Assembly (NCBI RefSeq): GCF_004331285.1
Contig: NZ_SJOH01000001.1
Span: 62,001-126,000 of the forward strand
DNA from: Acinetobacter sp. ANC 3781
GTDB lineage: Bacteria > Pseudomonadota > Gammaproteobacteria > Pseudomonadales > Moraxellaceae
Direction of reading: 5' to 3'
DNA: 64,000 nt
This document shows, piece after piece, positions 1-64,000 of this stretch. How positions within the stretch are numbered: the first letter of the stretch is position 1; each line of letters begins with the position of its first letter. The translations under genes were made by a program, and so were the position numbers. The notes beneath the pieces are model-generated. The model saw nothing but the letters and a program-made list of their open reading frames with translations, made no database searches and was not told the origin of the DNA.

Positions 1-104
1 TGGTATATGCAACTTATACACGTCGTGGTGGATTAGACATCAATCCTTGCCGTGTATCCGATGCGACATGGATGCCTCGCCCCATTCGTTTGGCGCGACA
101 ATAA
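1..104 (+). CDS. queF: NADPH-dependent 7-cyano-7-deazaguanine reductase QueF, C-terminal end (partial)
   Basis: Only the last 33 or so codons are in the window; the frame starts at base 3 and ends with TAA at 102-104. The reading [12 protein letters not shown] followed by a run ending in RPIRLARQ is the characteristic C-terminus of QueF, which reduces preQ0 to preQ1 in queuosine biosynthesis. The catalytic cysteine and aspartate lie upstream of the window and cannot be checked. Confidence 0.85.
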
Positions 105-130
105 AATGAAGAACATTGAGGTTTTTTAAC

Positions 131-781
131 ATGCCATTTTTTGGGTTTATTCCTTCTGCAGAATTATTAAGCAGTATTCAAACCGCTCAAGGAAAGAAAA
201 ATTCCAGCGAACCGCTTTATCCTTTACGCGACAAAACAGCATTGTTGATTAATGAAGAAATTATTGATGCTATTTTGACCGAGCTTGTGCGTCGTTTTCC
301 GGCCAGTGATAAGCGCGACACTGCTGAAAAACTAGCAGGTTATATCAAATCAACTGTTGCTGTTTTATTGAAACAGTTGATGAGTAAATCTTCAAATGAT
401 GTGGTCAAGCAATCGATTGAGTTTTCTGAAAAAAGCTTATTTAAAGATGCGGAAGGCAATTTCCGCGTAGGCGAACATTTAGATGCCAGTTTGGTGACCA
501 ATCTTAAGCAAAGTTATGCCGAAATTAAAGCGGGAAATGACATTAACAAGGCCGCGCTCACTGAATCGTATAAACAGTTTGCTGAAGCCACTGTGCGTCA
601 TTTTATGAGTGACTTTAACAAGACACTCGATTTAGGCATGATCAAGCGTAAAGCGGCTGATCTTGGCGCTGCAGCAGTGACTAAAGCAGTCCATATTGCA
701 GTGGATAAAATCATTCCAAATCTCAATAAAGCCGAGCTTCGGGCACTTGCGGAATACCACGACACCTTATTTCATGCTTAA
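131..781 (+). CDS. Conserved hypothetical protein, mostly helical
   Basis: A 216-residue protein of unknown function. The open frame extends upstream to a TTG at 116, but ATG at 131 is preferred because GAGG at 118-121 lies nine bases before it. The protein is rich in Lys, Ala and Glu. It has no signal peptide and no clear membrane segment beyond the hydrophobic first ten residues (MPFFGFIP). It follows queF by 26 bases and may share its transcript. A weak hairpin with a T-run follows the stop. I do not recognise a domain. Confidence 0.75.
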   Translation: MPFFGFIPSAELLSSIQTAQGKKNSSEPLYPLRDKTALLINEEIIDAILTELVRRFPASDKRDTAEKLAGYIKSTVAVLLKQLMSKSSNDVVKQSIEFSEKSLFKDAEGNFRVGEHLDASLVTNLKQSYAEIKAGNDINKAALTESYKQFAEATVRHFMSDFNKTLDLGMIKRKAADLGAAAVTKAVHIAVDKIIPNLNKAELRALAEYHDTLFHA

Positions 782-799
782 GCATTTTTAAACTATAGA

Positions 800-825
800 A
801 AACCTGGCGATTGCTGGGTTTTTTT
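800..825 (+). terminator. Rho-independent terminator
   Basis: AACC-TG-GC-gatt-GC-TG-GGTT forms a symmetric stem with a small internal loop and is followed by a run of T. It sits 18 bases after the stop of the 131-781 gene. Confidence 0.5.
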
Positions 826-826
826 A

Positions 827-1834
827 TGCAAAATCTTGATATAAATTATCCAAATACAGATAGATGTGATCATTGTGTTCAGATTGATCTAGCGCAAAAA
901 TATTTCATTCTGCTGCTCATAATATAGTTTCCTAGCTCATTGGGACCTTTTAAGCATCAACCTGTTGTTGTCTAAGTGTTCATTTTTATAGTTGCAGCTT
1001 ATTCTTCTCTTTATTGCTAAAAGTCTTTCCGAAGTTTATCTCGCCTTTTTCGCCCTTCTTTTTATCTTCTCATTTTTTAGTTTAATTCGCCTTTCCTCAT
1101 TACTGAATTAAGTATATACCTCGGACATCCGCTTCATATTTGATACAAGTAGCGTTGAACTGAAAAAGTTAGAAAATTTGCATATAGCTGACTAATGGGC
1201 ACTCAGATTTAAGATCCTTAAATTGAGTTTTTTTCAGCAATATTTTTATGCTGTTTTAATCAAATTAATTCAGTACCTTATTGGTGGGAATTACACTAAT
1301 TTTTGTCTTATTTTTCTTCTTGGCCAAGGAACAATATCGAGTGAATCAAAATAAAAATATGCCATGACTTTATTTTCGCCATAAAGCTGATGTCCTAGAT
1401 TCAAGCCGAAGTATTATTTACTCAATACTCCTCGAATTAGCAGGATTTCAGTTAAAGATTTTGCATGCTTTTTATCAACCTACTTTTGCCTGATGGTCAT
1501 CTCAATTTCATTATTGCCATTTATTCTAAAAGATGGAGTTTTAGTGGCTGACTTATTTTAGTTCTTTTATATTTCGCTATTATTACTCAGACTTTACAAA
1601 CCTCGTTAAGTTGCTGGCACAATTATGAGTGATTTTACCTGTGAACAACCTAGGTTTGTCTTTTTTTGTATATGTAATTGTTGTAGTAGCCTCAGTCAAT
1701 GTTATCTTAACCATTTGAAAAATTCCGTTATCTTTCACGAGATGGATGTTCAATCCTTATATTTGTAATAGCGGCTTTTAGCGTCGTGATGTCAATTCAC
1801 ACACACTGATTATGTTTTTGGAACTTTGAGTAAT
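827..1834. other. Gene-free AT-rich stretch, possibly a decayed gene
   Basis: About 1 kb without a credible ORF on either strand. In the plus direction several hydrophobic open runs, for example around 1010-1110 and 1195-1340, are broken by stops and frame changes. That could be a decayed membrane-protein gene, but I cannot match it to a family. It also must hold the promoter of mltB. Confidence 0.4.
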
Positions 1835-2836
1835 ATGTTAAATATCAACTTTTATAACAAAATTAAACGTCTTCCTTTACTTATCGGTGCATTTTGCATC
1901 ACCAGTTTCTGTCAAGCCAACGATTTTTCTAATCACCCTTCTTATAACAGCTTTAAACAAAAAACTATGCAGACCTATGGCTTAAGTGCAGAGCAAGTTG
2001 ATTGGGCCATGAATGGCTCAAAAAACCTTCCCAATATTATCAATATTATGAATCGCCCGGGTGAAAGCAAGCCCTGGTACCAATATAAAACCAACTTTAT
2101 GGCTGAAAGCGCCATTCAGCGTGGTGTACGTTTCAAAAATCAATATGCCGACACTTTAAACCGTGCTGAACAACAGTTCGGAGTACCTCAGTCGGTGATT
2201 CTAGGTATTTTAGGGGTAGAAACAGGTTTCGGTGCCAATAAAGGCAATTTCGTCACCCGTGATGCATTGGCAACTTTAGGGTTTGGTTATGAGCGCCGTG
2301 CACAATATTTTCAGGATGAACTCTCTGCGCTAATTGCATGGTCATATAAAGACGGTGTTCCAACCAATTCAGTAACAGGTTCTTATGCAGGTGCAATCGG
2401 CTACCCTCAATTTATGCCAAGTAACATTCCCAAGCTAGGTGTTGACTATGATGCTAACGGACATATTGATCTTAGAAATTCAGCGGTAGATGCGATTGGT
2501 TCGATTGCCAATTATTTGGCTCAACATGGCTGGCAACGCAATCAACCCATCGGCTTTGCGGCACGCTATACAGGAAATAATCCAGAATCGATTATCGCTA
2601 AAGATTTAGAACAACCCACCCCTTATGGAGTATTAAAGAATCAAGGGGTTACACCAATAAATCCTATTGTAAAAATAGATGACCTGGATATGGTGAATAT
2701 TATTCAGCTTCAAGATAGTTATGCACCAATTTATTATATAACTTATCCTAATTTTCAAGTAATTACGACCTATAACAAGAGTCGCATGTATGCCACGGCA
2801 GTGTGGCAATTAGGCACAGAAATCGCCAGTCGTTGA
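1835..2836 (+). CDS. mltB: Lytic murein transglycosylase B family
   Basis: A periplasmic or outer-membrane enzyme cleaving the MurNAc-GlcNAc bond of peptidoglycan with 1,6-anhydro product formation (family knowledge). The N-terminus KRLPLLIGAFCITSFCQA is a signal sequence. The core shows the MltB/SLT2 motifs: VPQSVILGILGVETGFGANKG with the catalytic Glu in GVETGFG, then GSYAGAIGYPQFMPS and a DYDANGHIDL stretch. Length (333 residues) is normal. The frame opens at a TTG at 1826; ATG at 1835 is chosen because GGAA lies about 11 bases upstream. A Cys in the signal region might be a lipid site, but the lipobox is poor. Confidence 0.88.
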   Translation: MLNINFYNKIKRLPLLIGAFCITSFCQANDFSNHPSYNSFKQKTMQTYGLSAEQVDWAMNGSKNLPNIINIMNRPGESKPWYQYKTNFMAESAIQRGVRFKNQYADTLNRAEQQFGVPQSVILGILGVETGFGANKGNFVTRDALATLGFGYERRAQYFQDELSALIAWSYKDGVPTNSVTGSYAGAIGYPQFMPSNIPKLGVDYDANGHIDLRNSAVDAIGSIANYLAQHGWQRNQPIGFAARYTGNNPESIIAKDLEQPTPYGVLKNQGVTPINPIVKIDDLDMVNIIQLQDSYAPIYYITYPNFQVITTYNKSRMYATAVWQLGTEIASR

Positions 2837-3122
2837 GACTGGCTTTTACCAAAAACAACCAAAGTCAAGATTTTATTTTGCAAAATAGCGCATAAAACAG
2901 GCATTTTAAATAACATGTTACAATATTGATTATTTTTTAACCAGAAAACGTTATATTTCTGTCCTTTTTGTAATATTTTCAGGTAAAGAGTAGACAGCTT
3001 TAGCATGGCATGAATATTATCCATCTCGTCAAATGTAGTTGCAAAAGAGAATTAACAGACCGGTTTGCGAATATTTCAAGTTTTTAAATGAAATTAAGTC
3101 AATGGTCTTTAGGGGTTTAAGA

Positions 3123-3731
3123 ATGCATTCATCAGTTAAATATATTTTAGCTTTAACGACCACTTTTGCTCTGAGTCAGTCTCAAGCAGAATTGGTTCAG
3201 TCATCATTTAGTACAGATAATGACAACTCTCGCTTGGCCACACGTGTGCTAAATAAAGACGCTCAAAATTTCAATTCGCACTTCTCAAATTTAAATAGTC
3301 TTTCAATCACTGAGCGTTCTGGCGATAAAATCCGTCGTCAAACCATTGCAGCAAAAATTGAAATTCCTGAAGACGAGCCTTCAGTGATTGAAAAGCTAAA
3401 CACTGTTGCATCGAATACAGTTCGTAAATTTAGCCAAACAGGTGCAGCATCTTGGTACGGTCGCCAGTTTCATGGTCGTAAAACAGCAAGTGGTGAAACA
3501 TTCGATATGAATGCCATGACTGCAGCTCATCGTAGCCTGCCATTGAACTGCTATATTCGCGTAACCAATAAAACTAACGGCAAGAGTGTTGTCGTAAAAG
3601 TAAATGATCGCGGCCCATTCCATGGCAACCGAGTTCTAGACTTGTCCTATGGTGCTGCGAAACAGTTAGGTATTACTAACGCAGGTACTGCGAAAGTAAA
3701 TATTGAACGTGTTGATGGGCCAAATTCATAA
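3123..3731 (+). CDS. rlpA: RlpA-like septal ring lytic transglycosylase
   Basis: A 202-residue exported protein with a signal peptide (MHSSVKYILALTTTFALSQSQA). A double-psi beta-barrel domain at about residues 108-198 contains ASWYGRQFHGRKTASGE, the Asp in VNDRGPFHGNR and LDLSYGAAKQLG, all typical of RlpA. Family members cut denuded glycan strands at the septum. There is no SPOR domain, so it is a short form. The open frame begins at a TTG at 3039, but ATG 3123 has AGGGG at 3111-3115 and directly precedes the signal peptide. Confidence 0.87.
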   Translation: MHSSVKYILALTTTFALSQSQAELVQSSFSTDNDNSRLATRVLNKDAQNFNSHFSNLNSLSITERSGDKIRRQTIAAKIEIPEDEPSVIEKLNTVASNTVRKFSQTGAASWYGRQFHGRKTASGETFDMNAMTAAHRSLPLNCYIRVTNKTNGKSVVVKVNDRGPFHGNRVLDLSYGAAKQLGITNAGTAKVNIERVDGPNS

Positions 3732-3767
3732 GATGATGCTCAACTCCTGATACATTTGACTTAAAGG

Positions 3768-3789
3768 GCCACGTAATGTGGCTTTTTTT
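3768..3789 (+). terminator. Rho-independent terminator after rlpA
   Basis: GCCAC-gtaat-GTGGC perfect five-base-pair stem followed by seven T, 36 bases after the rlpA stop. Confidence 0.85.
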
Positions 3790-3868
3790 ATTGCCTGAAA
3801 AAACTTTGTTTTAAGCCTCTTCTTAGTGTTTAATAAATACAGCGTATTAATAATGATAAGAGTTGAGG

Positions 3869-5680
3869 ATGAATATATTACCGAAAACCCAAAGACGCCA
3901 TATCCCTCACTTGATAACCCAATGTATCATTTCAGCAGTCCCACTCACTTTGCTTGTTGCATGCTCAAGCTTACCTACAGCACAACATAAACCTGTTCAA
4001 GAAAAAGCGCCTCATACTCTCTTGGTTTATGGTGGTCCCATTTTGACCATGGAGGGAATGCAACCGACCTATGTCGAAGCCTTACTGATTCAAGCAGGTC
4101 ATATCCAGTTTAGTGGACAACTTCAACAAGCACGTAAAATTGCCCCTCAAGCGCAGCAACTTAATTTAGAACAGCGCACAGTCATCCCCGGTATCATCGA
4201 TGCACATAGCCATGTCAACAGTGTCGGCTTACAACAAACGGTTGCGAATCTTTATTCTCCCCCAGATGGAGTGGTAACCGATATCAACTCGCTCATTGTT
4301 GCCATGAAAAGCTGGCAGCAGCAAAATCCCGAATTTATTCAGGCAACATTAGGCTGGATTATGGGCAACGGTTATGATGATGCTCAACTCAAAGAGAAAC
4401 GCCACCCAACGGCAACAGAACTGGATCAGATCTCTAAAGATCAACCCGTCTTAATCTTGCATCAGTCTGGACATCTAGCATCGGTCAATCATAAAGCTTT
4501 AGAAATACTTAACATCAATGCAAAAACACCCAATCCATCCGGTGGCATAATTCGTCGGATGAATAATTCCATGGAGCCAAATGGGGTGCTTGAAGAAAGT
4601 GTTGTTTTCAGTGCCATGATGCAGGCTTTTAAAAATGTCCCACCCGATGTGATGGAAAAGATGGCACTCACGGCTATTCAGACGTATGTCCAAAATGGTT
4701 ACACAACCGTTCAGGAAGGTCGTGCGGATGCAGGAACCAGTGAATTATGGCGAAATTTAGCCAAACAAGAAAAACTACCGATTGATCTGGTGTCCTACCC
4801 CGACATCATTAATGAAAAAGCATACATGCTTAAGCATGGCACGAGTCGCAGCTATGATCATCATTTTCGTATAGGCGGCGTTAAAATAAGTTTGGATGGC
4901 TCACCTCAAGGCAAAACGGCTTGGCTAACGCAACCCTATTTAATTCCACCAGAGGGAAAACCAAAAAGCTATTCAGGCTATCCAGCTTTTCCTGAAAACA
5001 AAACGGTACAAGATGCCATTAATTTAGCCTTTGAACACAAATGGCAAATACTGGCCCATGCCAATGGAGATGCTGCAATTGACCAATATTTAAATGATAT
5101 TGATACTGCAACCAAACACTATCCAAAATTAGACCGACGCAATGTCATTATCCATGCACAAACGATGCGTGAAGATCAGTTAGACAAAGCCAAATCTCTC
5201 GAGCTCATTCCATCCTTCTTTTCGTTGCATACCTACTATTGGGGCGACTGGCACAGAGAAGAAACCCTAGGCGTAGAACGGGCGAATCGTATTTCACCGA
5301 CAGGCTCTGCTTTACGCAAAGGCATTTTGTTTACCGAACATCATGATGCGCCGGTTATTCCACCTCGTAGCATGATGACGCTGGATAGCACTGTAAACCG
5401 CGTTACACGCAGTGGCAAAATACTGGGTACCGAACAACGCGTCAGCCCTTATATTGCCTTAAAGTCACTCACCGACTGGGCGGCTTATCAATATTTTGAA
5501 GAAAATAGCAAGGGAACTCTAACGGAAGGAAAGCTGGCTGACTTTGTAATTCTGAGCGACAACCCTCTGGCTGTTCCGAGCAATAAAATTAAAGATATAA
5601 AAATACTCGCAACTTATAAGGAAGGTCAGCAGATTTATCAAAATCCCAGATTTAAAAATATAGAGCTTAAATCGCCGTGA
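3869..5680 (+). CDS. YtcJ-type amidohydrolase, predicted lipoprotein
   Basis: A 603-residue metal-dependent hydrolase of the amidohydrolase superfamily. The N-terminus carries a signal peptide ending in the lipobox LLVAC, so it is probably lipid-anchored. The metal-binding motif is PGIIDAHSHVN at about residues 109-119. Later come GGVKISLDGSPQGKTAW, HANGDAAIDQ, VIIHAQ and the C-terminal GKLADFVILSDNPL, all typical of the YtcJ/exoenzyme subgroup. The substrate is unknown. ATG 3869 is chosen over TTG 3863 because AAGAG at 3857-3861 is well spaced. It stands alone between terminator-flanked genes. Confidence 0.85.
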   Translation: MNILPKTQRRHIPHLITQCIISAVPLTLLVACSSLPTAQHKPVQEKAPHTLLVYGGPILTMEGMQPTYVEALLIQAGHIQFSGQLQQARKIAPQAQQLNLEQRTVIPGIIDAHSHVNSVGLQQTVANLYSPPDGVVTDINSLIVAMKSWQQQNPEFIQATLGWIMGNGYDDAQLKEKRHPTATELDQISKDQPVLILHQSGHLASVNHKALEILNINAKTPNPSGGIIRRMNNSMEPNGVLEESVVFSAMMQAFKNVPPDVMEKMALTAIQTYVQNGYTTVQEGRADAGTSELWRNLAKQEKLPIDLVSYPDIINEKAYMLKHGTSRSYDHHFRIGGVKISLDGSPQGKTAWLTQPYLIPPEGKPKSYSGYPAFPENKTVQDAINLAFEHKWQILAHANGDAAIDQYLNDIDTATKHYPKLDRRNVIIHAQTMREDQLDKAKSLELIPSFFSLHTYYWGDWHREETLGVERANRISPTGSALRKGILFTEHHDAPVIPPRSMMTLDSTVNRVTRSGKILGTEQRVSPYIALKSLTDWAAYQYFEENSKGTLTEGKLADFVILSDNPLAVPSNKIKDIKILATYKEGQQIYQNPRFKNIELKSP

Positions 5681-5837
5681 CACACCTGGTATACGGTTTC
5701 AGATTTAACCGCATATTCTGTTTATTTAAAGTGAACGAGGCTGAGCTACCAACTCCTTTGACCCTTCCCTCGTTCTGGTTTATATTTAATTTGAATAAAA
5801 ATAAGTCTGTGAAACTTAAATCCCGCCGGAGTGGAGA

Positions 5838-6293
5838 ATGAAAACAATAACCGAATGGCTAGATGAATACAGTGACAGCCATCAAGACAAAACCAATAAA
5901 GCCATTCATTGGGTCTGTGTGCCTGCAATCCTTTTTTCAATCATTGGAATTCTTGCTCATTTCAGTGCGTTACTTACCGCCCTGATATTAGTATTAACTT
6001 TTATTTTTTATGCGCGCCTTGATCTGGTACTTGCTGTTGCAATGGCAGCTTTGCTTTTTGTCATGGCGTGGCTTATTTTTATCTTACCTGTGGGTGCCGG
6101 TTTTTATATCGCAGTTTTTGTTTTGGCCTGGATTGGACAGTTTTACGGGCATAAAATCGAAGGTAAAAAGCCTTCTTTCTTTAAAGACCTCCAATTCCTC
6201 CTCATTGGCCCAGTATGGTGTATGGATGCCTATTTAGGTAAATTGATACCTAAATGGAGAAAACGCCAAAAATCGCAACTGATAGCGATTTAA
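5838..6293 (+). CDS. DUF962/Mpo1-like membrane protein
   Basis: A 151-residue protein beginning EWLDEYSDSHQDKTNKAIHWVCVP, the signature of the DUF962 family to which yeast Mpo1 (a 2-hydroxy fatty acid dioxygenase) belongs; the conserved His residues are in NKAIHW and in FYGHKIEGKKPSF. Four hydrophobic segments span about residues 27-110. Function in bacteria is unsettled. CGGAG at 5827-5831 is a good Shine-Dalgarno for ATG 5838. It converges with the DUF3465 gene. Confidence 0.8.
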   Translation: MKTITEWLDEYSDSHQDKTNKAIHWVCVPAILFSIIGILAHFSALLTALILVLTFIFYARLDLVLAVAMAALLFVMAWLIFILPVGAGFYIAVFVLAWIGQFYGHKIEGKKPSFFKDLQFLLIGPVWCMDAYLGKLIPKWRKRQKSQLIAI

Positions 6294-6318
6294 ACACCCT
6301 TATCACTTTAGCCTTTCG

Positions 6319-6347
6319 AAGAACCTTTATTGATAGGTTCTTCCTTT
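6319..6347. terminator. Bidirectional terminator between convergent genes
   Basis: AAGAACCT-ttattgat-AGGTTCTT is a perfect eight-base-pair stem followed on the plus strand by cctttat. The stop codon of the minus-strand gene lies in the loop. The T-run is weak on both strands. Confidence 0.5.
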
Positions 6348-6860
6348 ATACTTTAACCAACCATCGGCATGAGTTTTCTGGGGATCATGATGAGTCCAGT
6401 GAATTACCCCACCTTGCTGACTGTATTCATATTCACCATAAAATTGCACAATTTCGCCCTTTTCCAAGTCATCTAGGCGTGGGCTTAAGTCAATATTGTG
6501 CGCAACTAAAACCGTTTGCCCATTACCAAGCTCCAAAATGAATTTTTGATGACGTGAACCATCATTATCATCACGCAAAATAGCTTTCACTCGCCCACTG
6601 GATTGGACTTGAATATCACTTTTTTGTTCTCGAAATGCCTGTTGAATTTTTTCATCATCATTTTGAGTGGGCAAATTGAAGGATTGCGATTCTACAGATG
6701 CTTTTTGATATTCGGTTTTCGAGAAAATTTCAGTTTGTGGTTTTGAATTGCTGAGCGGTTGATTAGAAGAGCTCTGCTGCTCTTGTAAATCAATTCCAAA
6801 GTATGCGGCTATTAAGACGATAATAACTGCGCCAATCCCCAGATTGGTTTTATTCGCCAT
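6327..6860 (-). CDS. DUF3465 family protein, membrane-anchored
   Basis: A 177-residue protein with an N-terminal membrane segment (LGIGAVIIVLIAAYFGI), a Ser/Gln-rich linker and a C-terminal beta-rich domain of about 85 residues: SGRVKAILRDDNDGSRHQKF, VLVAHNIDLSPRL, GEYEYSQQGGVIHWTHHDP and GWLKYKGRTYQ. That C-terminal pattern is DUF3465, an OB-fold-like domain of unknown role. ATG 6860 is chosen over the upstream TTG at 6875 because TTGAGGA lies nine bases before it. Likely periplasmic. Confidence 0.8.
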   Translation of the reverse strand: MANKTNLGIGAVIIVLIAAYFGIDLQEQQSSSNQPLSNSKPQTEIFSKTEYQKASVESQSFNLPTQNDDEKIQQAFREQKSDIQVQSSGRVKAILRDDNDGSRHQKFILELGNGQTVLVAHNIDLSPRLDDLEKGEIVQFYGEYEYSQQGGVIHWTHHDPQKTHADGWLKYKGRTYQ

Positions 6861-6910
6861 TTTGTCGTTCCTCAAAGTTTAAGGATCTTCACACACCCCC
6901 TCTTCATAAA

Positions 6911-6934
6911 AAAAGCCCCAAATGGGGCTTTTTT
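6911..6934 (-). terminator. Terminator of the rpsB-tsf transcript
   Basis: AAAAGCCCC-aaat-GGGGCTTTT perfect stem with flanking A and T runs, so it can act on both strands. It lies about 30 bases past the tsf stop. Confidence 0.9.
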
Positions 6935-6962
6935 CACAAAACATCTTTACCTAAGGGCAAAA

Positions 6963-7838
6963 TTATTTTGCAGCAGCTTGAGCAGCAGCAACTTCTTCAG
7001 CGAAGCTCATTTCTGCTTTCTTCTCAATACCTTCACCTACTTCAAAGCGAACGAATTGAGCAACTGTAGTAGCAGTTGATTTAAGAACGTCAGCAACTTT
7101 CTTGTCGTTGTCGATTACGTACATTTGACGCTCAAGTACAACTTCGTTCAAGTATTTCTCAACTGAACCAGTCACCATTTTTTCAACGATATTCGCTGGT
7201 TTACCAGATTCTACTGCTTTCGCTTCAGCAATTTCTTTTTCTTTAGCGATAAGATCAGCAGATACGCCTTCAGCATTTACAGCAACCGGATTGAACGCAG
7301 CAACGTGCATTGCAATACCTTTACCAGTCGCAGCATCACCTGTGTAAGACACAACAACACCGATTTTTAAACCGTGTTTGTAAACTGCAAGGTTTTCGCC
7401 TTCAACAATTTTTGCACGACGTACTTGGATGTTTTCACCGATTTTTTGAACAAGAGCAATACGCGCTTCTTCAACAGTTTGGCCATCTTCAAGTTTCAAT
7501 TCAGCAATTTTAGCAGCATCAGTCTCGCCAGCAGCAAGCGCAGCAGCAGCAACTTTAGCAGAGAAACCAGCAAAGTTTTCGTCTTTAGCAACGAAGTCAG
7601 TTTGGCAGTTTACTTCTAAAAGAAGTGCTTTATTACCTTCTTGAGCAATCGTGATCGCGCCATCAGCAGCAATATTACCCGCTTTTTTAGCTGCTTTTGC
7701 CTGACCAGATTTGCGAAGGTTATCAATCGCTAATTCAACATCACCATTCGATTCTGTTAATGCTTTTTTACATTCCATCATTGCCAAACCAGTACGGTCG
7801 CGCAATTCTTTAACCATGCTTGCTGTAACTGCAGTCAT
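6963..7838 (-). CDS. tsf: Elongation factor Ts
   Basis: The 291-residue nucleotide-exchange factor for EF-Tu in translation. The N-terminal UBA-like region VKELRDRTGLAMMECKKALT and the NCQTDFVAKD motif that contacts EF-Tu are intact. Length is normal for gammaproteobacteria. It follows rpsB in the same direction with 140 bases between, containing a strong hairpin that probably tunes the S2:EF-Ts ratio. Confidence 0.97.
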   Translation of the reverse strand: MTAVTASMVKELRDRTGLAMMECKKALTESNGDVELAIDNLRKSGQAKAAKKAGNIAADGAITIAQEGNKALLLEVNCQTDFVAKDENFAGFSAKVAAAALAAGETDAAKIAELKLEDGQTVEEARIALVQKIGENIQVRRAKIVEGENLAVYKHGLKIGVVVSYTGDAATGKGIAMHVAAFNPVAVNAEGVSADLIAKEKEIAEAKAVESGKPANIVEKMVTGSVEKYLNEVVLERQMYVIDNDKKVADVLKSTATTVAQFVRFEVGEGIEKKAEMSFAEEVAAAQAAAK

Positions 7839-7884
7839 GTCAATCTCCTAGATTCGGTAGAAAATGAATTCTTTTTTAACAGAA

Positions 7885-7911
7885 ACGGCCCATAGGTCTC
7901 CCATGGGCCGT
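7885..7911 (-). promoter_or_regulatory. Intergenic rpsB-tsf hairpin, probable attenuator
   Basis: ACGGCCCAT and ATGGGCCGT make a perfect nine-base-pair stem with a nine-base loop. On the minus strand it is followed by ttctgttaaaaaag, a poor U-tract, so it should terminate only part of the transcripts between rpsB and tsf or act as a processing site. Confidence 0.6.
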
Positions 7912-7978
7912 CTGCATACATGACGCTTACATTGCCACCATCACATGTCGCAAAAATGACAAGCTTGCGTCAAACGCA

Positions 7979-8728
7979 TTAAGCCTCAGGAGCTTCTTTA
8001 GCTTCTTCGCCTTTTGCTTGAGCATTTGCTTGTGATTGAGCATATTCTTTACCAGCAAGAATCGCATCAGCCATAGCAGAAGCATACAAAGTAACTGCAC
8101 GGATCGCATCGTCGTTACCAGGAATAACGTAATCTACGTTATCTGGGTTAGAGTTTGTATCAACGATACCAATTACAGGAATACCAAGGTTTTTAGCTTC
8201 TTTAATCGCGATTGATTCGTGGTCAACGTCAATTACGAATAATGCGTCAGGTAAACCACCCATGTTTTTAACGCCGCCTAAAGCACGTTCAAGTTTTTCC
8301 ATCTCACGAGTACGCTCTAAAGCTTCACGTTTAGTAAGCTTAAGGAAAGTACCGTCTTGAGATTGAGTTTGAAGGTCTTTTAAACGGTTGATTGATTGAC
8401 GAAGAGTTTTCCAGTTCGTCAACATACCACCTAACCAGCGGTGATCAACATATGGTTGACCAGCGCGTTGCGCTTGTTCACGGATGATGTTAGATGCAGC
8501 ACGTTTAGTACCAACGAACAATACTTTGTTCTTTTTGCTAGCAAGATTGTTAACAAAGTTCAAAGCATCATTTAACGCAGGAACAGTGTGTTCAAGGTTA
8601 ATGATGTGAATTTTGTTACGCGCACCAAAGATGTATTCACGCATCTTTGGATTCCAGAAACGAGTTTGGTGACCAAAGTGCGCGCCAGCTTGAAGAAGGT
8701 CGCGCATGCTTACGTTGTAATCTGCCAT
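7979..8728 (-). CDS. rpsB: 30S ribosomal protein S2
   Basis: A 249-residue small-subunit protein. Diagnostic stretches are [52 protein letters not shown] and the Asp-rich [20 protein letters not shown]. First gene of rpsB-tsf. S2 is known in enterobacteria to repress its own operon through the leader, and a structured leader is visible upstream. Confidence 0.98.
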
Positions 8729-8934
8729 TTTCTTTACCTTAAGTTTGGGTTAGGCCTCCATATATCCGCATTCTCCACCTCGAAAGGCACCCAGAGAAAT
8801 GTGTCGATATATGTGCGGATTTTGTTGCCCCATCCAGCAAAGCCCGTGAAATTTATTCACGAAAAAGCATTTGATAAAATGGGCGGCTATTTATACCATA
8901 GTCCCATACAAATTTCCAAAAGTTTTTAGAGATC
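8729..8934 (-). promoter_or_regulatory. Divergent rpsB/map intergenic region with structured rpsB leader
   Basis: 206 bases separate the divergent starts. ATCCGCA (8764-8770) pairs perfectly with TGCGGAT (8814-8820), enclosing about 43 bases and closing a leader structure just upstream of rpsB. By analogy with S2 autoregulation in E. coli this is the likely operator; the analogy is inference. Confidence 0.45.
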
Positions 8935-9759
8935 ATGAACAGTACTTACGAAGCTCCACGTCGACTCATTAAAACCCCTGACGAAATTGAAAAAATGCGT
9001 GTGGCGGGACGACTGGCGGCAGAAGTCTTGGATATGATCAAACCGCATGTTGTTCCAGGGGTGACGACCCTTGAGCTTGATACGATTTGCCATGACTATA
9101 TTGTCAATAAACAAGATGCCATTCCAGCATGTTTAGGTTACGGTGCAGCGCCTGGTCGTCCTGCATTCCAGCATGTGATCTGTACATCTGTGAACCATGT
9201 GGTGTGCCACGGCATTCCATCTGACGCTAAGATGCTAAAGAAAGGTGATATTTTAAATATCGACGTGACTGTCATTAAAGACGGCTACCACGGCGACACT
9301 AACATGATGTATATCGTGGGCGGTGAAACCTCAATTTTGGCTGGCCGCCTGTGTAAAGTTGCTCAAGAAGCCATGTATCGCGGTATGGAAACGGTTAAAC
9401 CGGGTTCAACCATTGGTGATATTGGTCATGCTATTCAAAAGTACGTTGAATCCGAACGCTTCAGTGTCGTACGTGAATATTGTGGTCATGGTATTGGCAC
9501 CGTGTTCCATGACGAACCTCAAGTGCTTCATTACGGTCAACCGAATACTGGTATGGTTCTGGAGGAAGGCATGACCTTTACCATCGAACCTATGGTGAAC
9601 GCTGGTGTTTGGCAAACCAAATTATTAGGTGATAAATGGACCGTGGTAACGAAAGATCATAAGTTGTCTGCACAATACGAACACACGCTTTTAGTTACCA
9701 AAACTGGTGTTGAAGTATTGACTGCCCGTCCTGAAGAAGACTTGTCGCGTTTTATGTAA
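8935..9759 (+). CDS. map: Type I methionine aminopeptidase
   Basis: Removes the initiator methionine from nascent proteins. The 274-residue sequence has all five metal ligands: Asp in NIDVTVIKDGYHGDTN (two), His in CGHGIGTVFHDEP, Glu in FTIEPMV and Glu in YEHTLLV. It lacks the N-terminal zinc extension, so it is the bacterial MetAP1a type. Divergent from rpsB-tsf, a common arrangement. Confidence 0.96.
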   Translation: MNSTYEAPRRLIKTPDEIEKMRVAGRLAAEVLDMIKPHVVPGVTTLELDTICHDYIVNKQDAIPACLGYGAAPGRPAFQHVICTSVNHVVCHGIPSDAKMLKKGDILNIDVTVIKDGYHGDTNMMYIVGGETSILAGRLCKVAQEAMYRGMETVKPGSTIGDIGHAIQKYVESERFSVVREYCGHGIGTVFHDEPQVLHYGQPNTGMVLEEGMTFTIEPMVNAGVWQTKLLGDKWTVVTKDHKLSAQYEHTLLVTKTGVEVLTARPEEDLSRFM

Positions 9760-9799
9760 TTATTTTTCATATAATTATTATATTTAAATCACATCTTAA

Positions 9800-9827
9800 A
9801 AATGGCTACTTCTATGTAGCCATTTTT
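9800..9827 (+). terminator. Terminator after map
   Basis: AAATGGCTAC-ttctat-GTAGCCATTT stem with a T-run; 40 bases after the stop. Confidence 0.88.
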
Positions 9828-10082
9828 ATGGTTAAGCTTTTTTCTGCTTCAGCGTAGTGCATCCTAAATTTTAAAATCCTTCTTAAATTTAAATTCTTTA
9901 GTTATTTTATATTCTTATAAAAACATAAAATCGGATTAATCAAGGCCGTAACCATCAACACCATCTATTTCAAAAAACTATTTTTTTTCATATCGTATAT
10001 TTCTTGCACCCCTTTCTGCGGTTTTTTAGGCTAAGATAGTGTGCTTTTTTATTTTTTAATCCCTATAAGAAGGAATACTGCC

Positions 10083-11309
10083 GTGGACGTACGTCTCTCT
10101 GATCGTGTCAATGCCATCAAACCGTCCCCTACACTTGCTGTGACCAATAAAGCTGCTGAACTTAAAGCGGCTGGTAAAAACGTAATTGGTTTGGGTGCAG
10201 GTGAACCAGATTTTGATACCCCGCAACACATCAAAGATGCAGCAATTACTGCGATTAACAACGGTTTTACCAAATATACTGCTGTTGACGGTACTCCTAG
10301 TCTTAAAAAAGCGATTATCGCGAAATTTAAACGCGACAATAATCTTGACTATGCAGCAAACCAGATCCTGGTTTCTTGCGGTGGTAAACAATCCTTCTTT
10401 AACTTGGCACTTGCTTTGTTAAACAAAGGTGATGAAGTCATCATCCCTGCGCCATACTGGGTAAGCTATCCAGACATGGTGATTATCGCTGAAGGTGTTC
10501 CAGTTGTTGTTAAATGTGGTGAAGAACAACGTTTCAAAATCACACCAGCTCAATTAGAAGCAGCAATCACTGACAAAACCCGTTTAGTGGTGCTTAACAG
10601 CCCATCCAACCCTACGGGCATGATTTACACTAAAGCTGAATTAGAAGCTTTGGCTGATGTTCTTCGCAAATATCCAGAAGTATTTGTTGCTTCAGATGAC
10701 ATGTACGAGCCAATCCGTTGGGATGACGAGTTCTACAATATCGCAACTGTTGCTCCAGACCTGTATGACCGCGTAATCGTACTGAATGGTGTATCTAAAG
10801 CTTATGCAATGACTGGCTGGCGTATTGGCTATGCAGCGGGTCCTGCTAAATTGATTGGTGCAATGAAAAAAATTCAGTCTCAATCAACTTCAAATCCAAC
10901 TTCGATTTCACAAGTTGCTGCTGAAGCTGCATTGAATGGTCCTCAAGACGTACTTGAGCCAATGATTGAAGCATTCAAACGTCGCCATGACTTGGTTGTG
11001 AAAGGCTTAAACGACATTAACGGTATCACTTGCTTACCTGCTGATGGTGCGTTCTATGCTTACGCTAATATCAAACCGTTAATTCGTGCTAAAGGTTTAA
11101 AATCTTGCACAGAATTCTCTGAATGGTTATTGGAAGAAACAGGTGTTGCTGTAGTTCCTGGTGATGCATTCGGTTTAGGCGGTTTCATGCGTATTTCTTA
11201 TGCAACTGCTGATGAAGTACTTGTAGATGCACTTGCTCGTATTAAGAAAGCTGCTGATTCAATCGAAGGCGTAGATGCTGCGATTGCTTCAATTGCTGCT
11301 GAAAAATAA
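10083..11309 (+). CDS. aspC: Class I pyridoxal-phosphate aminotransferase (aspartate aminotransferase type)
   Basis: A 408-residue cytosolic transaminase. VVLNSPSNPTGMIY and the PLP-lysine segment VLNGVSKAYAMTGWRIGY are diagnostic, with the substrate-binding Arg in FMRISYA near the end. The closest family is the bacterial Ib-type aspartate aminotransferase, which interconverts aspartate/2-oxoglutarate and oxaloacetate/glutamate. GTG at 10083 is preferred over an upstream TTG at 10041 because AAGAAGGA is eight bases away and the family begins here. Monocistronic, with its own terminator. Confidence 0.88.
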   Translation: MDVRLSDRVNAIKPSPTLAVTNKAAELKAAGKNVIGLGAGEPDFDTPQHIKDAAITAINNGFTKYTAVDGTPSLKKAIIAKFKRDNNLDYAANQILVSCGGKQSFFNLALALLNKGDEVIIPAPYWVSYPDMVIIAEGVPVVVKCGEEQRFKITPAQLEAAITDKTRLVVLNSPSNPTGMIYTKAELEALADVLRKYPEVFVASDDMYEPIRWDDEFYNIATVAPDLYDRVIVLNGVSKAYAMTGWRIGYAAGPAKLIGAMKKIQSQSTSNPTSISQVAAEAALNGPQDVLEPMIEAFKRRHDLVVKGLNDINGITCLPADGAFYAYANIKPLIRAKGLKSCTEFSEWLLEETGVAVVPGDAFGLGGFMRISYATADEVLVDALARIKKAADSIEGVDAAIASIAAEK

Positions 11310-11332
11310 TCTGCTTTTTATAAAGCTAGATT

Positions 11333-11362
11333 AAAAAACCCGCTCTTGAAGCGGGTTTTTTA
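11333..11362 (+). terminator. Terminator after aspC
   Basis: AAAAAACCCGC-tcttgaa-GCGGGTTTTTT perfect stem with flanking A/T runs. Confidence 0.92.
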
Positions 11363-11496
11363 ATAGCTCAAATTTCATATAGCACCCAATACTGGGTATA
11401 TAGGAAAAGCCTTCAAATGGATGAATCTTTAAAATCTAATCAATAGTTCCTTTTGCAACAGCATAAAAAAGTACAGTAATCTTCTCATCACTCAGA

Positions 11497-12336
11497 TTAT
11501 TTTAAAACTTTCTTCTCTGGTGTGGCCCAAATCACTAACCCAATTCCAGCCAAAACAATCACTGCGGAAATAATAATTCGCCAGCTAAGTTCCTCACCTA
11601 TAAACAACGCACCGCCTAAAATGGCTAAACATGGCACAGATAGCTGCACACTGCTCGCCGTCACGCGATCAATACGCTTCACTATGACATACCACAGTAC
11701 ATAAGCACCGCTAGATGCTAAGCCGCCTGAAAGTACTGCTAAAAGCACCCCTTGAGGCTGAGCAAAGCTTTGTGCATAAAACGCAGCATAAGCCAGCAAT
11801 ACAAAAGGACTAGCCATTACAAAATTTGCCAGCGTACTTGCCAACGAGTTTTGCATGTTCTTACCCGCAATACTGTACATTGCCCAGCCTATGCCTGAAA
11901 GCACCATAATGGCCGCATAAACCAAGTTGGGTGCTGCTGCGCCCGGCAGCAACAAAATCAAAATACCGAGAATTGCGATGCCCAACCCTACGCCACGCTG
12001 AATATTGATTTTTTCACCATGACACAAACCATAGCCGACCATACTCAACTGTACTGTACCAAACAAAAGCAATGCTCCTACACCTGCATCTATATGCACA
12101 TAGGCCAGTGAAAAAGCCACCATATAGAGCGCAAGGCAAAAACCATTCTTAATATTCCATTCGATTTTGGCTTTTTGTACAGAAAATATATAGAGCAGCA
12201 ATAAAACGGCTGCACCGCTAAATACACGTATTAGGCTAAAACTGATTGGGTCAATTTGATGACCCGCCAACGCCAAACGGCATAAAACCGAATTGGCTGC
12301 AAAAGCCAGCATGGCAATCGAGATCTTAAACAGCAT
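11497..12336 (-). CDS. EamA-family (DMT) permease
   Basis: A 279-residue inner-membrane protein with about ten hydrophobic segments in two repeats, typical of drug/metabolite exporters: SFSLIRVFSGAAVLLLLYIF, GIAILGILILLLPG, SVQLSVPCLAILGGALFIGEELSW and IISAVIVLAGIGLVIWA. The substrate is not predictable. GAGGG lies ten bases before the ATG. It is separated from the GFA pseudogene by about 130 bases. Confidence 0.85.
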   Translation of the reverse strand: MLFKISIAMLAFAANSVLCRLALAGHQIDPISFSLIRVFSGAAVLLLLYIFSVQKAKIEWNIKNGFCLALYMVAFSLAYVHIDAGVGALLLFGTVQLSMVGYGLCHGEKINIQRGVGLGIAILGILILLLPGAAAPNLVYAAIMVLSGIGWAMYSIAGKNMQNSLASTLANFVMASPFVLLAYAAFYAQSFAQPQGVLLAVLSGGLASSGAYVLWYVIVKRIDRVTASSVQLSVPCLAILGGALFIGEELSWRIIISAVIVLAGIGLVIWATPEKKVLK

Positions 12337-12463
12337 AGTTGAGCATCCCTCTTCAACCGCATCTCGTAGATATAGCGAATATATCTTATTAAATCTATAC
12401 AGATTTTCTGATTCAATTTATAAGAAAGACAGATGAACCAACATCTTTCATATTTATCAACCA

Positions 12464-12887
12464 TTAGTTTTCTTCTTGATCTTTAGAAAACAATGCAATC
12501 ACATTAGCCTCAGTGAGTTGCTCTGTAGAATATTTAAACTGGTAAAAATCGGGCTTATTATCAATATAAATTTCTGTAGTCAGTTTTAAATCTTTCGGCT
12601 GGTCTTGCATGGCAAAGACATTAATGTTGCAATAACTACCATCCTGGGTACGCCAGAAAAGCAAGGTGCCGCAGCGACTACAAAAACCACGCTCTCCCCA
12701 TTCAGAAGATTGAAAATAGCGCTAAATGTTCTTGATCTTCAAACTTTAAACTGTCTGGCTCTACATCCACACTCATCAGTACACCACTTGACTGCTGACG
12801 GCACATGGAACAGTGACAGGCGTGTACATCATGATTTTTTAATTCTGCTTGGAACTTAGTTTTACCGCATAAACAGGATACATTCAT
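12464..12887 (-). pseudogene. GFA-family (glutathione-dependent formaldehyde-activating-like) protein, frameshifted
   Basis: Two adjacent minus-strand frames together make one GFA/CENP-V domain protein. The first carries the zinc motifs CLCGKTKF and CHCSMCRQQSSG, and the second continues GERGFCSRCGTLLFW and an LKLTTEIYIDNKPDFYQF tail. The break lies in a run of four A at 12713-12716 (plus strand): one fewer base would join HLALF to QSSEWGERGF. So either a one-base insertion in a homopolymer or a sequencing error. The start ATG at 12887 has AAGGA seven bases away. Confidence 0.82.
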
Positions 12888-13192
12888 TGTTATTTCCTTG
12901 ATTACGTTAATACTGATCAAAAATATCTAAAATATTGTTTCTTCTATGTATAAATGACAAATTCATCTCTGTATAAGTTTTATTAAAGAATTTTAAAACA
13001 ATTATCTTATCAATTTGTTTTATTCACTATTTTAGATATATGAACATATGCTTCAAATCAAATGGAAAAATGATTTTTACAGCCATGCATTTTGCACGAA
13101 TTAACTCAAAGCTGAGTGTTGACGACATGGTTAAATTTTGCTTAATTGAAATCTAGGTTCCTTTTTGGAACTGATCAATCAATAAGGAAATA
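12888..13192. other. Divergent intergenic region
   Basis: About 300 bases, very AT-rich, between the divergent GFA pseudogene and the thioesterase gene. No ORF, hairpin or repeat stands out. It presumably holds both promoters. Confidence 0.4.
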
Positions 13193-13630
13193 ATGACAAT
13201 GAATCCAAAAAAAATGACCGGACTACAATTTCTACAAGCTATGTGTGCAGGAAAAATTCCAGCTGCAAGTATTAGTGAAACTATTCCAATGCAACCTTAT
13301 GATGTTTCAGAAGGAACAATTCATTTCAGAGTAAAAGCAGATCATCGTCATTTAAATCCGTTAGGGGGCGTACACGGTGGTTTTTCAGCCACAGTTTTGG
13401 ATTCCGTTACAGGTTGCGCAGTACACAGTATGCTAGAAGCTGGTGTAGGGTACGGCACTATCGACTTAAATATAAAAATGTGCCGTCCTATCCCTAAAAA
13501 TAAAGAGCTTCATGCTATGGGTACGGTCATTAATATGAGTAAGAACCTGGGCATATCTGAAGGTAGAATTATCGATGAAGAAGGTAAACTTTATGCCCAT
13601 GCTACTGCGACTTGCATGATTATCCGTTAA
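13193..13630 (+). CDS. PaaI-type hotdog-fold thioesterase
   Basis: A 145-residue single hotdog domain. HLNPLGGVHGGFSATVLDSVTG is the PaaI/4HBT active-site pattern (HGG with the following Asp on the helix), and YGTIDLNIKMCRPIPKN is the second conserved strand. It probably hydrolyses an acyl-CoA thioester; the acyl group cannot be named. AAGGAAAT immediately precedes the first ATG at 13193; a second ATG lies two codons later. Confidence 0.83.
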   Translation: MTMNPKKMTGLQFLQAMCAGKIPAASISETIPMQPYDVSEGTIHFRVKADHRHLNPLGGVHGGFSATVLDSVTGCAVHSMLEAGVGYGTIDLNIKMCRPIPKNKELHAMGTVINMSKNLGISEGRIIDEEGKLYAHATATCMIIR

Positions 13631-13660
13631 GGTTAAATCCGGTCTTTAAAAGATAACAAA

Positions 13661-13691
13661 ACAGAGCTTAAGCTAACCACTTAAGCTCTGT
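13661..13691. terminator. Hairpin between convergent genes
   Basis: A 12-base-pair perfect stem, ACAGAGCTTAAG and its complement, around a seven-base loop. The T-rich tail (TTTTG) is on the minus strand, so it mainly serves the 13705-14163 gene. Confidence 0.7.
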
Positions 13692-13704
13692 AGTTTAATC
13701 AGGG

Positions 13705-14163
13705 TTAGATCGCTGATTTAAATGATTTTGTTAGCGCTGGAAAATCGACTTCTGGACGTGAAGTGCCTTTATAAATACATAAATATTTAAATACGCTATC
13801 GAGCGATACAGAGAGCTTCTTCTGTTCTGATACTGACCAGACTTTAGAGTTATTTCGTCCAGTTAAGGCGCTGCCATTCAACTGGTATAAATATAAATCA
13901 TGATCACGTTGCAAAGGTTGCTTACGACCATTGGAATAACTATCTAGAAGCAATTGGCAAGGTGAGTCAATCAACCATTTATCGCTAAACCAAAGTTGTA
14001 ACAAATCACCCAAATATAAGGCTTGAGTTCCAACAGGCCACACTTGGATATAAGCATCTTCAACAGCAGTTTGATAACGATCTGGATTTTGAATAATGGA
14101 AAGATAATTGTCTTGATAAAAAGATAAATTTAAAAAAATTTCGGCAATCGTCAGCGTACGCAT
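13705..14163 (-). CDS. Hypothetical protein
   Basis: A 152-residue protein of unknown function with no membrane segment or known motif. It begins MRTLTIAEIFLNLSFYQDNY and is rich in aromatic residues and Leu. ATG 14163 is chosen over the upstream ATG at 14199 because GGAGAAAG precedes it at good spacing. It stands alone between a thioesterase gene and a tRNA gene. Confidence 0.65.
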   Translation of the reverse strand: MRTLTIAEIFLNLSFYQDNYLSIIQNPDRYQTAVEDAYIQVWPVGTQALYLGDLLQLWFSDKWLIDSPCQLLLDSYSNGRKQPLQRDHDLYLYQLNGSALTGRNNSKVWSVSEQKKLSVSLDSVFKYLCIYKGTSRPEVDFPALTKSFKSAI

Positions 14164-14362
14164 TCGCTTTCTCCTGTTTAGCCATTTTAGTGCTGGCAAG
14201 TTGGTTTAAATCCACACTGTTTGAACTTTCATTCAAACGCTCTGTTATGCATTTAATCTAACAAGCCGATTTTGGCTGTGCAAGTTTTTTTAACATTTTT
14301 GATTTATTTGTCTAAATAAAAAGCATACAGCACAAAAATTAAGGAATCATGACACTTTTAGC

Positions 14363-14390
14363 TTGACCCCCTAAAAAATCTCCTTATAAT
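14363..14390 (+). promoter_or_regulatory. Promoter of tRNA-Asn copy 1
   Basis: TTGACC, 16 bases, then a perfect TATAAT at 14385-14390, 11 bases before the tRNA. Confidence 0.82.
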
Positions 14391-14401
14391 CGCATGCAGA
14401 T

Positions 14402-14477
14402 TCTCCAATAGCTCAGTCGGTAGAGCGACGGACTGTTAATCCGCAGGTCCCTGGTTCGAGCCCAGGTTGGAGAGCCA
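14402..14477 (+). tRNA. tRNA-Asn (GUU), copy 1
   Basis: 76 nucleotides including the encoded CCA. Acceptor arms TCTCCAA/TTGGAGA pair fully, the anticodon loop reads CTGTTAA with anticodon GTT, and the T-loop is TTCGAGC. Single-gene transcript with its own promoter and terminator. Confidence 0.98.
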
Positions 14478-14483
14478 AATACG

Positions 14484-14517
14484 AAAAAGCCCGCAGCATT
14501 AAAGCGGGCTTTTTTTT
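14484..14517 (+). terminator. Terminator after tRNA-Asn copy 1
   Basis: AAAAAGCCCGC-agcattaaa-GCGGGC followed by eight T. Confidence 0.92.
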
Positions 14518-15006
14518 GCCTGAATAATATAGAACGGTTTAAATCATCATAAAAACAATTATTCTTATTGCCTGTTTTTTTAAATTCAACCTCCGAATAT
14601 CTAGCTGATATCAAGTTACCCTATTCATAGCCATAAATTTTTAGAGATATAGAAAAATCATTGTTGAATAATAGACTTCTTTCATAAGTCATTTTTCAAT
14701 TATGACAAGTCGTTTATAAAGCCAAAATTAAAAATAAATTTTAGTAGGTAGTGGAATTATGAGAGTGGCATGGATGCCACATGTTTCCAATCACGACAAG
14801 GATATTGTGTATGGGAAATAAAAGGTTTTTCTTGCGAACTCAAAATATATTTTGATGTTCTCATTTTGATCTTTCAAAAGTAGAGATATCGCCTACGCAA
14901 AAGCATAAAAATCGAATCAATTAAATAAAACAATACTGATTTAAAAAAATCTAATAGTAAATATTTTTTGATTTATGTAAGTTATCTAATGAGTAAGCAA
15001 TAAAAG
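14518..15006. other. Intergenic stretch without a gene
   Basis: About 490 AT-rich bases. The one visible structure is GTGGCA-tgga-TGCCAC at 14765-14780, a perfect six-base-pair hairpin with no T-run. No ORF of note on either strand. Confidence 0.4.
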
Positions 15007-15032
15007 AAAAGCGCATCGAAATGCGCTTTTTT
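15007..15032 (-). terminator. Terminator of the DegS-like protease gene
   Basis: AAAAGCGCAT-cgaa-ATGCGCTTTT perfect stem with A and T runs on both sides, 41 bases beyond the protease stop. Confidence 0.88.
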
Positions 15033-15072
15033 ATATTCACCCATCTGAATATAGATAAATCTAAAGATTGTT

Positions 15073-16254
15073 TTATTGCTGAGGTAAAGGAATATATTGT
15101 GAATTGCTATTCTGCGCTTTACGTTCAGCCACCACTACATTCAGGCTTAAAGGTTTCTCATCTCGCACTACTTCAACTTTGATGGTGCTATTTGGAGCTT
15201 GCAAGGCTACATAATTAATCAAGTGTGAAGCAGAATTAATCGGCTCTCCATTGACTTGAATAATCTTGTCGCCTTTTTGAATTCCCGCTTTGGCTGCTGG
15301 GCCTTGAGGAAGCACATCTGCAACCACAACACCTGCTTGCTTAGGTTCAAGAATGTTTTCCTGTTGGACTGGCATTAGGCTAATACCCAACCAGCCACGG
15401 ACTACACGCCCATCTTTCAAAATTAAATTCAGAATTTGCTGGCACACTTTCGCTGGAATGGCAAAACCAATACCCAATGAACCACCAGATTGAGAAAAAA
15501 TAGCCGTATTGACACCAATCAAATTACCTGCAACATCAATCAGCGCACCACCCGAGTTCCCTGGATTAATGGCGGCATCGGTTTGAATGAAGTCTTCATA
15601 AGTGTTAATGCCCAAATCCGAGCGATTGGTAGCCGAGATAATCCCTTGAGTGACTGTTTGCCCAACACCAAAAGGATTACCAATGGCAAGAACGACATCG
15701 CCTACTTCATTACCACTCAGTTTAAACGGTAAAACAGGAAGCTTGTCCAGTTCAATCTTAATTACGGCAAGATCTGTATCGGGGTCTGTACCAATAATTT
15801 TTGCTACAGCGCGACGTCCATCATTCAATCCGACCACAATTTTATCAGCTTGTGCGATCACATGATTATTAGTCAAGATATAACCATCTGAACGAACAAT
15901 AACACCAGAACCCAAGCTGTTTTCATTTTGCTCCTGACCGAATTGATCTGGTACTTGATCACCAAAAAATTCACGGAAGGCAGGATCATTTAACAATGGA
16001 TGTTCAGTCTGCTTTACTTTTTGAGTGGTAAAAATATTCACCACTGCTGGAGCAGCAACTTTAACCGCAGCGTTATAAGAATCAATACCGCCTGTCCTCG
16101 TAGTACTGACCAAAGGCTCCACTTTTTCTACCGGCATTTTTACGCCATCAGCCGCAACAGGTGCTTTTGGCTGTTGGTATTGTTGCCATGCAAGAAAACC
16201 CAGCGTGACCAAAATGAGTAAAACCCAAGGTAACCATGTAAAGGTGCGACGCAC
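15073..16254 (-). CDS. DegS/AlgW-type periplasmic serine protease
   Basis: A 393-residue S1C protease with an N-terminal membrane anchor (TWLPWVLLILVTLGFLAW), a trypsin-like domain and a single PDZ domain at about residues 283-385 (GWLGISLMPV to VEVVRDEKPL). The triad is visible: His in ILTNNHVIAQAD, Asp in DPDTDLAVIKI and Ser in PGNSGGALID. One PDZ plus an anchor fits DegS/AlgW, which start sigma-E stress signalling, rather than DegP. GTG at 16254 is preferred because GAGG lies eight bases upstream; the frame continues to an ATG at 16338. Confidence 0.88.
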   Translation of the reverse strand: MRRTFTWLPWVLLILVTLGFLAWQQYQQPKAPVAADGVKMPVEKVEPLVSTTRTGGIDSYNAAVKVAAPAVVNIFTTQKVKQTEHPLLNDPAFREFFGDQVPDQFGQEQNENSLGSGVIVRSDGYILTNNHVIAQADKIVVGLNDGRRAVAKIIGTDPDTDLAVIKIELDKLPVLPFKLSGNEVGDVVLAIGNPFGVGQTVTQGIISATNRSDLGINTYEDFIQTDAAINPGNSGGALIDVAGNLIGVNTAIFSQSGGSLGIGFAIPAKVCQQILNLILKDGRVVRGWLGISLMPVQQENILEPKQAGVVVADVLPQGPAAKAGIQKGDKIIQVNGEPINSASHLINYVALQAPNSTIKVEVVRDEKPLSLNVVVAERKAQNSNSQYIPLPQQ

Positions 16255-16425
16255 GTTAATTTCCTCTAACAATATTTTAATTCGTTGATGACTAAGTAAT
16301 TTATGCGCCATTGTAAAATGAAATACAGCAGGAAACATAAAAATAGTGAAAGAGTTTTGTGATGCTTTAGTTACAATTCAAAATATGTTTTGATGATGTT
16401 AAATATTTAGGCTTTTGAGAAATTT

Positions 16426-17184
16426 ATGGCAAAGCTCAATGAGATTATTCAGTGGTGCGACCACACCCTGAAATCACCCGAATTTAAAGACTATGCACCA
16501 AATGGTCTGCAAATTGAAGGTAAACCCGATGTAAATAAAATTTTGTGTGCAGTGACTGCATCACAAGGTGCAATTGAAGCCGCAATTGAACAAGGTGCGG
16601 ATATGCTGTTGGTCCATCATGGCTATTTCTGGAAAGGTGAACCCTATCCGATTACTGGCATGCGCGGCAAACGCATAAAAAGTTTAATTCAACATGATAT
16701 TTCACTGGCAGGCTATCATCTACCTTTAGATAGCCACCCAACTTTAGGTAATAATGCAGCTATTGCAGATATTTTAGCATTAGAAAATATTGAAGCCCTA
16801 GATCCAAGTGAACGTCATCCGATTGGTAATATTGGTTATTTAAAACAACCCGTATCTGCTGAAGAATTTAAACTGTATGTATCTCAGCGTTTAGATTTTA
16901 ATGCCATTCATCTTGCTGCTGATAAAAAATCAATCCAAAAAATCGGTTTCTGTACCGGTGGCGCACAAGATTTTATTGGCAAAGCGGCTGAACGAAATTG
17001 TGATGCTTATATTTCCGGTGAAGTCAGTGAACGGACTTTTTATGAAGCCAAAGAACTGAATGTGCATTATTACGCGTGTGGACATCATGCAACCGAGCGT
17101 TATGGGGTACAACGTCTGGCAAAAGCTATTTCAGAACAGTTCGATATTGAGTATAGTTACTTCGAATTAAACAATCCGATTTAA
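16426..17184 (+). CDS. Nif3-like dinuclear metal centre protein
   Basis: A 252-residue YbgI/NIF3 family protein. The conserved metal-binding stretches are LLVHHGYFWKGE, AGYHLPLDSHPTLGNNAAIA and the C-terminal YYACGHHATERYGV. E. coli YbgI forms a hexameric ring; its function is debated (a role in GTP cyclohydrolase type activity or metal handling has been suggested for the family). Divergent from the DegS-like gene, with 171 bases between. Confidence 0.9.
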   Translation: MAKLNEIIQWCDHTLKSPEFKDYAPNGLQIEGKPDVNKILCAVTASQGAIEAAIEQGADMLLVHHGYFWKGEPYPITGMRGKRIKSLIQHDISLAGYHLPLDSHPTLGNNAAIADILALENIEALDPSERHPIGNIGYLKQPVSAEEFKLYVSQRLDFNAIHLAADKKSIQKIGFCTGGAQDFIGKAAERNCDAYISGEVSERTFYEAKELNVHYYACGHHATERYGVQRLAKAISEQFDIEYSYFELNNPI

Positions 17185-17337
17185 TTCAAATTTGACGGTT
17201 TGACATTTCCTTTATACGTATAAATTTAGGCTTTATTCTGTATTGTTATTTATAAGCAATGCGCAATTTAGGCAAAGAATCCATTACAATAAAGCCACTT
17301 AATGTCAAAACCCAGCAAAATGCAAGGAATTGAAAAC

Positions 17338-17964
17338 ATGACAACGATTACTTTACCAGCACTTCCATACGGTTATGAAGATCTTGCTCCACATATCAGC
17401 AAAGAAACTTTAGAATACCATCACGACAAACATCACAACACATACGTTGTAAACTTGAATAACCTAATCAAGGGTACTGAGCTTGAAGGTAAAACTTTAG
17501 AAGAAATCATTAAAGCGTCTGCTGGTGATGCTGCTAAAGTTGGCGTATTCAACAATGCTGCTCAAGTTTGGAACCATACATTCTACTGGAACTGTATGAC
17601 TAAAAACGGTGGTGGTAAAGCGACTGGTACTTTAGCTGCTAAAATTGATGAAGCTTTCGGTTCGTATGAAAAATTTGCTGAAGAATTTGCTGCTGCTGCA
17701 ACCACTCAATTCGGTTCAGGTTGGGCTTGGTTGGTTGCTGACGAAGTAAATGGCAACTTATCTATTCTTAAAACTTCAAATGCTGATACTCCACTTGCTC
17801 ACGGTAAAGTTGCAGTGTTGACGATTGATGTTTGGGAACATGCTTACTACATCGACTACCGTAATGCACGTCCTGCTTACATCAAAACTTTCATGGAAAG
17901 CTTGGTAAACTGGGATTACGCAAATGCTAAATATGCTGGCCAAGAAGCGGGCGTTGAAAAATAA
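17338..17964 (+). CDS. sodB: Iron superoxide dismutase
   Basis: A 208-residue cytosolic enzyme converting superoxide to oxygen and hydrogen peroxide. Metal ligands are His in [13 protein letters not shown] and WNHTFYW, and Asp and His in [11 protein letters not shown]. The Gln in [13 protein letters not shown] and the GSGWAWLV segment point to the Fe form. ATG 17338 has AAGGA eight bases upstream and matches the family start; the open frame reaches back to 17302. Confidence 0.95.
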
Positions 17965-17992
17965 GATTTGAAATAAATTTTATTTTTTGCAT

Positions 17993-18023
17993 AAAAAACC
18001 ACCTCCTGTAGGTGGTTTTTTTA
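17993..18023 (+). terminator. Terminator after sodB
   Basis: AAAAAACCACC-tcctgta-GGTGGTTTTTT perfect stem with T-run. Confidence 0.92.
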
Positions 18024-18082
18024 TTTTTCGGGCATATCTGCATAATTATAAGGCAAATGATTCATTTCTTTATATTTACGTG

Positions 18083-18111
18083 TTGACGACTTAGGTTTTG
18101 ATCCCTAAAAT
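18083..18111 (+). promoter_or_regulatory. Promoter of tRNA-Asn copies 2 and 3
   Basis: TTGACG and TAAAAT with 17 bases between, followed by the discriminator gcgcatcaga shared with the other tRNA-Asn promoters. Confidence 0.8.
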
Positions 18112-18122
18112 GCGCATCAGAT

Positions 18123-18198
18123 TCTCCAATAGCTCAGTCGGTAGAGCGACGGACTGTTAATCCGCAGGTCCCTGGTTCGAGCCCAGGTTGGAGAGCCA
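18123..18198 (+). tRNA. tRNA-Asn (GUU), copy 2
   Basis: 76 nucleotides with CCA, identical in sequence to copy 1 over the whole gene as read. Cotranscribed with copy 3, which begins six bases later. Confidence 0.98.
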
Positions 18199-18203
18199 TC
18201 TAT

Positions 18204-18279
18204 TCTTCCATAGCTCAGTCGGTAGAGCGACGGACTGTTAATCCGCAGGTCCCTGGTTCGAACCCAGGTGGAAGAGCCA
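18204..18279 (+). tRNA. tRNA-Asn (GUU), copy 3, variant acceptor stem
   Basis: 76 nucleotides with CCA and GTT anticodon. The acceptor stem is TCTTCCA/TGGAAGA instead of TCTCCAA/TTGGAGA, with both arms changed so pairing is kept, and the T-arm has A for G at one position (TTCGAAC). Confidence 0.97.
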
Positions 18280-18285
18280 GATTCT

Positions 18286-18319
18286 AAAAAGCCCACTCAT
18301 CATGCAGTGGGCTTTTTTT
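18286..18319 (+). terminator. Terminator after tRNA-Asn copies 2 and 3
   Basis: AAAAAGCCCACT-catcatgc-AGTGGGC followed by seven T. Confidence 0.92.
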
Positions 18320-18474
18320 ATCAATCAAATGTCTATTTCATATGCAACACATGTGTTGAATGTGTTCTCTTTAATCCACATTTTTTACTTAAATCATAGA
18401 TTATTCCCCAATCTATTGTTCACTGATCAAAATTTAGTTATGTTCATCCTAATAAAAATATTTTAATAAATCTT

Positions 18475-18780
18475 ATGAATACAACTTGGATGAAGTCTCT
18501 GGTTTTCTGGATTATTTTACTTATTGTCATGTTCGCAGTGTTTCAATGCAGTCAAAATTCTGAAAATAAAAAACAGGCTTCCGCACTCATGTATGAACGC
18601 TTATTTCATTGTACCCGTAATTTACCCCAAAAGAATCTGGATGTTTTAAAACATATTCAACAACAACTCAAACCTGAACTCACTCAAGCCGAGCTGATGG
18701 AATTGATCAAGGAGTGCCGTAAAGCACACCCCTTACAAAGCAAAGAAAATTATATCAACTTAATAAAATCGCTTAAATAA
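18475..18780 (+). CDS. Small membrane-anchored hypothetical protein
   Basis: 101 residues: one N-terminal membrane segment (LVFWIILLIVMFAVFQC) then a charged helical domain with two Cys (LFHCTRNL and IKECRKAH). No Shine-Dalgarno is obvious before the ATG; the sequence is ataaatctt. Function unknown. It sits between two tRNA-Asn units. Confidence 0.65.
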   Translation: MNTTWMKSLVFWIILLIVMFAVFQCSQNSENKKQASALMYERLFHCTRNLPQKNLDVLKHIQQQLKPELTQAELMELIKECRKAHPLQSKENYINLIKSLK

Positions 18781-18843
18781 CAAGCAATAAGTTTATTTTT
18801 AAAACATTCAATTCATTTTCACGGTTTTTTTAAGCATAAGCCC

Positions 18844-18872
18844 TTGACCCTTTAAGCTTAGATACATAGAAT
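18844..18872 (+). promoter_or_regulatory. Promoter of tRNA-Asn copy 4
   Basis: TTGACC and TAGAAT separated by 17 bases, 11 bases before the tRNA. Confidence 0.8.
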
Positions 18873-18883
18873 GCGTATCAGAT

Positions 18884-18959
18884 TCTCCAATAGCTCAGTC
18901 GGTAGAGCGACGGACTGTTAATCCGCAGGTCCCTGGTTCGAGCCCAGGTTGGAGAGCCA
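18884..18959 (+). tRNA. tRNA-Asn (GUU), copy 4
   Basis: 76 nucleotides with CCA; same sequence as copies 1 and 2 including the TCTCCAA/TTGGAGA acceptor stem and GTT anticodon. Confidence 0.98.
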
Positions 18960-18965
18960 AATTCT

Positions 18966-18994
18966 AAAAACCCACTCTGATGAGTGGGTTTTTT
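18966..18994 (+). terminator. Terminator after tRNA-Asn copy 4
   Basis: AAAAACCCACTC-tgat-GAGTGGGTTTTTT perfect stem. An alternative GTG start of the next gene at 18984 would fall inside it, one reason to prefer the later start. Confidence 0.92.
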
Positions 18995-19013
18995 CTTATA
19001 TCAAGATTTTATT

Positions 19014-19460
19014 GTGTTCGATTCAAGTCAATTCACTTTTTTTCTTATTGGTTGTATTGCCAGTCTTGCTTTACTGACTATTGTTTTTCAGCAATTGTTC
19101 AAACCACGGCAAAAATTCTTTCCCAAACGTGTAATCACGCATTTCGAAAGCAAGATGTTTATTCGTCTCAAAGAAACCTTCCCTCAACATCATCTTCTGG
19201 CCCAAGTCGCTTTTAGTGCTTTAATTACCAACAATAACTTGAAGATCCGCAATAAGTTCAATCGTAAAGTAACCGACTTCGTTTTATTGAATCAAAAGCT
19301 TGAGGTGGTTGCCATTATCGAGCTGGATGATCCCAGCCATATAGGCAAAGAACAGGAAGATGCTGAACGAGATGCCATGCTAAATGAAGCTGGCTATCAG
19401 GTTTATCGCTATACCGATATTCCGAGTGCCGATCGCTTAAGAAGAGACATTTTAAATTAG
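19014..19460 (+). CDS. DUF2726 domain protein, membrane-anchored
   Basis: A 148-residue protein with an N-terminal membrane segment (FTFFLIGCIASLALLTIVF) and a DUF2726 domain at about 45-145. VTDFVLLNQKLEVVAIIELDDPSH and RDAMLNEAGYQVYRYT follow the restriction-endonuclease-like D-ExK fold pattern, although the exact catalytic set is not certain. GTG 19014 is preferred over GTG 18984, which overlaps the tRNA terminator; neither has a strong Shine-Dalgarno. The biological role of this family is unknown. Confidence 0.75.
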   Translation: MFDSSQFTFFLIGCIASLALLTIVFQQLFKPRQKFFPKRVITHFESKMFIRLKETFPQHHLLAQVAFSALITNNNLKIRNKFNRKVTDFVLLNQKLEVVAIIELDDPSHIGKEQEDAERDAMLNEAGYQVYRYTDIPSADRLRRDILN

Positions 19461-19477
19461 TTCAATCTGTCAATGAA

Positions 19478-19500
19478 AGCCACCTTATCGGTGGCTAGAT
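19478..19500. terminator. Hairpin between convergent genes
   Basis: AGCCACC-ttatc-GGTGGCT perfect seven-base-pair stem with short T-rich flanks (agattt and, on the minus strand, ttcatt). Confidence 0.55.
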
Positions 19501-19514
19501 TTCACCGATCCAGA

Positions 19515-19757
19515 TCATCTATTTTCTTGCTGTTCAGCTGATTCAGTAACCGCTTCTGAAGCAGATTGTTCAGCTGCTTCACGTGCTTTAATCCGTTCCA
19601 GTATTTGCGCTTGCTGCTGTTTATATTTTTCTTGATTTTTCTCATCACTACTGACTGCAAGATAAGCCATAGTCACCAGAAAAATAGGAATGCATAACCC
19701 CAATGTCATCCAAATAATCATCTTCTTCGTATTTGGCTTCGAGCTGGACTGTGACAT
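19515..19757 (-). CDS. Small membrane-anchored hypothetical protein
   Basis: About 80 residues: an N-terminal basic stretch, one membrane segment (MIIWMTLGLCIPIFLVTMAYLAV) and a Glu/Gln/Ala-rich coiled-coil-like tail. The start is uncertain: ATG 19760 and ATG 19757 are adjacent, and GTAGGTG spaces better to the second. Function unknown. Confidence 0.6.
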   Translation of the reverse strand: MSQSSSKPNTKKMIIWMTLGLCIPIFLVTMAYLAVSSDEKNQEKYKQQQAQILERIKAREAAEQSASEAVTESAEQQENR

Positions 19758-19850
19758 CATCAACACCTACAGGATTCATCAATAAAAATATAGTCCAATA
19801 TACTTGAAGTACTGAAGTACAACCATTTTTAATCCTATTCATCAGGTCAT

Positions 19851-19879
19851 AAAAAAAAGCACCGCCAATCGATGCTTTT
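19851..19879 (-). terminator. Terminator after ubiCA
   Basis: On the minus strand AAAAGCA, an 11-base loop and TGCTTTT followed by further T (eight in all). It lies about 30 bases past the ubiA stop. Confidence 0.75.
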
Positions 19880-19907
19880 AATTTATTTAGACCTTATCGC
19901 TTTAAGA

Positions 19908-20786
19908 TTACAGCAATGCAATAAAAATTCCGGCAAAAATAATCAGTCCTACCCAACGGTTATGACGGAATGCCCAAAAGCAGAGTTGCGGATTTCTGTC
20001 TTTAGTTTTTGCCCATTGATAGATAAAGTCAGCCACCACCACCAGCAATGCAGTTAATCCAAAAGGAATAAGTAAATTCTCTCGGTACAATGCTCCACCA
20101 ATCAGCAGTACACTTGCTGCCTGTAATAGCGAGATGATTTCAATGTCGTATTTTCCAAATAAAATCGCAGTTGATTTTACGCCTATTTTTAAATCATATT
20201 CACGGTCAGTAATGGCATATTGCGTATCATAAGCCACCGTCCAGGCCAGATTACCAAAGTATAAAAGCCAACAGGTCAAGTCAGGTGTCTGCCCGACTGC
20301 AGTATATGCCATCGGAATAGACCACGAAAATGCCGCACCTAAAAATACTTGCGGCAAGTTGGTATAGCGTTTCATAAATGGATAGATAAACGCTAATAAC
20401 AATGCACCAAATGACCAGTAAAAGGTTTCGATGGGCAAAAAGAATAATAGCGCCGCACTTGCCGCAACAAGAATTAAAAATACCCAAATGGCTTCTATCG
20501 GCTTAATCACGCCTGTCGCTAAAGGTCGATCCTTGGTTCTGGCTACAGCACCATCTACTTTACGGTCAGCAAAATCATTGATGGCACAGCCTGCTGCACG
20601 CATAAAAACAATACCCAAGATCATCAGAAGCAGTACTTTTAAATCTGGCCTGCCTTGGTTTGCAATCCACAATGCCCACATGGTCGGCCAAAACACCAAC
20701 TCTGTACCAATCGGCTTATCAAAGCGACATAAATAGTAATACGCTGCTAAACGCTCACGCCATGCAATTTGTTGTGCAGTATCCAT
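19908..20786 (-). CDS. ubiA: 4-hydroxybenzoate polyprenyltransferase
   Basis: A 292-residue integral membrane prenyltransferase that attaches the polyprenyl tail to 4-hydroxybenzoate in ubiquinone synthesis. Both Asp-rich motifs are present: NDFADRKVDG near residue 66 and DREYDLKIGVKS near 190. Eight or nine hydrophobic segments alternate as expected. It follows ubiC by 32 bases, so substrate supply and use are in one operon. Confidence 0.95.
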   Translation of the reverse strand: MDTAQQIAWRERLAAYYYLCRFDKPIGTELVFWPTMWALWIANQGRPDLKVLLLMILGIVFMRAAGCAINDFADRKVDGAVARTKDRPLATGVIKPIEAIWVFLILVAASAALLFFLPIETFYWSFGALLLAFIYPFMKRYTNLPQVFLGAAFSWSIPMAYTAVGQTPDLTCWLLYFGNLAWTVAYDTQYAITDREYDLKIGVKSTAILFGKYDIEIISLLQAASVLLIGGALYRENLLIPFGLTALLVVVADFIYQWAKTKDRNPQLCFWAFRHNRWVGLIIFAGIFIALL

Positions 20787-20818
20787 GACTGTCCTTAACC
20801 CATATTCTGTTAAATGTT

Positions 20819-21319
20819 TTACTGTGAAGTATTTTGCTGAATAAACTGTTCAAACGCAGGCAAAAAAGTCTCTTGAACAATAAATTTACAACCATGCCAA
20901 GTATAGCAACTTTGCCGTGTCCAGCCATCTTCAAGCAAAACCACGCGGCGCTCACAATCTGGATTGGTACGTTGAAATAAGAACCAGCCAATCGGTTTTT
21001 TACCAATATGCTGAAAGATACGTGCACGGGACTGCAGACTTAAAATCGGAAAGATACTTTTCGCTTTAACCCAAGGCTGGTCTTCACAACCATATAAATA
21101 GCTTTCACGCACCCATGAGCTATGCTGATGTGACATTTTCATCCATTTTGCATCACTAAAATTCAAACGCTGAAAATGTTCTTGAATCGGTTCTACCTTA
21201 AAAATTCCAGCGGCCACATCAGTAAGTTGCTGAGTCAAAGAACCGTATGCATACAACCACGGGCGTAATTCAGCAGGAATTCGCATATCCTCTATTTTAT
21301 ATCCTCGCTTGTTCTGCAT
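20819..21319 (-). CDS. ubiC: Chorismate pyruvate-lyase
   Basis: A 166-residue cytosolic enzyme making 4-hydroxybenzoate from chorismate. MRIPAELRPWLYAYGSLTQQL, WVRESYLYGCEDQPWVKAKSIFP and the RTNPDCERRVV stretch fit UbiC, with the Arg in WVRE and a Glu (VQETF) near the end as expected active-site residues. The frame starts at ATG 21319; a second ATG 11 codons later (MRIPAEL) aligns better to short homologues and may be the real start. First gene of ubiCA. Confidence 0.88.
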   Translation of the reverse strand: MQNKRGYKIEDMRIPAELRPWLYAYGSLTQQLTDVAAGIFKVEPIQEHFQRLNFSDAKWMKMSHQHSSWVRESYLYGCEDQPWVKAKSIFPILSLQSRARIFQHIGKKPIGWFLFQRTNPDCERRVVLLEDGWTRQSCYTWHGCKFIVQETFLPAFEQFIQQNTSQ

Positions 21320-21429
21320 AAACCCACTGCTCGTTTAAGTTAATTGCTCTTAATCTCATATATACATCAGGTTAGCAATAGCCGAGCTCACTTAACCCTC
21401 ACTTCCTCACCCTATTCAATCAAATATGA

Positions 21430-21714
21430 TTAACAATTATCCGTCTTGGCAATCACTTCAAATTTGCCTTGCGGAGTCTTGATTAAAATCATCCCTTCAG
21501 CACTCAAATAAAAACTTTGCGGATAAGCATAATCCAGCGCCAGCTCGGGATTTTTTAAAGCTACAAATTCTGCCTGCTTATAACCTTCCACAGTACGGCC
21601 TACTTCTAGGTACGTCACAGCAGAAAAATTCATTTTAAAACCTTGATCATGATCTTTTGGATTAACCCAAGGATAGAAACTGGTGTGTTTTTTACGCTGT
21701 GCCATATAGGTCAT
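21430..21714 (-). CDS. Hypothetical protein
   Basis: A 94-residue soluble protein of unknown function beginning MTYMAQRKKHTSFYPWVNPKD and ending in beta-rich sequence (GMILIKTPQGKFEVIAKT). No Shine-Dalgarno is clear; ATG 21705 (MAQRKK) is an alternative start. It lies downstream of the glnA terminator and upstream of ubiC in the same direction. Confidence 0.6.
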   Translation of the reverse strand: MTYMAQRKKHTSFYPWVNPKDHDQGFKMNFSAVTYLEVGRTVEGYKQAEFVALKNPELALDYAYPQSFYLSAEGMILIKTPQGKFEVIAKTDNC

Positions 21715-21744
21715 CTAATATTCATTAATATAAACAGATGATAC

Positions 21745-21774
21745 AAAAAAACCCGCGACATGCGCGGGTTTTTT
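21745..21774 (-). terminator. Terminator after glnA
   Basis: AAAAAACCCGCG-acatg-CGCGGGTTTTTT; strong GC stem flanked by A and T runs, usable on both strands. Confidence 0.92.
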
Positions 21775-21796
21775 CAAGCTTAAATTCAGATCAGAA

Positions 21797-23206
21797 TTAA
21801 AGGCTGTAGTACATGTCGAATTCAACTGGGTGAGTCGTCGTATTCAAGCGACGTACTTCTTCAGTTTTAACTTCGATATATGCATCAAGCATATCTTTAG
21901 TGAATACGCCACCTTTTAACAGGTAGTCATGATCCGCCTGAAGTGCTTCAAGCGCCATATCTAGGCTATGCGCAACTGTAGGGATTTTCGCTTCTTCTTC
22001 AGGAGGAAGATCATACAAGTTTTTGTCAGCAGCTTCACCTGGGTGAATCTTGTTTTGGATACCGTCAAGACCAGCCATCAACAATGCTGCGAAACCTAAG
22101 TACGGGTTCATCATTGGATCTGGGAAACGTGCTTCAATACGCTTGCCTTTCGGGCTAGAAACGTAAGGAATACGGATTGACGCTGAACGGTTACGTGCTG
22201 AGTAAGCAAGCATAATCGGAGCTTCATAATGTGGCACTAAACGCTTGTACGAGTTAGTAGAAGGGTTAGTAATCGCATTCAATGAACGTGCGTGTTTGAT
22301 CACACCGCCAATGAAGTAAAGCGCCATTTCTGACAAACCTGCGTATTCATCCCCTGCAAACAAGTTCTTGCCATCTTTAGAGATTGACATGTGAACGTGC
22401 ATACCAGAACCATTATCGCCAACCATAGGCTTAGGCATAAAGGTCGCTGTTTTAGCATATTGGTGCGCAACGTTCCAAACTGCATATTTGAACTGTTGTA
22501 CTTCGTCCGCCTTACGAACCATAGTATTGAAGCTCACACCAATTTCTAACTGGCAAGATGCAACTTCGTGGTGATGTACTTCCACACGACCAGGGCCCAT
22601 GATATCTTCGATTTTTGCACACATTTCTGCACGCATATCATGTGAAGAATCCACAGGAGGAACCGGGAAGTAACCGCCTTTAACACGTGGACGATGACCT
22701 GAGTTACCACCTTCATAATCTTTGTTGGTTGACCAGGCAGCTTCTTCAGCGATTAATGTATGGCGCGCGCCAGACATATCGATTTCCCATTTCACTTCGT
22801 CAAAAACAAAGAATTCTGGTTCCGGACCAAAGAATGCAGTATCCCCAATACCTGTAGATTTTAAATATTCTTCTGCACGGCGAGCAATTGAACGTGGGTC
22901 ACGGTCGTAACCTTGGCCAGTTGAAGGCTCAATCACGTCACAAGTGACAACAACTGTTGCTTCAGCAAAGAATGGGTCAAGGAAGCATGTTTCAGCATCT
23001 GGACGTAAAATCATGTCCGACGCTTCAATGCCTTTCCAACCTGCAATTGAAGAACCATCAAACATTTTACCGTCTTCAAATGTATCTTCGTCAATCGTAT
23101 CTGCTGGGTAAGTTACGTGTTGCTCTTTACCCTTAGTATCAGTAAAGCGAAAATCGACCCATTTTGCGCCACTTTCTTGGATGAGTTGAAGGACCTTGTT
23201 CGCCAT
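21797..23206 (-). CDS. glnA: Glutamine synthetase type I
   Basis: 469 residues, the usual length of bacterial GSI-beta, condensing glutamate and ammonia with ATP. Signatures: FDGSSIAGW, the metal-binding [31 protein letters not shown] and the adenylylation site [12 protein letters not shown] 23206 matches the family N-terminus; ATG 23212, two codons earlier, sits only four bases from GGAG. A sigma54 promoter and NtrC-like site lie upstream, so nitrogen limitation should induce it. Confidence 0.97.
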
Positions 23207-23272
23207 GCTCATTTTGCTCCGATGATTTTTTGTTGCACCTGCTAAGTGCGTGTTAGTAGTTGGCAGTTATTA

Positions 23273-23289
23273 AGCAATTCCCATACCAA
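23273..23289 (-). promoter_or_regulatory. Sigma54 promoter of glnA
   Basis: On the minus strand TTGGTATGGGAATTGCT: GG and GC with exactly ten bases between, matching the -24/-12 consensus at nearly all positions. About 67 bases before the glnA start. Confidence 0.82.
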
Positions 23290-23435
23290 CTTTAAAAAAC
23301 AAAGATAAAATATTGAATTCTTTATCAGAATAGAAGATTTAGATACTTTAGTTTGAGGCTATTATACTGTGTGCAAATGCAAATGCACCATATTCAAACA
23401 CTCTAGATTATATTTGTTTAAAAAGCCGCTCCCAG

Positions 23436-23452
23436 TGTATCAAAATGGTGCA
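23436..23452 (-). promoter_or_regulatory. Probable NtrC enhancer site
   Basis: TGTATC-AAAAT-GGTGCA: one half matches the NtrC consensus TGCACC-N5-GGTGCA in full and the other in four of six positions. It lies about 150 bases upstream of the sigma54 promoter. A second, weaker site (TGCACC half only) begins at 23384. Confidence 0.6.
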
Positions 23453-24194
23453 GATTTATTTTTAAAAGTTGTAAATACGCTTGATCTTTAGCTACTTTGT
23501 TTAATTTTGTTAATATTAGATTTAAATAAGGAATTAAAAATTAATTTTTATCCATGCTAATGATTTGATTAGATAATATATCGACTCTTTCATTTTATCC
23601 TCACTTCTAAATTTAAAATTAGAACAATCCTATCTCATTATTTTTACAATATTTTATATTTCTTACACTTTAATCCGCCGTTTTTTTCAACACTTAAATA
23701 AAGAGGGACAGTGCGCCATTTTGGGGATCAGGGCTAGATAGCCTTCGCTTTTATTGATGCTCTTTTATTAAGCACAGCTTCAACTAATCAAATCTTAATA
23801 CAAATCTAAATTACTTATGATTAATCTAATAGTTCACTTGAATTTTAGATTTTATTGATTTTATTAATTTTATTGATTTTATTGATTTTAAATTTGAATA
23901 CAGTCGCCATATTTAGATTTGCTTTTAATGATTGAAATAACGAATGATGAATTTCACTTAAGATAAAATGCAAATAAACCCGCCTATTCTCATCATGTGA
24001 TCCCTCTAAAATCATTATCATAGAAATAGTTCAGCCGAAAATGCTTATTTTTTGCTATGATTATTCACACTCCGTTTTTTATCCGTTTTAATAAGCTTTA
24101 TTGACATAAGGTTGCGCTCTGAAACTGGACATAACGTGAGTATTCCTGGACTATTCTAGCACATATAAGTGCATAAATTTCAATAGGTTAGCTC
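23453..24194. other. Host intergenic region that originally preceded trpG
   Basis: About 740 AT-rich bases with no ORF. The right end is immediately followed by the left remnant of the trpG start, so the native trpG promoter should be here, but no clear -35/-10 pair could be chosen. It includes a 9-base tandem repeat and an atypical less AT-rich patch around 23708-23755. Confidence 0.5.
23848..23890 (+). repeat. 9-base tandem repeat
   Basis: GATTTTATT repeated 4.8 times with one base change in the third copy (AATTTTATT). In the host segment upstream of attL. Confidence 0.85.
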
Positions 24195-24211
24195 ATGCTT
24201 TTAATGATCGA
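24195..24211 (+). other. attL: remnant of the original trpG start
   Basis: ATGCTTTTAATGATCGA resembles the first codons of trpG at the other end (ATGCTTCTCATGATCGA at 59940-59956). The last eight bases, ATGATCGA, are identical and are the likely crossover core. Upstream, ATTTCAATAGGTTA (24177-24190) parallels ATTTCAAGAGGTTA at 59918-59931. Left of the core is host DNA, right of it is phage. Confidence 0.82.
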
Positions 24212-24235
24212 AAATAACCACTACAATTAAATGCT

Positions 24236-24303
24236 GTTAAATACCATTAAAACAAAATCAGCAAGTCCTTATTTTTATACAATCCGTGTTAAATGCCATT
24301 AAA
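24236..24303 (+). repeat. Two 16-base direct repeats beside attL
   Basis: GTTAAATACCATTAAA at 24236-24251 and GTTAAATGCCATTAAA at 24288-24303 (15 of 16 identical), starts 52 bases apart, between the core and int. Probable integrase or Xis/IHF arm sites. Confidence 0.65.
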
Positions 24304-24313
24304 TATAATTAAA

Positions 24314-24377
24314 TTGAATTAAACACTTTTGTGAGTAATATAGTGAGTAACAATACTCAAGTCATCGCGTTACTCAC
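24314..24377 (+). promoter_or_regulatory. int promoter overlapped by GTGAGTAA sites
   Basis: TTGAAT (24314-24319), 16 bases, TAATAT (24336-24341). GTGAGTAA occurs at 24331-24338 and 24343-24350, and inverted (TTACTCAC) at 24370-24377, abutting the int ATG. The first copy covers the -10. No Shine-Dalgarno is visible before int. Binding of Int or Xis here would repress int; this is inference. Confidence 0.55.
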
Positions 24378-25595
24378 ATGCTCAACGATACCAAGATAAA
24401 AAAACTAAAACCAATGGACAAACCTTATCGTATTGCAGACCAAGGTGGACTTTGTATTGAAGTCCGCTCAACTGGTGCAAAGCTCTGGCGTGTACGTTAT
24501 CGCTTCGCAGGTAAGGCATCCATGATTAGTTTGGGTGAGTATCCTATTATCGGTTTAGCTGAAGCAAGACAAAAACAAGAAGAAATAAAAACCTTACTCG
24601 CAAACAATATAGATCCAGCTGCACACCGTCAGCAGCAAAAATTGGATTTAAATAACATAGATAAAAATAGCTTTGCGATTATTGCGAATGAATATGCAGC
24701 TGAGCGACTAAGTGAAAAATCACAAACTTATATAGATGCTTTTCGCCGTTCCATGGAAAAAGATGTATTTGGTGTGATTGGTCATAAGAACATTAAAGAC
24801 GTTACATCGGCTGACGTGCTTAAGATTATGCAAAATACGGTCAAACGTGTGCAGGATCAGAACAACCGAGGCACTGGCGAAGTTACAGCAATTGAAAATA
24901 GAAAGAAGATTGGCTCTGTGATGAGGTATGCCATTGCGACATTAAGAGCTGAGAATGATCCGACCTATGCGGTACGTGAAGTGATTGAGCGCCCAGAGGT
25001 TGAGCATGCAAGGCCATTAACTTTAGCTGAACGAAAGTATTTTCGATCAAGAATTAAAAGTTATGGTGGTGCCGAGTCTACAGTGAATTCCATTCTATGC
25101 TTATTTTACACAATGCTTAGAACAGTTGAGATTAGACGCATGCAGTGGTCTTTTATTGACTTTGAAAACAAGACTATTACTTTTGAAAAGCAGACACGTG
25201 AACAGCTTAAAAAAGGCATGCGACTCACCAAGAAAAATAAGACGCATATTGTGCCGATGTCAGAACAGGTTTATCAAATTTTGCTGCGCCAAAAGAAATT
25301 AACAGGTCGTAAAAAGTATGTGTTTGAAGCTGTTTATAATGGCGGCATGATGCCAGCGACTACAATTAATAGAGCATTGCAGTACATCATGCAGAATGTC
25401 ACAGCGCATGATTTTAGAGCTACTGCATCAACTTTGTTAAATGAGCTTGGATATGATGAGAAATGGATTGAAAAGCAATTAGCTCACCAAGAAGCCAATA
25501 AAACCAAAGCGACTTACGACCATTCAAAGCACCTGACTGAACGCAGACAGATGCTTCAAGACTGGGCGGATATTATTGATAGCTGGGAAGAATAA
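24378..25595 (+). CDS. int: Tyrosine-type site-specific integrase
   Basis: A 405-residue recombinase with an N-terminal DUF4102 arm-binding domain (residues 1-85: LNDTKIKKLKPMDKPYRIAD to SLGEYPIIGLAEARQ) and a C-terminal catalytic domain. Catalytic residues: Arg248 in MLRTVEIRR, His344 and Arg347 in AHDFRAT, His370 in LAHQE and Tyr380 in ATYDHS. It lies just inside attL, transcribed away from it. It catalyses insertion into the trpG start and, with Xis, excision. Confidence 0.95.
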   Translation: MLNDTKIKKLKPMDKPYRIADQGGLCIEVRSTGAKLWRVRYRFAGKASMISLGEYPIIGLAEARQKQEEIKTLLANNIDPAAHRQQQKLDLNNIDKNSFAIIANEYAAERLSEKSQTYIDAFRRSMEKDVFGVIGHKNIKDVTSADVLKIMQNTVKRVQDQNNRGTGEVTAIENRKKIGSVMRYAIATLRAENDPTYAVREVIERPEVEHARPLTLAERKYFRSRIKSYGGAESTVNSILCLFYTMLRTVEIRRMQWSFIDFENKTITFEKQTREQLKKGMRLTKKNKTHIVPMSEQVYQILLRQKKLTGRKKYVFEAVYNGGMMPATTINRALQYIMQNVTAHDFRATASTLLNELGYDEKWIEKQLAHQEANKTKATYDHSKHLTERRQMLQDWADIIDSWEE

Positions 25596-25604
25596 ATCCC
25601 TTAC

Positions 25605-25618
25605 TTGAGGGCCCTCAA
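25605..25618. repeat. Perfect 14-base palindrome between int and endolysin stops
   Basis: TTGAGGGCCCTCAA lies in the 24-base gap between the convergent int and endolysin stops. It has no loop and no T-run, so it is not a standard terminator. Confidence 0.6.
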
Positions 25619-25619
25619 A

Positions 25620-26411
25620 TCACTTTGAATACTTAATCAAAATCATTGCCACAGCTTTAGCAGCAGTCCAGTACTTCGCATTAAATTGTGCCAATTCAGC
25701 TTCATTTGAAATAAAACCAAGCTCTACAATTAAACCACCATTACTGATAAATCCAAGTTTTCCACGTGCTGATTGTGATTGATCAATCCAGCCATTATCG
25801 CCACGCAATCGACTGCCAAAAACGTCTGCTACAGCTTTAGATAGCTCTTGAGCCAGTTTCTTATCTTTGGGTAATGCAATGGTTTCAATGCCATTCGCTT
25901 GCTTTGATGCCGCAGCATTCATGTGGAATTCAACTGCTACGGATGATCCTTTAATCAGTTTAATTGCTGAGTTTAAGTCTTGGTTGAGTGTGCCAGCACC
26001 ATCCGTTTTGTATTGAATACCTGCCTCACGTAAATAATATGCGACTGCATTGCGAAATTGAGAAACCAGTTCGGCTTCTTTAAATTTGCCATTTACTGCA
26101 CCAGGATCTTTATTAGAGTGCCCCGCTGTGACTGTGACGAATTGATTTACTTCATGTAATTCAGGTTGTGCACGTAACCGGGCAAAAATACCTAAGACGC
26201 TGCTTAAGAAACCTAACCAAGCAACCCATGAGTGCGGTAATAACTGTTTAATTTCTTCAGGAACCACAGCCCATAATTGAGGGAAATAAGTTCCAAATTG
26301 CCAAAGCAACTCAAAAGCAGCATACATGAAGATGTAGAAAAAGGCGCTAATTGCGCCCACTTGTACCGACTTGAGTTTCCAGGCCTGCTTCCAGTTATCG
26401 ATTAGTTTCAT
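25620..26411 (-). CDS. Endolysin: N-acetylmuramoyl-L-alanine amidase with N-terminal holin-like membrane region
   Basis: 263 residues. The N-terminal 90 contain two membrane segments (about 17-37 and 60-78), resembling small holin-like phage proteins. The C-terminal part from about 91 is an Amidase_3 domain: His98 in VTAGHSN, a Glu in KEAEL (112/114), His163 in VEFHMNA and catalytic Glu230 in LIVELGF. It should cut the amide bond between MurNAc and the stem peptide. The start overlaps the holin stop by four bases (ATGA). The fusion of membrane region and lysin is the notable point. Confidence 0.87.
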   Translation of the reverse strand: MKLIDNWKQAWKLKSVQVGAISAFFYIFMYAAFELLWQFGTYFPQLWAVVPEEIKQLLPHSWVAWLGFLSSVLGIFARLRAQPELHEVNQFVTVTAGHSNKDPGAVNGKFKEAELVSQFRNAVAYYLREAGIQYKTDGAGTLNQDLNSAIKLIKGSSVAVEFHMNAAASKQANGIETIALPKDKKLAQELSKAVADVFGSRLRGDNGWIDQSQSARGKLGFISNGGLIVELGFISNEAELAQFNAKYWTAAKAVAMILIKYSK

Positions 26412-26689
26412 TTAACACCCCATTTTGTAGATTGCGACTTAAGCCAGTTTTCAATAAATGTACTTCCCAAAATCCCCAGAGCTGATGCAATCGCAATCAA
26501 GGCTAGTGGGCTAATATCAGGAATTTGCAGAATGATGGCGCCTGCAATCGTTGATGTTGCTGCGCCTAAGATGGTTCTGCCAATTGTTAATCGCCAAGTC
26601 AGTTTTTCATCTGAAACAAGCAGCTTGGCAAAACCAATACATGCCCCGATTACGATAAGTAAAAGTAAATTTTTTTCATGCTCTTGCAT
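26408..26689 (-). CDS. Phage holin (LydA-like)
   Basis: A 93-residue membrane protein with three hydrophobic segments: LLLLIVIGACIGFAKLLVS, IGRTILGAATSTIAGAIIL and PLALIAIASALGILGSTFI. A short charged N-terminus (MQEHEKN) and basic C-terminus (KSQSTKWGVK) fit a class I-like holin of the LydA group. A run of seven G precedes the ATG as Shine-Dalgarno. It is followed by the endolysin with overlapping start. Confidence 0.82.
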   Translation of the reverse strand: MQEHEKNLLLLIVIGACIGFAKLLVSDEKLTWRLTIGRTILGAATSTIAGAIILQIPDISPLALIAIASALGILGSTFIENWLKSQSTKWGVK

Positions 26690-26712
26690 GAATCCCCCCC
26701 AATTTTTGACAT

Positions 26713-26746
26713 TAAAAAACCCCGATTTAACTTTAGATCAGGGTTG
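26713..26746 (-). terminator. Terminator after the tail spike gene
   Basis: On the minus strand AACCCTGAT and ATCGGGGTT form a nine-pair stem with one GT pair, followed by TTTT. It separates the tail spike from the lysis genes, which then need readthrough or their own promoter. Confidence 0.72.
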
Positions 26747-26764
26747 ATATGGTTTTGCTGTGTG

Positions 26765-29140
26765 TTAAAGCGATTCCATGAATTTAAGTATTTTTTGTCC
26801 GATGATTGCATGACCGAGATCATTCGGATGCACACCATCAGTCATGCAAGCATTTTGAAAAGGTATGCTCCACGCTTTAAAATTCGAATGATGATACAAA
26901 TCTAAAATCGGTAAACTATAGTGTTTTGCGTATCTAATCAGCTCATTTGCAATGTCTTCTAAGCTAACTCCATCCACATTTTTGGGTGGGTTTTCACCCC
27001 AATTGGGTGACGGAAACTCAATGCCACCCGCCCTGGTGCCGCGCGGTAAAGGTGTAATAATTCCAATTTTTGCAAGTGGATATGCTGCAAAAATATTTGT
27101 CAGTGTGAGATTAATAGCCCCTGATACTGTCAAGTGCGTTGAGCTTAAAAAATCACCCATTTCATAAGCTAGTCCACTTGCATTTCGCTCACGATTCAAA
27201 ACACCAAAGTCGTTTGTACCCATAAAAGGAATAATATAATCGGGGTTTTCTAAGGTGATATATGAAGCTGCAGTAGTGCGATTACCGAAGCCTGATGAGC
27301 TAACACCTAAGTTTTGAGTTGTCATGCCACCTACAGTTTCGACAATGATGTCGTGATAACGTTTAGTCGCCCAACCGTTAGCATCGTCAGTAATTGAGTC
27401 CCCAATCCACACCACACTTTTATTTTTTAAAATCGACACATACCCAGAACCTGCGCCACCATCCTCTAAAGCTTTAATTTTTTGCTGTGCCGCTTTATCC
27501 GTGACTGGAACACCGAGAATTTTAGTTACCTCAAGTGCTTCTAATTCCTCAATTACCAAGGTTGTTCGAATATCTAAAGTGAAGTTTGACCAAAGCGTAT
27601 TGATACAAGCTGACTTCATATTAGGTGGTGCAGTAAATATTTTTGTCGTTGCATCAATTTCAGTAAGAGTGACGAGCGTTTGTGGTTTACCACCGAAAAC
27701 ATCGGTTGTTGGACTTACAGAAACTGCAACATAAGCAGCACGTAAATCTGGTGCTTTGATTAAATATCGCTTACCTTCAGTGATATTAAATTGCGCTATA
27801 TCAGTACCAGTTGCAGTACGTAGTAAACCATTTGCAGGGGTTACATTTAATCCAGTATGTGCAACTTTGGCTACAGCAGGACCAGTATAAGAGGGAAGTA
27901 CATCAGATCGAACAACCACACCTGCAGCATCTAGGTCGTCCAGTCTTTTTTGTGCACTTGAATCAAAGACACCCACCCCATTTGCTTGCTTTACAACATA
28001 CTCAATTGTTGAGCCTTCCTGCACAACTAATGAACCACGAATATCAAAACTAAAGTTTGGCCACAATACATTTATGAAAGCAAACTTCATATTTGCAGGG
28101 ACAGTGAATGTCTTGATATTCGGATCTGCTGTGCTGTTTAGTGTTGCAAGTGTATTTTGCTTACCACCTGAGACGCTATTTGTTGTGCTATAGCTGACAA
28201 TTAAATAAGCAGAACGAACATCTGCTGCATAAAGTGCGTAAGTTTTACCTGCTTCTACTGCTACTGATGTAATTGCATTCCCTGCTTGGCCGATAATAAA
28301 ACCATCCGCAGGTCTTAAATAAAACCCAGAAGTATTATTAGCCGAGTTATACATATTTTCTCTCAAAACTGTAGGCAGTAGGCTTTTTGTGAAGTTATTT
28401 GACTGTGTGATTGGGTCATAAACTGACTTGGTGAATACAACCCCATCCCACTGCCAATCCCCATTATTTGAAGACGTTGCGTCATTGGTTACAGTGACTT
28501 TGAAGTTTGCAGGAATATTGGCTTTATCTGCATCCATAAGTGCGTAGGTTTTGTATCCCTTGTTTCCTACACCAATTACATTCACTTGTGTCTGTAAATT
28601 CTGTTCAGCTTCAATAGCACGATCTTTTTCAACTTGAACTGAGTATTCTAAATTTTGTTCGACAGAATAAGCACGTAAAGCTTCTTGATTTATTAGAATT
28701 GAATTTGCTGCATCACCGGCTATGCGAGCTAATATTTCAGCAGGTAAGCCATTAATATTGCCATTAATTAATTGATCGATAAGTTCTTGAAACTTTATTT
28801 GAGTTAAAGAATTTTGAAGAGCAAATTCTTGTAGTACTCGCCATATTTGATCAAAATCAACATTTATTGATTGAGGGCGCAATGAATTATCATAAGTTTG
28901 ATAGTCACTAGTTCTTGATAAAGTACTATTACGCTTAATTGCAATTAATGAATTAACAGGTGGTGCAATTAAAAATTTAATATAACCATCTATTAATTCC
29001 CACTCACCCACCAATGGCTCTATTTCATTTATTGTGACAATAAGCTCACTATCATTTATGCAATAAAATCCTAGAGCAAACTCAGTTGTACTGCCGTTCG
29101 CTACATACTCAATGTATGGCGTTTCTTCAGGTACTGCCAT
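26765..29140 (-). CDS. Tail spike/fibre with C-terminal SGNH-type esterase domain
   Basis: 791 residues. The N-terminal 120 residues (YIEYVANGSTTEFALGFYC and SRTSDYQTYDNSLRPQS) match the T7 gp17-type tail-attachment region; a coiled-coil stretch follows near 150-200. Residues about 273-380 and 430-535 are two copies of one beta-rich domain (DVRSAYL / DLRAAYV, NMKFAFINVLWPNFSFDIR / NMKSACINTLWSNFTLDIR). The C-terminal domain has SGNH motifs: GDS in VWIGDSITDD (about 578), GTND in PFMGTNDFG (about 640) and DGVHPND (about 770). It probably deacylates a surface polysaccharide during adsorption. Confidence 0.85.
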   Translation of the reverse strand: MAVPEETPYIEYVANGSTTEFALGFYCINDSELIVTINEIEPLVGEWELIDGYIKFLIAPPVNSLIAIKRNSTLSRTSDYQTYDNSLRPQSINVDFDQIWRVLQEFALQNSLTQIKFQELIDQLINGNINGLPAEILARIAGDAANSILINQEALRAYSVEQNLEYSVQVEKDRAIEAEQNLQTQVNVIGVGNKGYKTYALMDADKANIPANFKVTVTNDATSSNNGDWQWDGVVFTKSVYDPITQSNNFTKSLLPTVLRENMYNSANNTSGFYLRPADGFIIGQAGNAITSVAVEAGKTYALYAADVRSAYLIVSYSTTNSVSGGKQNTLATLNSTADPNIKTFTVPANMKFAFINVLWPNFSFDIRGSLVVQEGSTIEYVVKQANGVGVFDSSAQKRLDDLDAAGVVVRSDVLPSYTGPAVAKVAHTGLNVTPANGLLRTATGTDIAQFNITEGKRYLIKAPDLRAAYVAVSVSPTTDVFGGKPQTLVTLTEIDATTKIFTAPPNMKSACINTLWSNFTLDIRTTLVIEELEALEVTKILGVPVTDKAAQQKIKALEDGGAGSGYVSILKNKSVVWIGDSITDDANGWATKRYHDIIVETVGGMTTQNLGVSSSGFGNRTTAASYITLENPDYIIPFMGTNDFGVLNRERNASGLAYEMGDFLSSTHLTVSGAINLTLTNIFAAYPLAKIGIITPLPRGTRAGGIEFPSPNWGENPPKNVDGVSLEDIANELIRYAKHYSLPILDLYHHSNFKAWSIPFQNACMTDGVHPNDLGHAIIGQKILKFMESL

Positions 29141-29150
29141 GATTTATCCC

Positions 29151-30800
29151 CTAATCGAAATCTAAGGCGGCTTCAACTTCACCACCGTTTGTCCTCCAAT
29201 TAGGCGATTCATGGGCTTCGTTTTGTCTGTGTATTTTACCGATGCGTTCTGGTGAATCAGTGACGGCACCCGCCAAAGAATCCAGATCATCATCTGGTTG
29301 TTCAGTAACTGCAGGGTTGAACATGCGCATATTTTTGTACTGCCTTGAGCTATTTTCACCTTCTTCCGGCGTATCAATGACTGAGGTATGCACCCATAAC
29401 AAACCTGACATTAATGGGCCTTCTAGTGCTTCCAAAATGCGTTTATTTTTATTACCGGTATTGTGCTGTTCTTTCACCCCGCAACGAATACGTCGTGCTT
29501 TCAGTGCGCCTTTTAAAGCTGCAGGTGCGAAGTTACCAATGCCATTGGTTTCAATTGTTAAGCTCGGAACATTGAATTGCTCAATCAGGTCGCATAATTG
29601 CCATACTTGACCACCAGTGATATTTCCATGTGCATCATGTGTGACAACTTCACCAGTCAGTGCAATAGATCTGTGCCAGTACTTCACGCCAAAGTCATCA
29701 TGTAGAACTAAAGCCACGGATGAAATATCCGATTTAAGCTTGCCGGATGATGGGTCCCATCGCATGGTAAGACCAACAATCTGACGATCACCCAGCATCA
29801 TGATGTATTTACCATTGGCACGTCTTAAAACTGGCTCACAGTCATAAGGAATCATCTTGTCAGGATCAAGACGCACATCACCAATAGGCTTGGCATGCAT
29901 CTGATACTGTGAATCCCATTCATTCAGGGTTCGACACTCTTTGCGACGCTTATCCATTTCTGTATCAGTAAAACGTTCAGGCCATAGCGATTCACTGTAT
30001 AGGTCAATCAGATAATGGGTTTCCTTGAACATGATCTTGAAAGCAGCACCAATCTTATGAATAAAGTAATCCTGGTCTCTTTTGAGTAGTCGTGCTGTAT
30101 TGCTAATACCGCTAAAAATATAAACCGGATCAAAATCACTTAAACATTCAGTGATATTTTCAAATCGTTTTTCTTTTTCAAACATACGCAAAATCATACA
30201 TTTCGCTCCTAGTTTTTGAATCTGCGTGTATAGGGAATCGTGCGTATGCGGTGTGCCGACAAATAGCTTTTGTCCACCTGGTATTAGAATGTGAGTTTGT
30301 TCAGATAGGCGATAACGTAGTTTTTCACGTGCTTCTGGTGTGCCGATGTTGGAAGGCATTTCCACGTCATCGTTTTGGATCTCGTTAGCGCGTGCACCAG
30401 TAACGTTGGAAAGAACACCGCGTGCATGAATAGAGCCGTGACGTACATCACTCGAGCCACTGATCCACCATTTTTGCAGTTCACCACGTGCTTTATGCAC
30501 ACCAAATAATTGGCACAGTGGATGCTTCTCAACAACCTGTTCAGTGCCTCGACTGGCTTTTGCTGCATCCTTGTCCGTTGCCGCCTGGTGCAGAATTAAA
30601 TGCTCATTACTGCAGTACAGCTTCCATGCGTTATAGATATCCAGAATCGTAGATTTACCGTGACCACGTGGCATCATCAATAAGCCAAGCGGCCCGTAAT
30701 CCTCCAAGAAATCACAGACATCTAAATGGAAATCCGGCACTTCCCAATTCATGGCTTCCGCATAAATCAGAAAGAACGCAGCAAAGCTGACCTTAATCAT
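29151..30800 (-). CDS. Terminase large subunit
   Basis: A 549-residue T7 gp19-like packaging motor. Walker A is PRGHGKST at residues 44-51, close to the N-terminus as in this family. Further motifs are NVTGARANEIQNDDVE (Walker B region) and a C-terminal nuclease domain with WDPSSGK, IETNGIGNF and DDDLDSLAGAV, whose Asp residues are the expected metal ligands. It cuts and packages phage DNA with the upstream small protein. It is followed after ten bases by the tail spike gene. Confidence 0.93.
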   Translation of the reverse strand: MIKVSFAAFFLIYAEAMNWEVPDFHLDVCDFLEDYGPLGLLMMPRGHGKSTILDIYNAWKLYCSNEHLILHQAATDKDAAKASRGTEQVVEKHPLCQLFGVHKARGELQKWWISGSSDVRHGSIHARGVLSNVTGARANEIQNDDVEMPSNIGTPEAREKLRYRLSEQTHILIPGGQKLFVGTPHTHDSLYTQIQKLGAKCMILRMFEKEKRFENITECLSDFDPVYIFSGISNTARLLKRDQDYFIHKIGAAFKIMFKETHYLIDLYSESLWPERFTDTEMDKRRKECRTLNEWDSQYQMHAKPIGDVRLDPDKMIPYDCEPVLRRANGKYIMMLGDRQIVGLTMRWDPSSGKLKSDISSVALVLHDDFGVKYWHRSIALTGEVVTHDAHGNITGGQVWQLCDLIEQFNVPSLTIETNGIGNFAPAALKGALKARRIRCGVKEQHNTGNKNKRILEALEGPLMSGLLWVHTSVIDTPEEGENSSRQYKNMRMFNPAVTEQPDDDLDSLAGAVTDSPERIGKIHRQNEAHESPNWRTNGGEVEAALDFD

Positions 30801-30803
30801 GAA

Positions 30804-31139
30804 TTAGCTCGGACGCTGTTTGCGTTCTTCTAACTTTTTAGCCACGCTTTCAAGCAGTTTAGCTGCCTGTGCCTCTGCCGAAATATTGCGACCATCTGTA
30901 CTACCAGTGGTTTGCTCATCATCAAACAATACGCGCTTTAATTTCTCCAAGCATGTCAGGGCTTCTTTTGCGCCTTTGTACAGCCAAACTTTGTCACCTC
31001 GCCCTTCTTTGTCAAAAATGTCTTTACCGTATGCTTCTGTGAGTAAATCCACCGCATCGATTGAGGCCATCTCTAAACAAAGCTCCAATTTCTCTTTGGT
31101 TTCAGGCTTTAACTTTCCAGTTTTCTTTTCGTCACGCAT
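30804..31139 (-). CDS. Probable terminase small subunit
   Basis: A 111-residue highly charged protein ending three bases before terL. The assignment rests mainly on size, charge and position. It begins MRDEKKTGKLKPETKEKLELC and contains a long helical region with ISAEAQAAKLLESVAKKLEERK. GGGGG in the arm of the upstream hairpin, eight bases from ATG, is its likely Shine-Dalgarno. Confidence 0.65.
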   Translation of the reverse strand: MRDEKKTGKLKPETKEKLELCLEMASIDAVDLLTEAYGKDIFDKEGRGDKVWLYKGAKEALTCLEKLKRVLFDDEQTTGSTDGRNISAEAQAAKLLESVAKKLEERKQRPS

Positions 31140-31142
31140 ATA

Positions 31143-31176
31143 AAAATCCCCCGTATAAATTACTTATACGAGGGAT
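31143..31176 (-). terminator. Terminator/RBS element before the terminase genes
   Basis: On the minus strand ATCCCTCGTATAA and TTATACGGGGGAT pair over 13 bases with one GT pair, followed by TTTTTAT. GGGGG of the 3' arm is also the Shine-Dalgarno of the next gene, eight bases from its ATG. Confidence 0.7.
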
Positions 31177-31198
31177 CAGGTGGAGGTTTGTTGGGTGT

Positions 31199-31456
31199 TT
31201 AGTCTTTCGGCTCTTCACCAATAATCTTTTTACCCGATTTGTCAAAATAGTATGGCTTATATGAATTAATGCAGTTTAAGTAAATCAAATAGATTGCCAG
31301 TGCAACCGGAATGATATTCCAAGGCGATAAATAATTGATGTAGTGATTTTCAGACCATGCAACCAACATTGGAGCACCAAACAAAAAAGCAATAATCCCA
31401 AGCGCAGGCACGTGATCAAAATAATAATGCTTGCCTTTATATTTCCATTTAATCAT
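31199..31456 (-). CDS. Small two-span membrane protein
   Basis: 85 residues with two membrane segments (VPALGIIAFLFGAPMLVAW and NIIPVALAIYLIYLNCI) and a Lys/Asp-rich tail. Start overlaps the stop of the ejection protein gene by four bases (ATGA). Location between virion and terminase genes could mean a role in ejection or lysis, but nothing in the sequence decides it. Confidence 0.65.
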   Translation of the reverse strand: MIKWKYKGKHYYFDHVPALGIIAFLFGAPMLVAWSENHYINYLSPWNIIPVALAIYLIYLNCINSYKPYYFDKSGKKIIGEEPKD

Positions 31457-33981
31457 TGAACCACCCTCTCAAAATCCGGAGCCTGAATATCGCCAATATC
31501 ATCACCTAACCAGCGAGTTCGGCCATGCTCACGCTCAGCCTTACGCAATAATTTTTCTCTATAGCCTGGTGCAATCATATCTTGAAATTCATCGAAAACC
31601 ATACGATTTGTTGCAGCCTTGGTGTACCACAAATTTTGAGCAGGAACTTTACCTTTAAGGTACTTAAACGCCTCATTGCCTGCATTGGTTTCTGTGCCAT
31701 TAGACATTTGAGTTGCATTGCCTACTGTTAAATTTAATAGGGTTTTAAAGTCTGAACCGAATGGACCACCTAAGAAATCGGTTGCATCACGTCCACTGGC
31801 GTCCATACCTGCAACTAAAATATCACCAAGTACTGGCAGACCACCACCGGCTACAAATGAACGCTTAAAGAACTCTAAAGACTTTTCCGGATCTTCACTA
31901 TCCCACATTGTTAATGGATCATTACCGTTTACCAGTTCTTTTAGTTGAACAACCAAACCGCCTAAAACAGTGGTCATAGCAATCAATGAAGCAGCATAAG
32001 CAGCTTTGCCGCCCAAGGTTGGTTGAGCCATTGCACGTGAACCGTGACGCATTAAGAATGATGCAGAGAATGATTTAAATTGCAGCATGGATTTTACAAT
32101 CTCGCCCATAGCTGTTCCCTTTCTCAGACCAGGTGTCATAAAGGTACGTTCACGCAGTCCGGCTTCAACAACTGCCATGCCTTGCTCATCTAGTAAATGG
32201 GCCTGAAACTGGGATGCAATTTCATCTTTTACTTTTTGCGGATTACCAAACTTAGTTAATTGCTCATCTGGAATTTCATAGATAGAACGAGCCGACATAA
32301 GCTGATTGCCTTTACGGTCCACAACTGGATCAGCCAGGCGCATTACTTCCCATGCACGTTCACTCAATCCGGTTTTTTCCATGAGCTCACGATCATCTGC
32401 ATGTAGGTCTGACCATGCTTTGTCACGGCTTAAACGTCCGTATTTCTCCATCAGCATTTTACTAAAGCCAACTTTTGAAGCTGCTGTTAATGCATTAAGT
32501 CCAGAAACACGCATGACCTGTGAAGCAATACCACTTGATACACGTGCTAACTTTTGAGATTTACCATGTACCGAAGTCAGACCATCATCCGACCATCGTG
32601 CAATAGATCCAAGCATTTCTTCAGTAGCTAAACCTAAGCTGTGTGCCAGTTCACGATCTTCTGAATTTTTAGGATTCAATTGTGTAAGTAATTCACCAAA
32701 GGTTTTACGGAATGCAATGTTGTGAATAGAAGCAGTTTTGGCAATCATTGCCTGATCGGTGATAGATGAAAGTGTGGTACCACCCAACATCGATGCAACA
32801 TTCATAGAGCGATACGCCAAGCCTAAATTAGCCAGTACTTCTGACTGTGGTGTGTTCTGCCCTGAAAACTCATCAAACATGGTTTGTGCGCGTTTACGTG
32901 ATTTACCTGTGACATTGGCATCAACACCTTTTGCCCAATCTTTTTTCTCTGCTGCATCCATCAAAATACGCATGGCATTACGTGGATTACTTCCCAAGTT
33001 TTCAACCAGTGCAATATCTTTAGATAATCCATTTATGTGCGCCTCCACCAGATCTACAAAAGGCATACCACCAAAATCAGATTGGTAATCTAACCAGGCA
33101 TCGGCATCTTTAAAATGCAGTACACGACTTTCAGAATGACGACTGGTTACTTTGGATGATGAACCACCTGCAGCTTGACGACCTATTTCAGTCTTGTTTG
33201 CACCATTACTGGTGAGCGTATCAAACGAGTATTCAAGCAATTCACGAATCTGTTGTTGAGAATAAAATGAACCATCCTCATGCACGTATTTGGATGTATC
33301 AATCAGGCTTTCAGCTTTGTTTACCCATGCATCTTTCCCGGCAATAGCGATTTTTTGTAAGTCATGTGTTTGTGGCAATCCCCAATCATCAAGCTTACCA
33401 ATGTCACCACCCGATCTATTGAACCGCTGACGCATACCTTCAAATACATCGCCCATCTTGTCGCTGATCTTCTTGGCCAAAGCATCGCCAGTGTCTTGTC
33501 CAAAACGTTCACGTACAATTTTTTGAACTAAATCTGCATCAGTAAATATACCTAAACCGCCTTTGATATTGGTGTAGAAGTCCACCAGATCACCACGGTA
33601 AATTGAAGCAATGGCACGTGATTTAGAATCAATCGATTGAACCCCCGACATATCGCCATGCGGTGCCACTATTCGGTCTACAACTTCACTGGCGGTTAAG
33701 TTGGTATGATCTAAAGCAGCAAGGTTTTTAGATTGCGTTAAAATGTCTTGAGCCGCTATTTTATGCTTTCGTTTTAACTGTTCCTGAATATCGGTAGCAA
33801 CAAATTCACCGGCTTTCACCAACTTGTCTGCATCGGATAAATTGCGCCAATTCTGAATATCTTTTTTGGCTAAAGACTTCATAGCATCCTTGATCCGGTT
33901 TTCAATGTCCGTGGCTTCTTGTTGGTTTAATGATTGTTTGCCGAGAGCTTTGGCTACAGCTGCTTTGCATTGGTCTTTCAT
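31453..33981 (-). CDS. Large internal virion (ejection) protein
   Basis: 842 residues, largely helical, Ala- and Asp-rich, without signal peptide. Two Gly/Ala-rich hydrophobic stretches near the C-terminus (AAYAASLIAMTTVLGGLVVQL and FVAGGGLPVLGDILVAGMD) could insert in the membrane during DNA ejection. Its place as the last of three large proteins after the tail genes matches the internal core proteins of T7-type podoviruses (gp14, gp15, gp16 order), where gp16 is the largest. Homology is too weak to call by eye; the name is positional. Confidence 0.65.
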   Translation of the reverse strand: MKDQCKAAVAKALGKQSLNQQEATDIENRIKDAMKSLAKKDIQNWRNLSDADKLVKAGEFVATDIQEQLKRKHKIAAQDILTQSKNLAALDHTNLTASEVVDRIVAPHGDMSGVQSIDSKSRAIASIYRGDLVDFYTNIKGGLGIFTDADLVQKIVRERFGQDTGDALAKKISDKMGDVFEGMRQRFNRSGGDIGKLDDWGLPQTHDLQKIAIAGKDAWVNKAESLIDTSKYVHEDGSFYSQQQIRELLEYSFDTLTSNGANKTEIGRQAAGGSSSKVTSRHSESRVLHFKDADAWLDYQSDFGGMPFVDLVEAHINGLSKDIALVENLGSNPRNAMRILMDAAEKKDWAKGVDANVTGKSRKRAQTMFDEFSGQNTPQSEVLANLGLAYRSMNVASMLGGTTLSSITDQAMIAKTASIHNIAFRKTFGELLTQLNPKNSEDRELAHSLGLATEEMLGSIARWSDDGLTSVHGKSQKLARVSSGIASQVMRVSGLNALTAASKVGFSKMLMEKYGRLSRDKAWSDLHADDRELMEKTGLSERAWEVMRLADPVVDRKGNQLMSARSIYEIPDEQLTKFGNPQKVKDEIASQFQAHLLDEQGMAVVEAGLRERTFMTPGLRKGTAMGEIVKSMLQFKSFSASFLMRHGSRAMAQPTLGGKAAYAASLIAMTTVLGGLVVQLKELVNGNDPLTMWDSEDPEKSLEFFKRSFVAGGGLPVLGDILVAGMDASGRDATDFLGGPFGSDFKTLLNLTVGNATQMSNGTETNAGNEAFKYLKGKVPAQNLWYTKAATNRMVFDEFQDMIAPGYREKLLRKAEREHGRTRWLGDDIGDIQAPDFERVVQ

Positions 33982-33984
33982 TAT

Positions 33985-36870
33985 TTATTCTCCAAACTGT
34001 AGCGCACAGCTAATTGCTGCTTGTGTTGCAAGTGTGTCTTGTTCTGCTTGTTTTGCTTCGGCTTCCAACTCATCCAGACGTTCACGTAAGGTCATTGTGA
34101 TTTCTTCAACATTACCGTCAGGATCATAACGAGTCACACTGATATGTTGATCAGGGTTTTGCATGATGATATCTAATGCGGCTGATTCTTCTGGACCATC
34201 GCCAAACAGTGAACCTTGTCGCGGATCTCCCATAGATTCAATTTCATCTATTCGGCTTTGGATGTTTTCACCAATTGCTTTTGCACTACGATTGTTTTGA
34301 TCAAATACATTTAAGAAATCACGCGCACCAGGTGCAAGTCCATCATCAATCAACTGGCCTTGATTTAAATAATCATCAACACGCATACCACTGGCTTTTA
34401 AATCACTCAGTTTTTGTGCTGCTTGTGCCAAGTCTTTGGCAATACTGTTTTGATGACGACCACCTTGTTTCACCAAAGCGTCTAACTGAGACAATTGTGG
34501 AGCTGCACGAAGCAAAGCATTAAGTACGGTCTTACTATCATCATCCAAGTTTTCAGCCAGTCTCGTTACAAGACTAGAATCACCGTATGCATGCTGAGCA
34601 ACGGCTGATTCAATACGACGTTTACCCTCTTGAGACAATCGACCATCACCAGTGATAACGCTGCCCTGTTCTGCTTTTGGTAACGATGCAATGAAGTTGC
34701 GAACATAGTCCATTGACTGATCTAAATTAATCGTACCGTCGCCATTAATTTGAAGAAGTGAAGCATCGGGCAAACGATCTACGTCACTGGCTGCACGCTC
34801 AGACGCGCTGAATTGCGACACATCGGACTCATTCGCTAACTTGGTGAATTGCACACGGTCTGTATCAGTAAGCCGTGTACGCACTAAAACAGGCTTATTA
34901 ATGCCTGATATATCCCAACCTCGATCCGCTGCATATTGTTCAATGTAGGCACGGTATTCTTCAGCGCGTCCATTTTCATAAGCTTTACCAATGGCCAGTG
35001 TTCGACCATTGCCTGATTCAACAACACCATCCATGCCGATGATTGGGGCACCGTTTGACAGCATGTTTGATTCACCTAGTAGTTCAGGACGTAAATCATT
35101 CGCCATATCCTCAATCTGCTGACGTGATGCTTCGCGTGTCCGATCACGTGGCTGCAATTCAGATGGGTAATTAGGATTTACGCCATATGCTGCATCATTT
35201 GATGCAATTAGTTCATCTAGTGATTTAACTTCATAGGCCATGTCATAGCTTGATCCATCCATGCCAATAGCGGTACTGGTGCCATTGCCGCCATAACGAG
35301 AACTAAGCCGATTCCACTTGGTTTGCCACTTGCCAATAGCCTGACCAACCGATAAGCCAGACATACCGTTATTGTTCACGATGGCATCGGCATTCTTAGA
35401 ATCATATTTACGGACAATATCAATCAGCTTTGCATTTGGGTCTGCTTTTAAAACTGCAGCTGCTCCACCCGGTCCAAGTAAGTGACCTAGATATTGCTCA
35501 TGGGCAACCGGATCACGTCCTAAACTTTTACGCATTGATGCATTAGCATTCTTAATGTGTTTTAAGCCTTGTTTGATTTGCTCATCAACGTTGTTCCGAT
35601 CACCACCGCCTTGACCCTTCCAAGTTTTATCAAGTACCTGAAACAAGCCGTGTGCGGTAGATTTTTTATTTTTGGCTGTATGGCTGAATGAGCCACCTGT
35701 TTCAAGATGGGAAATGGTTAATGCTACCGACGGATCTACGCCCTCTTGCTGTGCTCTACGTGCAATTGTTTTTGCATTGGTTGGTAAAGCCATAGAATCA
35801 TAATTAACAGGCTTTTGTTTTTCTTCACCTTTAACAGGATGAACCACATTCACCGGACGACCTGCTTTTAAGCTTTCAACTGCACCACTCATGTTTTTAA
35901 GATGGTTATTGTGCTGAATTGGGTCAGATGGTTTAACCGGTGCGGCTGCATCCTCAAGCTGCATTTCATTCAAAACCAATGCGGATTGAATTTGTGTATT
36001 TCTAGTCTCTAATGCATCTACATCAATATTATGTAGTTCTGCATCAATATCTTTATTTAAGCCTTGAGCATAACGACCTGCACCGAATAACAAGCCATTC
36101 AAGACAAGTTCAGTGCCGACACTTTCAGCGGTAATTTCATATTTTTTGGCTTGTTTATTGTAGTCCTCTGATTTGAGAATTTCCCCACTTAAAGCCTGAC
36201 CACCAGTAGATAACGCTGTTGCACCGCCAATAGACAATGCTGCATCTTTTACTAAACCGCCTGCGCCTTTAAAACCATAGTTAATAGGCAAAGCAGCCGA
36301 TGCACCTGCTACCACACCATCAATTACAGCAACCTTTGCAGCCGTACCAGAATCAACACCTTTATGCGTTAAATCTTCATAACTGTAATTGGTTTCAGAT
36401 AATCCGGTTGTAGCAACCGCACCCACGGGACCACCTGCCAAGCTACCAAGTACTGCACGTGTGGCAAAGTCAGAAACACCAAAACCGATATTGCCGATCA
36501 GCCCTGTATTTTCTTTATCTTCAAGCTGCTCAATTTCCATGACCAACTTGTTTTGACGTTCTTTATTTTTATCAGCATGAATTTCGGAAAATGATGGCTC
36601 ACGTACATCAAGCGCCCCATCTAAACCACCGTTTAATGTGTCGTTGACAGAATATCCAATGTGGTCAGCAACACGTTCAAAAGGCTTGGCAACCGTATCA
36701 ACAACTTTTACCGCACCCGCTAAAGCACCCCGCGGGATAGCTGAGCCAGCACCATCAAATAAGCCAGGCTCTTTTTTTTGTTGGGTTGCTTTATGTGCAA
36801 TCCCTTTGGCGTTGAGCTGATCGACCTGCAGCTGATCTTCACCTGAATATTCTGACAGCCAGTTACTCAT
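33985..36870 (-). CDS. Ejection protein with lytic transglycosylase and DdrB/ParB-like domains
   Basis: 961 residues. Residues about 370-520 form a soluble lytic transglycosylase domain: ARRAQQEGVDPSVALTISHLETGG (catalytic Glu about 388), then AHGLFQVLDKTWKGQGGG and YLGHLLGPGGAAAVL. Residues about 570-800 read like the DdrB-type ParB domain: RQQIEDMANDLRPELLG, APIIGMDGVVESGNGRTLA, KPVLVRTRL and FTKLANESDVSQFSASERA. The C-terminal 150 residues are coiled-coil-like. The Gly/Ala-rich region near 130-230 looks hydrophobic. It should open the wall for DNA entry; the ParB-like part may bind or shield the entering DNA (inference). Confidence 0.82.
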   Translation of the reverse strand: MSNWLSEYSGEDQLQVDQLNAKGIAHKATQQKKEPGLFDGAGSAIPRGALAGAVKVVDTVAKPFERVADHIGYSVNDTLNGGLDGALDVREPSFSEIHADKNKERQNKLVMEIEQLEDKENTGLIGNIGFGVSDFATRAVLGSLAGGPVGAVATTGLSETNYSYEDLTHKGVDSGTAAKVAVIDGVVAGASAALPINYGFKGAGGLVKDAALSIGGATALSTGGQALSGEILKSEDYNKQAKKYEITAESVGTELVLNGLLFGAGRYAQGLNKDIDAELHNIDVDALETRNTQIQSALVLNEMQLEDAAAPVKPSDPIQHNNHLKNMSGAVESLKAGRPVNVVHPVKGEEKQKPVNYDSMALPTNAKTIARRAQQEGVDPSVALTISHLETGGSFSHTAKNKKSTAHGLFQVLDKTWKGQGGGDRNNVDEQIKQGLKHIKNANASMRKSLGRDPVAHEQYLGHLLGPGGAAAVLKADPNAKLIDIVRKYDSKNADAIVNNNGMSGLSVGQAIGKWQTKWNRLSSRYGGNGTSTAIGMDGSSYDMAYEVKSLDELIASNDAAYGVNPNYPSELQPRDRTREASRQQIEDMANDLRPELLGESNMLSNGAPIIGMDGVVESGNGRTLAIGKAYENGRAEEYRAYIEQYAADRGWDISGINKPVLVRTRLTDTDRVQFTKLANESDVSQFSASERAASDVDRLPDASLLQINGDGTINLDQSMDYVRNFIASLPKAEQGSVITGDGRLSQEGKRRIESAVAQHAYGDSSLVTRLAENLDDDSKTVLNALLRAAPQLSQLDALVKQGGRHQNSIAKDLAQAAQKLSDLKASGMRVDDYLNQGQLIDDGLAPGARDFLNVFDQNNRSAKAIGENIQSRIDEIESMGDPRQGSLFGDGPEESAALDIIMQNPDQHISVTRYDPDGNVEEITMTLRERLDELEAEAKQAEQDTLATQAAISCALQFGE

Positions 36871-38927
36871 TACTTGGTTGCTCCTTTGATATTGATACGC
36901 CAGTAATTACCGCCCGATTGCAACGGATTACCACGTTCATTGATCAAATCATATTGAATTTCACCCTTTGCAGAACGCTTATCCGAACGACGTAAACGAA
37001 AACCTTCAAGATCAGATACTGGAATACCTGTATTTTTTGAAATTGTCGCATAGCCGCTTTCTAGGTGATTGTTAAATACATCATCTCTCATGCCGTATGG
37101 TTTGGATACTTTCCAATTCTTTTGATTACCATATTTCACTGGTTGCTCGTACACACCACCAGTCGCCATGCTTAATGCTGTTTTTGCTAAAGAATCGCTA
37201 ATATCATCCTTATCTTTATGCTGATAGTTATCACGTTCAGTAAGGTGAGCATAAATAGATTTAAAGCCTGAAAACGTCATGTTGGCGGTATTACCGGAAG
37301 CGGAATTACCCACATATTCATTAAATTTTTGCTTCAGTAGTTCATCTTTCGGCATAAGCATTTGCTTGTTTTTAAGTGCCTGTGTACCACTCACAATTGC
37401 AGTTGCTACATCTTCACCTTTATCTGATTTAAAGCCATTCATACGTGCAATGCCTGCCAAGATATATGACTGGTCGCCACCGCCTAACTGACCCAAAGTA
37501 GCCCCCCAGATTGCATGACCTTTTGTGCCGTATTTTTTTGCATTGGAAACCAAGCCGCCAATGAAATTGATTTTGTCATTTACCCCCATGCCTTCGAAAG
37601 CCTTTTTAGCTTCAGGTAAATCCTCGGCAGAAATTGGTGCAAGTTTTATATTTGCATCTTTAAGGGCTAACTGGCTTGTACCATTATCAATCGCTTTTTG
37701 TGTCCAGGAAGAAGGATTGGTTTTTAATTCAGTAGCACTGAGCTCATTAACTTTCAGCCCTATTTCACGTACCGCTTGATTTGGATTATCTTTGAGTAAA
37801 CTTAGCTTCTCCTGGTATAAACTTTCATACACACCCAAAACCTTTTCTTCAGTCACAGCATCACTGGTTGTACTGTTCTTCATTTTGGCTTTTTGCTGAT
37901 TAATCAGCTCTAACATTTGACTGGTAGACTTACGGCCAAAGCTTTGAAAGTTGGTAGACTGTTGCTTATAAAATTGATATTCCGCTTCATGCTCAGTACC
38001 TTTTACCGCAGTACCTACATTCACCAGATAATCATCATCCAAGGCACGACCAGTCAAAACCTGAGATTTAAACTCATTAAATACCTTGCCTGATTCTGTT
38101 TTTCGTTTATTTTCCTCAACTTCAACTTGTTTGGTAATGGCATCAATTCGGCTTAAAGCCTGTGCTTTCTTTTGCTGCGCCGTTGCACCGTCAAGATATG
38201 CATACTTGCCACCATCTAAATCAGTAATTAAGCCTTGTAGTCTTGCCGTATCTTTAGCTGATACAGCATCACTAATGACCCCATCGACTGACATCAAGTT
38301 ACGAGTGGATTTGTATTTTTGGCGCATCTCACCCTTAGCGGCTTCAGATATATCAGCGGTGCTTAGATAGGTATCTAAATATTCCTCACCCTGTTTTTCT
38401 TCATAACGAGTTGCAATATCAAAAGCACGATCCACCAATTGAACAGACTTTTGAGCATCAGCACGAAGTTGTAACGGTAAAAAGCCGGGTGCCTGCTTAA
38501 TCACGTTTTCATCCCAGTATTGCTTTAACTGTTTTTGAGCATGACCAGGCATTTCATTTTCAAGCTGCTTATAACGATCTTGTGACCATTTCTGCAAAGT
38601 CGCATTTGCATCTTGGGCTTTTAGTGCTCCATTGGATACATCGTTTTTAAGCAATGTCACCTGCTCGTTCATTTCAGTAGTAAGCGTATCATCAAGCTTG
38701 ATTTTGGCTTCTTGTTCGTCAATCTTGTTGTTGTGCAACTCCAAAACCTTAGCTGATACTTCTGCTTTTTCCTGTTCTTGCTGTAGGTTTTGCGCTCGCT
38801 TACCAGTAACTTGAGAAATATTCTGCAATGCACCTACAATCATCTGACCCGTTTGATTTTGTGGCATTTGGATACGATCAATACTGGGCATCGCATTACC
38901 AAAATTACCCATCGGAATTTTAGCCAT
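36870..38927 (-). CDS. Internal virion protein (T7 gp15-like position)
   Basis: A 685-residue, mostly helical, Lys/Gln-rich protein with no signal peptide or enzyme motif. ATG 38927 overlaps the stop of the preceding gene (TAATG) and has GGTGG upstream; the frame extends to a GTG at 38936. Its stop overlaps the start of the transglycosylase gene by one base. By position it is the middle ejection protein. Confidence 0.7.
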   Translation of the reverse strand: MAKIPMGNFGNAMPSIDRIQMPQNQTGQMIVGALQNISQVTGKRAQNLQQEQEKAEVSAKVLELHNNKIDEQEAKIKLDDTLTTEMNEQVTLLKNDVSNGALKAQDANATLQKWSQDRYKQLENEMPGHAQKQLKQYWDENVIKQAPGFLPLQLRADAQKSVQLVDRAFDIATRYEEKQGEEYLDTYLSTADISEAAKGEMRQKYKSTRNLMSVDGVISDAVSAKDTARLQGLITDLDGGKYAYLDGATAQQKKAQALSRIDAITKQVEVEENKRKTESGKVFNEFKSQVLTGRALDDDYLVNVGTAVKGTEHEAEYQFYKQQSTNFQSFGRKSTSQMLELINQQKAKMKNSTTSDAVTEEKVLGVYESLYQEKLSLLKDNPNQAVREIGLKVNELSATELKTNPSSWTQKAIDNGTSQLALKDANIKLAPISAEDLPEAKKAFEGMGVNDKINFIGGLVSNAKKYGTKGHAIWGATLGQLGGGDQSYILAGIARMNGFKSDKGEDVATAIVSGTQALKNKQMLMPKDELLKQKFNEYVGNSASGNTANMTFSGFKSIYAHLTERDNYQHKDKDDISDSLAKTALSMATGGVYEQPVKYGNQKNWKVSKPYGMRDDVFNNHLESGYATISKNTGIPVSDLEGFRLRRSDKRSAKGEIQYDLINERGNPLQSGGNYWRINIKGATK

Positions 38928-39352
38928 TATTTCCACCCATTTTTAGTATTTAAACCAGCCGAAACGCTATTTAAGACACCTGTAGCTGCTGCTGTATTGG
39001 CATTACTTCTATGCTGACTAGCCGCGGCTTTTAATTGTTGTGATGAGTTATAGCCTGTAATTTCAGCCATATTCGCATCATAGTTACCTGCTCTTTCAAT
39101 CTCATCATTGATGACAATTGATGTACCTTCATTCACATCAAGCCCATTTCCTGCAAGTGCTGCACGTGCTGTTGACTGAGCCTTTTCCTTTTCCTTGCGG
39201 ATACGTTCAGCTTCTAATCGCCCACGTGCTGATTGTGCTCTACCATCGGCTTCAGCTTGTTCTTCCATGCCTTTGTTAGAGTTGTATGCTGAAATACCTG
39301 CAATAGCCGTACTTGCTACTGCTGCCACTGCTGCTACTGCCATCCACGACAT
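38927..39352 (-). CDS. Internal virion protein B-like
   Basis: A 141-residue Ala-rich protein with an N-terminal hydrophobic stretch (MAVAAVAAVASTAIAGISAY) followed by a charged helical domain: AEADGRAQSARGRLEAERIRKE, ALAGNGLDVNEGTS and NYDANMAEITGYNSSQQL. This layout matches T7 gp14-type internal virion protein B. One-base-overlap start and stop with both neighbours show tight translational coupling. Confidence 0.82.
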   Translation of the reverse strand: MSWMAVAAVAAVASTAIAGISAYNSNKGMEEQAEADGRAQSARGRLEAERIRKEKEKAQSTARAALAGNGLDVNEGTSIVINDEIERAGNYDANMAEITGYNSSQQLKAAASQHRSNANTAAATGVLNSVSAGLNTKNGWK

Positions 39353-39837
39353 TATTCAATCTCCTTACATTTGCTTGGAAGTGATGCAAGGAATTGATCA
39401 ATCTCATCATCCGGTACAATTACTTGCTGCTCAATGATTTCTAAATCTGTTTCATTGGTCGGATGCACCGTGATCCATGAACTATCTTCATGAAAATAAC
39501 CAATGCGTTTTGTTCCTGGCATGGATTTTAAAACAACCGGTGCCTTCAATAATTCAATGCCGTTTTCAGTAGCGACGGTTAGAGATCCAGTGAGCAAGAT
39601 ATTCATATGCTCCGTACGGTGCATTTTGCTAACGACAAGAGTTCCTGCTTTAGCATCCATCTGGCGCATATAAACACCAGGTGCAAAGTGGTGAACTACA
39701 GGCACATCAATCAATTCAGCATTATCGGTAATTTGCTGCTGAACATTACGGACTACGTCGATATAAGCCTTGTTTTGAATATCGCCTAAGATATGAGCCA
39801 AAAGCCCAGTATTATCCGGTGAAATAATATCGCTCAT
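39352..39837 (-). CDS. Cupin-like phage protein
   Basis: 161 residues with a single beta-barrel region: HHFAPGVYMRQMDAKAGTLVVSKMH, RTEHMNILLTGSLTVATENG and YFHEDSSWITVHP. His residues at strand edges resemble a cupin metal site. ATG 39837 has GGAG eight bases upstream and overlaps the stop of the GNAT gene (ATGA). It sits between tail and internal virion genes, so a structural or virion-modifying role is possible; function unproven. Confidence 0.65.
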   Translation of the reverse strand: MSDIISPDNTGLLAHILGDIQNKAYIDVVRNVQQQITDNAELIDVPVVHHFAPGVYMRQMDAKAGTLVVSKMHRTEHMNILLTGSLTVATENGIELLKAPVVLKSMPGTKRIGYFHEDSSWITVHPTNETDLEIIEQQVIVPDDEIDQFLASLPSKCKEIE

Positions 39838-40289
39838 GCTTTTAGCTCCAAATCCAATACTGTGCCGTATTCGGTGAATCCAAAGTGTTTGTACAAACGA
39901 ATGCATGCCGCCGATTCAACGCCTGTTGTGGTACCACACTGGATACGATCAGCACCCATCAATTGTGCCCATCGGATAAACGCTTGAATCAGCATGTAAG
40001 CTGCTCTGGATTTTCTAAACTCAGGTGCTACATACAGCACATCATCAAATGCAATTTTTATATCGTTGAACCAGTCACCACCTATACGACCCACAAAACC
40101 ACCAATGATTTGCTCCTGATGCTCAACTAGAAAGATCACACCGCCACCCTTAATTAAACTGGTGAAGTGCTTTTCTGCATGCTCAGTAACGTAAGGACGG
40201 CTTTGATAATTTGGCGCTTCTTTAATAAATTCCTGCCCCAATGCGACCATTGCAGGCACATCGGGAAGCGTTGCTACACGTAATCGCAT
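39834..40289 (-). CDS. GNAT-family N-acetyltransferase
   Basis: 151 residues with the GNAT fold: N-terminal MRLRVATLPDVPAMVALG, the central beta strands IIGGFVGRIGGDWF and VLYVAPEFRKSRAAYMLI (motif A acetyl-CoA loop, less canonical than RGxGxG), and a C-terminal CIRLYKHFGFTEYG. The substrate is unknown. It lies inside the virion operon between tail tube B and the cupin-like gene, an unusual place for an enzyme. Confidence 0.82.
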   Translation of the reverse strand: MRLRVATLPDVPAMVALGQEFIKEAPNYQSRPYVTEHAEKHFTSLIKGGGVIFLVEHQEQIIGGFVGRIGGDWFNDIKIAFDDVLYVAPEFRKSRAAYMLIQAFIRWAQLMGADRIQCGTTTGVESAACIRLYKHFGFTEYGTVLDLELKA

Positions 40290-40291
40290 GG

Positions 40292-42361
40292 TTATTTCTC
40301 ATTGATAGACATTTGCATAGCTATAGCTTGCAAGTGAAACGGTAGCGGTTTGTTGTGTGAAATTACTAAAGGCACTTCATGCAGACTTTCCCATGATCCA
40401 CCTTCATGCAAGTGATAGCCTGTGTGGGGTTTTCGAGGCTCTAAAGGGTTATCACCATAGGTAAATAATTCGATTAATTCACCGTTGATTTCAGGTGCAA
40501 TGGTTTTGTTAAAGAAGAAGCTTATACGGTCTACTTTTGCCTTATGCATGAGTGATGACATGGGTGCTTGGCTAAGCTCTGGCGGAAATAGCTCAACAAT
40601 GCATTCGATAGCCTGACCAAAATTAATAGATTGCCCTGCCATTCCATCAAATGTCATGGTTGCACCATTGTCAGTAAATCCAACCTGGTAAACTGCATCA
40701 CCATCACGCTGATAAGCTGAAATGTTGTTTAGGTAGGTCACGCCTTTGTCTACGGTATCAGCGACAAGATTTACGCTACGTTGAGAATCAACCAAGGCAT
40801 CAAAAGACAATTCTTCTAAACAAACAGTTCCACCACGATTGATGAGCATGAATGCACGATCTGAGCCTAGTTGAGTCGGAATAGAACTAATGCTAAGTAC
40901 AGATCCACCGAAATCATGCTGCGCCCATGCAATGACTTCTTGATCTCGGTTAAATGTAATCGATGCTACTTTGCCATCACCCAATACACACCAGACAATA
41001 TTTTCGGGTTCTTGTTGGTATGAAATTTCATTGATACCTTTGTGGATCTCACCAATGTGAGAAGATAAAGAGCTGATCTCCGGAGAAACCAATCCGTCCA
41101 CTTCAAAACGATAGGTCAAGGCACGTACACGCTCACCGCCACGTTGTACAAATAGCAATTCATTACCCACTCGTTCAGGCCGTGTGATTGGATAAGCACC
41201 ATATGCACTGTGTTCGTTAATATTTACGGTTGTAGGTGTCAAGGCGCCGTCTGAGTCGACCATGTATTCACCGCCCGATGTGAGACATACCACACCGCGC
41301 TGTGCTTCTAAGAACAAAATACTGTTGGCTAAACCTGATGCTGAAACAATACTGAATGCATCGCCATCCTCTGTGGTTTCAAGGAAATTACCATTGGCAC
41401 CCACACCACTAAACCAAATTTTATTCGGTGCTTTTTTTGTATTGGCCAGAACTAAACGCTGTTTATAGTAAGTGCAGCAACGAGGGTAGCCATTCACCCC
41501 ATTGAATGCAGGAGGGGTAATGCCCCATGAACGCTCAATTGCTAGAATATTGGCATCAAGCTTTTTAAGAATTTCGCCGTTGACCCAATCTGCATTGATG
41601 TACTGCGTAATTTTAATAATCCCGCCGTTTACTTCGATGTACTTACCTACATCTGCTGCAGTAAATACCGCCCCGAGTTCAGCTGTAGTGGGTGCCCAAT
41701 CTGCGAAATTTAAATCAGGCTGCTTATTTGTGTTGTCTCGAAGTGCTTGAAAATAAATACCAGTGTAAGCAACAACGTCACCAGCTAAATAAGGCTGTGT
41801 TTCAACCCAATTGTTGATTGCTTGAAGTGTGAATGATACGAATACGCCCAGATCCTTTCCTGATGATTGACCCTTTCGAAATGGGTAGCGTGCACTTTCA
41901 GAATCAGTTGGAACATGCGAATAAACAAACTCATTGATTTGCCAATTCCAATAATCTGAATTGCATGACAACCGATGAACCGGCACTTCACTATGCGTCA
42001 TAAACATTTCATAGCGATACTGAACAAACTGTATGTTAGGTATTTGTTCTTTGGTGTATGGGCTTGCAAAATTAGCAATCCGAATCATTGTTTTAGGATT
42101 AATAACCTCAATTAGATTAGGCTTTAAAACAATCAAAAATGAATTGTTCGAATTCACAACAAACGGAATTAAACGGACTGCATTATCCTGAGTACTTAAA
42201 AAGAAAGTACCCGGTCTTTTCCGAACACCCCCTTCTACCAATGGAATCACGTTTTTAAGCGTCTTTGCGCCGTTGCTGTACTGCTGAATATCGGTACGTG
42301 TATACAGTGTTGGAGCTAATTCACCGGCACTGAAATTATTCTTCATGATGTGCTGCTTCAT
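40292..42361 (-). CDS. Tail tubular protein B (nozzle)
   Basis: 689 residues. The N-terminus KNNFSAGELAPTLYTRTDIQQYSNGAKTLKN, then EGGVRKRPGTFF, is the common opening of tail tube/nozzle proteins of T7- and BPP-1-type podoviruses. The middle part is beta-rich (RPERVGNELLFVQRGGERVR and similar). Start overlaps the tail tube A stop (TAATG). Confidence 0.83.
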   Translation of the reverse strand: MKQHIMKNNFSAGELAPTLYTRTDIQQYSNGAKTLKNVIPLVEGGVRKRPGTFFLSTQDNAVRLIPFVVNSNNSFLIVLKPNLIEVINPKTMIRIANFASPYTKEQIPNIQFVQYRYEMFMTHSEVPVHRLSCNSDYWNWQINEFVYSHVPTDSESARYPFRKGQSSGKDLGVFVSFTLQAINNWVETQPYLAGDVVAYTGIYFQALRDNTNKQPDLNFADWAPTTAELGAVFTAADVGKYIEVNGGIIKITQYINADWVNGEILKKLDANILAIERSWGITPPAFNGVNGYPRCCTYYKQRLVLANTKKAPNKIWFSGVGANGNFLETTEDGDAFSIVSASGLANSILFLEAQRGVVCLTSGGEYMVDSDGALTPTTVNINEHSAYGAYPITRPERVGNELLFVQRGGERVRALTYRFEVDGLVSPEISSLSSHIGEIHKGINEISYQQEPENIVWCVLGDGKVASITFNRDQEVIAWAQHDFGGSVLSISSIPTQLGSDRAFMLINRGGTVCLEELSFDALVDSQRSVNLVADTVDKGVTYLNNISAYQRDGDAVYQVGFTDNGATMTFDGMAGQSINFGQAIECIVELFPPELSQAPMSSLMHKAKVDRISFFFNKTIAPEINGELIELFTYGDNPLEPRKPHTGYHLHEGGSWESLHEVPLVISHNKPLPFHLQAIAMQMSINEK

Positions 42362-42924
42362 TAGTAACGCACTCCCATCAATGAAGGGTAATAATCTGCT
42401 GCAAAGTCCTGTGCCGGACGTTCCTGACCATTAATCGCACGTGCCTGTTTAAGTATATTTTGTAGTTTTTGCCATGCGCTATCAGCTTCGGTTTGACTGC
42501 CTGTGATTGGCTTAGCAAGCTTATGGACCAGATACAACGCCATGCATTCAGAAAATAGTGAATCCCATAGTTCTTCATTGTCCTGATCTGCTACATACAC
42601 CAGGTTAATTAGATTGGTATCAGCAAGAATATGACGCTCCTCAAACTCGTAATTGTATTCACCTGCACTAATGACGCGAATGAAATCCTTAGGTAATGGG
42701 AAAGCATGGCTATAACCAAATGCGGGGTAAGTTGTCACTGGTGCAAGCTGTGCGCGTCTTTTGGCAAATGACCAAGGATGCATACGAAGCAATGCCCGAC
42801 GTGATGAATCGTAGATAGCTGCACAACGACGTGCATTTTCTGTATTGTCATCAAAGGATTGAATTGTCTTTGCACCAATCATGCTCAGTGCTTCATTGCA
42901 GATTGAAACTTTTGTAGTTGTCAT
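42361..42924 (-). CDS. Tail tubular protein A
   Basis: 187 residues: MTTTKVSICNEALSMIGAKTIQSFDD, then RALLRMHPWSFAKRRAQLAP, PAFGYSHAFPLPKDFIRV and AMALYLVHKL-like helices, the T7 gp11 tail adaptor pattern. ATG 42924 is chosen because GAGGG lies eight bases upstream, within the 3' arm of a terminator hairpin. Confidence 0.85.
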   Translation of the reverse strand: MTTTKVSICNEALSMIGAKTIQSFDDNTENARRCAAIYDSSRRALLRMHPWSFAKRRAQLAPVTTYPAFGYSHAFPLPKDFIRVISAGEYNYEFEERHILADTNLINLVYVADQDNEELWDSLFSECMALYLVHKLAKPITGSQTEADSAWQKLQNILKQARAINGQERPAQDFAADYYPSLMGVRY

Positions 42925-42925
42925 A

Positions 42926-42964
42926 GAAAAAGCCCTCAAGTTTTAATGATCTTGAAGGCTTTTA
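42926..42964 (-). terminator. Terminator/RBS element before tail genes
   Basis: On the minus strand AAAAGCCTTCAAG pairs with CTTGAGGGCTTTT (two GT pairs) around a ten-base loop and runs into CTTTTTC. GAGGG in the 3' arm is the Shine-Dalgarno of tail tubular protein A. Confidence 0.75.
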
Positions 42965-42989
42965 AGGTTTGGTTTGTTGGGTGTTAGAG

Positions 42990-43460
42990 TTAGCCGCCTA
43001 CAGCTTTTAAATATTCTTTGTCGTATTCAATGCGAATACCTAAAACGTCCGAATAGCTTTGCATAGCTTCACATTGTTCTTCTAAATTACCCACCTGATC
43101 ATCCGTTAGCATCGGTGCCTCATTCGTAGCAACTTTGGCTAAAAATGATTTCAGCGCATTAAGCTTTGTATCAAGAGCTTCTTTTTCTTCAAGCATACGT
43201 TCGATGTGGGTTTTTGGTTGTGGTTTGAACTTTCGCTTAAACTCATCTTCAGGCAACCACTGAACAAAACCTTCAAGCTGCTCAGTATTTTTTTTACCTT
43301 CACGGTCTTCAATCAAATAACCTTGATCTTCACCGTTTTCGCTTTCAGGCAATTGCCACCCACGGAAATCATTATATTCTTGACGTGTCATAGTTGCGGC
43401 ATGCACAGCCATTGAACCCAAATAAGCACACATTGATAAAGCTAATAATTTTTTAGACAT
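42990..43460 (-). CDS. Exported phage protein with crAss001_48-like helical domain
   Basis: 156 residues. The N-terminus MSKKLLALSMCAYLGSMAVHA is a signal peptide. The C-terminal half (HIERMLEEKEALDTKLNALK, MLTDDQVGNLEEQCEAMQSY, VLGIRIEY) looks like the two-helix crAss001_48-related family often seen near phage lysis or small regulatory genes. An exported protein encoded between capsid and tail genes is unusual; superinfection exclusion or lysis timing are possibilities. Confidence 0.6.
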   Translation of the reverse strand: MSKKLLALSMCAYLGSMAVHAATMTRQEYNDFRGWQLPESENGEDQGYLIEDREGKKNTEQLEGFVQWLPEDEFKRKFKPQPKTHIERMLEEKEALDTKLNALKSFLAKVATNEAPMLTDDQVGNLEEQCEAMQSYSDVLGIRIEYDKEYLKAVGG

Positions 43461-43461
43461 C

Positions 43462-43575
43462 TTATTTTCCTTTCTCTTTTAGACAATCGCGACATACTTT
43501 GGTTTCTTCATCAGCCGCGTATTCAACTTCAGTCGCACCATGAAAACCAAAAAGACACATTAAGAATTGAATCAT
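43462..43575 (-). CDS. 37-residue CxxC microprotein
   Basis: MIQFLMCLFGFHGATEVEY, then ADEETKVCRDCLKEKGK. A short hydrophobic N-terminus and a C-terminal CRDC pair. GGAG is eight to ten bases upstream of ATG, and the stop lies just before the start of the exported protein, so the two are probably translated together. Too short for standard gene finders; real on the strength of its ribosome site, position and absence of any other explanation for the gap. Confidence 0.6.
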   Translation of the reverse strand: MIQFLMCLFGFHGATEVEYAADEETKVCRDCLKEKGK

Positions 43576-43591
43576 TTTGGCTGCTCCTTAT

Positions 43592-43626
43592 AAAAAAGAC
43601 CTCACACCCTGCTCAGAGGTGTGAAG
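43592..43626 (-). terminator. Terminator after the capsid gene
   Basis: On the minus strand TTCACACC-tctgagca-GGGTGTGAG (core CACACC/GGTGTG) followed by GTCTTTTTT. It would limit transcription of the tail genes relative to capsid. Confidence 0.75.
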
Positions 43627-43639
43627 CCAAAGTTGACTG

Positions 43640-44539
43640 TTAGACTACAAAATCAATTGCGACTACTTTGGTTTCATTCGCACGACCTGCTGCAAATGAA
43701 TGAACACCACCAACCTGTTTCATGTTCTTTTTGTCTGGACGAGTCGAGATATCGAAGCTTGTAATATCTGCATCGCCAAAATGTACGGCAGATCCACAGT
43801 AAGCAACGGTACGCTTAGTTGTTCCAGCTGTAGCACCATCGTTTAGCTTTTCGTATGGAACCCAGTTGAAGCCTAACCACTTGCCACCAACACCACCTTC
43901 TTGCAGCATTTTACCGGCCATGAAGTCGGCAGATGTAAGCGTAGTATCGCCCAAGATTTTCTCAAGCATTGTTGAGCTGTACAGAATGTAAAGCTGCTCG
44001 CCGTTATGCTCATCGTTTTCGTTTTTACGGAAAATTGATTTAGCTTTTACAAGCTGCTGCTTCAATGTGCCGAATGCCGACAAGATGATTTGACCTGCTG
44101 GCAATGCAACCGCAGTAGTAGAAGTAGCACCTGCATCATCAACCACTTTACGGCTTACAGAACCAACTGCCGCTTGATAAATAATGTCGTCAATTTTTCG
44201 ACCACGCGCACTCAGCAAAAGCTTCATGTATTTATCTTGTGGATTGGCTTTTAACTTTGGAACATCACGCGGTTCAATCGGAATGAATAGATCAAAGTCA
44301 TTCATCAAGACTGAGCGCACACCTGCATCCGGAATTGTCCAAGTCGTGTTGCCCATACGAGCACCAGACGCAGACATTTCCACTTGGCCCATGTCGTTAA
44401 TCGTAAAAGATTCACCCGTAATCTTTCCGCGATTTACAACAGTTTTAAGCAAGCGCGATTCATTCTGTGCTGACGCAATTTCATATGTGTCATGAAACTG
44501 CTGAACAAACGCTGCCGTGATTTTGTTTTCGTTAGCCAT
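43640..44539 (-). CDS. Major capsid protein
   Basis: 299 residues, beginning NKITAAFVQQFHDTYEIASAQNESRLLKTV and containing VRSVLMNDFDLFIPIEPRDVP, LLLSARGRKIDDIIYQAAVG and a WLGFNWVPYEKL strand. The order (after portal and scaffold) and size fit the capsid of BPP-1-like podoviruses, expected to have the HK97 fold. Strong upstream AAGGGGAT. Followed by a terminator. Confidence 0.85.
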   Translation of the reverse strand: MANENKITAAFVQQFHDTYEIASAQNESRLLKTVVNRGKITGESFTINDMGQVEMSASGARMGNTTWTIPDAGVRSVLMNDFDLFIPIEPRDVPKLKANPQDKYMKLLLSARGRKIDDIIYQAAVGSVSRKVVDDAGATSTTAVALPAGQIILSAFGTLKQQLVKAKSIFRKNENDEHNGEQLYILYSSTMLEKILGDTTLTSADFMAGKMLQEGGVGGKWLGFNWVPYEKLNDGATAGTTKRTVAYCGSAVHFGDADITSFDISTRPDKKNMKQVGGVHSFAAGRANETKVVAIDFVV

Positions 44540-44550
44540 TGGCTATCCCC

Positions 44551-45225
44551 TTATTTGTAAGTCTTGCTGTAGTAGCGTTCAACTTGTGCGGACACAGACT
44601 TGTGATCTGGGTGCTTATCGTTTAAATACGCTTCCGATGCCATCAATGATTGAACATCTACTGCACCGCTTTGTTGGGTGTTAGAAGGGGGTGTATCTTC
44701 ATTAAGCTGTTGACCGAAATAAGCCGCCATTTTTAACACTAGTGGATTGTTACCAAATTCAGGGCTGTTCACTTCTTCTGGTGTAAGAATGCCGTTCTGA
44801 ATAGCATTATTTGCAGCAGCTTTTGCAAAGCCAAAATTAGTATCGGTATCTGCTCCCCACGTTTCTTTCATGGCAGATACGCATGCTTCATTGTCTAAAG
44901 CCGCATTACCTTCCATGAGTGAAGGAATTAACTGGTTATATTCACCAAGCAAGAAATTTAAGCTTTTACTGTCCAGACCTGCTTCACGTGCACGCTCTAA
45001 GAACTCTTGGTTTTCAGGAATCGCCTTGAATTCGTCATAGTTAAAGCCTTCAACATTGACTTCATAACCATCAATTGATTCAGGCGCACCAGGTGCAGCT
45101 GTAGTTTCTTCTGTGGTTTGAGTCTGAGTTTCATCACCCTGAGTTTGATCACCTGCTAACACGCTAGTTTGAGTTTGCTCGGTGTTTTCATCTTGAGTTT
45201 GAGTCTCTGTGGTTTGCTCAGTCAT
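44551..45225 (-). CDS. Capsid scaffold/assembly protein
   Basis: 224 residues. The N-terminal 45 are almost only Thr, Gln and Glu, then an acidic helical region (GYEVNVEGFNYDEFKAIPEN) and a helix-rich C-terminus. This low-complexity acidic opening and the place directly before the capsid gene are typical of podovirus scaffold proteins. Start overlaps the stop of the 45218 gene by eight bases. Confidence 0.78.
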   Translation of the reverse strand: MTEQTTETQTQDENTEQTQTSVLAGDQTQGDETQTQTTEETTAAPGAPESIDGYEVNVEGFNYDEFKAIPENQEFLERAREAGLDSKSLNFLLGEYNQLIPSLMEGNAALDNEACVSAMKETWGADTDTNFGFAKAAANNAIQNGILTPEEVNSPEFGNNPLVLKMAAYFGQQLNEDTPPSNTQQSGAVDVQSLMASEAYLNDKHPDHKSVSAQVERYYSKTYK

Positions 45226-45745
45226 TTACTTCTTCCTTATAGTCTGGGTTATTCGCTTGATTGATTTGATTGAAAATAAAACCTATGACGTTCGCCTGTC
45301 CTGCTTTAAAACAAGACTCACGTTCAGCATCTTGACCGCCACGGACATAGGTAGATTTATTGGCAAAAGTAAGTTGCAAATGATCAAGTACACGCTGACC
45401 ATTGATGTCTAGATCAAATACATTTCGATAGGTTTCAGGGGTTGCACGACGTATGGCTTTGCGTTTAACAAAATTGCCTGTTTCTGGTTCTTCTTCTGGT
45501 GTGGGTAATGGACGTTCAGATAATTCAGTCTCAAGATCGACAATGGTGTGCTTCAATGCAAAAACTTGTTCCTGTAATACTTCTGCACGCTCCCATTCGT
45601 GATGTTTTTCATTGCGTAATTTGCTAGACACAATGGTTTCATCAAACCATTTACCATCAAGCACTCGGTTTTTATTGACTTCATTCCACCACCCAACGGC
45701 AAGAATAAGTCCGGCGATAAGCATCAAAGCTATGTAAAAAATCAT
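45218..45745 (-). CDS. Bbp19-like protein with N-terminal membrane segment
   Basis: 175 residues: an N-terminal membrane anchor (IALMLIAGLILAVGWW), a coiled coil (about 45-80), and a C-terminal domain of about 60 residues (TYRNVFDLDINGQRVLDHLQ and CFKAGQANVIGFIFNQIN) that matches the small Bbp19-type proteins encoded beside the portal in Bordetella phage BPP-1 relatives. Those proteins are usually soluble; the added membrane anchor and coiled coil are distinctive. Start overlaps the portal stop by four bases. Confidence 0.65.
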   Translation of the reverse strand: MIFYIALMLIAGLILAVGWWNEVNKNRVLDGKWFDETIVSSKLRNEKHHEWERAEVLQEQVFALKHTIVDLETELSERPLPTPEEEPETGNFVKRKAIRRATPETYRNVFDLDINGQRVLDHLQLTFANKSTYVRGGQDAERESCFKAGQANVIGFIFNQINQANNPDYKEEVND

Positions 45746-47382
45746 TGCATCGTCTCCGTACCCACTTGCTTCTCAATGCCTTTAGCAACTGCATTGCCTG
45801 CCATTTGCATCATCTGCTGCTGCTGCTCTGCCTGTTTCTGCGCTTCCTGTGCCTTTTGGCGCATATCACGAAGCTCTTTAACTTCATCGGCGGTACGCAT
45901 AATGTTTTGTGGAACACCACGACCATTCCCGACAAAGACGGCAACCGCATCAAAATCAACATTGTCTAGAATGGTTTGATCTACCTGTGCAAACTGAGAA
46001 AGACTCATGATGTACTGTTCTGTTGCTGTCACTTCTTCCATGCGCTGTGAACGTGCCATAGGCGATACAAACTTGAATGAAAGATTACTGCCCCAAAGTT
46101 CTTCAGGTGGCTGGCCTAAAGCACCAGAGCGAATAGCCAGACCAAAACAACGATCTAAGATTGATTGCAGGTACTCAGTTTGAAGTCGCCCATACATAGG
46201 TCCAAGCATTTGACGAATTAATTCAACACGTGTGTGAATCTCTGTAGCTGTCATTTGAGTGGTGCCGATGTTTGGCAACTGATCAGCCATTAACTTGCGA
46301 CGGATGCCGCCTTGAATGTTGGTGAGTAAGTAATCTGCAATTTGAAAGTTGGTGCCATCATCCAGGCGCTTCATTGAATCAACTGAATTGGCAATGATGA
46401 CTTTGCGTGGACCAATACGAACGGTATGAGGATTTAATACGCCGTCATCTTCTGCGATCCACATGCCACCTAACTGCAAATCTGCTGAACGAACTGTATT
46501 CTTCATCAACTCATTGGCAGTCTTGGCATCAGGTAGTGCAATCGTCATTTGACCATTGCCATAGACTGAATTGGGCAAGCGTCTTAAACGTGGTACCGAG
46601 CATGGAAATTCGTGGTACCCGGATTCCTTCATGGTGTAATTGTTGTCGATATCAACGTGGTATGAGGCAAAAGGCATAGCTTTGTTGATCTGACCTACCC
46701 CTACTTGCTTACGTGGTTGAATCACGTGTAGCAGCTTCATCTTCTCATCTGGTGAGTTCTTGGCTTTCTCAACTACACTGTGATGACAGTTCTTTTCACC
46801 ATAAGTATTGATCATGGTTTCAACTGTCATTTCATGTTCACGGTAAATAGTATCTATTCGACCATCAGCACGTGTTGAGCCAATAAAACAGTTCCCAATG
46901 TGCCAAGACTCAAAGACATAACCGCCACCTGCTTCACGATCAATATCCGTATAGAGAACGCCCCAACCTGCAGTAACAATGTCAGTGACCGTTTCAAAGC
47001 TTTCACTGTCAAAGTTTGCTGCATGGATATTGCGCCACATGAATTGAGCAGCATCTTCAAGCCATCGTTCACCTTCAGTTAAGACAGAAATATCATCCAC
47101 ACCATCAGGCTGCGCTTTAAACCAAATGGCATTAGCAGGAGTTACGCCGTTCATGATCATTGAAACCAGAACTTGAAGTGCATCAGCTGCTGTTGAATCG
47201 TATAAATCGGCACGTTCAGTTTCACGCTGACCTTTCACACTTGAATCAGAACTAAAGTTTTGCTGACGCTCTGGTGCACCGTATTTATAGCAATCTGCCC
47301 AGTGCGATTCATACTGTGAACGTGCAGATTTAAGTTGATTTAAACGAGCAACAAACTTACGAGCGTCAGTCATATTAGCCAC
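45742..47382 (-). CDS. Portal (head-tail connector) protein
   Basis: 546 residues of the T7-type head-to-tail connecting family: RQQNFSSDSSVKGQRETERADLYDSTA near the N-terminus, IMNGVTPANAIWF, GWGVLYTDIDREAGGGYVFES, and the C-terminal MTATEIHTRVELIRQMLGPMYGRLQTEYL, which is nearly invariant in this family. A Gln-rich tail follows. It forms the dodecameric gate for DNA packaging. Confidence 0.93.
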   Translation of the reverse strand: MANMTDARKFVARLNQLKSARSQYESHWADCYKYGAPERQQNFSSDSSVKGQRETERADLYDSTAADALQVLVSMIMNGVTPANAIWFKAQPDGVDDISVLTEGERWLEDAAQFMWRNIHAANFDSESFETVTDIVTAGWGVLYTDIDREAGGGYVFESWHIGNCFIGSTRADGRIDTIYREHEMTVETMINTYGEKNCHHSVVEKAKNSPDEKMKLLHVIQPRKQVGVGQINKAMPFASYHVDIDNNYTMKESGYHEFPCSVPRLRRLPNSVYGNGQMTIALPDAKTANELMKNTVRSADLQLGGMWIAEDDGVLNPHTVRIGPRKVIIANSVDSMKRLDDGTNFQIADYLLTNIQGGIRRKLMADQLPNIGTTQMTATEIHTRVELIRQMLGPMYGRLQTEYLQSILDRCFGLAIRSGALGQPPEELWGSNLSFKFVSPMARSQRMEEVTATEQYIMSLSQFAQVDQTILDNVDFDAVAVFVGNGRGVPQNIMRTADEVKELRDMRQKAQEAQKQAEQQQQMMQMAGNAVAKGIEKQVGTETMQ

Positions 47383-47557
47383 CGCCTAGAGTTGACTTGG
47401 TTTTAGAGATGTCAGGCTGTGCACCCAGAACACTCATGCTTCCTGCTGAAGTACGGCGCATAGCTTTCTTGGTATTTGCCTCAGCCGTTGCCTTTTCAGC
47501 TGCACGTTGTGCATCGCCTTCTGGATCTTGCTCGACTGTTTTAGGTTTTCCGCACAT
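47375..47557 (-). CDS. Small basic hypothetical protein before portal
   Basis: 60 residues, MCGKPKTVEQDPEGDAQRAA onward, Ala/Lys/Thr-rich and probably disordered; the end contains MRRTSAGSMSVLGAQP. Overlaps the portal start by eight bases and shares its first base with the stop of the preceding gene. Small proteins with this RRTSxGS pattern precede portals in several podoviruses; role unknown. Confidence 0.65.
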   Translation of the reverse strand: MCGKPKTVEQDPEGDAQRAAEKATAEANTKKAMRRTSAGSMSVLGAQPDISKTKSTLGGG

Positions 47558-47931
47558 TAATCAATCTCCTTAGTTGTCCAACCATCAGGGCCAAGAAATG
47601 AATGTGTTTGCTTAGCAACTGGTTCACTAGGTACATGCGGTGCTACTGGTTTGGCTGCTACAGCTTTGTTTTTTCGCCACTCAAGGAATTCTTCATATTC
47701 ATTTTTAGCCTGTGGATCTTCATCGATAGGTTCACCCATAAGTAAAATTTCAGGTTTATAAGCTGTACCAGTTGGTTCGGTTGAAGCAGTAGTTTCAGCA
47801 TCCTTAGAATCAGGCGTACCGAGGATTTCATTTAAAACATCATCGGATTGTTGCGCCGTGGTTGGAGTGACTACTTCTGTTGTTTTCGGTGCTTCTGTTG
47901 TTGCACCTGGTGTTCTTGGTTGACGTGCCAT
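47557..47931 (-). CDS. First gene of the late operon, hypothetical
   Basis: 124 residues, Pro/Thr/Glu-rich and mostly disordered at the N-terminus, with a more ordered end (NEYEEFLEWRKNKAV and THSFLGPDGWTTKEID). GGGG in the terminator arm, eight bases upstream of ATG, is its Shine-Dalgarno. Position at the head of the virion operon suggests a head-assembly accessory. Confidence 0.6.
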   Translation of the reverse strand: MARQPRTPGATTEAPKTTEVVTPTTAQQSDDVLNEILGTPDSKDAETTASTEPTGTAYKPEILLMGEPIDEDPQAKNEYEEFLEWRKNKAVAAKPVAPHVPSEPVAKQTHSFLGPDGWTTKEID

Positions 47932-47932
47932 G

Positions 47933-47963
47933 AAAAAAGCCCCAATGGGTTGATTGAGGCTTT
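47933..47963 (-). terminator. Terminator/RBS element at the early-late boundary
   Basis: On the minus strand AAAGCCTCAAT-caaccc-ATTGGGGCTTTTTT: a ten-pair stem with one GT pair, then six T. GGGG of the 3' arm is the Shine-Dalgarno of the first late gene. It separates early genes from the entire virion operon. Confidence 0.78.
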
Positions 47964-48003
47964 AGTGTTGGTCGTTAGGTGTTAGGGTTTGTTGTGTGAT
48001 TCT

Positions 48004-48195
48004 TCAATGCCTAAGCTCAAGGCCATCAACCTTGGTCTGTTGGTAGATCCATAGCTCCCATAAATTCTGAACCTCCTGGACTTCATAAACATAATCGGAG
48101 TGATTAATTCGCTTTAACTGAAGTAATATTTTTGGCGACCTATTGGGGTACTTATTGAGTATGTACTCATTGAACTTTGCTCTTGACTCGCTCAC
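48004..48195 (-). CDS. Small hypothetical phage protein
   Basis: 63 residues, MSESRAKFNEYILNKYPNRS onward, basic N-terminal half and a Trp/Gln-rich end. Start overlaps the HTH gene stop by four bases. It is the last gene before the early-late terminator. No family recognised. Confidence 0.6.
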   Translation of the reverse strand: MSESRAKFNEYILNKYPNRSPKILLQLKRINHSDYVYEVQEVQNLWELWIYQQTKVDGLELRH

Positions 48196-48617
48196 TTCTC
48201 AATCTCCTGATCCAGCTGCTCAATCACAGCATCTAATTCATCCCAATCATCAAACATGTCTAATTGCCCTATCTTGTATTTGTACGTTGCCCATTCACCT
48301 TCACGTGGGTAGCGATCTAGACCAACCTCAATCTGCCAAAGCAAAATGAATGCATCGCCATTGTCGTAATTGGGAATACCACCTCTTGACCATTCACTGA
48401 CTGTAGACGCACCAGACACTGGTAGAACGTCCGCAATCTTTTCATGTGTCCAGCCTAAGCGGCCTAAATCTAAGATCATGCGGTTGAAGTCTGGACGCTT
48501 GTATCCACGACGTTTTACGAGGAATTCTTTAACCTTTTTCTTGGTTCGCTGGTTAATGAAACGCGCGCGCGCGCGAGGAGAGTCCGCAGAAGCTAATAAA
48601 TCAACCGTCATGTTCAT
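48192..48617 (-). CDS. HTH protein, candidate late-gene regulator
   Basis: 141 residues: a basic N-terminus (PRARARFINQRTKKKVKEF), a helix-turn-helix (LGWTHEKIADVLPVSGASTVSEWSRG, about 56-80) and an acidic C-terminus (DDWDELDAVIEQLDQEIEK). The codons for RARAR lie in an uninterrupted CG run at 48562-48573. Placed last-but-one in the early operon, where lambdoid phages carry Q-type antiterminators. No direct evidence of that activity. Confidence 0.65.
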   Translation of the reverse strand: MNMTVDLLASADSPRARARFINQRTKKKVKEFLVKRRGYKRPDFNRMILDLGRLGWTHEKIADVLPVSGASTVSEWSRGGIPNYDNGDAFILLWQIEVGLDRYPREGEWATYKYKIGQLDMFDDWDELDAVIEQLDQEIEK

Positions 48618-48620
48618 AAA

Positions 48621-49208
48621 TCACCCCAACTCAAAAACTTTAATTTTTATCAAACCGCCATCCACAACATGGCCACGATTCACTATTAACGTGTCAAATT
48701 GCTCATCATCGGCACAGAATCCACATTTCACTAAACTGTCTATTGTTGCTTTGAGATAGTTGTCTATGTCTCTGCGTAATCGGTCAGGAAAATGAAACGT
48801 CACATCTAGTTTTAAACGTGAAGTTGAACCTAATGCCGGTACTAAAATTTTAATGACCTCATGGAAAGCGATAGCCCGATCACTCAAATATCTACGCTTC
48901 CCTGCTGCTACCCAGTAGTGATTTACAGAAGGTGGAACTGTTGCAATTTCACAGTCTAAAATTGTTCTAATTTCACCTATCTGTATTTCTTCACCATTGC
49001 TCGTATTTAGCGTTTTGTTTGCTTTACGTACCTTTGCTTCAATTTTCTTTTTAAGTTGCGCCTGCCCCTTATTTTTTCGCATTTGATGCTTGTTTAGATG
49101 TTCCTCTAGCTGTCCGTCGCTCCACCTCATATTTAAGCTACCGTCATTAGTTTGTTTAAAAAGGCTTGATTTGCATTCCCTGCATAGCTCAATTCGTTCA
49201 TCTCTCAC
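48621..49208 (-). CDS. rusA: RusA-type Holliday junction resolvase
   Basis: 195 residues. The C-terminal 115 form the RusA domain: VPPSVNHYWVAAGKRRYLSD, FHFPDRLRRDIDNYLKATID and GFCADDEQFDTL, giving the conserved Asp residues of the metal site (RRDIDN and the DD pair). A Lys-rich N-terminal extension with one CRECKSS pair and a long basic helix is added and may aid DNA binding. It resolves branched replication intermediates before packaging. Start overlaps the upstream gene stop by four bases. Confidence 0.9.
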   Translation of the reverse strand: MRDERIELCRECKSSLFKQTNDGSLNMRWSDGQLEEHLNKHQMRKNKGQAQLKKKIEAKVRKANKTLNTSNGEEIQIGEIRTILDCEIATVPPSVNHYWVAAGKRRYLSDRAIAFHEVIKILVPALGSTSRLKLDVTFHFPDRLRRDIDNYLKATIDSLVKCGFCADDEQFDTLIVNRGHVVDGGLIKIKVFELG

Positions 49209-49630
49209 TCACCTCGCAGAGCCTTCTTAACCATCCAATATGCCTCCTCAAATGCATTACTCGCACCCTGTTCCATCATGTCCGCTTTTTCTTTCCATAA
49301 GCCCCAGCGGTTAGCACTCTCACCATCTAGATATTCCAAAACCTCATCAACTTTCTTATGCTGATCCTCCAATTTCTTCTTTACCCCGATATAACAAGCC
49401 TCCATGTTGTTGAGTTGGGTTTTAAGGTTATTGATGATGGCTTGTTGGTCCTGCAAGCAACGAAAGACCTGCCAATACTTGCTTTCAGGTTTGAAGTGTT
49501 TATCTTTTTGATAATAAATTCCCTCAAATATTTCTGAGAGCATTTGAATCTCAAATTCATCCTTGTCGGTGTAATCAAAAAGGAAGTGTTCAATAAACTG
49601 TTCTTTTAAGATCTGCTTAGACTCACTCAT
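49205..49630 (-). CDS. Hypothetical phage protein, coiled coil
   Basis: 141 residues: acidic N-terminus (IEHFLFDYTDKDEFEIQML) and a central coiled coil (about 60-100, QAIINNLKTQLNNMEACYIG to KKKLEDQHKKVDEVLEYLDG). No domain recognised. Part of the tightly overlapping early operon. Confidence 0.6.
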   Translation of the reverse strand: MSESKQILKEQFIEHFLFDYTDKDEFEIQMLSEIFEGIYYQKDKHFKPESKYWQVFRCLQDQQAIINNLKTQLNNMEACYIGVKKKLEDQHKKVDEVLEYLDGESANRWGLWKEKADMMEQGASNAFEEAYWMVKKALRGE

Positions 49631-49637
49631 CTCTCAA

Positions 49638-49871
49638 TCACCTTCGTACTCGGGGAAATATGATTCGGATATCACTGCAATGGTCAGTGCGGTCGTGGTC
49701 GGCTAGAGCGGTGCGGATAGCCTCAACTGAAGCTGTTGCGTATTTCTCCGCAAGCACATAATCATTTAAGCTTTCTGACCAGTACTTAAATATTCTTGGC
49801 ATGTAGCAAGTTGCATGGTTTTCCACAATCGCCTTACACTTCTCTAACCCCAATTTTTCGATTAAGTTCAT
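49638..49871 (-). CDS. Small hypothetical phage protein
   Basis: 77 residues, MNLIEKLGLEKCKAIVENHA onward, with one helical region and a basic C-terminus (RIIFPRVRR). Start overlaps the upstream gene stop (ATGA). Unknown function. Confidence 0.6.
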   Translation of the reverse strand: MNLIEKLGLEKCKAIVENHATCYMPRIFKYWSESLNDYVLAEKYATASVEAIRTALADHDRTDHCSDIRIIFPRVRR

Positions 49872-50347
49872 GCCACCACCATCCCTTGAATTCGACTCAG
49901 CAGAGTTGCAGCCGGATTCACTTGCTCAACCATTCCGACACACGTTGCAGTCGCCCATGCACTCACTGCTGTAAGTCCTTTTAAATCCTCATCCACTGTT
50001 TTAACCCACTGGTCAGACACACCACTCCAACGAACCTTCAAGCCGTCACGTTCAACTTTGATATGCTTTGCACCGCTAATCACTTCTTTGATGCTCATCA
50101 ACTTGTTAAATGACCATTCCATTTCATGCTCATGAATCGTGCCGTCATCAGCCTTTGCAGTGGTCTTAATCACCACATTCCAGATTTGCTTACGGTCTAC
50201 ACGATGAGCCAAAAACAACGGAACAAAAGAGCCTTGGTAGATCAGCTTCAAGTCATCATCGTTTACATCACGATCCAAGCCTTCTACATACTCGGCTGTG
50301 GATAGAATTTCCCAAGTTGCGGATAGTTTTTGTTTGGTTTTTTTCAT
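49868..50347 (-). CDS. Hypothetical phage protein
   Basis: 159 residues, mixed alpha/beta: KLIYQGSFVPLFLAHRVDRK, EMEWSFNKLMSIKEVISGAK and a Trp-containing middle (VRWSGVSDQWVKTV). The end is Ala/Val-rich. No motif recognised; in the replication-recombination segment of the leftward operon. Confidence 0.6.
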   Translation of the reverse strand: MKKTKQKLSATWEILSTAEYVEGLDRDVNDDDLKLIYQGSFVPLFLAHRVDRKQIWNVVIKTTAKADDGTIHEHEMEWSFNKLMSIKEVISGAKHIKVERDGLKVRWSGVSDQWVKTVDEDLKGLTAVSAWATATCVGMVEQVNPAATLLSRIQGMVVA

Positions 50348-50781
50348 GCTGCTTTCCCCGTCAAAACGCTTTCAATGTGCTTCTTCACTTTTGGCCAAGC
50401 CACTACAAGCTCAACTTTCCCCTGGTAAGCCCTACGCAACTGAGAGGGACTTACACCGCCTATTGTTTTTGAAAGCTCAATCCAGTCTGATCCGACCTTT
50501 TCCGCATATCGAATCATTAATTCCTGCTGCACCTCCATGCGATATTTTTTTGATTCCGTTCTTTTTTGATTTGCATTTGCATCAGTAAAACCACCTGTCT
50601 TCACCTCATAAGAAAAACCACAAGGCAGCTCAGTAATCTTTTTGCGCTTCTCAAATTCAGCCACTTCTTTTGCAAGCTTCTCGCTTAAGGCACGCTTGCT
50701 GATTTCTTCTTGCGAATTGCGTTTGTACTGACTGCGAGGTAACACAGCATGTTTGATAAATTCTTCTTTAGTGAGTTGCAT
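50344..50781 (-). CDS. Hypothetical phage protein, basic
   Basis: 145 residues. MQLTKEEFIKHAVLPRSQYK, a coiled-coil-like ISKRALSEKLAKEVAEFEKR and a C-terminal region (GGVSPSQLRRAYQGKVELVV) that may form a helix-turn-helix. ATG 50781 with GGGGA upstream is preferred over an ATG at 50793. Lys-rich, so nucleic-acid binding is plausible. Confidence 0.6.
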   Translation of the reverse strand: MQLTKEEFIKHAVLPRSQYKRNSQEEISKRALSEKLAKEVAEFEKRKKITELPCGFSYEVKTGGFTDANANQKRTESKKYRMEVQQELMIRYAEKVGSDWIELSKTIGGVSPSQLRRAYQGKVELVVAWPKVKKHIESVLTGKAA

Positions 50782-51052
50782 TACTTTCCCCAAATAATTG
50801 TTTTGCCATTTCCGTAGCTTTAAATGTGTAAATCGTTGTCTTGATCAAATACCCGCATTCAATTAAGTCTTTTAGGCACTGGCGAACAGTCATTACCTGA
50901 CAATCAACTACCCTCTCGTAAATATCCTTAACTGTGAAATCAGCACTGGCATGAACCGCATAAATCAAAATATCCATACGCTTTTCAAATGCAGATTTGG
51001 AGCGGTTTTGCGAGTTCACCCAATCCACAGCTTTGTTATCGCTTGCTTTCAT
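50768..51052 (-). CDS. Small winged-helix-like phage protein
   Basis: 94 residues: MDILIYAVHASADFTVKDIYERVVDCQVMTVRQCLKDLIECGYL reads as a winged-helix fold, followed by a TTIYTFKATEMAKQLF wing. Could be a replication or transcription accessory. Start overlaps the upstream stop by four bases. Confidence 0.62.
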   Translation of the reverse strand: MKASDNKAVDWVNSQNRSKSAFEKRMDILIYAVHASADFTVKDIYERVVDCQVMTVRQCLKDLIECGYLIKTTIYTFKATEMAKQLFGESNATH

Positions 51053-51273
51053 GAAGCCACCTCCATCACTGCACCAAATTCACCGATTAGATCAGCTTGC
51101 TGTTCACACCACTTTTTACGAAACGCAATATCATCCGCTTTTAAATCACTGTTGTTGTGGTCGAAAATCTCAGCCCATCCCGACCCATGTTTTGGCATCG
51201 GAATCACACACGTATTCAACTCAGGACTAAGCACCGCATTGCTGAATTGTGATAAATGTTCGAGTCTAGTCAC
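51049..51273 (-). CDS. Small hypothetical phage protein
   Basis: 74 residues, with a Pro/Gly-rich centre (VIPMPKHGSGWAEIFDHNNS) and KKWCEQQADLIGEFG helix. Overlapping ATGA junctions on both sides. No family recognised. Confidence 0.58.
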   Translation of the reverse strand: MTRLEHLSQFSNAVLSPELNTCVIPMPKHGSGWAEIFDHNNSDLKADDIAFRKKWCEQQADLIGEFGAVMEVAS

Positions 51274-51470
51274 ACCCCACCCCCTAAACCTTGTTCTTCA
51301 ACCCAGCCCAAAAACGCTTCATACATTTCATCAGGCACATCGAACCCAACCAAAGCCAACTCAACTTCTTGACGGGTAAATCCACACTCATTGGCAAATA
51401 AGCACATCAATTCAAAGCTACGAAGCAGCACATCACGGAAGTGATTAACGCGAGGATTTTTACGCTTCAT
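51270..51470 (-). CDS. Small hypothetical phage protein
   Basis: 66 residues, helical, MKRKNPRVNHFRDVLLRSFE then CGFTRQEVELALVGFDVPDE. Overlaps neighbours by four bases on each side. Unknown function. Confidence 0.58.
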   Translation of the reverse strand: MKRKNPRVNHFRDVLLRSFELMCLFANECGFTRQEVELALVGFDVPDEMYEAFLGWVEEQGLGGGV

Positions 51471-52111
51471 TGTTCAACCCTCTGTTTTGCCATTTCTGAA
51501 TAAGCCTGGAACATAGATTTCGGTAGGCTCTCACCTGCCTCCTGCAATTCCTTGATGCGGTTTTCAACCCACTCTTTTTGCTCTGGCGTATGCTGTATGA
51601 CAGGAGTTTTTTCGAGTGGCTCAGCTTTGTACTCAACACGCTTAGGTGCGGGAATCACCTCATCACGAATGCCATTTCGCTTTGCTTCTTCCACTATTCG
51701 CAAATAAGAATCACGAAACATGAAGAAATTTTGCTTACTCGCATCCAGATATTGATCTTTATTCATATGAACAAGGTCATAAGCCTGCTTTGCGAGCCGT
51801 GTAATCTCGCTAGAGCCACCTTTGCGGTCAAACCTAACCGCTTGTAGCCAAGCTTCGTTTTCGGTCAAATACGGGCTTGCAGCTTCGCACCATGAACGGA
51901 ACTCTGGAATGCTTGGACAAAAAACACTGGTTTTCATACGTTCAAAGCCAGCTCTTAATTCGTCATCAGATAAACCATTCAAGCAATCAACCATGGCGAA
52001 GATGATTTCTTCCGGTTCAATACCTGCCCATTGATCTGTGAATCTTTTTCCATACATCCCGCGCATTCTTGAAATCAAAGCCAAAGCCGATTTATTAGTG
52101 AACTCACGCAT
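51467..52111 (-). CDS. Replication protein P-like
   Basis: 214 residues. MREFTNKSALALISRMRGMYGKRFTDQWAG, then ALVDCL-like helices (EEIIFAMVDCLNGLSDDELR), CPSIPEFRSWCE and a Pro-rich linker resemble lambda P-type helicase loaders. These bring the host DnaB helicase to the phage origin. ATG 52111 has a very strong AGGAGGT upstream; the frame extends to 52126. Paired with the O-like gene before it, the usual O-P order. Confidence 0.75.
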   Translation of the reverse strand: MREFTNKSALALISRMRGMYGKRFTDQWAGIEPEEIIFAMVDCLNGLSDDELRAGFERMKTSVFCPSIPEFRSWCEAASPYLTENEAWLQAVRFDRKGGSSEITRLAKQAYDLVHMNKDQYLDASKQNFFMFRDSYLRIVEEAKRNGIRDEVIPAPKRVEYKAEPLEKTPVIQHTPEQKEWVENRIKELQEAGESLPKSMFQAYSEMAKQRVEQ

Positions 52112-52979
52112 GACCCACCTCCTCAATCAATAAGAACTTTTTTGGCGTGATATCTATCTCACTGTTGCCAAAAGCTTGTTGTTCAGCCTGTCTCCAGCGG
52201 TCATGTTCTGCTGCTGTTTTTTGGGCTGCGGTTTGGAAGGTGTGTTGATTGGGGTTTTGATTTTCTATTTGCTCGTTCACATACCAAGCGGCTTTAAATG
52301 CACCCCATGGGTTTTGACGTTTCAAACAGTAATCAATCGCCTGATCCAAACTTAGGTTTGCTTTTTGAGATTCAGCAATAAGCATCTCGAAAGCGTTTTT
52401 GGTATTTACCGCCTTCTTGGCTTTTCGTACTTGCATAAACTCAGATGCTTGTTCTTCAGATACACCTAATTTTTTAAGTTCACTTTTGAATACAAATTTC
52501 GGTGAAACCGAAACTGGGGTATCAGTAATAGGGGAACAGGAATCAGGAATCAGGTTAAGGGAATCAGCAGGATCACTTCCGTTTTGATCGTGATTAATCT
52601 CGATATCTTCTAAGTTGTCTGAAAACATTACATTTTCTGCATCATTTTGGTAAATATCAGGAATGTCTGACCCTTTCTCTTTTTCATTCTTGTGCGGGTT
52701 TTGGTGCTTGTTAAAATTAAGCACTTTCCCGAATGTTTGACCTTGTACCGAATAGATCGAGATAAATCGCGATTTATCTAGAGCACTCACGAGTTGTTCG
52801 ATATCACAATCGTCATAAGGCAAAAGTTGAACTTTTAGACGCTTTGGCTTGTATTCAAAACAACCCTTAAAATCTGCAATGGTCCATAAGCCGACAAACA
52901 ATAAACGCGCCAGTGGCGGCAATTCTGAAAGCTCATCATTTGTGAAAAACTGAGGTTTGATGTTTCTTGCTCTAGCCAT
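52104..52979 (-). CDS. Replication initiation (O-like) protein
   Basis: 291 residues. The N-terminal half, MARARNIKPQFFTNDELSEL, LLFVGLWTIADFKGCFEYKP and RLKVQLLPYDDCDIEQL, is the winged-helix organiser domain of many phage replisome proteins. A Ser/Asp-rich linker precedes a C-terminal helical domain (EEQASEFMQVRKAKKAVNTK). It should bind the phage origin, possibly located within its own gene as in lambda. Confidence 0.82.
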   Translation of the reverse strand: MARARNIKPQFFTNDELSELPPLARLLFVGLWTIADFKGCFEYKPKRLKVQLLPYDDCDIEQLVSALDKSRFISIYSVQGQTFGKVLNFNKHQNPHKNEKEKGSDIPDIYQNDAENVMFSDNLEDIEINHDQNGSDPADSLNLIPDSCSPITDTPVSVSPKFVFKSELKKLGVSEEQASEFMQVRKAKKAVNTKNAFEMLIAESQKANLSLDQAIDYCLKRQNPWGAFKAAWYVNEQIENQNPNQHTFQTAAQKTAAEHDRWRQAEQQAFGNSEIDITPKKFLLIEEVGHA

Positions 52980-53239
52980 TAATTACACCCCGCACATTTA
53001 TTAATTTTCGTACCTGCATAAACCCTGTGAGTTAAGCGCAGTAGACCGCCACACACTCGGCATGGGTTTGTATGGGTAAAGGTTTTACGACCTGCTGAGC
53101 GTGCATTGGTGCGATTGATTTGCCATTGTGGAATATCAGAACGTGGCTCACGGTCGCCATCTAATTTGAACGGTAATGGCTCATGTCCGCGTACCCGGTC
53201 GAATGCGGTAAAGCGGTCGAGGATTGGAGATTCGGTCAT
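52979..53239 (-). CDS. Small zinc-ribbon protein
   Basis: 86 residues. Two Cys pairs (CRVCGG and CAGCN) about 25 residues apart at the C-terminus make a zinc ribbon. The N-terminal part is Arg/Asp-rich. Shares one base with the O-like start. Probably nucleic-acid binding. Confidence 0.62.
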   Translation of the reverse strand: MTESPILDRFTAFDRVRGHEPLPFKLDGDREPRSDIPQWQINRTNARSAGRKTFTHTNPCRVCGGLLRLTHRVYAGTKINKCAGCN

Positions 53240-53457
53240 GCTAAAACCTCCCGAACCAAAATTTCATAACGCTTGCCATCTAGTGATGGAAACTCCATGG
53301 AGTGCTTGGCTGCAAGCAAGTAATCACCAACAGCAATTACAGCGTCATTGGTCAGGTCGGTGCGCTCACCAACCCACAATCCTGTCTTCTCATTCACGCG
53401 ACCAACAACAATCTGTTTTGTGATCGGCAACAGTCCGATTTTTATTGGGTTGCTCAT
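53236..53457 (-). CDS. Small hypothetical phage protein
   Basis: 73 residues, beta-rich: NPIKIGLLPITKQIVVGRVN, DLTNDAVIAVGDYLLAA and a GKRYEILVRE end. A family commonly found in Acinetobacter and Pseudomonas phages in the same position, I believe, but without known role. ATGA overlaps with both neighbours. Confidence 0.6.
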   Translation of the reverse strand: MSNPIKIGLLPITKQIVVGRVNEKTGLWVGERTDLTNDAVIAVGDYLLAAKHSMEFPSLDGKRYEILVREVLA

Positions 53458-54170
53458 GCCGCCACCTGCTGCGCTTTACGAACCTTATTCACAAGACCTG
53501 TGATACGAGTCAGACCAAATGCAGTGACGCGCATATGTAAGAACACGCGCTCTCTACCATCATTTTGATTGGTGATTACTGGTGATGTGCGATTAGTGAA
53601 TACTTTGTTCAATACATATTGAGCATGTGGTTGAAGCTTGCGATCTGCATCACGGTAGATCCATTTTTTATCAATCAGTAGTTTGATTAACTCTGATTCT
53701 TTGATACCGATAGTTTTTGCACATTCACGCAAACAATAGGTATTGGTGGTGTCTGCAATCGTTTCTAAGGCTTCGGCTTTTGGTTCAAGTACCGCTACAT
53801 ATTGCTTAAGTGCAATGTTTTCTTCTTCAGCAGCTAGAGCTAATTTAATTAGATCCATGCGAGAAAGTTCGGCTGGCTTTTGGTTTTCCAATTCTGCCCA
53901 GCGATCAACTAATGCTGCGGTAAACTCTGGGCAAAGTTGAGCGACCACAATAATGCTGTCACGCTTGCCTTGTTCACCTGAAAAAACATAAAAAGTTGTG
54001 GGTCTGCCTGCTGTGGCCTTTTCCCCCATTGGGGGTAAAGTAATAACACCACGCTCAGCAAGCCTTTCAATTGATTGCTTTACTTTGTCATGGCGGGATT
54101 GAACAAGCTCTGAAATATCAAGGCTTGTCATACTCTGTTGATTATGATTAAATTGTGTCATCATATTCAT
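53454..54170 (-). CDS. Rha/KilAC-type phage regulatory protein (antirepressor)
   Basis: 238 residues. The N-terminal domain (LDISELVQSRHDKVKQSIER and GRPTTFYVFSGEQGKRDS) is Rha-like, and the C-terminal domain from about 130 (LETIADTTNTYCLRECAKTIGI, WIYRDADRKLQPHAQYV) is the KilAC/ANT fold. Such proteins oppose repressors or regulate phage development. Strong AAGGAG eight bases from ATG. Second gene after cro on the leftward transcript. Confidence 0.85.
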   Translation of the reverse strand: MNMMTQFNHNQQSMTSLDISELVQSRHDKVKQSIERLAERGVITLPPMGEKATAGRPTTFYVFSGEQGKRDSIIVVAQLCPEFTAALVDRWAELENQKPAELSRMDLIKLALAAEEENIALKQYVAVLEPKAEALETIADTTNTYCLRECAKTIGIKESELIKLLIDKKWIYRDADRKLQPHAQYVLNKVFTNRTSPVITNQNDGRERVFLHMRVTAFGLTRITGLVNKVRKAQQVAA

Positions 54171-54204
54171 GTTTGAATCTCCTTAGGATTTAGACACAAA
54201 AGCC

Positions 54205-54423
54205 CTAGCTATTTGCGGTAGCTGGGGCTTTCTCGTTTTTGGTGGTTTCAATCTCATGGATTACACAGAGCGAAATGATTTTCTGCCCAGTAGTGAAATC
54301 CACATTCTTCCGTTGTCCAGATGACAACAAGGAAATAAACGGCTGTGAACAGCCAGCTAAAGCTGCCAATTCTTTTTGGGTCATCTTTTCCAACAGCTGA
54401 TTAATAATCGATTCCCAATTCAT
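54205..54423 (-). CDS. cro: Cro-like HTH repressor
   Basis: 72 residues with an XRE-type helix-turn-helix, MTQKELAALAGCSQPFISLL, at about 14-33. Divergent from cI across 111 bases, the position of Cro in lambdoid switches. AGGGAT upstream. Expected to bind the same palindromes and shut off cI during lytic growth. Confidence 0.85.
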   Translation of the reverse strand: MNWESIINQLLEKMTQKELAALAGCSQPFISLLSSGQRKNVDFTTGQKIISLCVIHEIETTKNEKAPATANS

Positions 54424-54437
54424 AGGCTATCCCTAAC

Positions 54438-54497
54438 TATAACTTAGGTTATAATTTATAACTTTTGTTTTGACAAGTCAATAATCCATGTTATTTT
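54438..54497. promoter_or_regulatory. Divergent PR/PRM switch with operator
   Basis: Leftward PR: TTGTCA (54471-54476 complement), 17 bases, TATAAC (54448-54453 complement). Rightward PRM: TTGACA (54470-54475), 16 bases, TATTTT (54492-54497). The -35 boxes overlap. The operator TATAACTTAGGTTATA (54438-54453), a palindrome with one mismatch, covers the PR -10; a further half-site TATAACTT is at 54457-54464. Confidence 0.75.
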
Positions 54498-54534
54498 AAA
54501 TTGCGTTAAATTATTACACAGGTAATTATTTGTT

Positions 54535-55257
54535 ATGAGTCTTCTTATGGTTGGTTTAACTTGCGGTGATCGTGTCAGAGAAGCACGCACCAGATTGGGA
54601 TTGTCACAATCAGCACTGGCTAAAAAGTCAGAGGTGTCGCAAGCCGCTATCTCTAAAATAGAGAATAATGAAACCGACAACTCTAAATACATTGCCCAGG
54701 TAGCAAAAGCTTTAAATACATCGGTTGACTATCTAATCTACGGAAAAGAGTACATAAAGAAGCAGTCTGGAAGCCTTAATGACTTTGTTGTAGTTGGCGG
54801 TGAAAACCCAGGTGAAAAACCAAGTGTTGACGAATATGTTCTCGTTCCTCAGTTTGACATCTATGGCTCATGTGGCGGTGGTTCTATCATAGACAGTGTG
54901 GAGGTTAAGGGTGGTCTGGTATTTAGTCGCCAGTGGATTAGGGAGCAAGGCCTACCCAACCCAGACGATCTGCGTGTGATCTATGCGAAAGGCGAAAGCA
55001 TGTACCCTTCCATTGAAGATGGTCAGGTGCTTTTAGTTAATCCGCATGACAACACACCAAAATCAAATAAGGTTTATTTCCTGTGTATTGACGAGCAATA
55101 TTATGTGAAGCGCCTTATTAATATGGTGACACACTGGGTAATTAGATCGGATAATCCTGACAAGGTTCAGTACCCAGATATCATTCTCTCATTAGAAGAA
55201 ATTAAAGAAAAAATAGAAATTGAAGGTCGTATTTGCTGGAAAGGCGGAGCGATGTAG
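54535..55257 (+). CDS. cI: CI-type repressor with S24 autoprotease domain
   Basis: 240 residues. XRE helix-turn-helix at about 24-45 (LSQSALAKKSEVSQAAISKI). The C-terminal S24 domain has Ser155 in GESMYPSI and Lys192 in YYVKRL. A likely self-cleavage site is Cys113-Gly114 in YGSCGGGS, the same residue pair as in UmuD rather than Ala-Gly. RecA-stimulated cleavage after DNA damage would induce the prophage. Start uncertain: ATG 54535 or 54547. Confidence 0.93.
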   Translation: MSLLMVGLTCGDRVREARTRLGLSQSALAKKSEVSQAAISKIENNETDNSKYIAQVAKALNTSVDYLIYGKEYIKKQSGSLNDFVVVGGENPGEKPSVDEYVLVPQFDIYGSCGGGSIIDSVEVKGGLVFSRQWIREQGLPNPDDLRVIYAKGESMYPSIEDGQVLLVNPHDNTPKSNKVYFLCIDEQYYVKRLINMVTHWVIRSDNPDKVQYPDIILSLEEIKEKIEIEGRICWKGGAM

Positions 55258-55272
55258 ATTCCCTAAATTATA

Positions 55273-55297
55273 AAGGCGCTCATGTAGCGCCTTTTTT
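55273..55297 (+). terminator. Terminator after cI
   Basis: AAGGCGCT-catgt-AGCGCC followed by six T. Confidence 0.88.
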
Positions 55298-55343
55298 ATT
55301 ACATCAGTTATAACAAAAATTATAAATAATATTCTCTATGTTA

Positions 55344-55373
55344 TTGACACCTCTTTATAACTTAAGTTATATT
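55344..55373 (+). promoter_or_regulatory. Rightward early promoter with perfect operator palindrome
   Basis: TTGACA (55344-55349) and TATATT (55368-55373) with 18 bases between. TATAACTTAAGTTATA (55356-55371) is a perfect 16-base palindrome lying over spacer and -10 and matching the operator at 54438 in 15 of 16 bases, so CI/Cro should repress both early transcripts. Confidence 0.78.
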
Positions 55374-55457
55374 AATTTCATCGAAACAAAGAAAAGCCCC
55401 AACGTTGCTAGAACAACTTGAGGCACGACCCACACCTTACTTGTGAGTGAGATTATT

Positions 55458-55733
55458 ATGACCCAAACCGCATCCCACAGTCAAACCCCAGAGTTTGACA
55501 CGAACAAAAGTCAAACGACTGCAATTCTTTATCAGCAGCCGACTGAAGCTGAAATGCGTAAACCAAGCCTTCTTCTGCGTCTTGGTGATCTGATGGCAGC
55601 AGCCGTTTTAATTGCGACTATTTCAGCCTTAACACTGATGGCTGTTCATGGTTGTTCGAATGACGTAGATCATCAGGAACGAATGGCGGTTAAACACCAG
55701 TTGCAGTTTTCCGCTAATGGAGGGAATCGCTGA
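55458..55733 (+). CDS. Small membrane protein, first gene of the rightward early operon
   Basis: 91 residues: a Thr/Gln-rich N-terminus, one membrane segment (LMAAAVLIATISALTLMAV) and a short tail with His and Gln. ATG 55458 is preferred to a GTG at 55443. First to be made after induction, so a superinfection-exclusion or host-takeover role is possible. Stop overlaps the next start (TGATG). Confidence 0.6.
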   Translation: MTQTASHSQTPEFDTNKSQTTAILYQQPTEAEMRKPSLLLRLGDLMAAAVLIATISALTLMAVHGCSNDVDHQERMAVKHQLQFSANGGNR

Positions 55734-55999
55734 TGAGTCTTTCTAATTTCCAAGCAAAACTTAAATACACCTCAGATGAAGGCTGCGAATACGAATCTGA
55801 TTTTCGTGTAAATCCGAAGCAAGAAGATGCAAACAAGGTTCTTCTTGACCTTATTGAACATTTAGCTTGGATGGGTGCTGTAGGTGGTCAGGCTGATGAA
55901 ACCACAAAAGCGTTTGAGCGTGGCCATACACAAGGTGTTGAGCGTCTAGCTTATCTGGATTCTTTGAAAAAGGAGACCAATCATGAACGCAATAGCTAA
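55733..55999 (+). CDS. Small hypothetical early phage protein
   Basis: 88 residues with an acidic N-terminal half (YTSDEGCEYESDFRVNPKQE) and a helical end with ERGHTQGVERLAYL. GGAGGG eight bases upstream. Unknown function. Confidence 0.6.
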   Translation: MSLSNFQAKLKYTSDEGCEYESDFRVNPKQEDANKVLLDLIEHLAWMGAVGGQADETTKAFERGHTQGVERLAYLDSLKKETNHERNS

Positions 56000-56267
56000 A
56001 CCTGAATTGTTCTCTATCGAAGCTATTCGACTTGAAACATTAGCTCGTAAAGTTGCTGAAGAACTGGTTGCCCTATCTGATCCAAGCGACACGGTTTCAG
56101 TTATCAAAAGCAATTGGATTCACATTACTTATCTTGGCCGTGGCTCTGAATCTTATGAATTAAGTCTTTCTGGTGAGTTCAGCGATAAAACGCGCATTGC
56201 CTATCAAAACGATGTTGTGCTGCGTCTCAATAAGATCAAAAGCTACATCTTAGAAGAAGCGGCTTAG
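55983..56267 (+). CDS. Small hypothetical early phage protein
   Basis: 94 residues, helix-rich N-terminus (IEAIRLETLARKVAEELVAL) and a beta-strand middle (NWIHITYLGRGSESYELSLS). AAGGAG eight bases before ATG; overlaps the previous gene by 17 bases. No family recognised. Confidence 0.6.
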   Translation: MNAIAKPELFSIEAIRLETLARKVAEELVALSDPSDTVSVIKSNWIHITYLGRGSESYELSLSGEFSDKTRIAYQNDVVLRLNKIKSYILEEAA

Positions 56268-56276
56268 GGGGTAATT

Positions 56277-56885
56277 ATGAATGCTCAAGTTAATCCAGTA
56301 GAGGTTGTTAATAACTTCACAACACTCTCCAAAATCAACGTAAACCAACATACTGAAAAAAAAGGTCGTTTTACTTATTTATCGTGGACGTTTGCAGTTA
56401 GTGAGGCAATGAAAGCTGACCCAATGACTGTTTGGGCCTTTAGAGAGCCTATGGTTTTCCCAGATGGAACAATGATGGTTCACTGCGATGTCACTATGTT
56501 TGGCAAAAGCATCTATATGTTTCTGCCGGTAATGAACAATCAAAATAAAGCCATTCCAAAACCAAATGCTTTTGATGTGAATAGCGCAATGATGCGCTGT
56601 CTGGTGAAAGCAATCGCTGCTCATGGTTTGGGTTTATATATCTATGCAGGTGAAGATTTACCTGAAGAAGAAAAACAGGCTCAAGCACAACAATCTACGC
56701 AGCAACAGCCTGCACAAAAACCAATAGCCACTGAAGCAGAATGTCAGCAAGCATTGGTTGATATTAATAATGCTCAGTCAAAAGCTGATCTAGCTAAACC
56801 TTACAACTACTTCAAAGGCACTCAGTTTGCACAGCAAATTCACAATGCATGCAAAGCTAAAATTGATCAAATGGGGTGGCAATAA
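56277..56885 (+). CDS. Single-strand annealing protein, Sak3/DUF1071 type
   Basis: 202 residues. FTYLSWTFAVSEAMKADP, VFPDGTMMVHCDVTMFGKS, FLPVMNNQNKAIPKPNAFDV and MMRCLVKAIAAHGLGLYIYAGEDLPEE (read in parts) are the conserved core of the DUF1071/Sak3 recombinases. After a Gln-rich linker comes a small helical end. It anneals complementary single strands during phage recombination and repair. GGGGG five bases before ATG. Confidence 0.85.
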   Translation: MNAQVNPVEVVNNFTTLSKINVNQHTEKKGRFTYLSWTFAVSEAMKADPMTVWAFREPMVFPDGTMMVHCDVTMFGKSIYMFLPVMNNQNKAIPKPNAFDVNSAMMRCLVKAIAAHGLGLYIYAGEDLPEEEKQAQAQQSTQQQPAQKPIATEAECQQALVDINNAQSKADLAKPYNYFKGTQFAQQIHNACKAKIDQMGWQ

Positions 56886-57256
56886 TGACTGTCTTAAAAA
56901 CCTTTCCCGCTCCAAAAATTAATCCTCTCGATAAAATCCTTATGGATTTCGAGATGGCAAAAAAAGGACTTAATAAAGTTGTTTTGGTGAATGGTGTTCC
57001 AGTTGATGCCACTCACTACGACACATACGGTGGAATGACTACACACCACCGCATAGATGCGCGCGGCTCATTCTATTCTGATGGTGTTAATTGGGTTTCT
57101 CATCATCAAGGTTTTGAGTCCTGGACTGTGACAAAAATCGGTTGCTTTGAACCACCTAGAACGAATGGTCCAAATGTGGTTAAGACTGTTATTCAAGATC
57201 AAGGGTCACGCGAAATTGAATACTACCGCAAAGGCTCTAAATGGGTGGGTGATTAA
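56885..57256 (+). CDS. Hypothetical early phage protein
   Basis: 123 residues, beta-rich with many aromatic residues (GGMTTHHRIDARGSFYSDGV, NWVSHHQGFESWTVTKIGCF). ATG 56885 overlaps the Sak3 stop by one base and has GGGGTGG upstream. Possibly a partner of the annealing protein; unproven. Confidence 0.6.
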   Translation: MTVLKTFPAPKINPLDKILMDFEMAKKGLNKVVLVNGVPVDATHYDTYGGMTTHHRIDARGSFYSDGVNWVSHHQGFESWTVTKIGCFEPPRTNGPNVVKTVIQDQGSREIEYYRKGSKWVGD

Positions 57257-57393
57257 TGAACTATTCCTACTCATCCCTAACTCGCGTGCTGTTAATCCAG
57301 CACAACGGTCGGATTAAAACGTACAAGGATATCAATCTTTTTGGCATTGAAGATTGCATTCAGGATTTTGTGAATAGCTGGGGGTACAGATGA
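57256..57393 (+). CDS. 45-residue hypothetical early protein
   Basis: Short gene fitting exactly between its neighbours: ATG overlaps the previous stop by one base (TAATG) and its TGA overlaps the next ATG (ATGA). Product: MNYSYSSLTRVLLIQHNGRI, then KTYKDINLFGIEDCIQDFVN and SWGYR. The chained overlaps support it as real. Confidence 0.65.
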   Translation: MNYSYSSLTRVLLIQHNGRIKTYKDINLFGIEDCIQDFVNSWGYR

Positions 57394-57623
57394 AAAAGCG
57401 CAGTTTAGTTCATCCACTCATGAGCGAAGCCTTCATTATCTGGCTTGTCAGTATCGGCTATAAGGGCGTGACAAATGCGTCAGGTGTTTTGTTCTATTGC
57501 GAAGCGTCTGGCAGAAATTTCCCGCGTAACGTGATGATTATGGCGAATGGTCGACTGAATAAGCCTGCGACTCAGTTGTTTGAAGAATTCAAGAAATACA
57601 ACCCTTTTGGCGAGGTGGCGTGA
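57390..57623 (+). CDS. Small hypothetical early phage protein
   Basis: 77 residues: basic start (MKKRSLVHPLMSEAFIIWLV), and FPRNVMIMANGRLNKPATQL. Four-base overlap with the 45-residue gene, three-base overlap with the next (TGATG). Unknown function. Confidence 0.6.
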   Translation: MKKRSLVHPLMSEAFIIWLVSIGYKGVTNASGVLFYCEASGRNFPRNVMIMANGRLNKPATQLFEEFKKYNPFGEVA

Positions 57624-57913
57624 TGGATATTAAAGGATTCAAAGCTTGGGCTGAAAGCAAAAAATTAAGCACGGATGGTGAGACTGGTCGCAATTACAGC
57701 TACACATTCTATGATTCAAAAACTCAGGCAGCATGGGATGCATGGCAAGCCAAAGCTCAAGCGGTGCCGGAAGTAATCACTATTGGTAATGAATTGCAAT
57801 CATGGGTAGCTGTCTGGTCATTCAGGGCAAAAAATGACGGTGAAGATTACGTGGTGGTTGATGCAAACCTTCTTGCTGAAAAAATTGAAAAATTAACAGG
57901 AGCAAATGCGTGA
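57623..57913 (+). CDS. Small hypothetical protein with AWDAW-KAQAVPE module (copy A)
   Basis: 96 residues. MDIKGFKAWAESKKLSTDGE, then AAWDAWQAKAQAVPEVITIG. Shares the AWDxW and KAQAVPE segments, and 23 of 24 bases at 57750-57773, with the following gene. ATG 57623 is chosen because the upstream GTG at 57620 lies within the previous gene. Common in phage early regions; function unknown. Confidence 0.62.
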   Translation: MDIKGFKAWAESKKLSTDGETGRNYSYTFYDSKTQAAWDAWQAKAQAVPEVITIGNELQSWVAVWSFRAKNDGEDYVVVDANLLAEKIEKLTGANA

Positions 57914-58260
57914 TGGATATTCAAAAAGAAAGAGAAGCATTTGAGCAGCATTTAACTGATACAGGTCTTGTTGAGTTTGCAGGCTATGGTTTTGCGGTTG
58001 ATGAGTGTGATGAGTATTTGCATGAACCAACTCAAGTTGCATGGGATTCTTGGCTCATTGGGTTGAATAGAACCAAAGCCCAAGCGGTGCCGGAAGGGTT
58101 TGTTTTGGTGCGGAAAGAGCCAAGTGAGCAGTTGCTTAGCAAGGCAATCCGCAAATATTTGCAGGTTAGTGATCTTTCAATCATTACCAGTCGTATGACC
58201 CATCTTTATGAACTTATGATTCAGGAAGCTATGATCGAAACACAGGAGCAAAAGGGATGA
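57913..58260 (+). CDS. Small hypothetical protein with AWDSW-KAQAVPE module (copy B)
   Basis: 115 residues. MDIQKEREAFEQHLTDTGLV, VAWDSWLIGLNRTKAQAVPE and a helical C-terminus (LLSKAIRKYLQVSDLSII). It has the same module as copy A plus an extra acidic insert. AGGAG ten bases upstream of ATG 57913. Confidence 0.62.
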   Translation: MDIQKEREAFEQHLTDTGLVEFAGYGFAVDECDEYLHEPTQVAWDSWLIGLNRTKAQAVPEGFVLVRKEPSEQLLSKAIRKYLQVSDLSIITSRMTHLYELMIQEAMIETQEQKG

Positions 58261-58760
58261 GCGAAAATAGCTATTACAAAATTGAAGATGCTGAAACCTT
58301 GGCAAAAATTGATGCTTTTATGGATAAACGTGATGCCTTTTATGAGCAAGTCACAAAACTCTGTAAGCACTATGGCTTTGAGATGCATCAAACACACGAC
58401 AGTATTCAAAATGGTATTCGTTTTTGCAATATGTCGGTAGACCCAAAGGCTGAAATTGATAAAACAAAATGGAAAACATCAAAGCATAAAAGTGGTTATT
58501 TAGCTGTTTTGCCTCGTGCTACTGCCAAAGAGCATAAGGCTGAATATGACGCTATGAAGCCGAAGTCCATGGCTTACGATGAGCTGAGTAAGATTATTTT
58601 GGCTGAAGATATTTTGCCTTGGGGTTCTGCTTACGGCTTATCTTGGAAAAAAGGTGAGTATTTCAAGTTTGAAACATCGCTAAAGGTTTCGCCAGTAGCT
58701 ATTGAAATTTTGGGCAGTGAGTATCGAAAAGCTGAAGCACAGGAGCCAACCAATGACTGA
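58257..58760 (+). CDS. Hypothetical early phage protein
   Basis: 167 residues, alpha/beta, charged: KIDAFMDKRDAFYEQVTKLC, NGIRFCNMSVDPKAEIDKTK and PWGSAYGLSWKKGEYFKF. AGGAG eight bases upstream and ATGA overlap with copy B. No motif recognised. Confidence 0.6.
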   Translation: MSENSYYKIEDAETLAKIDAFMDKRDAFYEQVTKLCKHYGFEMHQTHDSIQNGIRFCNMSVDPKAEIDKTKWKTSKHKSGYLAVLPRATAKEHKAEYDAMKPKSMAYDELSKIILAEDILPWGSAYGLSWKKGEYFKFETSLKVSPVAIEILGSEYRKAEAQEPTND

Positions 58761-59004
58761 ATACAAGATTGAAAGCCTAAAAGACCTTCTAGGTATTCCT
58801 GTAGATCGAATTGATGATTGCTTGGATGAGCTAAAAGATGGTTTGAAGTTAATGCATGTACAAATGGAAGCTTTTGAAATCCCTGTGGCTGATGCTGTGT
58901 TTGATAGCTTCACTTGGCAAGATGATGGTGCGAAAAACATGACCAGTAATGCACATTTTTCTTGTGGTGGTGTTGCTCAAATTAAGGTGGATCGAAATGA
59001 CTGA
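58753..59004 (+). CDS. Small acidic early phage protein
   Basis: 83 residues, MTEYKIESLKDLLGIPVDRI then DDCLDELKDGLKLMHVQMEA. ATG 58753 lies eight bases inside the previous gene and has AGGAG upstream; the longer frame from 58702 is not needed. Unknown function. Confidence 0.6.
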   Translation: MTEYKIESLKDLLGIPVDRIDDCLDELKDGLKLMHVQMEAFEIPVADAVFDSFTWQDDGAKNMTSNAHFSCGGVAQIKVDRND

Positions 59005-59200
59005 AAAACTAGAACAAGCCAAAGACCTCATTGAATCTTTAGCAGCTCGGAAAATTGGCGGTACTGGGATTGAGTTGAACAGTGAAGAAGTTGAATTGGC
59101 GTATGAAGTTTTTAACGATTATGTGGAACGGAATGAAGTGAAAGGCGTTGACGTGAAGTTGCCTTTTACTATCTTGCAGAGTTTGAAGGAGGTGTCATGA
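58997..59200 (+). CDS. Small hypothetical early phage protein
   Basis: 67 residues, MTEKLEQAKDLIESLAARKI onward, acidic and helical. ATG 58997 overlaps the previous stop by eight bases. Unknown function. Confidence 0.57.
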   Translation: MTEKLEQAKDLIESLAARKIGGTGIELNSEEVELAYEVFNDYVERNEVKGVDVKLPFTILQSLKEVS

Positions 59201-59550
59201 AAGCGAATAAGTTCATGAAAGAGCATGGTCTCCAATATACAAGAAATTTAGTTCGAGATTATCCGAATCATACCCATGTCACCAATGATGGGAGAATGTT
59301 TATTAATGAAAATACGTGTGTATCTCATATCAAAGTTCAGTTGAATGAATTGGTAAAAATGGACGACCTAAAACGCCTTGTTGAAAGTCGTGAGTTGGTT
59401 GAGTCTTATGGTGGGCTTGATTTGGCTAAGAAGGAATTGCAACGTCAGTCTATTTTGCGCTGGATAAATCCAGAAACAGAAAGGCTTCGCGGAGCCATCG
59501 CAGATGTTGAAAGTTGTCTTGAGACAGATAAGAAATTGGAGGGATTGTGA
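59197..59550 (+). CDS. Hypothetical early phage protein
   Basis: 117 residues: MKANKFMKEHGLQYTRNLVR, then TNDGRMFINENTCVSHIKVQ and a long charged helix (KRLVESRELVESYGGLDLAK). AAGGAGGT upstream is the strongest ribosome site in this operon. Overlaps the previous stop by four bases. Confidence 0.6.
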   Translation: MKANKFMKEHGLQYTRNLVRDYPNHTHVTNDGRMFINENTCVSHIKVQLNELVKMDDLKRLVESRELVESYGGLDLAKKELQRQSILRWINPETERLRGAIADVESCLETDKKLEGL

Positions 59551-59822
59551 TGATGCATACTGAATCAGAACATAATTTACTTCAGGCGATCTTTGATGAA
59601 ATGCAAGAGCTGAAAAATGCCCTTGCTCATCAAGATGAGCGTCGAGTAAGTATCAAGGAGTTCGCTAGTCGAATGAACATGAGCGAACCCACTCTTTATG
59701 ATCGAATCAAAAAAGGAGAAATAACCGCTCCACATAAGGATGGACCACGAAGTTACTATCTAAATAGTTATGTGAACGAAGTTGTCACAAGACATTCAAA
59801 AACTGATAAAGTAGCCGCTTAA
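59550..59822 (+). CDS. xis: Excisionase-like HTH protein
   Basis: 90 residues. After a short acidic helix comes a MerR/AlpA-type helix-turn-helix with wing: SIKEFASRMNMSEPTLYDRI, KKGEITAPHKDGPRSYYLNS. Last gene before attR, next to GTGAGTAA arm sites, as expected for Xis/recombination directionality factor. GGAGGG six bases upstream of ATG 59550; ATG 59553 is also possible. In the circular phage, xis would lie just upstream of int. Confidence 0.75.
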   Translation: MMHTESEHNLLQAIFDEMQELKNALAHQDERRVSIKEFASRMNMSEPTLYDRIKKGEITAPHKDGPRSYYLNSYVNEVVTRHSKTDKVAA

Positions 59823-59835
59823 TAAGCGGCTTTTT
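59812..59835 (+). terminator. Terminator at the prophage right end
   Basis: AGCCGC-ttaataa-GCGGCT followed by TTTT; the xis stop codon is in the loop. It blocks most phage early transcription from entering trpG. Confidence 0.85.
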
Positions 59836-59866
59836 AATGCCTGTTTTATTAGTCACTTTGCATGAA

Positions 59867-59886
59867 GTGAGTAACATTGTGAGTAA
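59867..59886 (+). repeat. Right-end tandem GTGAGTAA pair (integrase/Xis arm sites)
   Basis: GTGAGTAA at 59867-59874 and 59879-59886, starts 12 bases apart, exactly the spacing of the pair at 24331 and 24343 beside int. Probable P-arm sites. Confidence 0.65.
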
Positions 59887-59939
59887 TGGTTGAAATACTA
59901 AAAGCTCATTGCAATACATTTCAAGAGGTTACATCGAAT

Positions 59940-59956
59940 ATGCTTCTCATGATCGA
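59940..59956 (+). other. attR: phage-supplied start of trpG
   Basis: ATGCTTCTCATGATCGA; the core ATGATCGA (59949-59956) equals the one at attL. Left of it is phage DNA providing AAGAGG as Shine-Dalgarno and ATG CTT CTC, which encode the same Met-Leu-Leu as the host remnant ATG CTT TTA. Confidence 0.82.
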
Positions 59957-60524
59957 CAACTATGACTCCTTTACCTATAACATCGTTCAATATTTTGGCG
60001 AGTTAAATCAAGACGTAAAAGTAGTCCGTAATGATGCCGTGACATTGGAAGATATCGAGCGATGGCAACCCCAGTATCTGGTGATTGGTCCTGGCCCTTG
60101 TTCACCAAGTGAAGCCGGAATTTCAATTCCAGCCATTCAGCACTTTGCCGGCAAAATCCCATTGCTTGGCGTGTGTTTGGGACATCAAGCGATTGGCCAG
60201 GCTTTTGGTGGGGATATTATTCGCGCAAAGAACGTCATGCACGGTCGCTTGTCCGATATGTATCACAGTAACAAAGGCATCTTTAGCAACCTGCCTTCCC
60301 CCTTTTCTGCGACACGCTATCATTCACTGGTGATTGATCAGGCAACCGTACCAGATTGTTTGGAAGTGACCTGCTGGACCAATGAAGCCGATGGCAGTAT
60401 GGAAGAAATCATGGGTGTTAAACATAAGACATTAGCCGTCGAAGGCGTGCAGTTCCACCCTGAATCTATTTTGAGCCAACATGGTCATCAAATCTTCCAG
60501 AACTTTCTCGAAATTTATGCATAA
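59940..60524 (+). CDS. trpG: Anthranilate synthase component II (glutamine amidotransferase)
   Basis: 194 residues. Class I amidotransferase supplying ammonia to TrpE (and possibly PabB) for anthranilate. [20 protein letters not shown] start, oxyanion region [13 protein letters not shown], nucleophile Cys in [17 protein letters not shown], and His/Glu in VQFHPESI. The first three codons come from the phage and are synonymous with the host remnant; the rest is host. The frame can be read from a TTG at 59886, but AAGAGG before ATG 59940 and family alignment fix the start. First gene of trpGDC. Confidence 0.95.
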
Positions 60525-60541
60525 AGAGCGTAACGAAAATA

Positions 60542-61588
60542 ATGAACATTCAACAAGCTTTAAATAATATTACCAAACAGATTCACCTGACCCAGCCACA
60601 AATGGAAGATGTGATGCGTAGCATCATGTCCGGTGAAGCAACCGATGCTCAAATCGGTGCGGTGATGATGGGCTTACGCTTAAAAGGCGAAAGTATTGAT
60701 GAAATTACTGCTGCTGCACGTGTCATGCGTGAGTTTGCCATTAAAATTGATGTTAGCGATATTCCACATTTAGTCGATATCGTGGGTACTGGCGGTGACG
60801 GTCAAAACCTGTTTAATGTCTCTACAGCATCCAGTTTTGTAATTGCTGCTGCCGGTGCAACCATTGCCAAGCATGGTAACCGAGGCGTGTCTTCAAAATC
60901 AGGTTCATCTGACTTGCTTGAAAAAGCAGGCATTAACCTAAACCTGAATATGCAGCAAACTGAACGCTGTATCCGTGAAATGGGTGTCGGCTTTTTATTT
61001 GCACCGAATCATCACAAAGCCATGAAATATGCCGTGGGTCCACGTCAAGAACTGGGTATTCGCAGTATTTTCAACTTGCTTGGTCCACTGACCAATCCGG
61101 CAGGAGTACAACGTTTTGTACTGGGTGTATTCTCGAATGAACTGTGTCGCCCGATTGCCGAAGTCATGAAACAATTGGGTGCTGAACATGTCATGGTGGT
61201 TCATTCTAAAGATGGTTTAGATGAAATCAGCCTTGCATCTTCAACTTATGTCGCTGAACTAAAAGATGGTGAAATCACCGAATGGATGATTAACCCTGAA
61301 GATGTCGATATTGAATCACAGACTTTAACCGGTTTAATTGTTGAAGATTCAGCTGAAAGCCTGGCTTTAATTAAAGATGCTTTGGGCAAGAAAAAATCGG
61401 CAAAAGGCGAAAAAGCGGCCAACATGATTGCACTCAATGCAGGTGCAGGCATTTATGTCTCCGGTTTAACCACAAGCTATAAACAAGGTGTGGCATTGGC
61501 ACATGACATTATTTACGGTGGACAAGCTTTAGAAAAAATGAGCGTTTTGTCTGAATTCACCAAAACCCTCAAAGAATACGAAGCTTAA
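60542..61588 (+). CDS. trpD: Anthranilate phosphoribosyltransferase
   Basis: 348 residues, second step of the anthranilate branch of tryptophan synthesis. Diagnostic [59 protein letters not shown] and LGPLTNPAG. Starts 17 bases after trpG. Confidence 0.97.
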
Positions 61589-61609
61589 GGCTATAAAGGA
61601 AATATTGTC

Positions 61610-62416
61610 ATGTTAGATATCACAAATACGATTTTAGGTAAAATTGTTGACCGCAAGCAGATAGAATTTGCTGCACGTTTAAAACAACATAGCTTAAAAG
61701 ATGTTGAAGAACTGGCGCAGGCAGCGACACCTGTACGTGGTTTCGCGCAAAGCCTGTTAAGCAAACGTCCAGGCGTGATTGCTGAAATTAAGAAAGCATC
61801 ACCGTCTAAAGGCGTGATTCGTGAAAATTTTAATCCTGCTGAAATTGCCCAGCAATATGAGCAAGCGGGCGCAGTCTGTTTATCGGTACTGACTGATGTG
61901 GACTTCTTCCAAGGTGCGGACGAAAATATTGCGATTGCTCGTTCACATTGTACCCTTCCTGCTCTACGCAAAGATTTCCTGATTGATCCTTATGGTGTGA
62001 TTGAAGCACGTGCCCTGCATGCAGACTGTATTCTTCTCATTGTGGCGTGTCTGTCTGACCAGCAACTGGAAGAAATGTCTAAAACTGCCTTTGAACACAA
62101 TCTGGATGTTCTGGTTGAAGTGCATGATGAAGCTGAGCTTGAACGTGCACTGAGACTTTCAGAACGTTGTCTGCTAGGCGTGAATAACCGTAATTTAAAA
62201 ACCTTTGATGTCGATTTAAATACCTCTCTGCGTTTGAAGAAATTGCTTGAGCCTTCACGTTTACTGGTGACTGAAAGTGGTATTGCCACACCAAATGATG
62301 TCCACATGATGCAACAGCATGATATTCATGCCTTCCTTGTGGGTGAAAGTTTTATGAAACAGCCTCGTCCAGATCATGCATTCACCGCATTATTTGGTCA
62401 GCCTGAACCTGTTTGA
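61610..62416 (+). CDS. trpC: Indole-3-glycerol-phosphate synthase
   Basis: 268-residue TIM-barrel enzyme closing the indole ring. AEIKKASPSKGVIRENFNPA, LSVLTDVDFFQG, LRKDFLIDPYG, LGVNNRNLKTF and ESGIATPNDV are the conserved barrel strands. No fused TrpF domain. Starts 21 bases after trpD. Confidence 0.97.
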   Translation: MLDITNTILGKIVDRKQIEFAARLKQHSLKDVEELAQAATPVRGFAQSLLSKRPGVIAEIKKASPSKGVIRENFNPAEIAQQYEQAGAVCLSVLTDVDFFQGADENIAIARSHCTLPALRKDFLIDPYGVIEARALHADCILLIVACLSDQQLEEMSKTAFEHNLDVLVEVHDEAELERALRLSERCLLGVNNRNLKTFDVDLNTSLRLKKLLEPSRLLVTESGIATPNDVHMMQQHDIHAFLVGESFMKQPRPDHAFTALFGQPEPV

Positions 62417-62431
62417 TGAATAATTAAGATT

Positions 62432-63118
62432 ATGAGTAAACATGATTCTTCGCTTTCGAAAGATCAGTACAACTTGCTGAAATCTTTTAAAAAGCAAATG
62501 ACCAATCCGCATTCAACTGCTCTTGCCAAGCAACCTGAGCCTAAAGCTCAGGCCCAGCAAGAACAGGAAGATGATTTCGATTTGTTCCAAAAGTCGATGC
62601 AAGGTGTCAAAAAAATGGACACCAGTAATATTGCGCCGATTGAAAAGAACAAAAAGAAAAAGATGGATGCCCAAACATTAGCGAAACGTGCTTCAGCCAC
62701 TGGCCCAATGCAAATAGACAATGCAGAGCTTTCTGATACCCAAGCCATGCTTAATCCCGTTGCCAGTCAAGCTACATTAAGCTATCGCATTGCAACTTTA
62801 CAGCACAAAGTGTTTGAAGATTTAAAAGCCGGTAACCTGCGCTGGTTTGAGGCAGTGGATCTACATGGTTGTACGGTTGAAGATGCGCGAGCTGCGGTAT
62901 TACAGATCATTCAAATGGCCAAAGATGAAAATCAAAATGTCATTAAAATTGTGCATGGTAAAGGTCCAGAAGCCATTTTAAAAACCTATGTCAATGGCTG
63001 GCTTCGTCAACACCGTGATGTTTTAGCGTTTGTCAGTGCACCTGAAAAGCAAGGTGGTACGGGTGCCGTTTTAGTCTTGCTCAAACGAAGCGAAAAAAAC
63101 CCTAAATTTAAACAGTAA
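62432..63118 (+). CDS. Smr-domain protein
   Basis: 228 residues. A Gln/Lys-rich, probably disordered N-terminal half, and a C-terminal Smr domain (about 135-220): VDLHGCTVEDARAAVLQIIQ, VIKIVHGKGP and GGTGAVLVLLKR. Smr domains are nucleases or RNA/DNA binding modules of the MutS2/SmrA/SmrB group. It follows trpC by 15 bases and so may ride on the trp transcript, although function is unrelated. Confidence 0.88.
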   Translation: MSKHDSSLSKDQYNLLKSFKKQMTNPHSTALAKQPEPKAQAQQEQEDDFDLFQKSMQGVKKMDTSNIAPIEKNKKKKMDAQTLAKRASATGPMQIDNAELSDTQAMLNPVASQATLSYRIATLQHKVFEDLKAGNLRWFEAVDLHGCTVEDARAAVLQIIQMAKDENQNVIKIVHGKGPEAILKTYVNGWLRQHRDVLAFVSAPEKQGGTGAVLVLLKRSEKNPKFKQ

Positions 63119-63138
63119 TCGGAATTTTTCCCCAAAAC

Positions 63139-63172
63139 ACGGCATTGTAGCGGTTTTCTGCTACAATGCCGT
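63139..63172 (+). promoter_or_regulatory. Long perfect hairpin before folE
   Basis: ACGGCATTGTAGC and its exact complement make 13 pairs with an eight-base loop, just after the Smr stop. The following bases (ccttgttcg) are not a T-run, so it is either a weak terminator or an RNA-stability or regulatory element. Confidence 0.55.
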
Positions 63173-63206
63173 CCTTGTTCGATATCAGTGTAAGTGAACA
63201 CGTCTT

Positions 63207-63761
63207 ATGTCTATGCAGCAATCCTACGCCAACATTTTAACTGCCGTTGGTGAAGATCTTAATCGTCCTGGTCTTAAAGATACGCCAATGCGTGCTGCTA
63301 AAGCTTTTTCGTATTTAACGTCTGGATATAGCAAAACTTTGGAAGAAGTGACCAACAGTGCGGTCTTCCCTTCTGACAACCGTGAAATGGTTTTAGTAAA
63401 AAATATTGAATTCTATTCTTTATGCGAACACCATTTATTGCCTTTTTACGGTCGTGTGCATATTGCTTATTTACCTGAAGGTAATGTTTTAGGTTTATCC
63501 AAATTTGCCCGCATTACTGAAATGTTTGCGCGTCGTTTGCAGATTCAGGAAAACCTGACTCAACAAATTGCTGAAGCTGTAGCTGAAGTCACTAAAGCAC
63601 GTGGTGTTGCCGTTATGATTGATTCTGCACATATGTGCATGATGATGCGTGGTGTAGGCAAACAGGAATCCACCACCCGTACGGTTTCTTTTGTCGGTGA
63701 TTTTAAAACCAATAAAGATGAACGTCGTGAATTCTTGACTGCTTTACCTGAAAGTCTCTAA
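63207..63761 (+). CDS. folE: GTP cyclohydrolase I
   Basis: 184 residues. First enzyme of folate (and queuosine precursor) synthesis, converting GTP to dihydroneopterin triphosphate. Zinc and active-site motifs: [40 protein letters not shown] and [18 protein letters not shown]. Normal length for the bacterial unimodular form. Confidence 0.96.
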
Positions 63762-63775
63762 GCTTTTCAGCTTTT

Positions 63776-63806
63776 AAAAAGTCCCCGCTTGTTCGGGGCT
63801 TTTTTA
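63776..63806 (+). terminator. Terminator after folE
   Basis: CCCCG-cttgtt-CGGGG stem inside AAAAAG/CTTTTTT arms with one bulged T. Confidence 0.85.
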
Positions 63807-63858
63807 TTGATGCTTTAATATTTTTCGTTTACACAACTTTTAACTTTAAGGATAAGTC

Positions 63859-64000
63859 ATGTCATCTATTTACTTAGCAGGTCATGGTTTGACTCAGAGT
63901 GAGGCAACGATTGATTATCCTCGTCCTGATCGTCTGGTTGCAGGTAATCCTAAACGTATCACCCAAAGTTTATATGAGCATCCCAATATGAACTGTGGCA
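63859..64000 (+). CDS. Cupin-domain protein (DUF861/EutQ-like), N-terminal part
   Basis: 47 codons before the window ends. SEATIDYPRPDRLVAGNPKRITQSLYEHP matches the opening of the DUF861 cupin group in which RPDRLVxGNPxR is conserved. AAGGATAAG lies before ATG. The metal site is outside the window. Confidence 0.75.
   Translation, partial: MSSIYLAGHGLTQSEATIDYPRPDRLVAGNPKRITQSLYEHPNMNCG

Follow-up and report, generated by a model that had tools for sequence, protein, structure and literature searches.

A temperate prophage inserted at codons 4-6 of trpG in Acinetobacter sp. ANC 3781 supplies the gene with a replacement start

In Acinetobacter sp. ANC 3781, codons 4-6 of trpG hold a prophage of ~35.7 kb (measured between two 8-bp cores), and the DNA of the element encodes a replacement 5' end of the gene, in frame. 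The window is the whole stretch of DNA that was analysed (64,000 nucleotides, positions 62,001 to 126,000 of contig NZ_SJOH01000001.1), and all coordinates refer to it. Integration of a temperate phage at these codons with rebuilding of the trpG start is the best explanation, with a probability of about 0.9. The insertion site, the crossover region, the replaced start and the kept frame are established at the level of sequence. The features are the following.

24120..24203, + strand: host trpG leader with codons 1-3, now cut off from the gene (left half of attB), matching the trpG leader of the prophage-free genomes G085, G147 and G130
24204..24211, + strand: attL core ATGATCGA, the only exact common core, placed by empty-site comparison
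24331..24378, no strand assigned: left-end putative integrase-arm repeats, two copies of GTGAGTAA (24331, 24343) plus an inverted copy at 24370-24378
24378..25595, + strand: tyrosine integrase, 405 aa (Pfam Arm-DNA-bind_3, Phage_int_M, Phage_integrase)
25620..59550, no strand assigned: prophage body, with amidase, holin, tail, head, head-tail, replication, repressor, antirepressor and annealing genes (protein scans)
59547..59822, + strand: excisionase-like protein (phrog_9834, E 1.1e-34)
59813..59836, + strand: intrinsic terminator separating trpG from the excisionase operon
59867..59886, + strand: arm-like repeats at the right end, GTGAGTAA twice, 12 bp apart, at the same position in other phage-type leaders
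59919..59931, + strand: TTTCAAGAGGTTA, candidate ribosome site overlapping a putative IHF-like match with one mismatch
59940..59948, + strand: phage-supplied trpG codons 1-3 (ATG CTT CTC); the native form, CTT TTA, stands at the left end and in the empty relatives
59949..59956, + strand: attR core ATGATCGA, trpG codons 4-6, the right copy, placed by empty-site comparison
59940..60524, + strand: trpG, 194 aa (Pfam GATase, E 4.3e-59)

Both att stretches quoted in the earlier note are present as quoted. The left copy reads ATTTCAATAGGTTA-gctc-ATGCTTTTAATGATCGA, with an ATG at 24195 and the core at 24204-24211, followed by AAATAACC. The right copy reads ATTTCAAGAGGTTA-catcgaat-ATGCTTCTCATGATCGA, with an ATG at 59940 and the core at 59949-59956, after which the trpG frame goes on. 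As the note had stated, the frame continues after the right copy only (translation from the left ATG gives MLLMIENNHYN and then a stop, 11 codons), and the 8 bases of ATGATCGA are the only fully shared stretch. The left and right 17-mers differ solely in the second Leu codon, TTA vs CTC. ATGCTTCTNATGATCGA occurs once in the window, with 0 occurrences expected in shuffles. The resemblance of the two copies exceeds chance because the ends are flanked by an integrase gene (starting 167 bp past the left core), an excisionase-like gene (ending at 59822, 117 bp ahead of the right ATG) and paired GTGAGTAA repeats, 12 bp apart, inside both prophage ends.

The element is a temperate tailed phage with a tyrosine integrase, and its integrase, repressor, excisionase, head and tail genes lie between attL and attR. 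The repressor is of the S24 type, the antirepressor of the KilAC type and the annealing protein Sak-like; a major head protein, a head-tail adaptor, tail proteins and a replication initiation protein were also identified, gene names being taken from scans of 19 window proteins rather than of every open reading frame. For the structural region (30800-52900), no close relative was found among 50,697 phage records, the best of which covered 18% at 73%. Elsewhere in the window, four tRNA-Asn genes are spread across 4.6 kb (14402-18959).

Three relatives, G147, G085 and G130, lack the prophage and show the empty site; their trpG is 91%, 92% and 87% identical, respectively, to that of this genome. 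In all three, the leader of the left flank runs straight into trpG via ATGCTTTTAATGATCGACAA. This is the attB that had been predicted, with the left upstream region joined to trpG at the core. The left flank (21000-24211) aligned in one piece in G147 (86%) and G085 (85%) and in two pieces in G130. On the right side, similarity begins at 59919 in G147 and G085 and at 59914 in G130; therefore 59840-59913 is unmatched in these relatives. The empty-site comparison thus indicates that codons 1-3 and the leader now standing before trpG came with the phage, and that the crossover took place within ATGATCGA. The attB site falls within the first codons of the trpG reading frame, and the non-native codons 1-3 are present in phage YMC11/11/R3177. 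The Shine-Dalgarno, ATG and synonymous Leu codon that the phage had been said to carry are found as the same set in R3177.

In R3177 (Vieuvirus), leader-ATGCTTCTAATGATCGA is followed by phage sequence and has phage genes on both sides, an arrangement consistent with attP. Phage TPWB-05 displays the same leader and ATGCTTCTAATGATCGA motif 742 bp from the end of its record, so that its attP is less certain than that of R3177. As in the prophage described here, leader and ATGCTTCTAATGATCGA adjoin a related integrase in both phages, but these integrases are 54% (R3177) and 50% (TPWB-05) identical to the present one. In R3177, CTTCT and AGAAG stand on either side of the core; this inverted repeat, weaker in the prophage described here, would predict TGATCGA as the overlap.

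Sequence comparison shows that the tyrosine integrase of a temperate phage recombined attP at codons 4-6 of trpG, the conserved Met-Ile-Asp, and that strand exchange fell within the 8 bp of the core. The host leader and the first three codons were left at the far left end, before the integrase. The phage brought a ribosome site, an ATG and two synonymous Leu codons, so that TrpG still begins with MLLMID. The phage segment probably descends from a captured trpG leader and would double as an attP arm, in the order arm repeats, possible IHF site overlapping the ribosome site, and core. Excision would restore native trpG, and after decay of the element the phage-type leader would remain as the start of trpG.

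Thirty loci with related integrases were compared. A trpG-type core was present near the integrase in 14 and absent within 1.5 kb in the other 16, indicating that these enzymes are not all trpG-specific. The integrase subfamily may favour the 5' ends of genes. Pairing of attL with attR covered 18 genomes, namely these 14 loci plus G080, G099, G110 and G064 (regions chosen near trpG). The 8-bp core was identical in attL and attR in 18/18 genomes with attL found, variants ATGGTCGA and ATGATTGA included; this agreement is supportive rather than independent, because the attL search pattern fixed 6 of the 8 core positions. Integrase (a fragment in G064) and trpG are on one contig in 16/18 genomes and split in G032 and G129. 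G081 holds a 7.3-kb prophage remnant (L061, 3004-10307) that retains both att cores, an integrase (96% identical) and an excisionase, and G064 holds a 0.9-kb remnant.

Some related integrases, including part of the 16 without a trpG core, have other neighbours, named here by reading of translations. They lie at the start of surE-like (L048, L050, L051) or ybaK-like genes (L039, L040, L042, L044, L045), near a coaD-like gene (L053-L055, L057) or near an icd-like gene (L049, L056). At L052 and L200 (G049:C23), a related integrase adjoins the start of a second trpG/pabA-like gene and points away from it.

trpG was found in 148 of 149 Acinetobacter genomes, with no match in G029 (65% complete). 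Leaders were called phage-type when they carried two GTGAGTA-like integrase-arm repeats at a fixed distance. On this basis the 148 loci comprise 56 (strict) to 68 (loose) phage-type leaders, 60 native leaders and 20 that are neither, a range being given because 6/59 native leaders and one leader of both types (G073, counted as native) pass the loose arm test, and because G072, one of the leaders moved by the loose rule, looks native. The first classing rule left 33/147 leaders unclear; G119 and G070 were set to phage-type by reading, and the looser arm rule moved 12 of the 32 remaining unclear leaders to phage-type. Excluded before counting were the trpG-like gene in G049 and, in G134, a further trpG match located at the end of a contig; second matches in G001 and G114 are outside the listing and the count. 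Among leaders with an arm score of at least 12 (n=61), 55 have the arm at one of two adjacent offsets; single weak arm cases are unsafe, since shuffles have their 99% point at 13, slightly above the 12-point threshold.

Codons 1-3 encode Met-Leu-Leu in 68/68 loose phage-type and 60/60 native leaders, and ten different hexamers encode the two Leu residues among the former. With the excisionase of this phage as query, homologues were detected just upstream of 22/56 strict phage-type, 3/32 unclear and 0/59 native leaders (25/148 loci in total). A terminator-like hairpin lies ahead of 40/54 phage-type vs 9/59 native leaders. Within a reach of 1.5-2 kb, the gene upstream of native leaders is glnA in 51/60 and aminopeptidase P in 0/60; for loose phage-type leaders it is aminopeptidase P in 14/68, glnA in 9/68 and neither in 45/68. 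Clustering at 70% ungapped identity gave 36 phage-type and 28 native clusters, only a rough guide to the number of independent replacements, as leader types were compared without a species tree. The site is genus-wide and not a one-off, and phages seem to have entered trpG many times in Acinetobacter.

Upstream of the ribosome site, most native leaders also share a conserved palindrome, AGCAC..GTGC (24156-24170 in the window), which no longer stands before trpG after integration. A role of this palindrome as a trp operator was not supported: at one mismatch or fewer it has 27 places in this genome, two of them exact, and the second exact one (the only further place inspected) is located immediately downstream of a ring-cleavage dioxygenase gene, by reading of its translation, and not at a trp gene. 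A consensus of the phage sequence right of the core was likewise set aside, chance matches being mixed in.

According to the earlier note, the resemblance of the two copies extends upstream into the ribosome-site region. It does, and it fits an IHF-type site as well, so that translation may not be the sole reason for it. The motif ATTTCAA.AGGTTA could even owe its conservation chiefly to IHF binding in recombination, the ribosome site being a by-product. In support of this, the geometry of the phage segment is rigid, with the site at -21 in 63/68 phage-type leaders, while native leaders vary (-18 is commonest, 31/60), and the IHF consensus is perfect in 9/68 phage-type vs 0/60 native leaders. 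However, native leaders, which have no att role, match nearly equally (one mismatch in 47/60, vs none or one in 55/68 phage-type leaders), and roles in recombination and translation can coexist. We therefore regard a primarily recombinational motif as unlikely, if worth keeping in mind. The AGG-to-ATG distance is 11 nt in 43/54 phage-type and 8 nt in 37/59 native leaders. The attP layout may be lambda-like, with arm-like repeats on both sides; the IHF-like match is imperfect and occurs in native leaders too, and the IHF reading of the motif is only suggestive.

In the preferred reading, integration with a rebuilt start, trpG would be transcribed from a start in the ~105 bp between the terminator and the ATG. 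Integration might instead have left trpG weak or silent in the lysogen, because the old promoter is 36 kb off and a terminator (59813-59836) precedes the gene. Moreover, no + strand promoter signal was found between this terminator and the trpG ATG, and across the genus none rose above shuffles in leaders of either type: sigma-70 scoring gave 5.40 for phage-type leaders vs 5.26 (sd 0.16) for shuffles and 5.01 for native leaders vs 5.14 (sd 0.18), and simpler promoter scans of the leaders gave nothing better. Nevertheless, the frame is kept in 68/68 leaders of the loose set and an SD-like motif is present in 52/54. TrpG has no other close homologue in this genome (two further matches are 23% and 26% identical), and trpG is among the genes that the consulted text of PMC12604733 lists as needed in vivo in A. 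baumannii, so that expression in the lysogen is likely kept. A weak or silent gene thus appears improbable.

Some phage-type leaders with no related integrase nearby look like scars. A leader of the type ATGAGGTTAAGTTCATC-ATGCTTCTA is common to ten genomes (one cluster), and an exact search for it in named genomes returned six records: A. calcoaceticus (two), A. nosocomialis, A. pittii (two) and Acinetobacter sp. WC-141. Among the matches listed, none of the ten genomes has an integrase match of at least 40% identity upstream of trpG; G004 and G053 lack any integrase match, and in G061 a match (54%) lies on the other side of trpG. An attL core was not found by pattern in six named loci of the A. 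calcoaceticus-baumannii complex. Excisionase-tail-like frames precede the terminator in G034, G046 and G145 (translated by eye in the latter two). In viral contigs, 12 attL-like sites (counted by eye) carry the same scar leader, which suggests that phages re-enter it, and the A. baumannii prophage Ab105-3phi has a scar-type leader at attL, beside an annotated Xaa-Pro aminopeptidase.

In four scar-leader genomes, G004, G053, G007 and G046 (L329-L332), glnA is 4.4-5.2 kb upstream of trpG, and homology to native loci stops after glnA and resumes at about the trpG start; the added stretch carries a transporter and aminopeptidase P. In A. calcoaceticus DSM 30006 (L310), the glnA-trpG gap holds a transporter (POT-type, by reading) and aminopeptidase P, and ends at a scar-type leader; the aminopeptidase P frame (600 aa) stops ~300 bp short of trpG, and no frame of 80 aa or more intervenes. 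This aminopeptidase P has no match at E 1e-100 in 108/149 genomes, including the present one, and the peptide-transporter/aminopeptidase P module is missing beside trpG in most sampled genomes.

The earlier note had named a prophage-free relative with a leader of the 59840-59939 type as evidence against its reading. No such leader is present in the three empty relatives; to the letter, it does occur in some genomes without a visible prophage. We read these leaders as scars because the genomes belong to other species, the leaders bear arm-like repeats, and in several the excisionase tail or the terminator survives. That they represent instead an old native form copied by phages has little probability: the ribosome-site region is similar in both leader types, and G070 and G119 (L126, L156) carry a phage-type leader 617 bp from glnA, the native distance, with no visible phage genes between, which simple prophage decay hardly explains, but arm-like repeats at the att distance, excisionase-tail-like frames and terminators are parts of attR, and native leaders have glnA upstream in 51/60 and occur in the closest empty relatives. 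We know of no native use for arm repeats, excisionase tails or terminators in trpG leaders. In G049 the glnA distance is also native-like. The wider proposal, for which the chances appear evenly balanced, is that in Acinetobacter as a whole phages repeatedly overwrote the first codons of trpG together with its control region, and that several species of the complex now have a phage-derived, apparently fixed start and leader beside the transporter/aminopeptidase P module; we infer fixation from those members of the complex that the listing covered.

The mechanism is of a known kind. In the text consulted of PMC4482086, dusA-specific islands and prophages replace the 5' end of dusA. They share with the present case the insertion at the 5' end of a housekeeping gene, an element-supplied 5' end, imperfect att repeats and Acinetobacter among the hosts. 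They differ in their target, dusA instead of trpG, and in their 21-bp semiconserved repeats, instead of an 8-bp core in a 17-bp imperfect repeat. By its insertion in trpG, the element does not belong with the dusA-specific integrase family. In E. coli, prophage HK022, at torS/torT, replaces the control of torS (PMC6814406, part consulted): as here, a gene loses contact with its native control region and receives a substitute from the prophage. For HK022, a phage promoter was mapped and shown to alter host behaviour, whereas here it is the coding start that is replaced.

One of the top three prophage sites of A. baumannii was named in 2025, by its adjacent genes, as 'aminopeptidase P / aminodeoxychorismate-anthranilate synthase component II' (PMC11998280), and its right-hand gene is the same, trpG. 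The main text consulted there makes no mention of insertion inside the reading frame or of a rebuilt start. The earlier statement that insertion at a 5' end is less common than use of tRNA 3' ends should be softened, as the site is found across the genus and its neighbourhood was already a listed hotspot. In Pseudomonas aeruginosa, a pyocin cluster is located between trpE and trpG (PMC11577772) and a predicted prophage includes trpG (PMC12456005); the portions of these two texts consulted do not describe the arrangement at the trpG start. No description of the rebuilt trpG start was found in the open-access literature consulted, article texts as distinct from supplements. New here are the precise position of the crossover, the reconstructed start of trpG, the arrangement of the att sites and the scars.

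Altogether, these results mean that a phage can use a coding site that is conserved and needed while leaving the gene intact. They suggest that a start brought by a phage may persist after the phage itself is gone and become permanent for a core biosynthetic gene. If a phage-derived start is indeed fixed in species of the complex, control of the tryptophan/folate gene trpG may have changed hands. The empty site, the prophage, the 7-kb and 1-kb remnants and the scar form a natural series for testing whether swaps of this kind alter the control of a core pathway.
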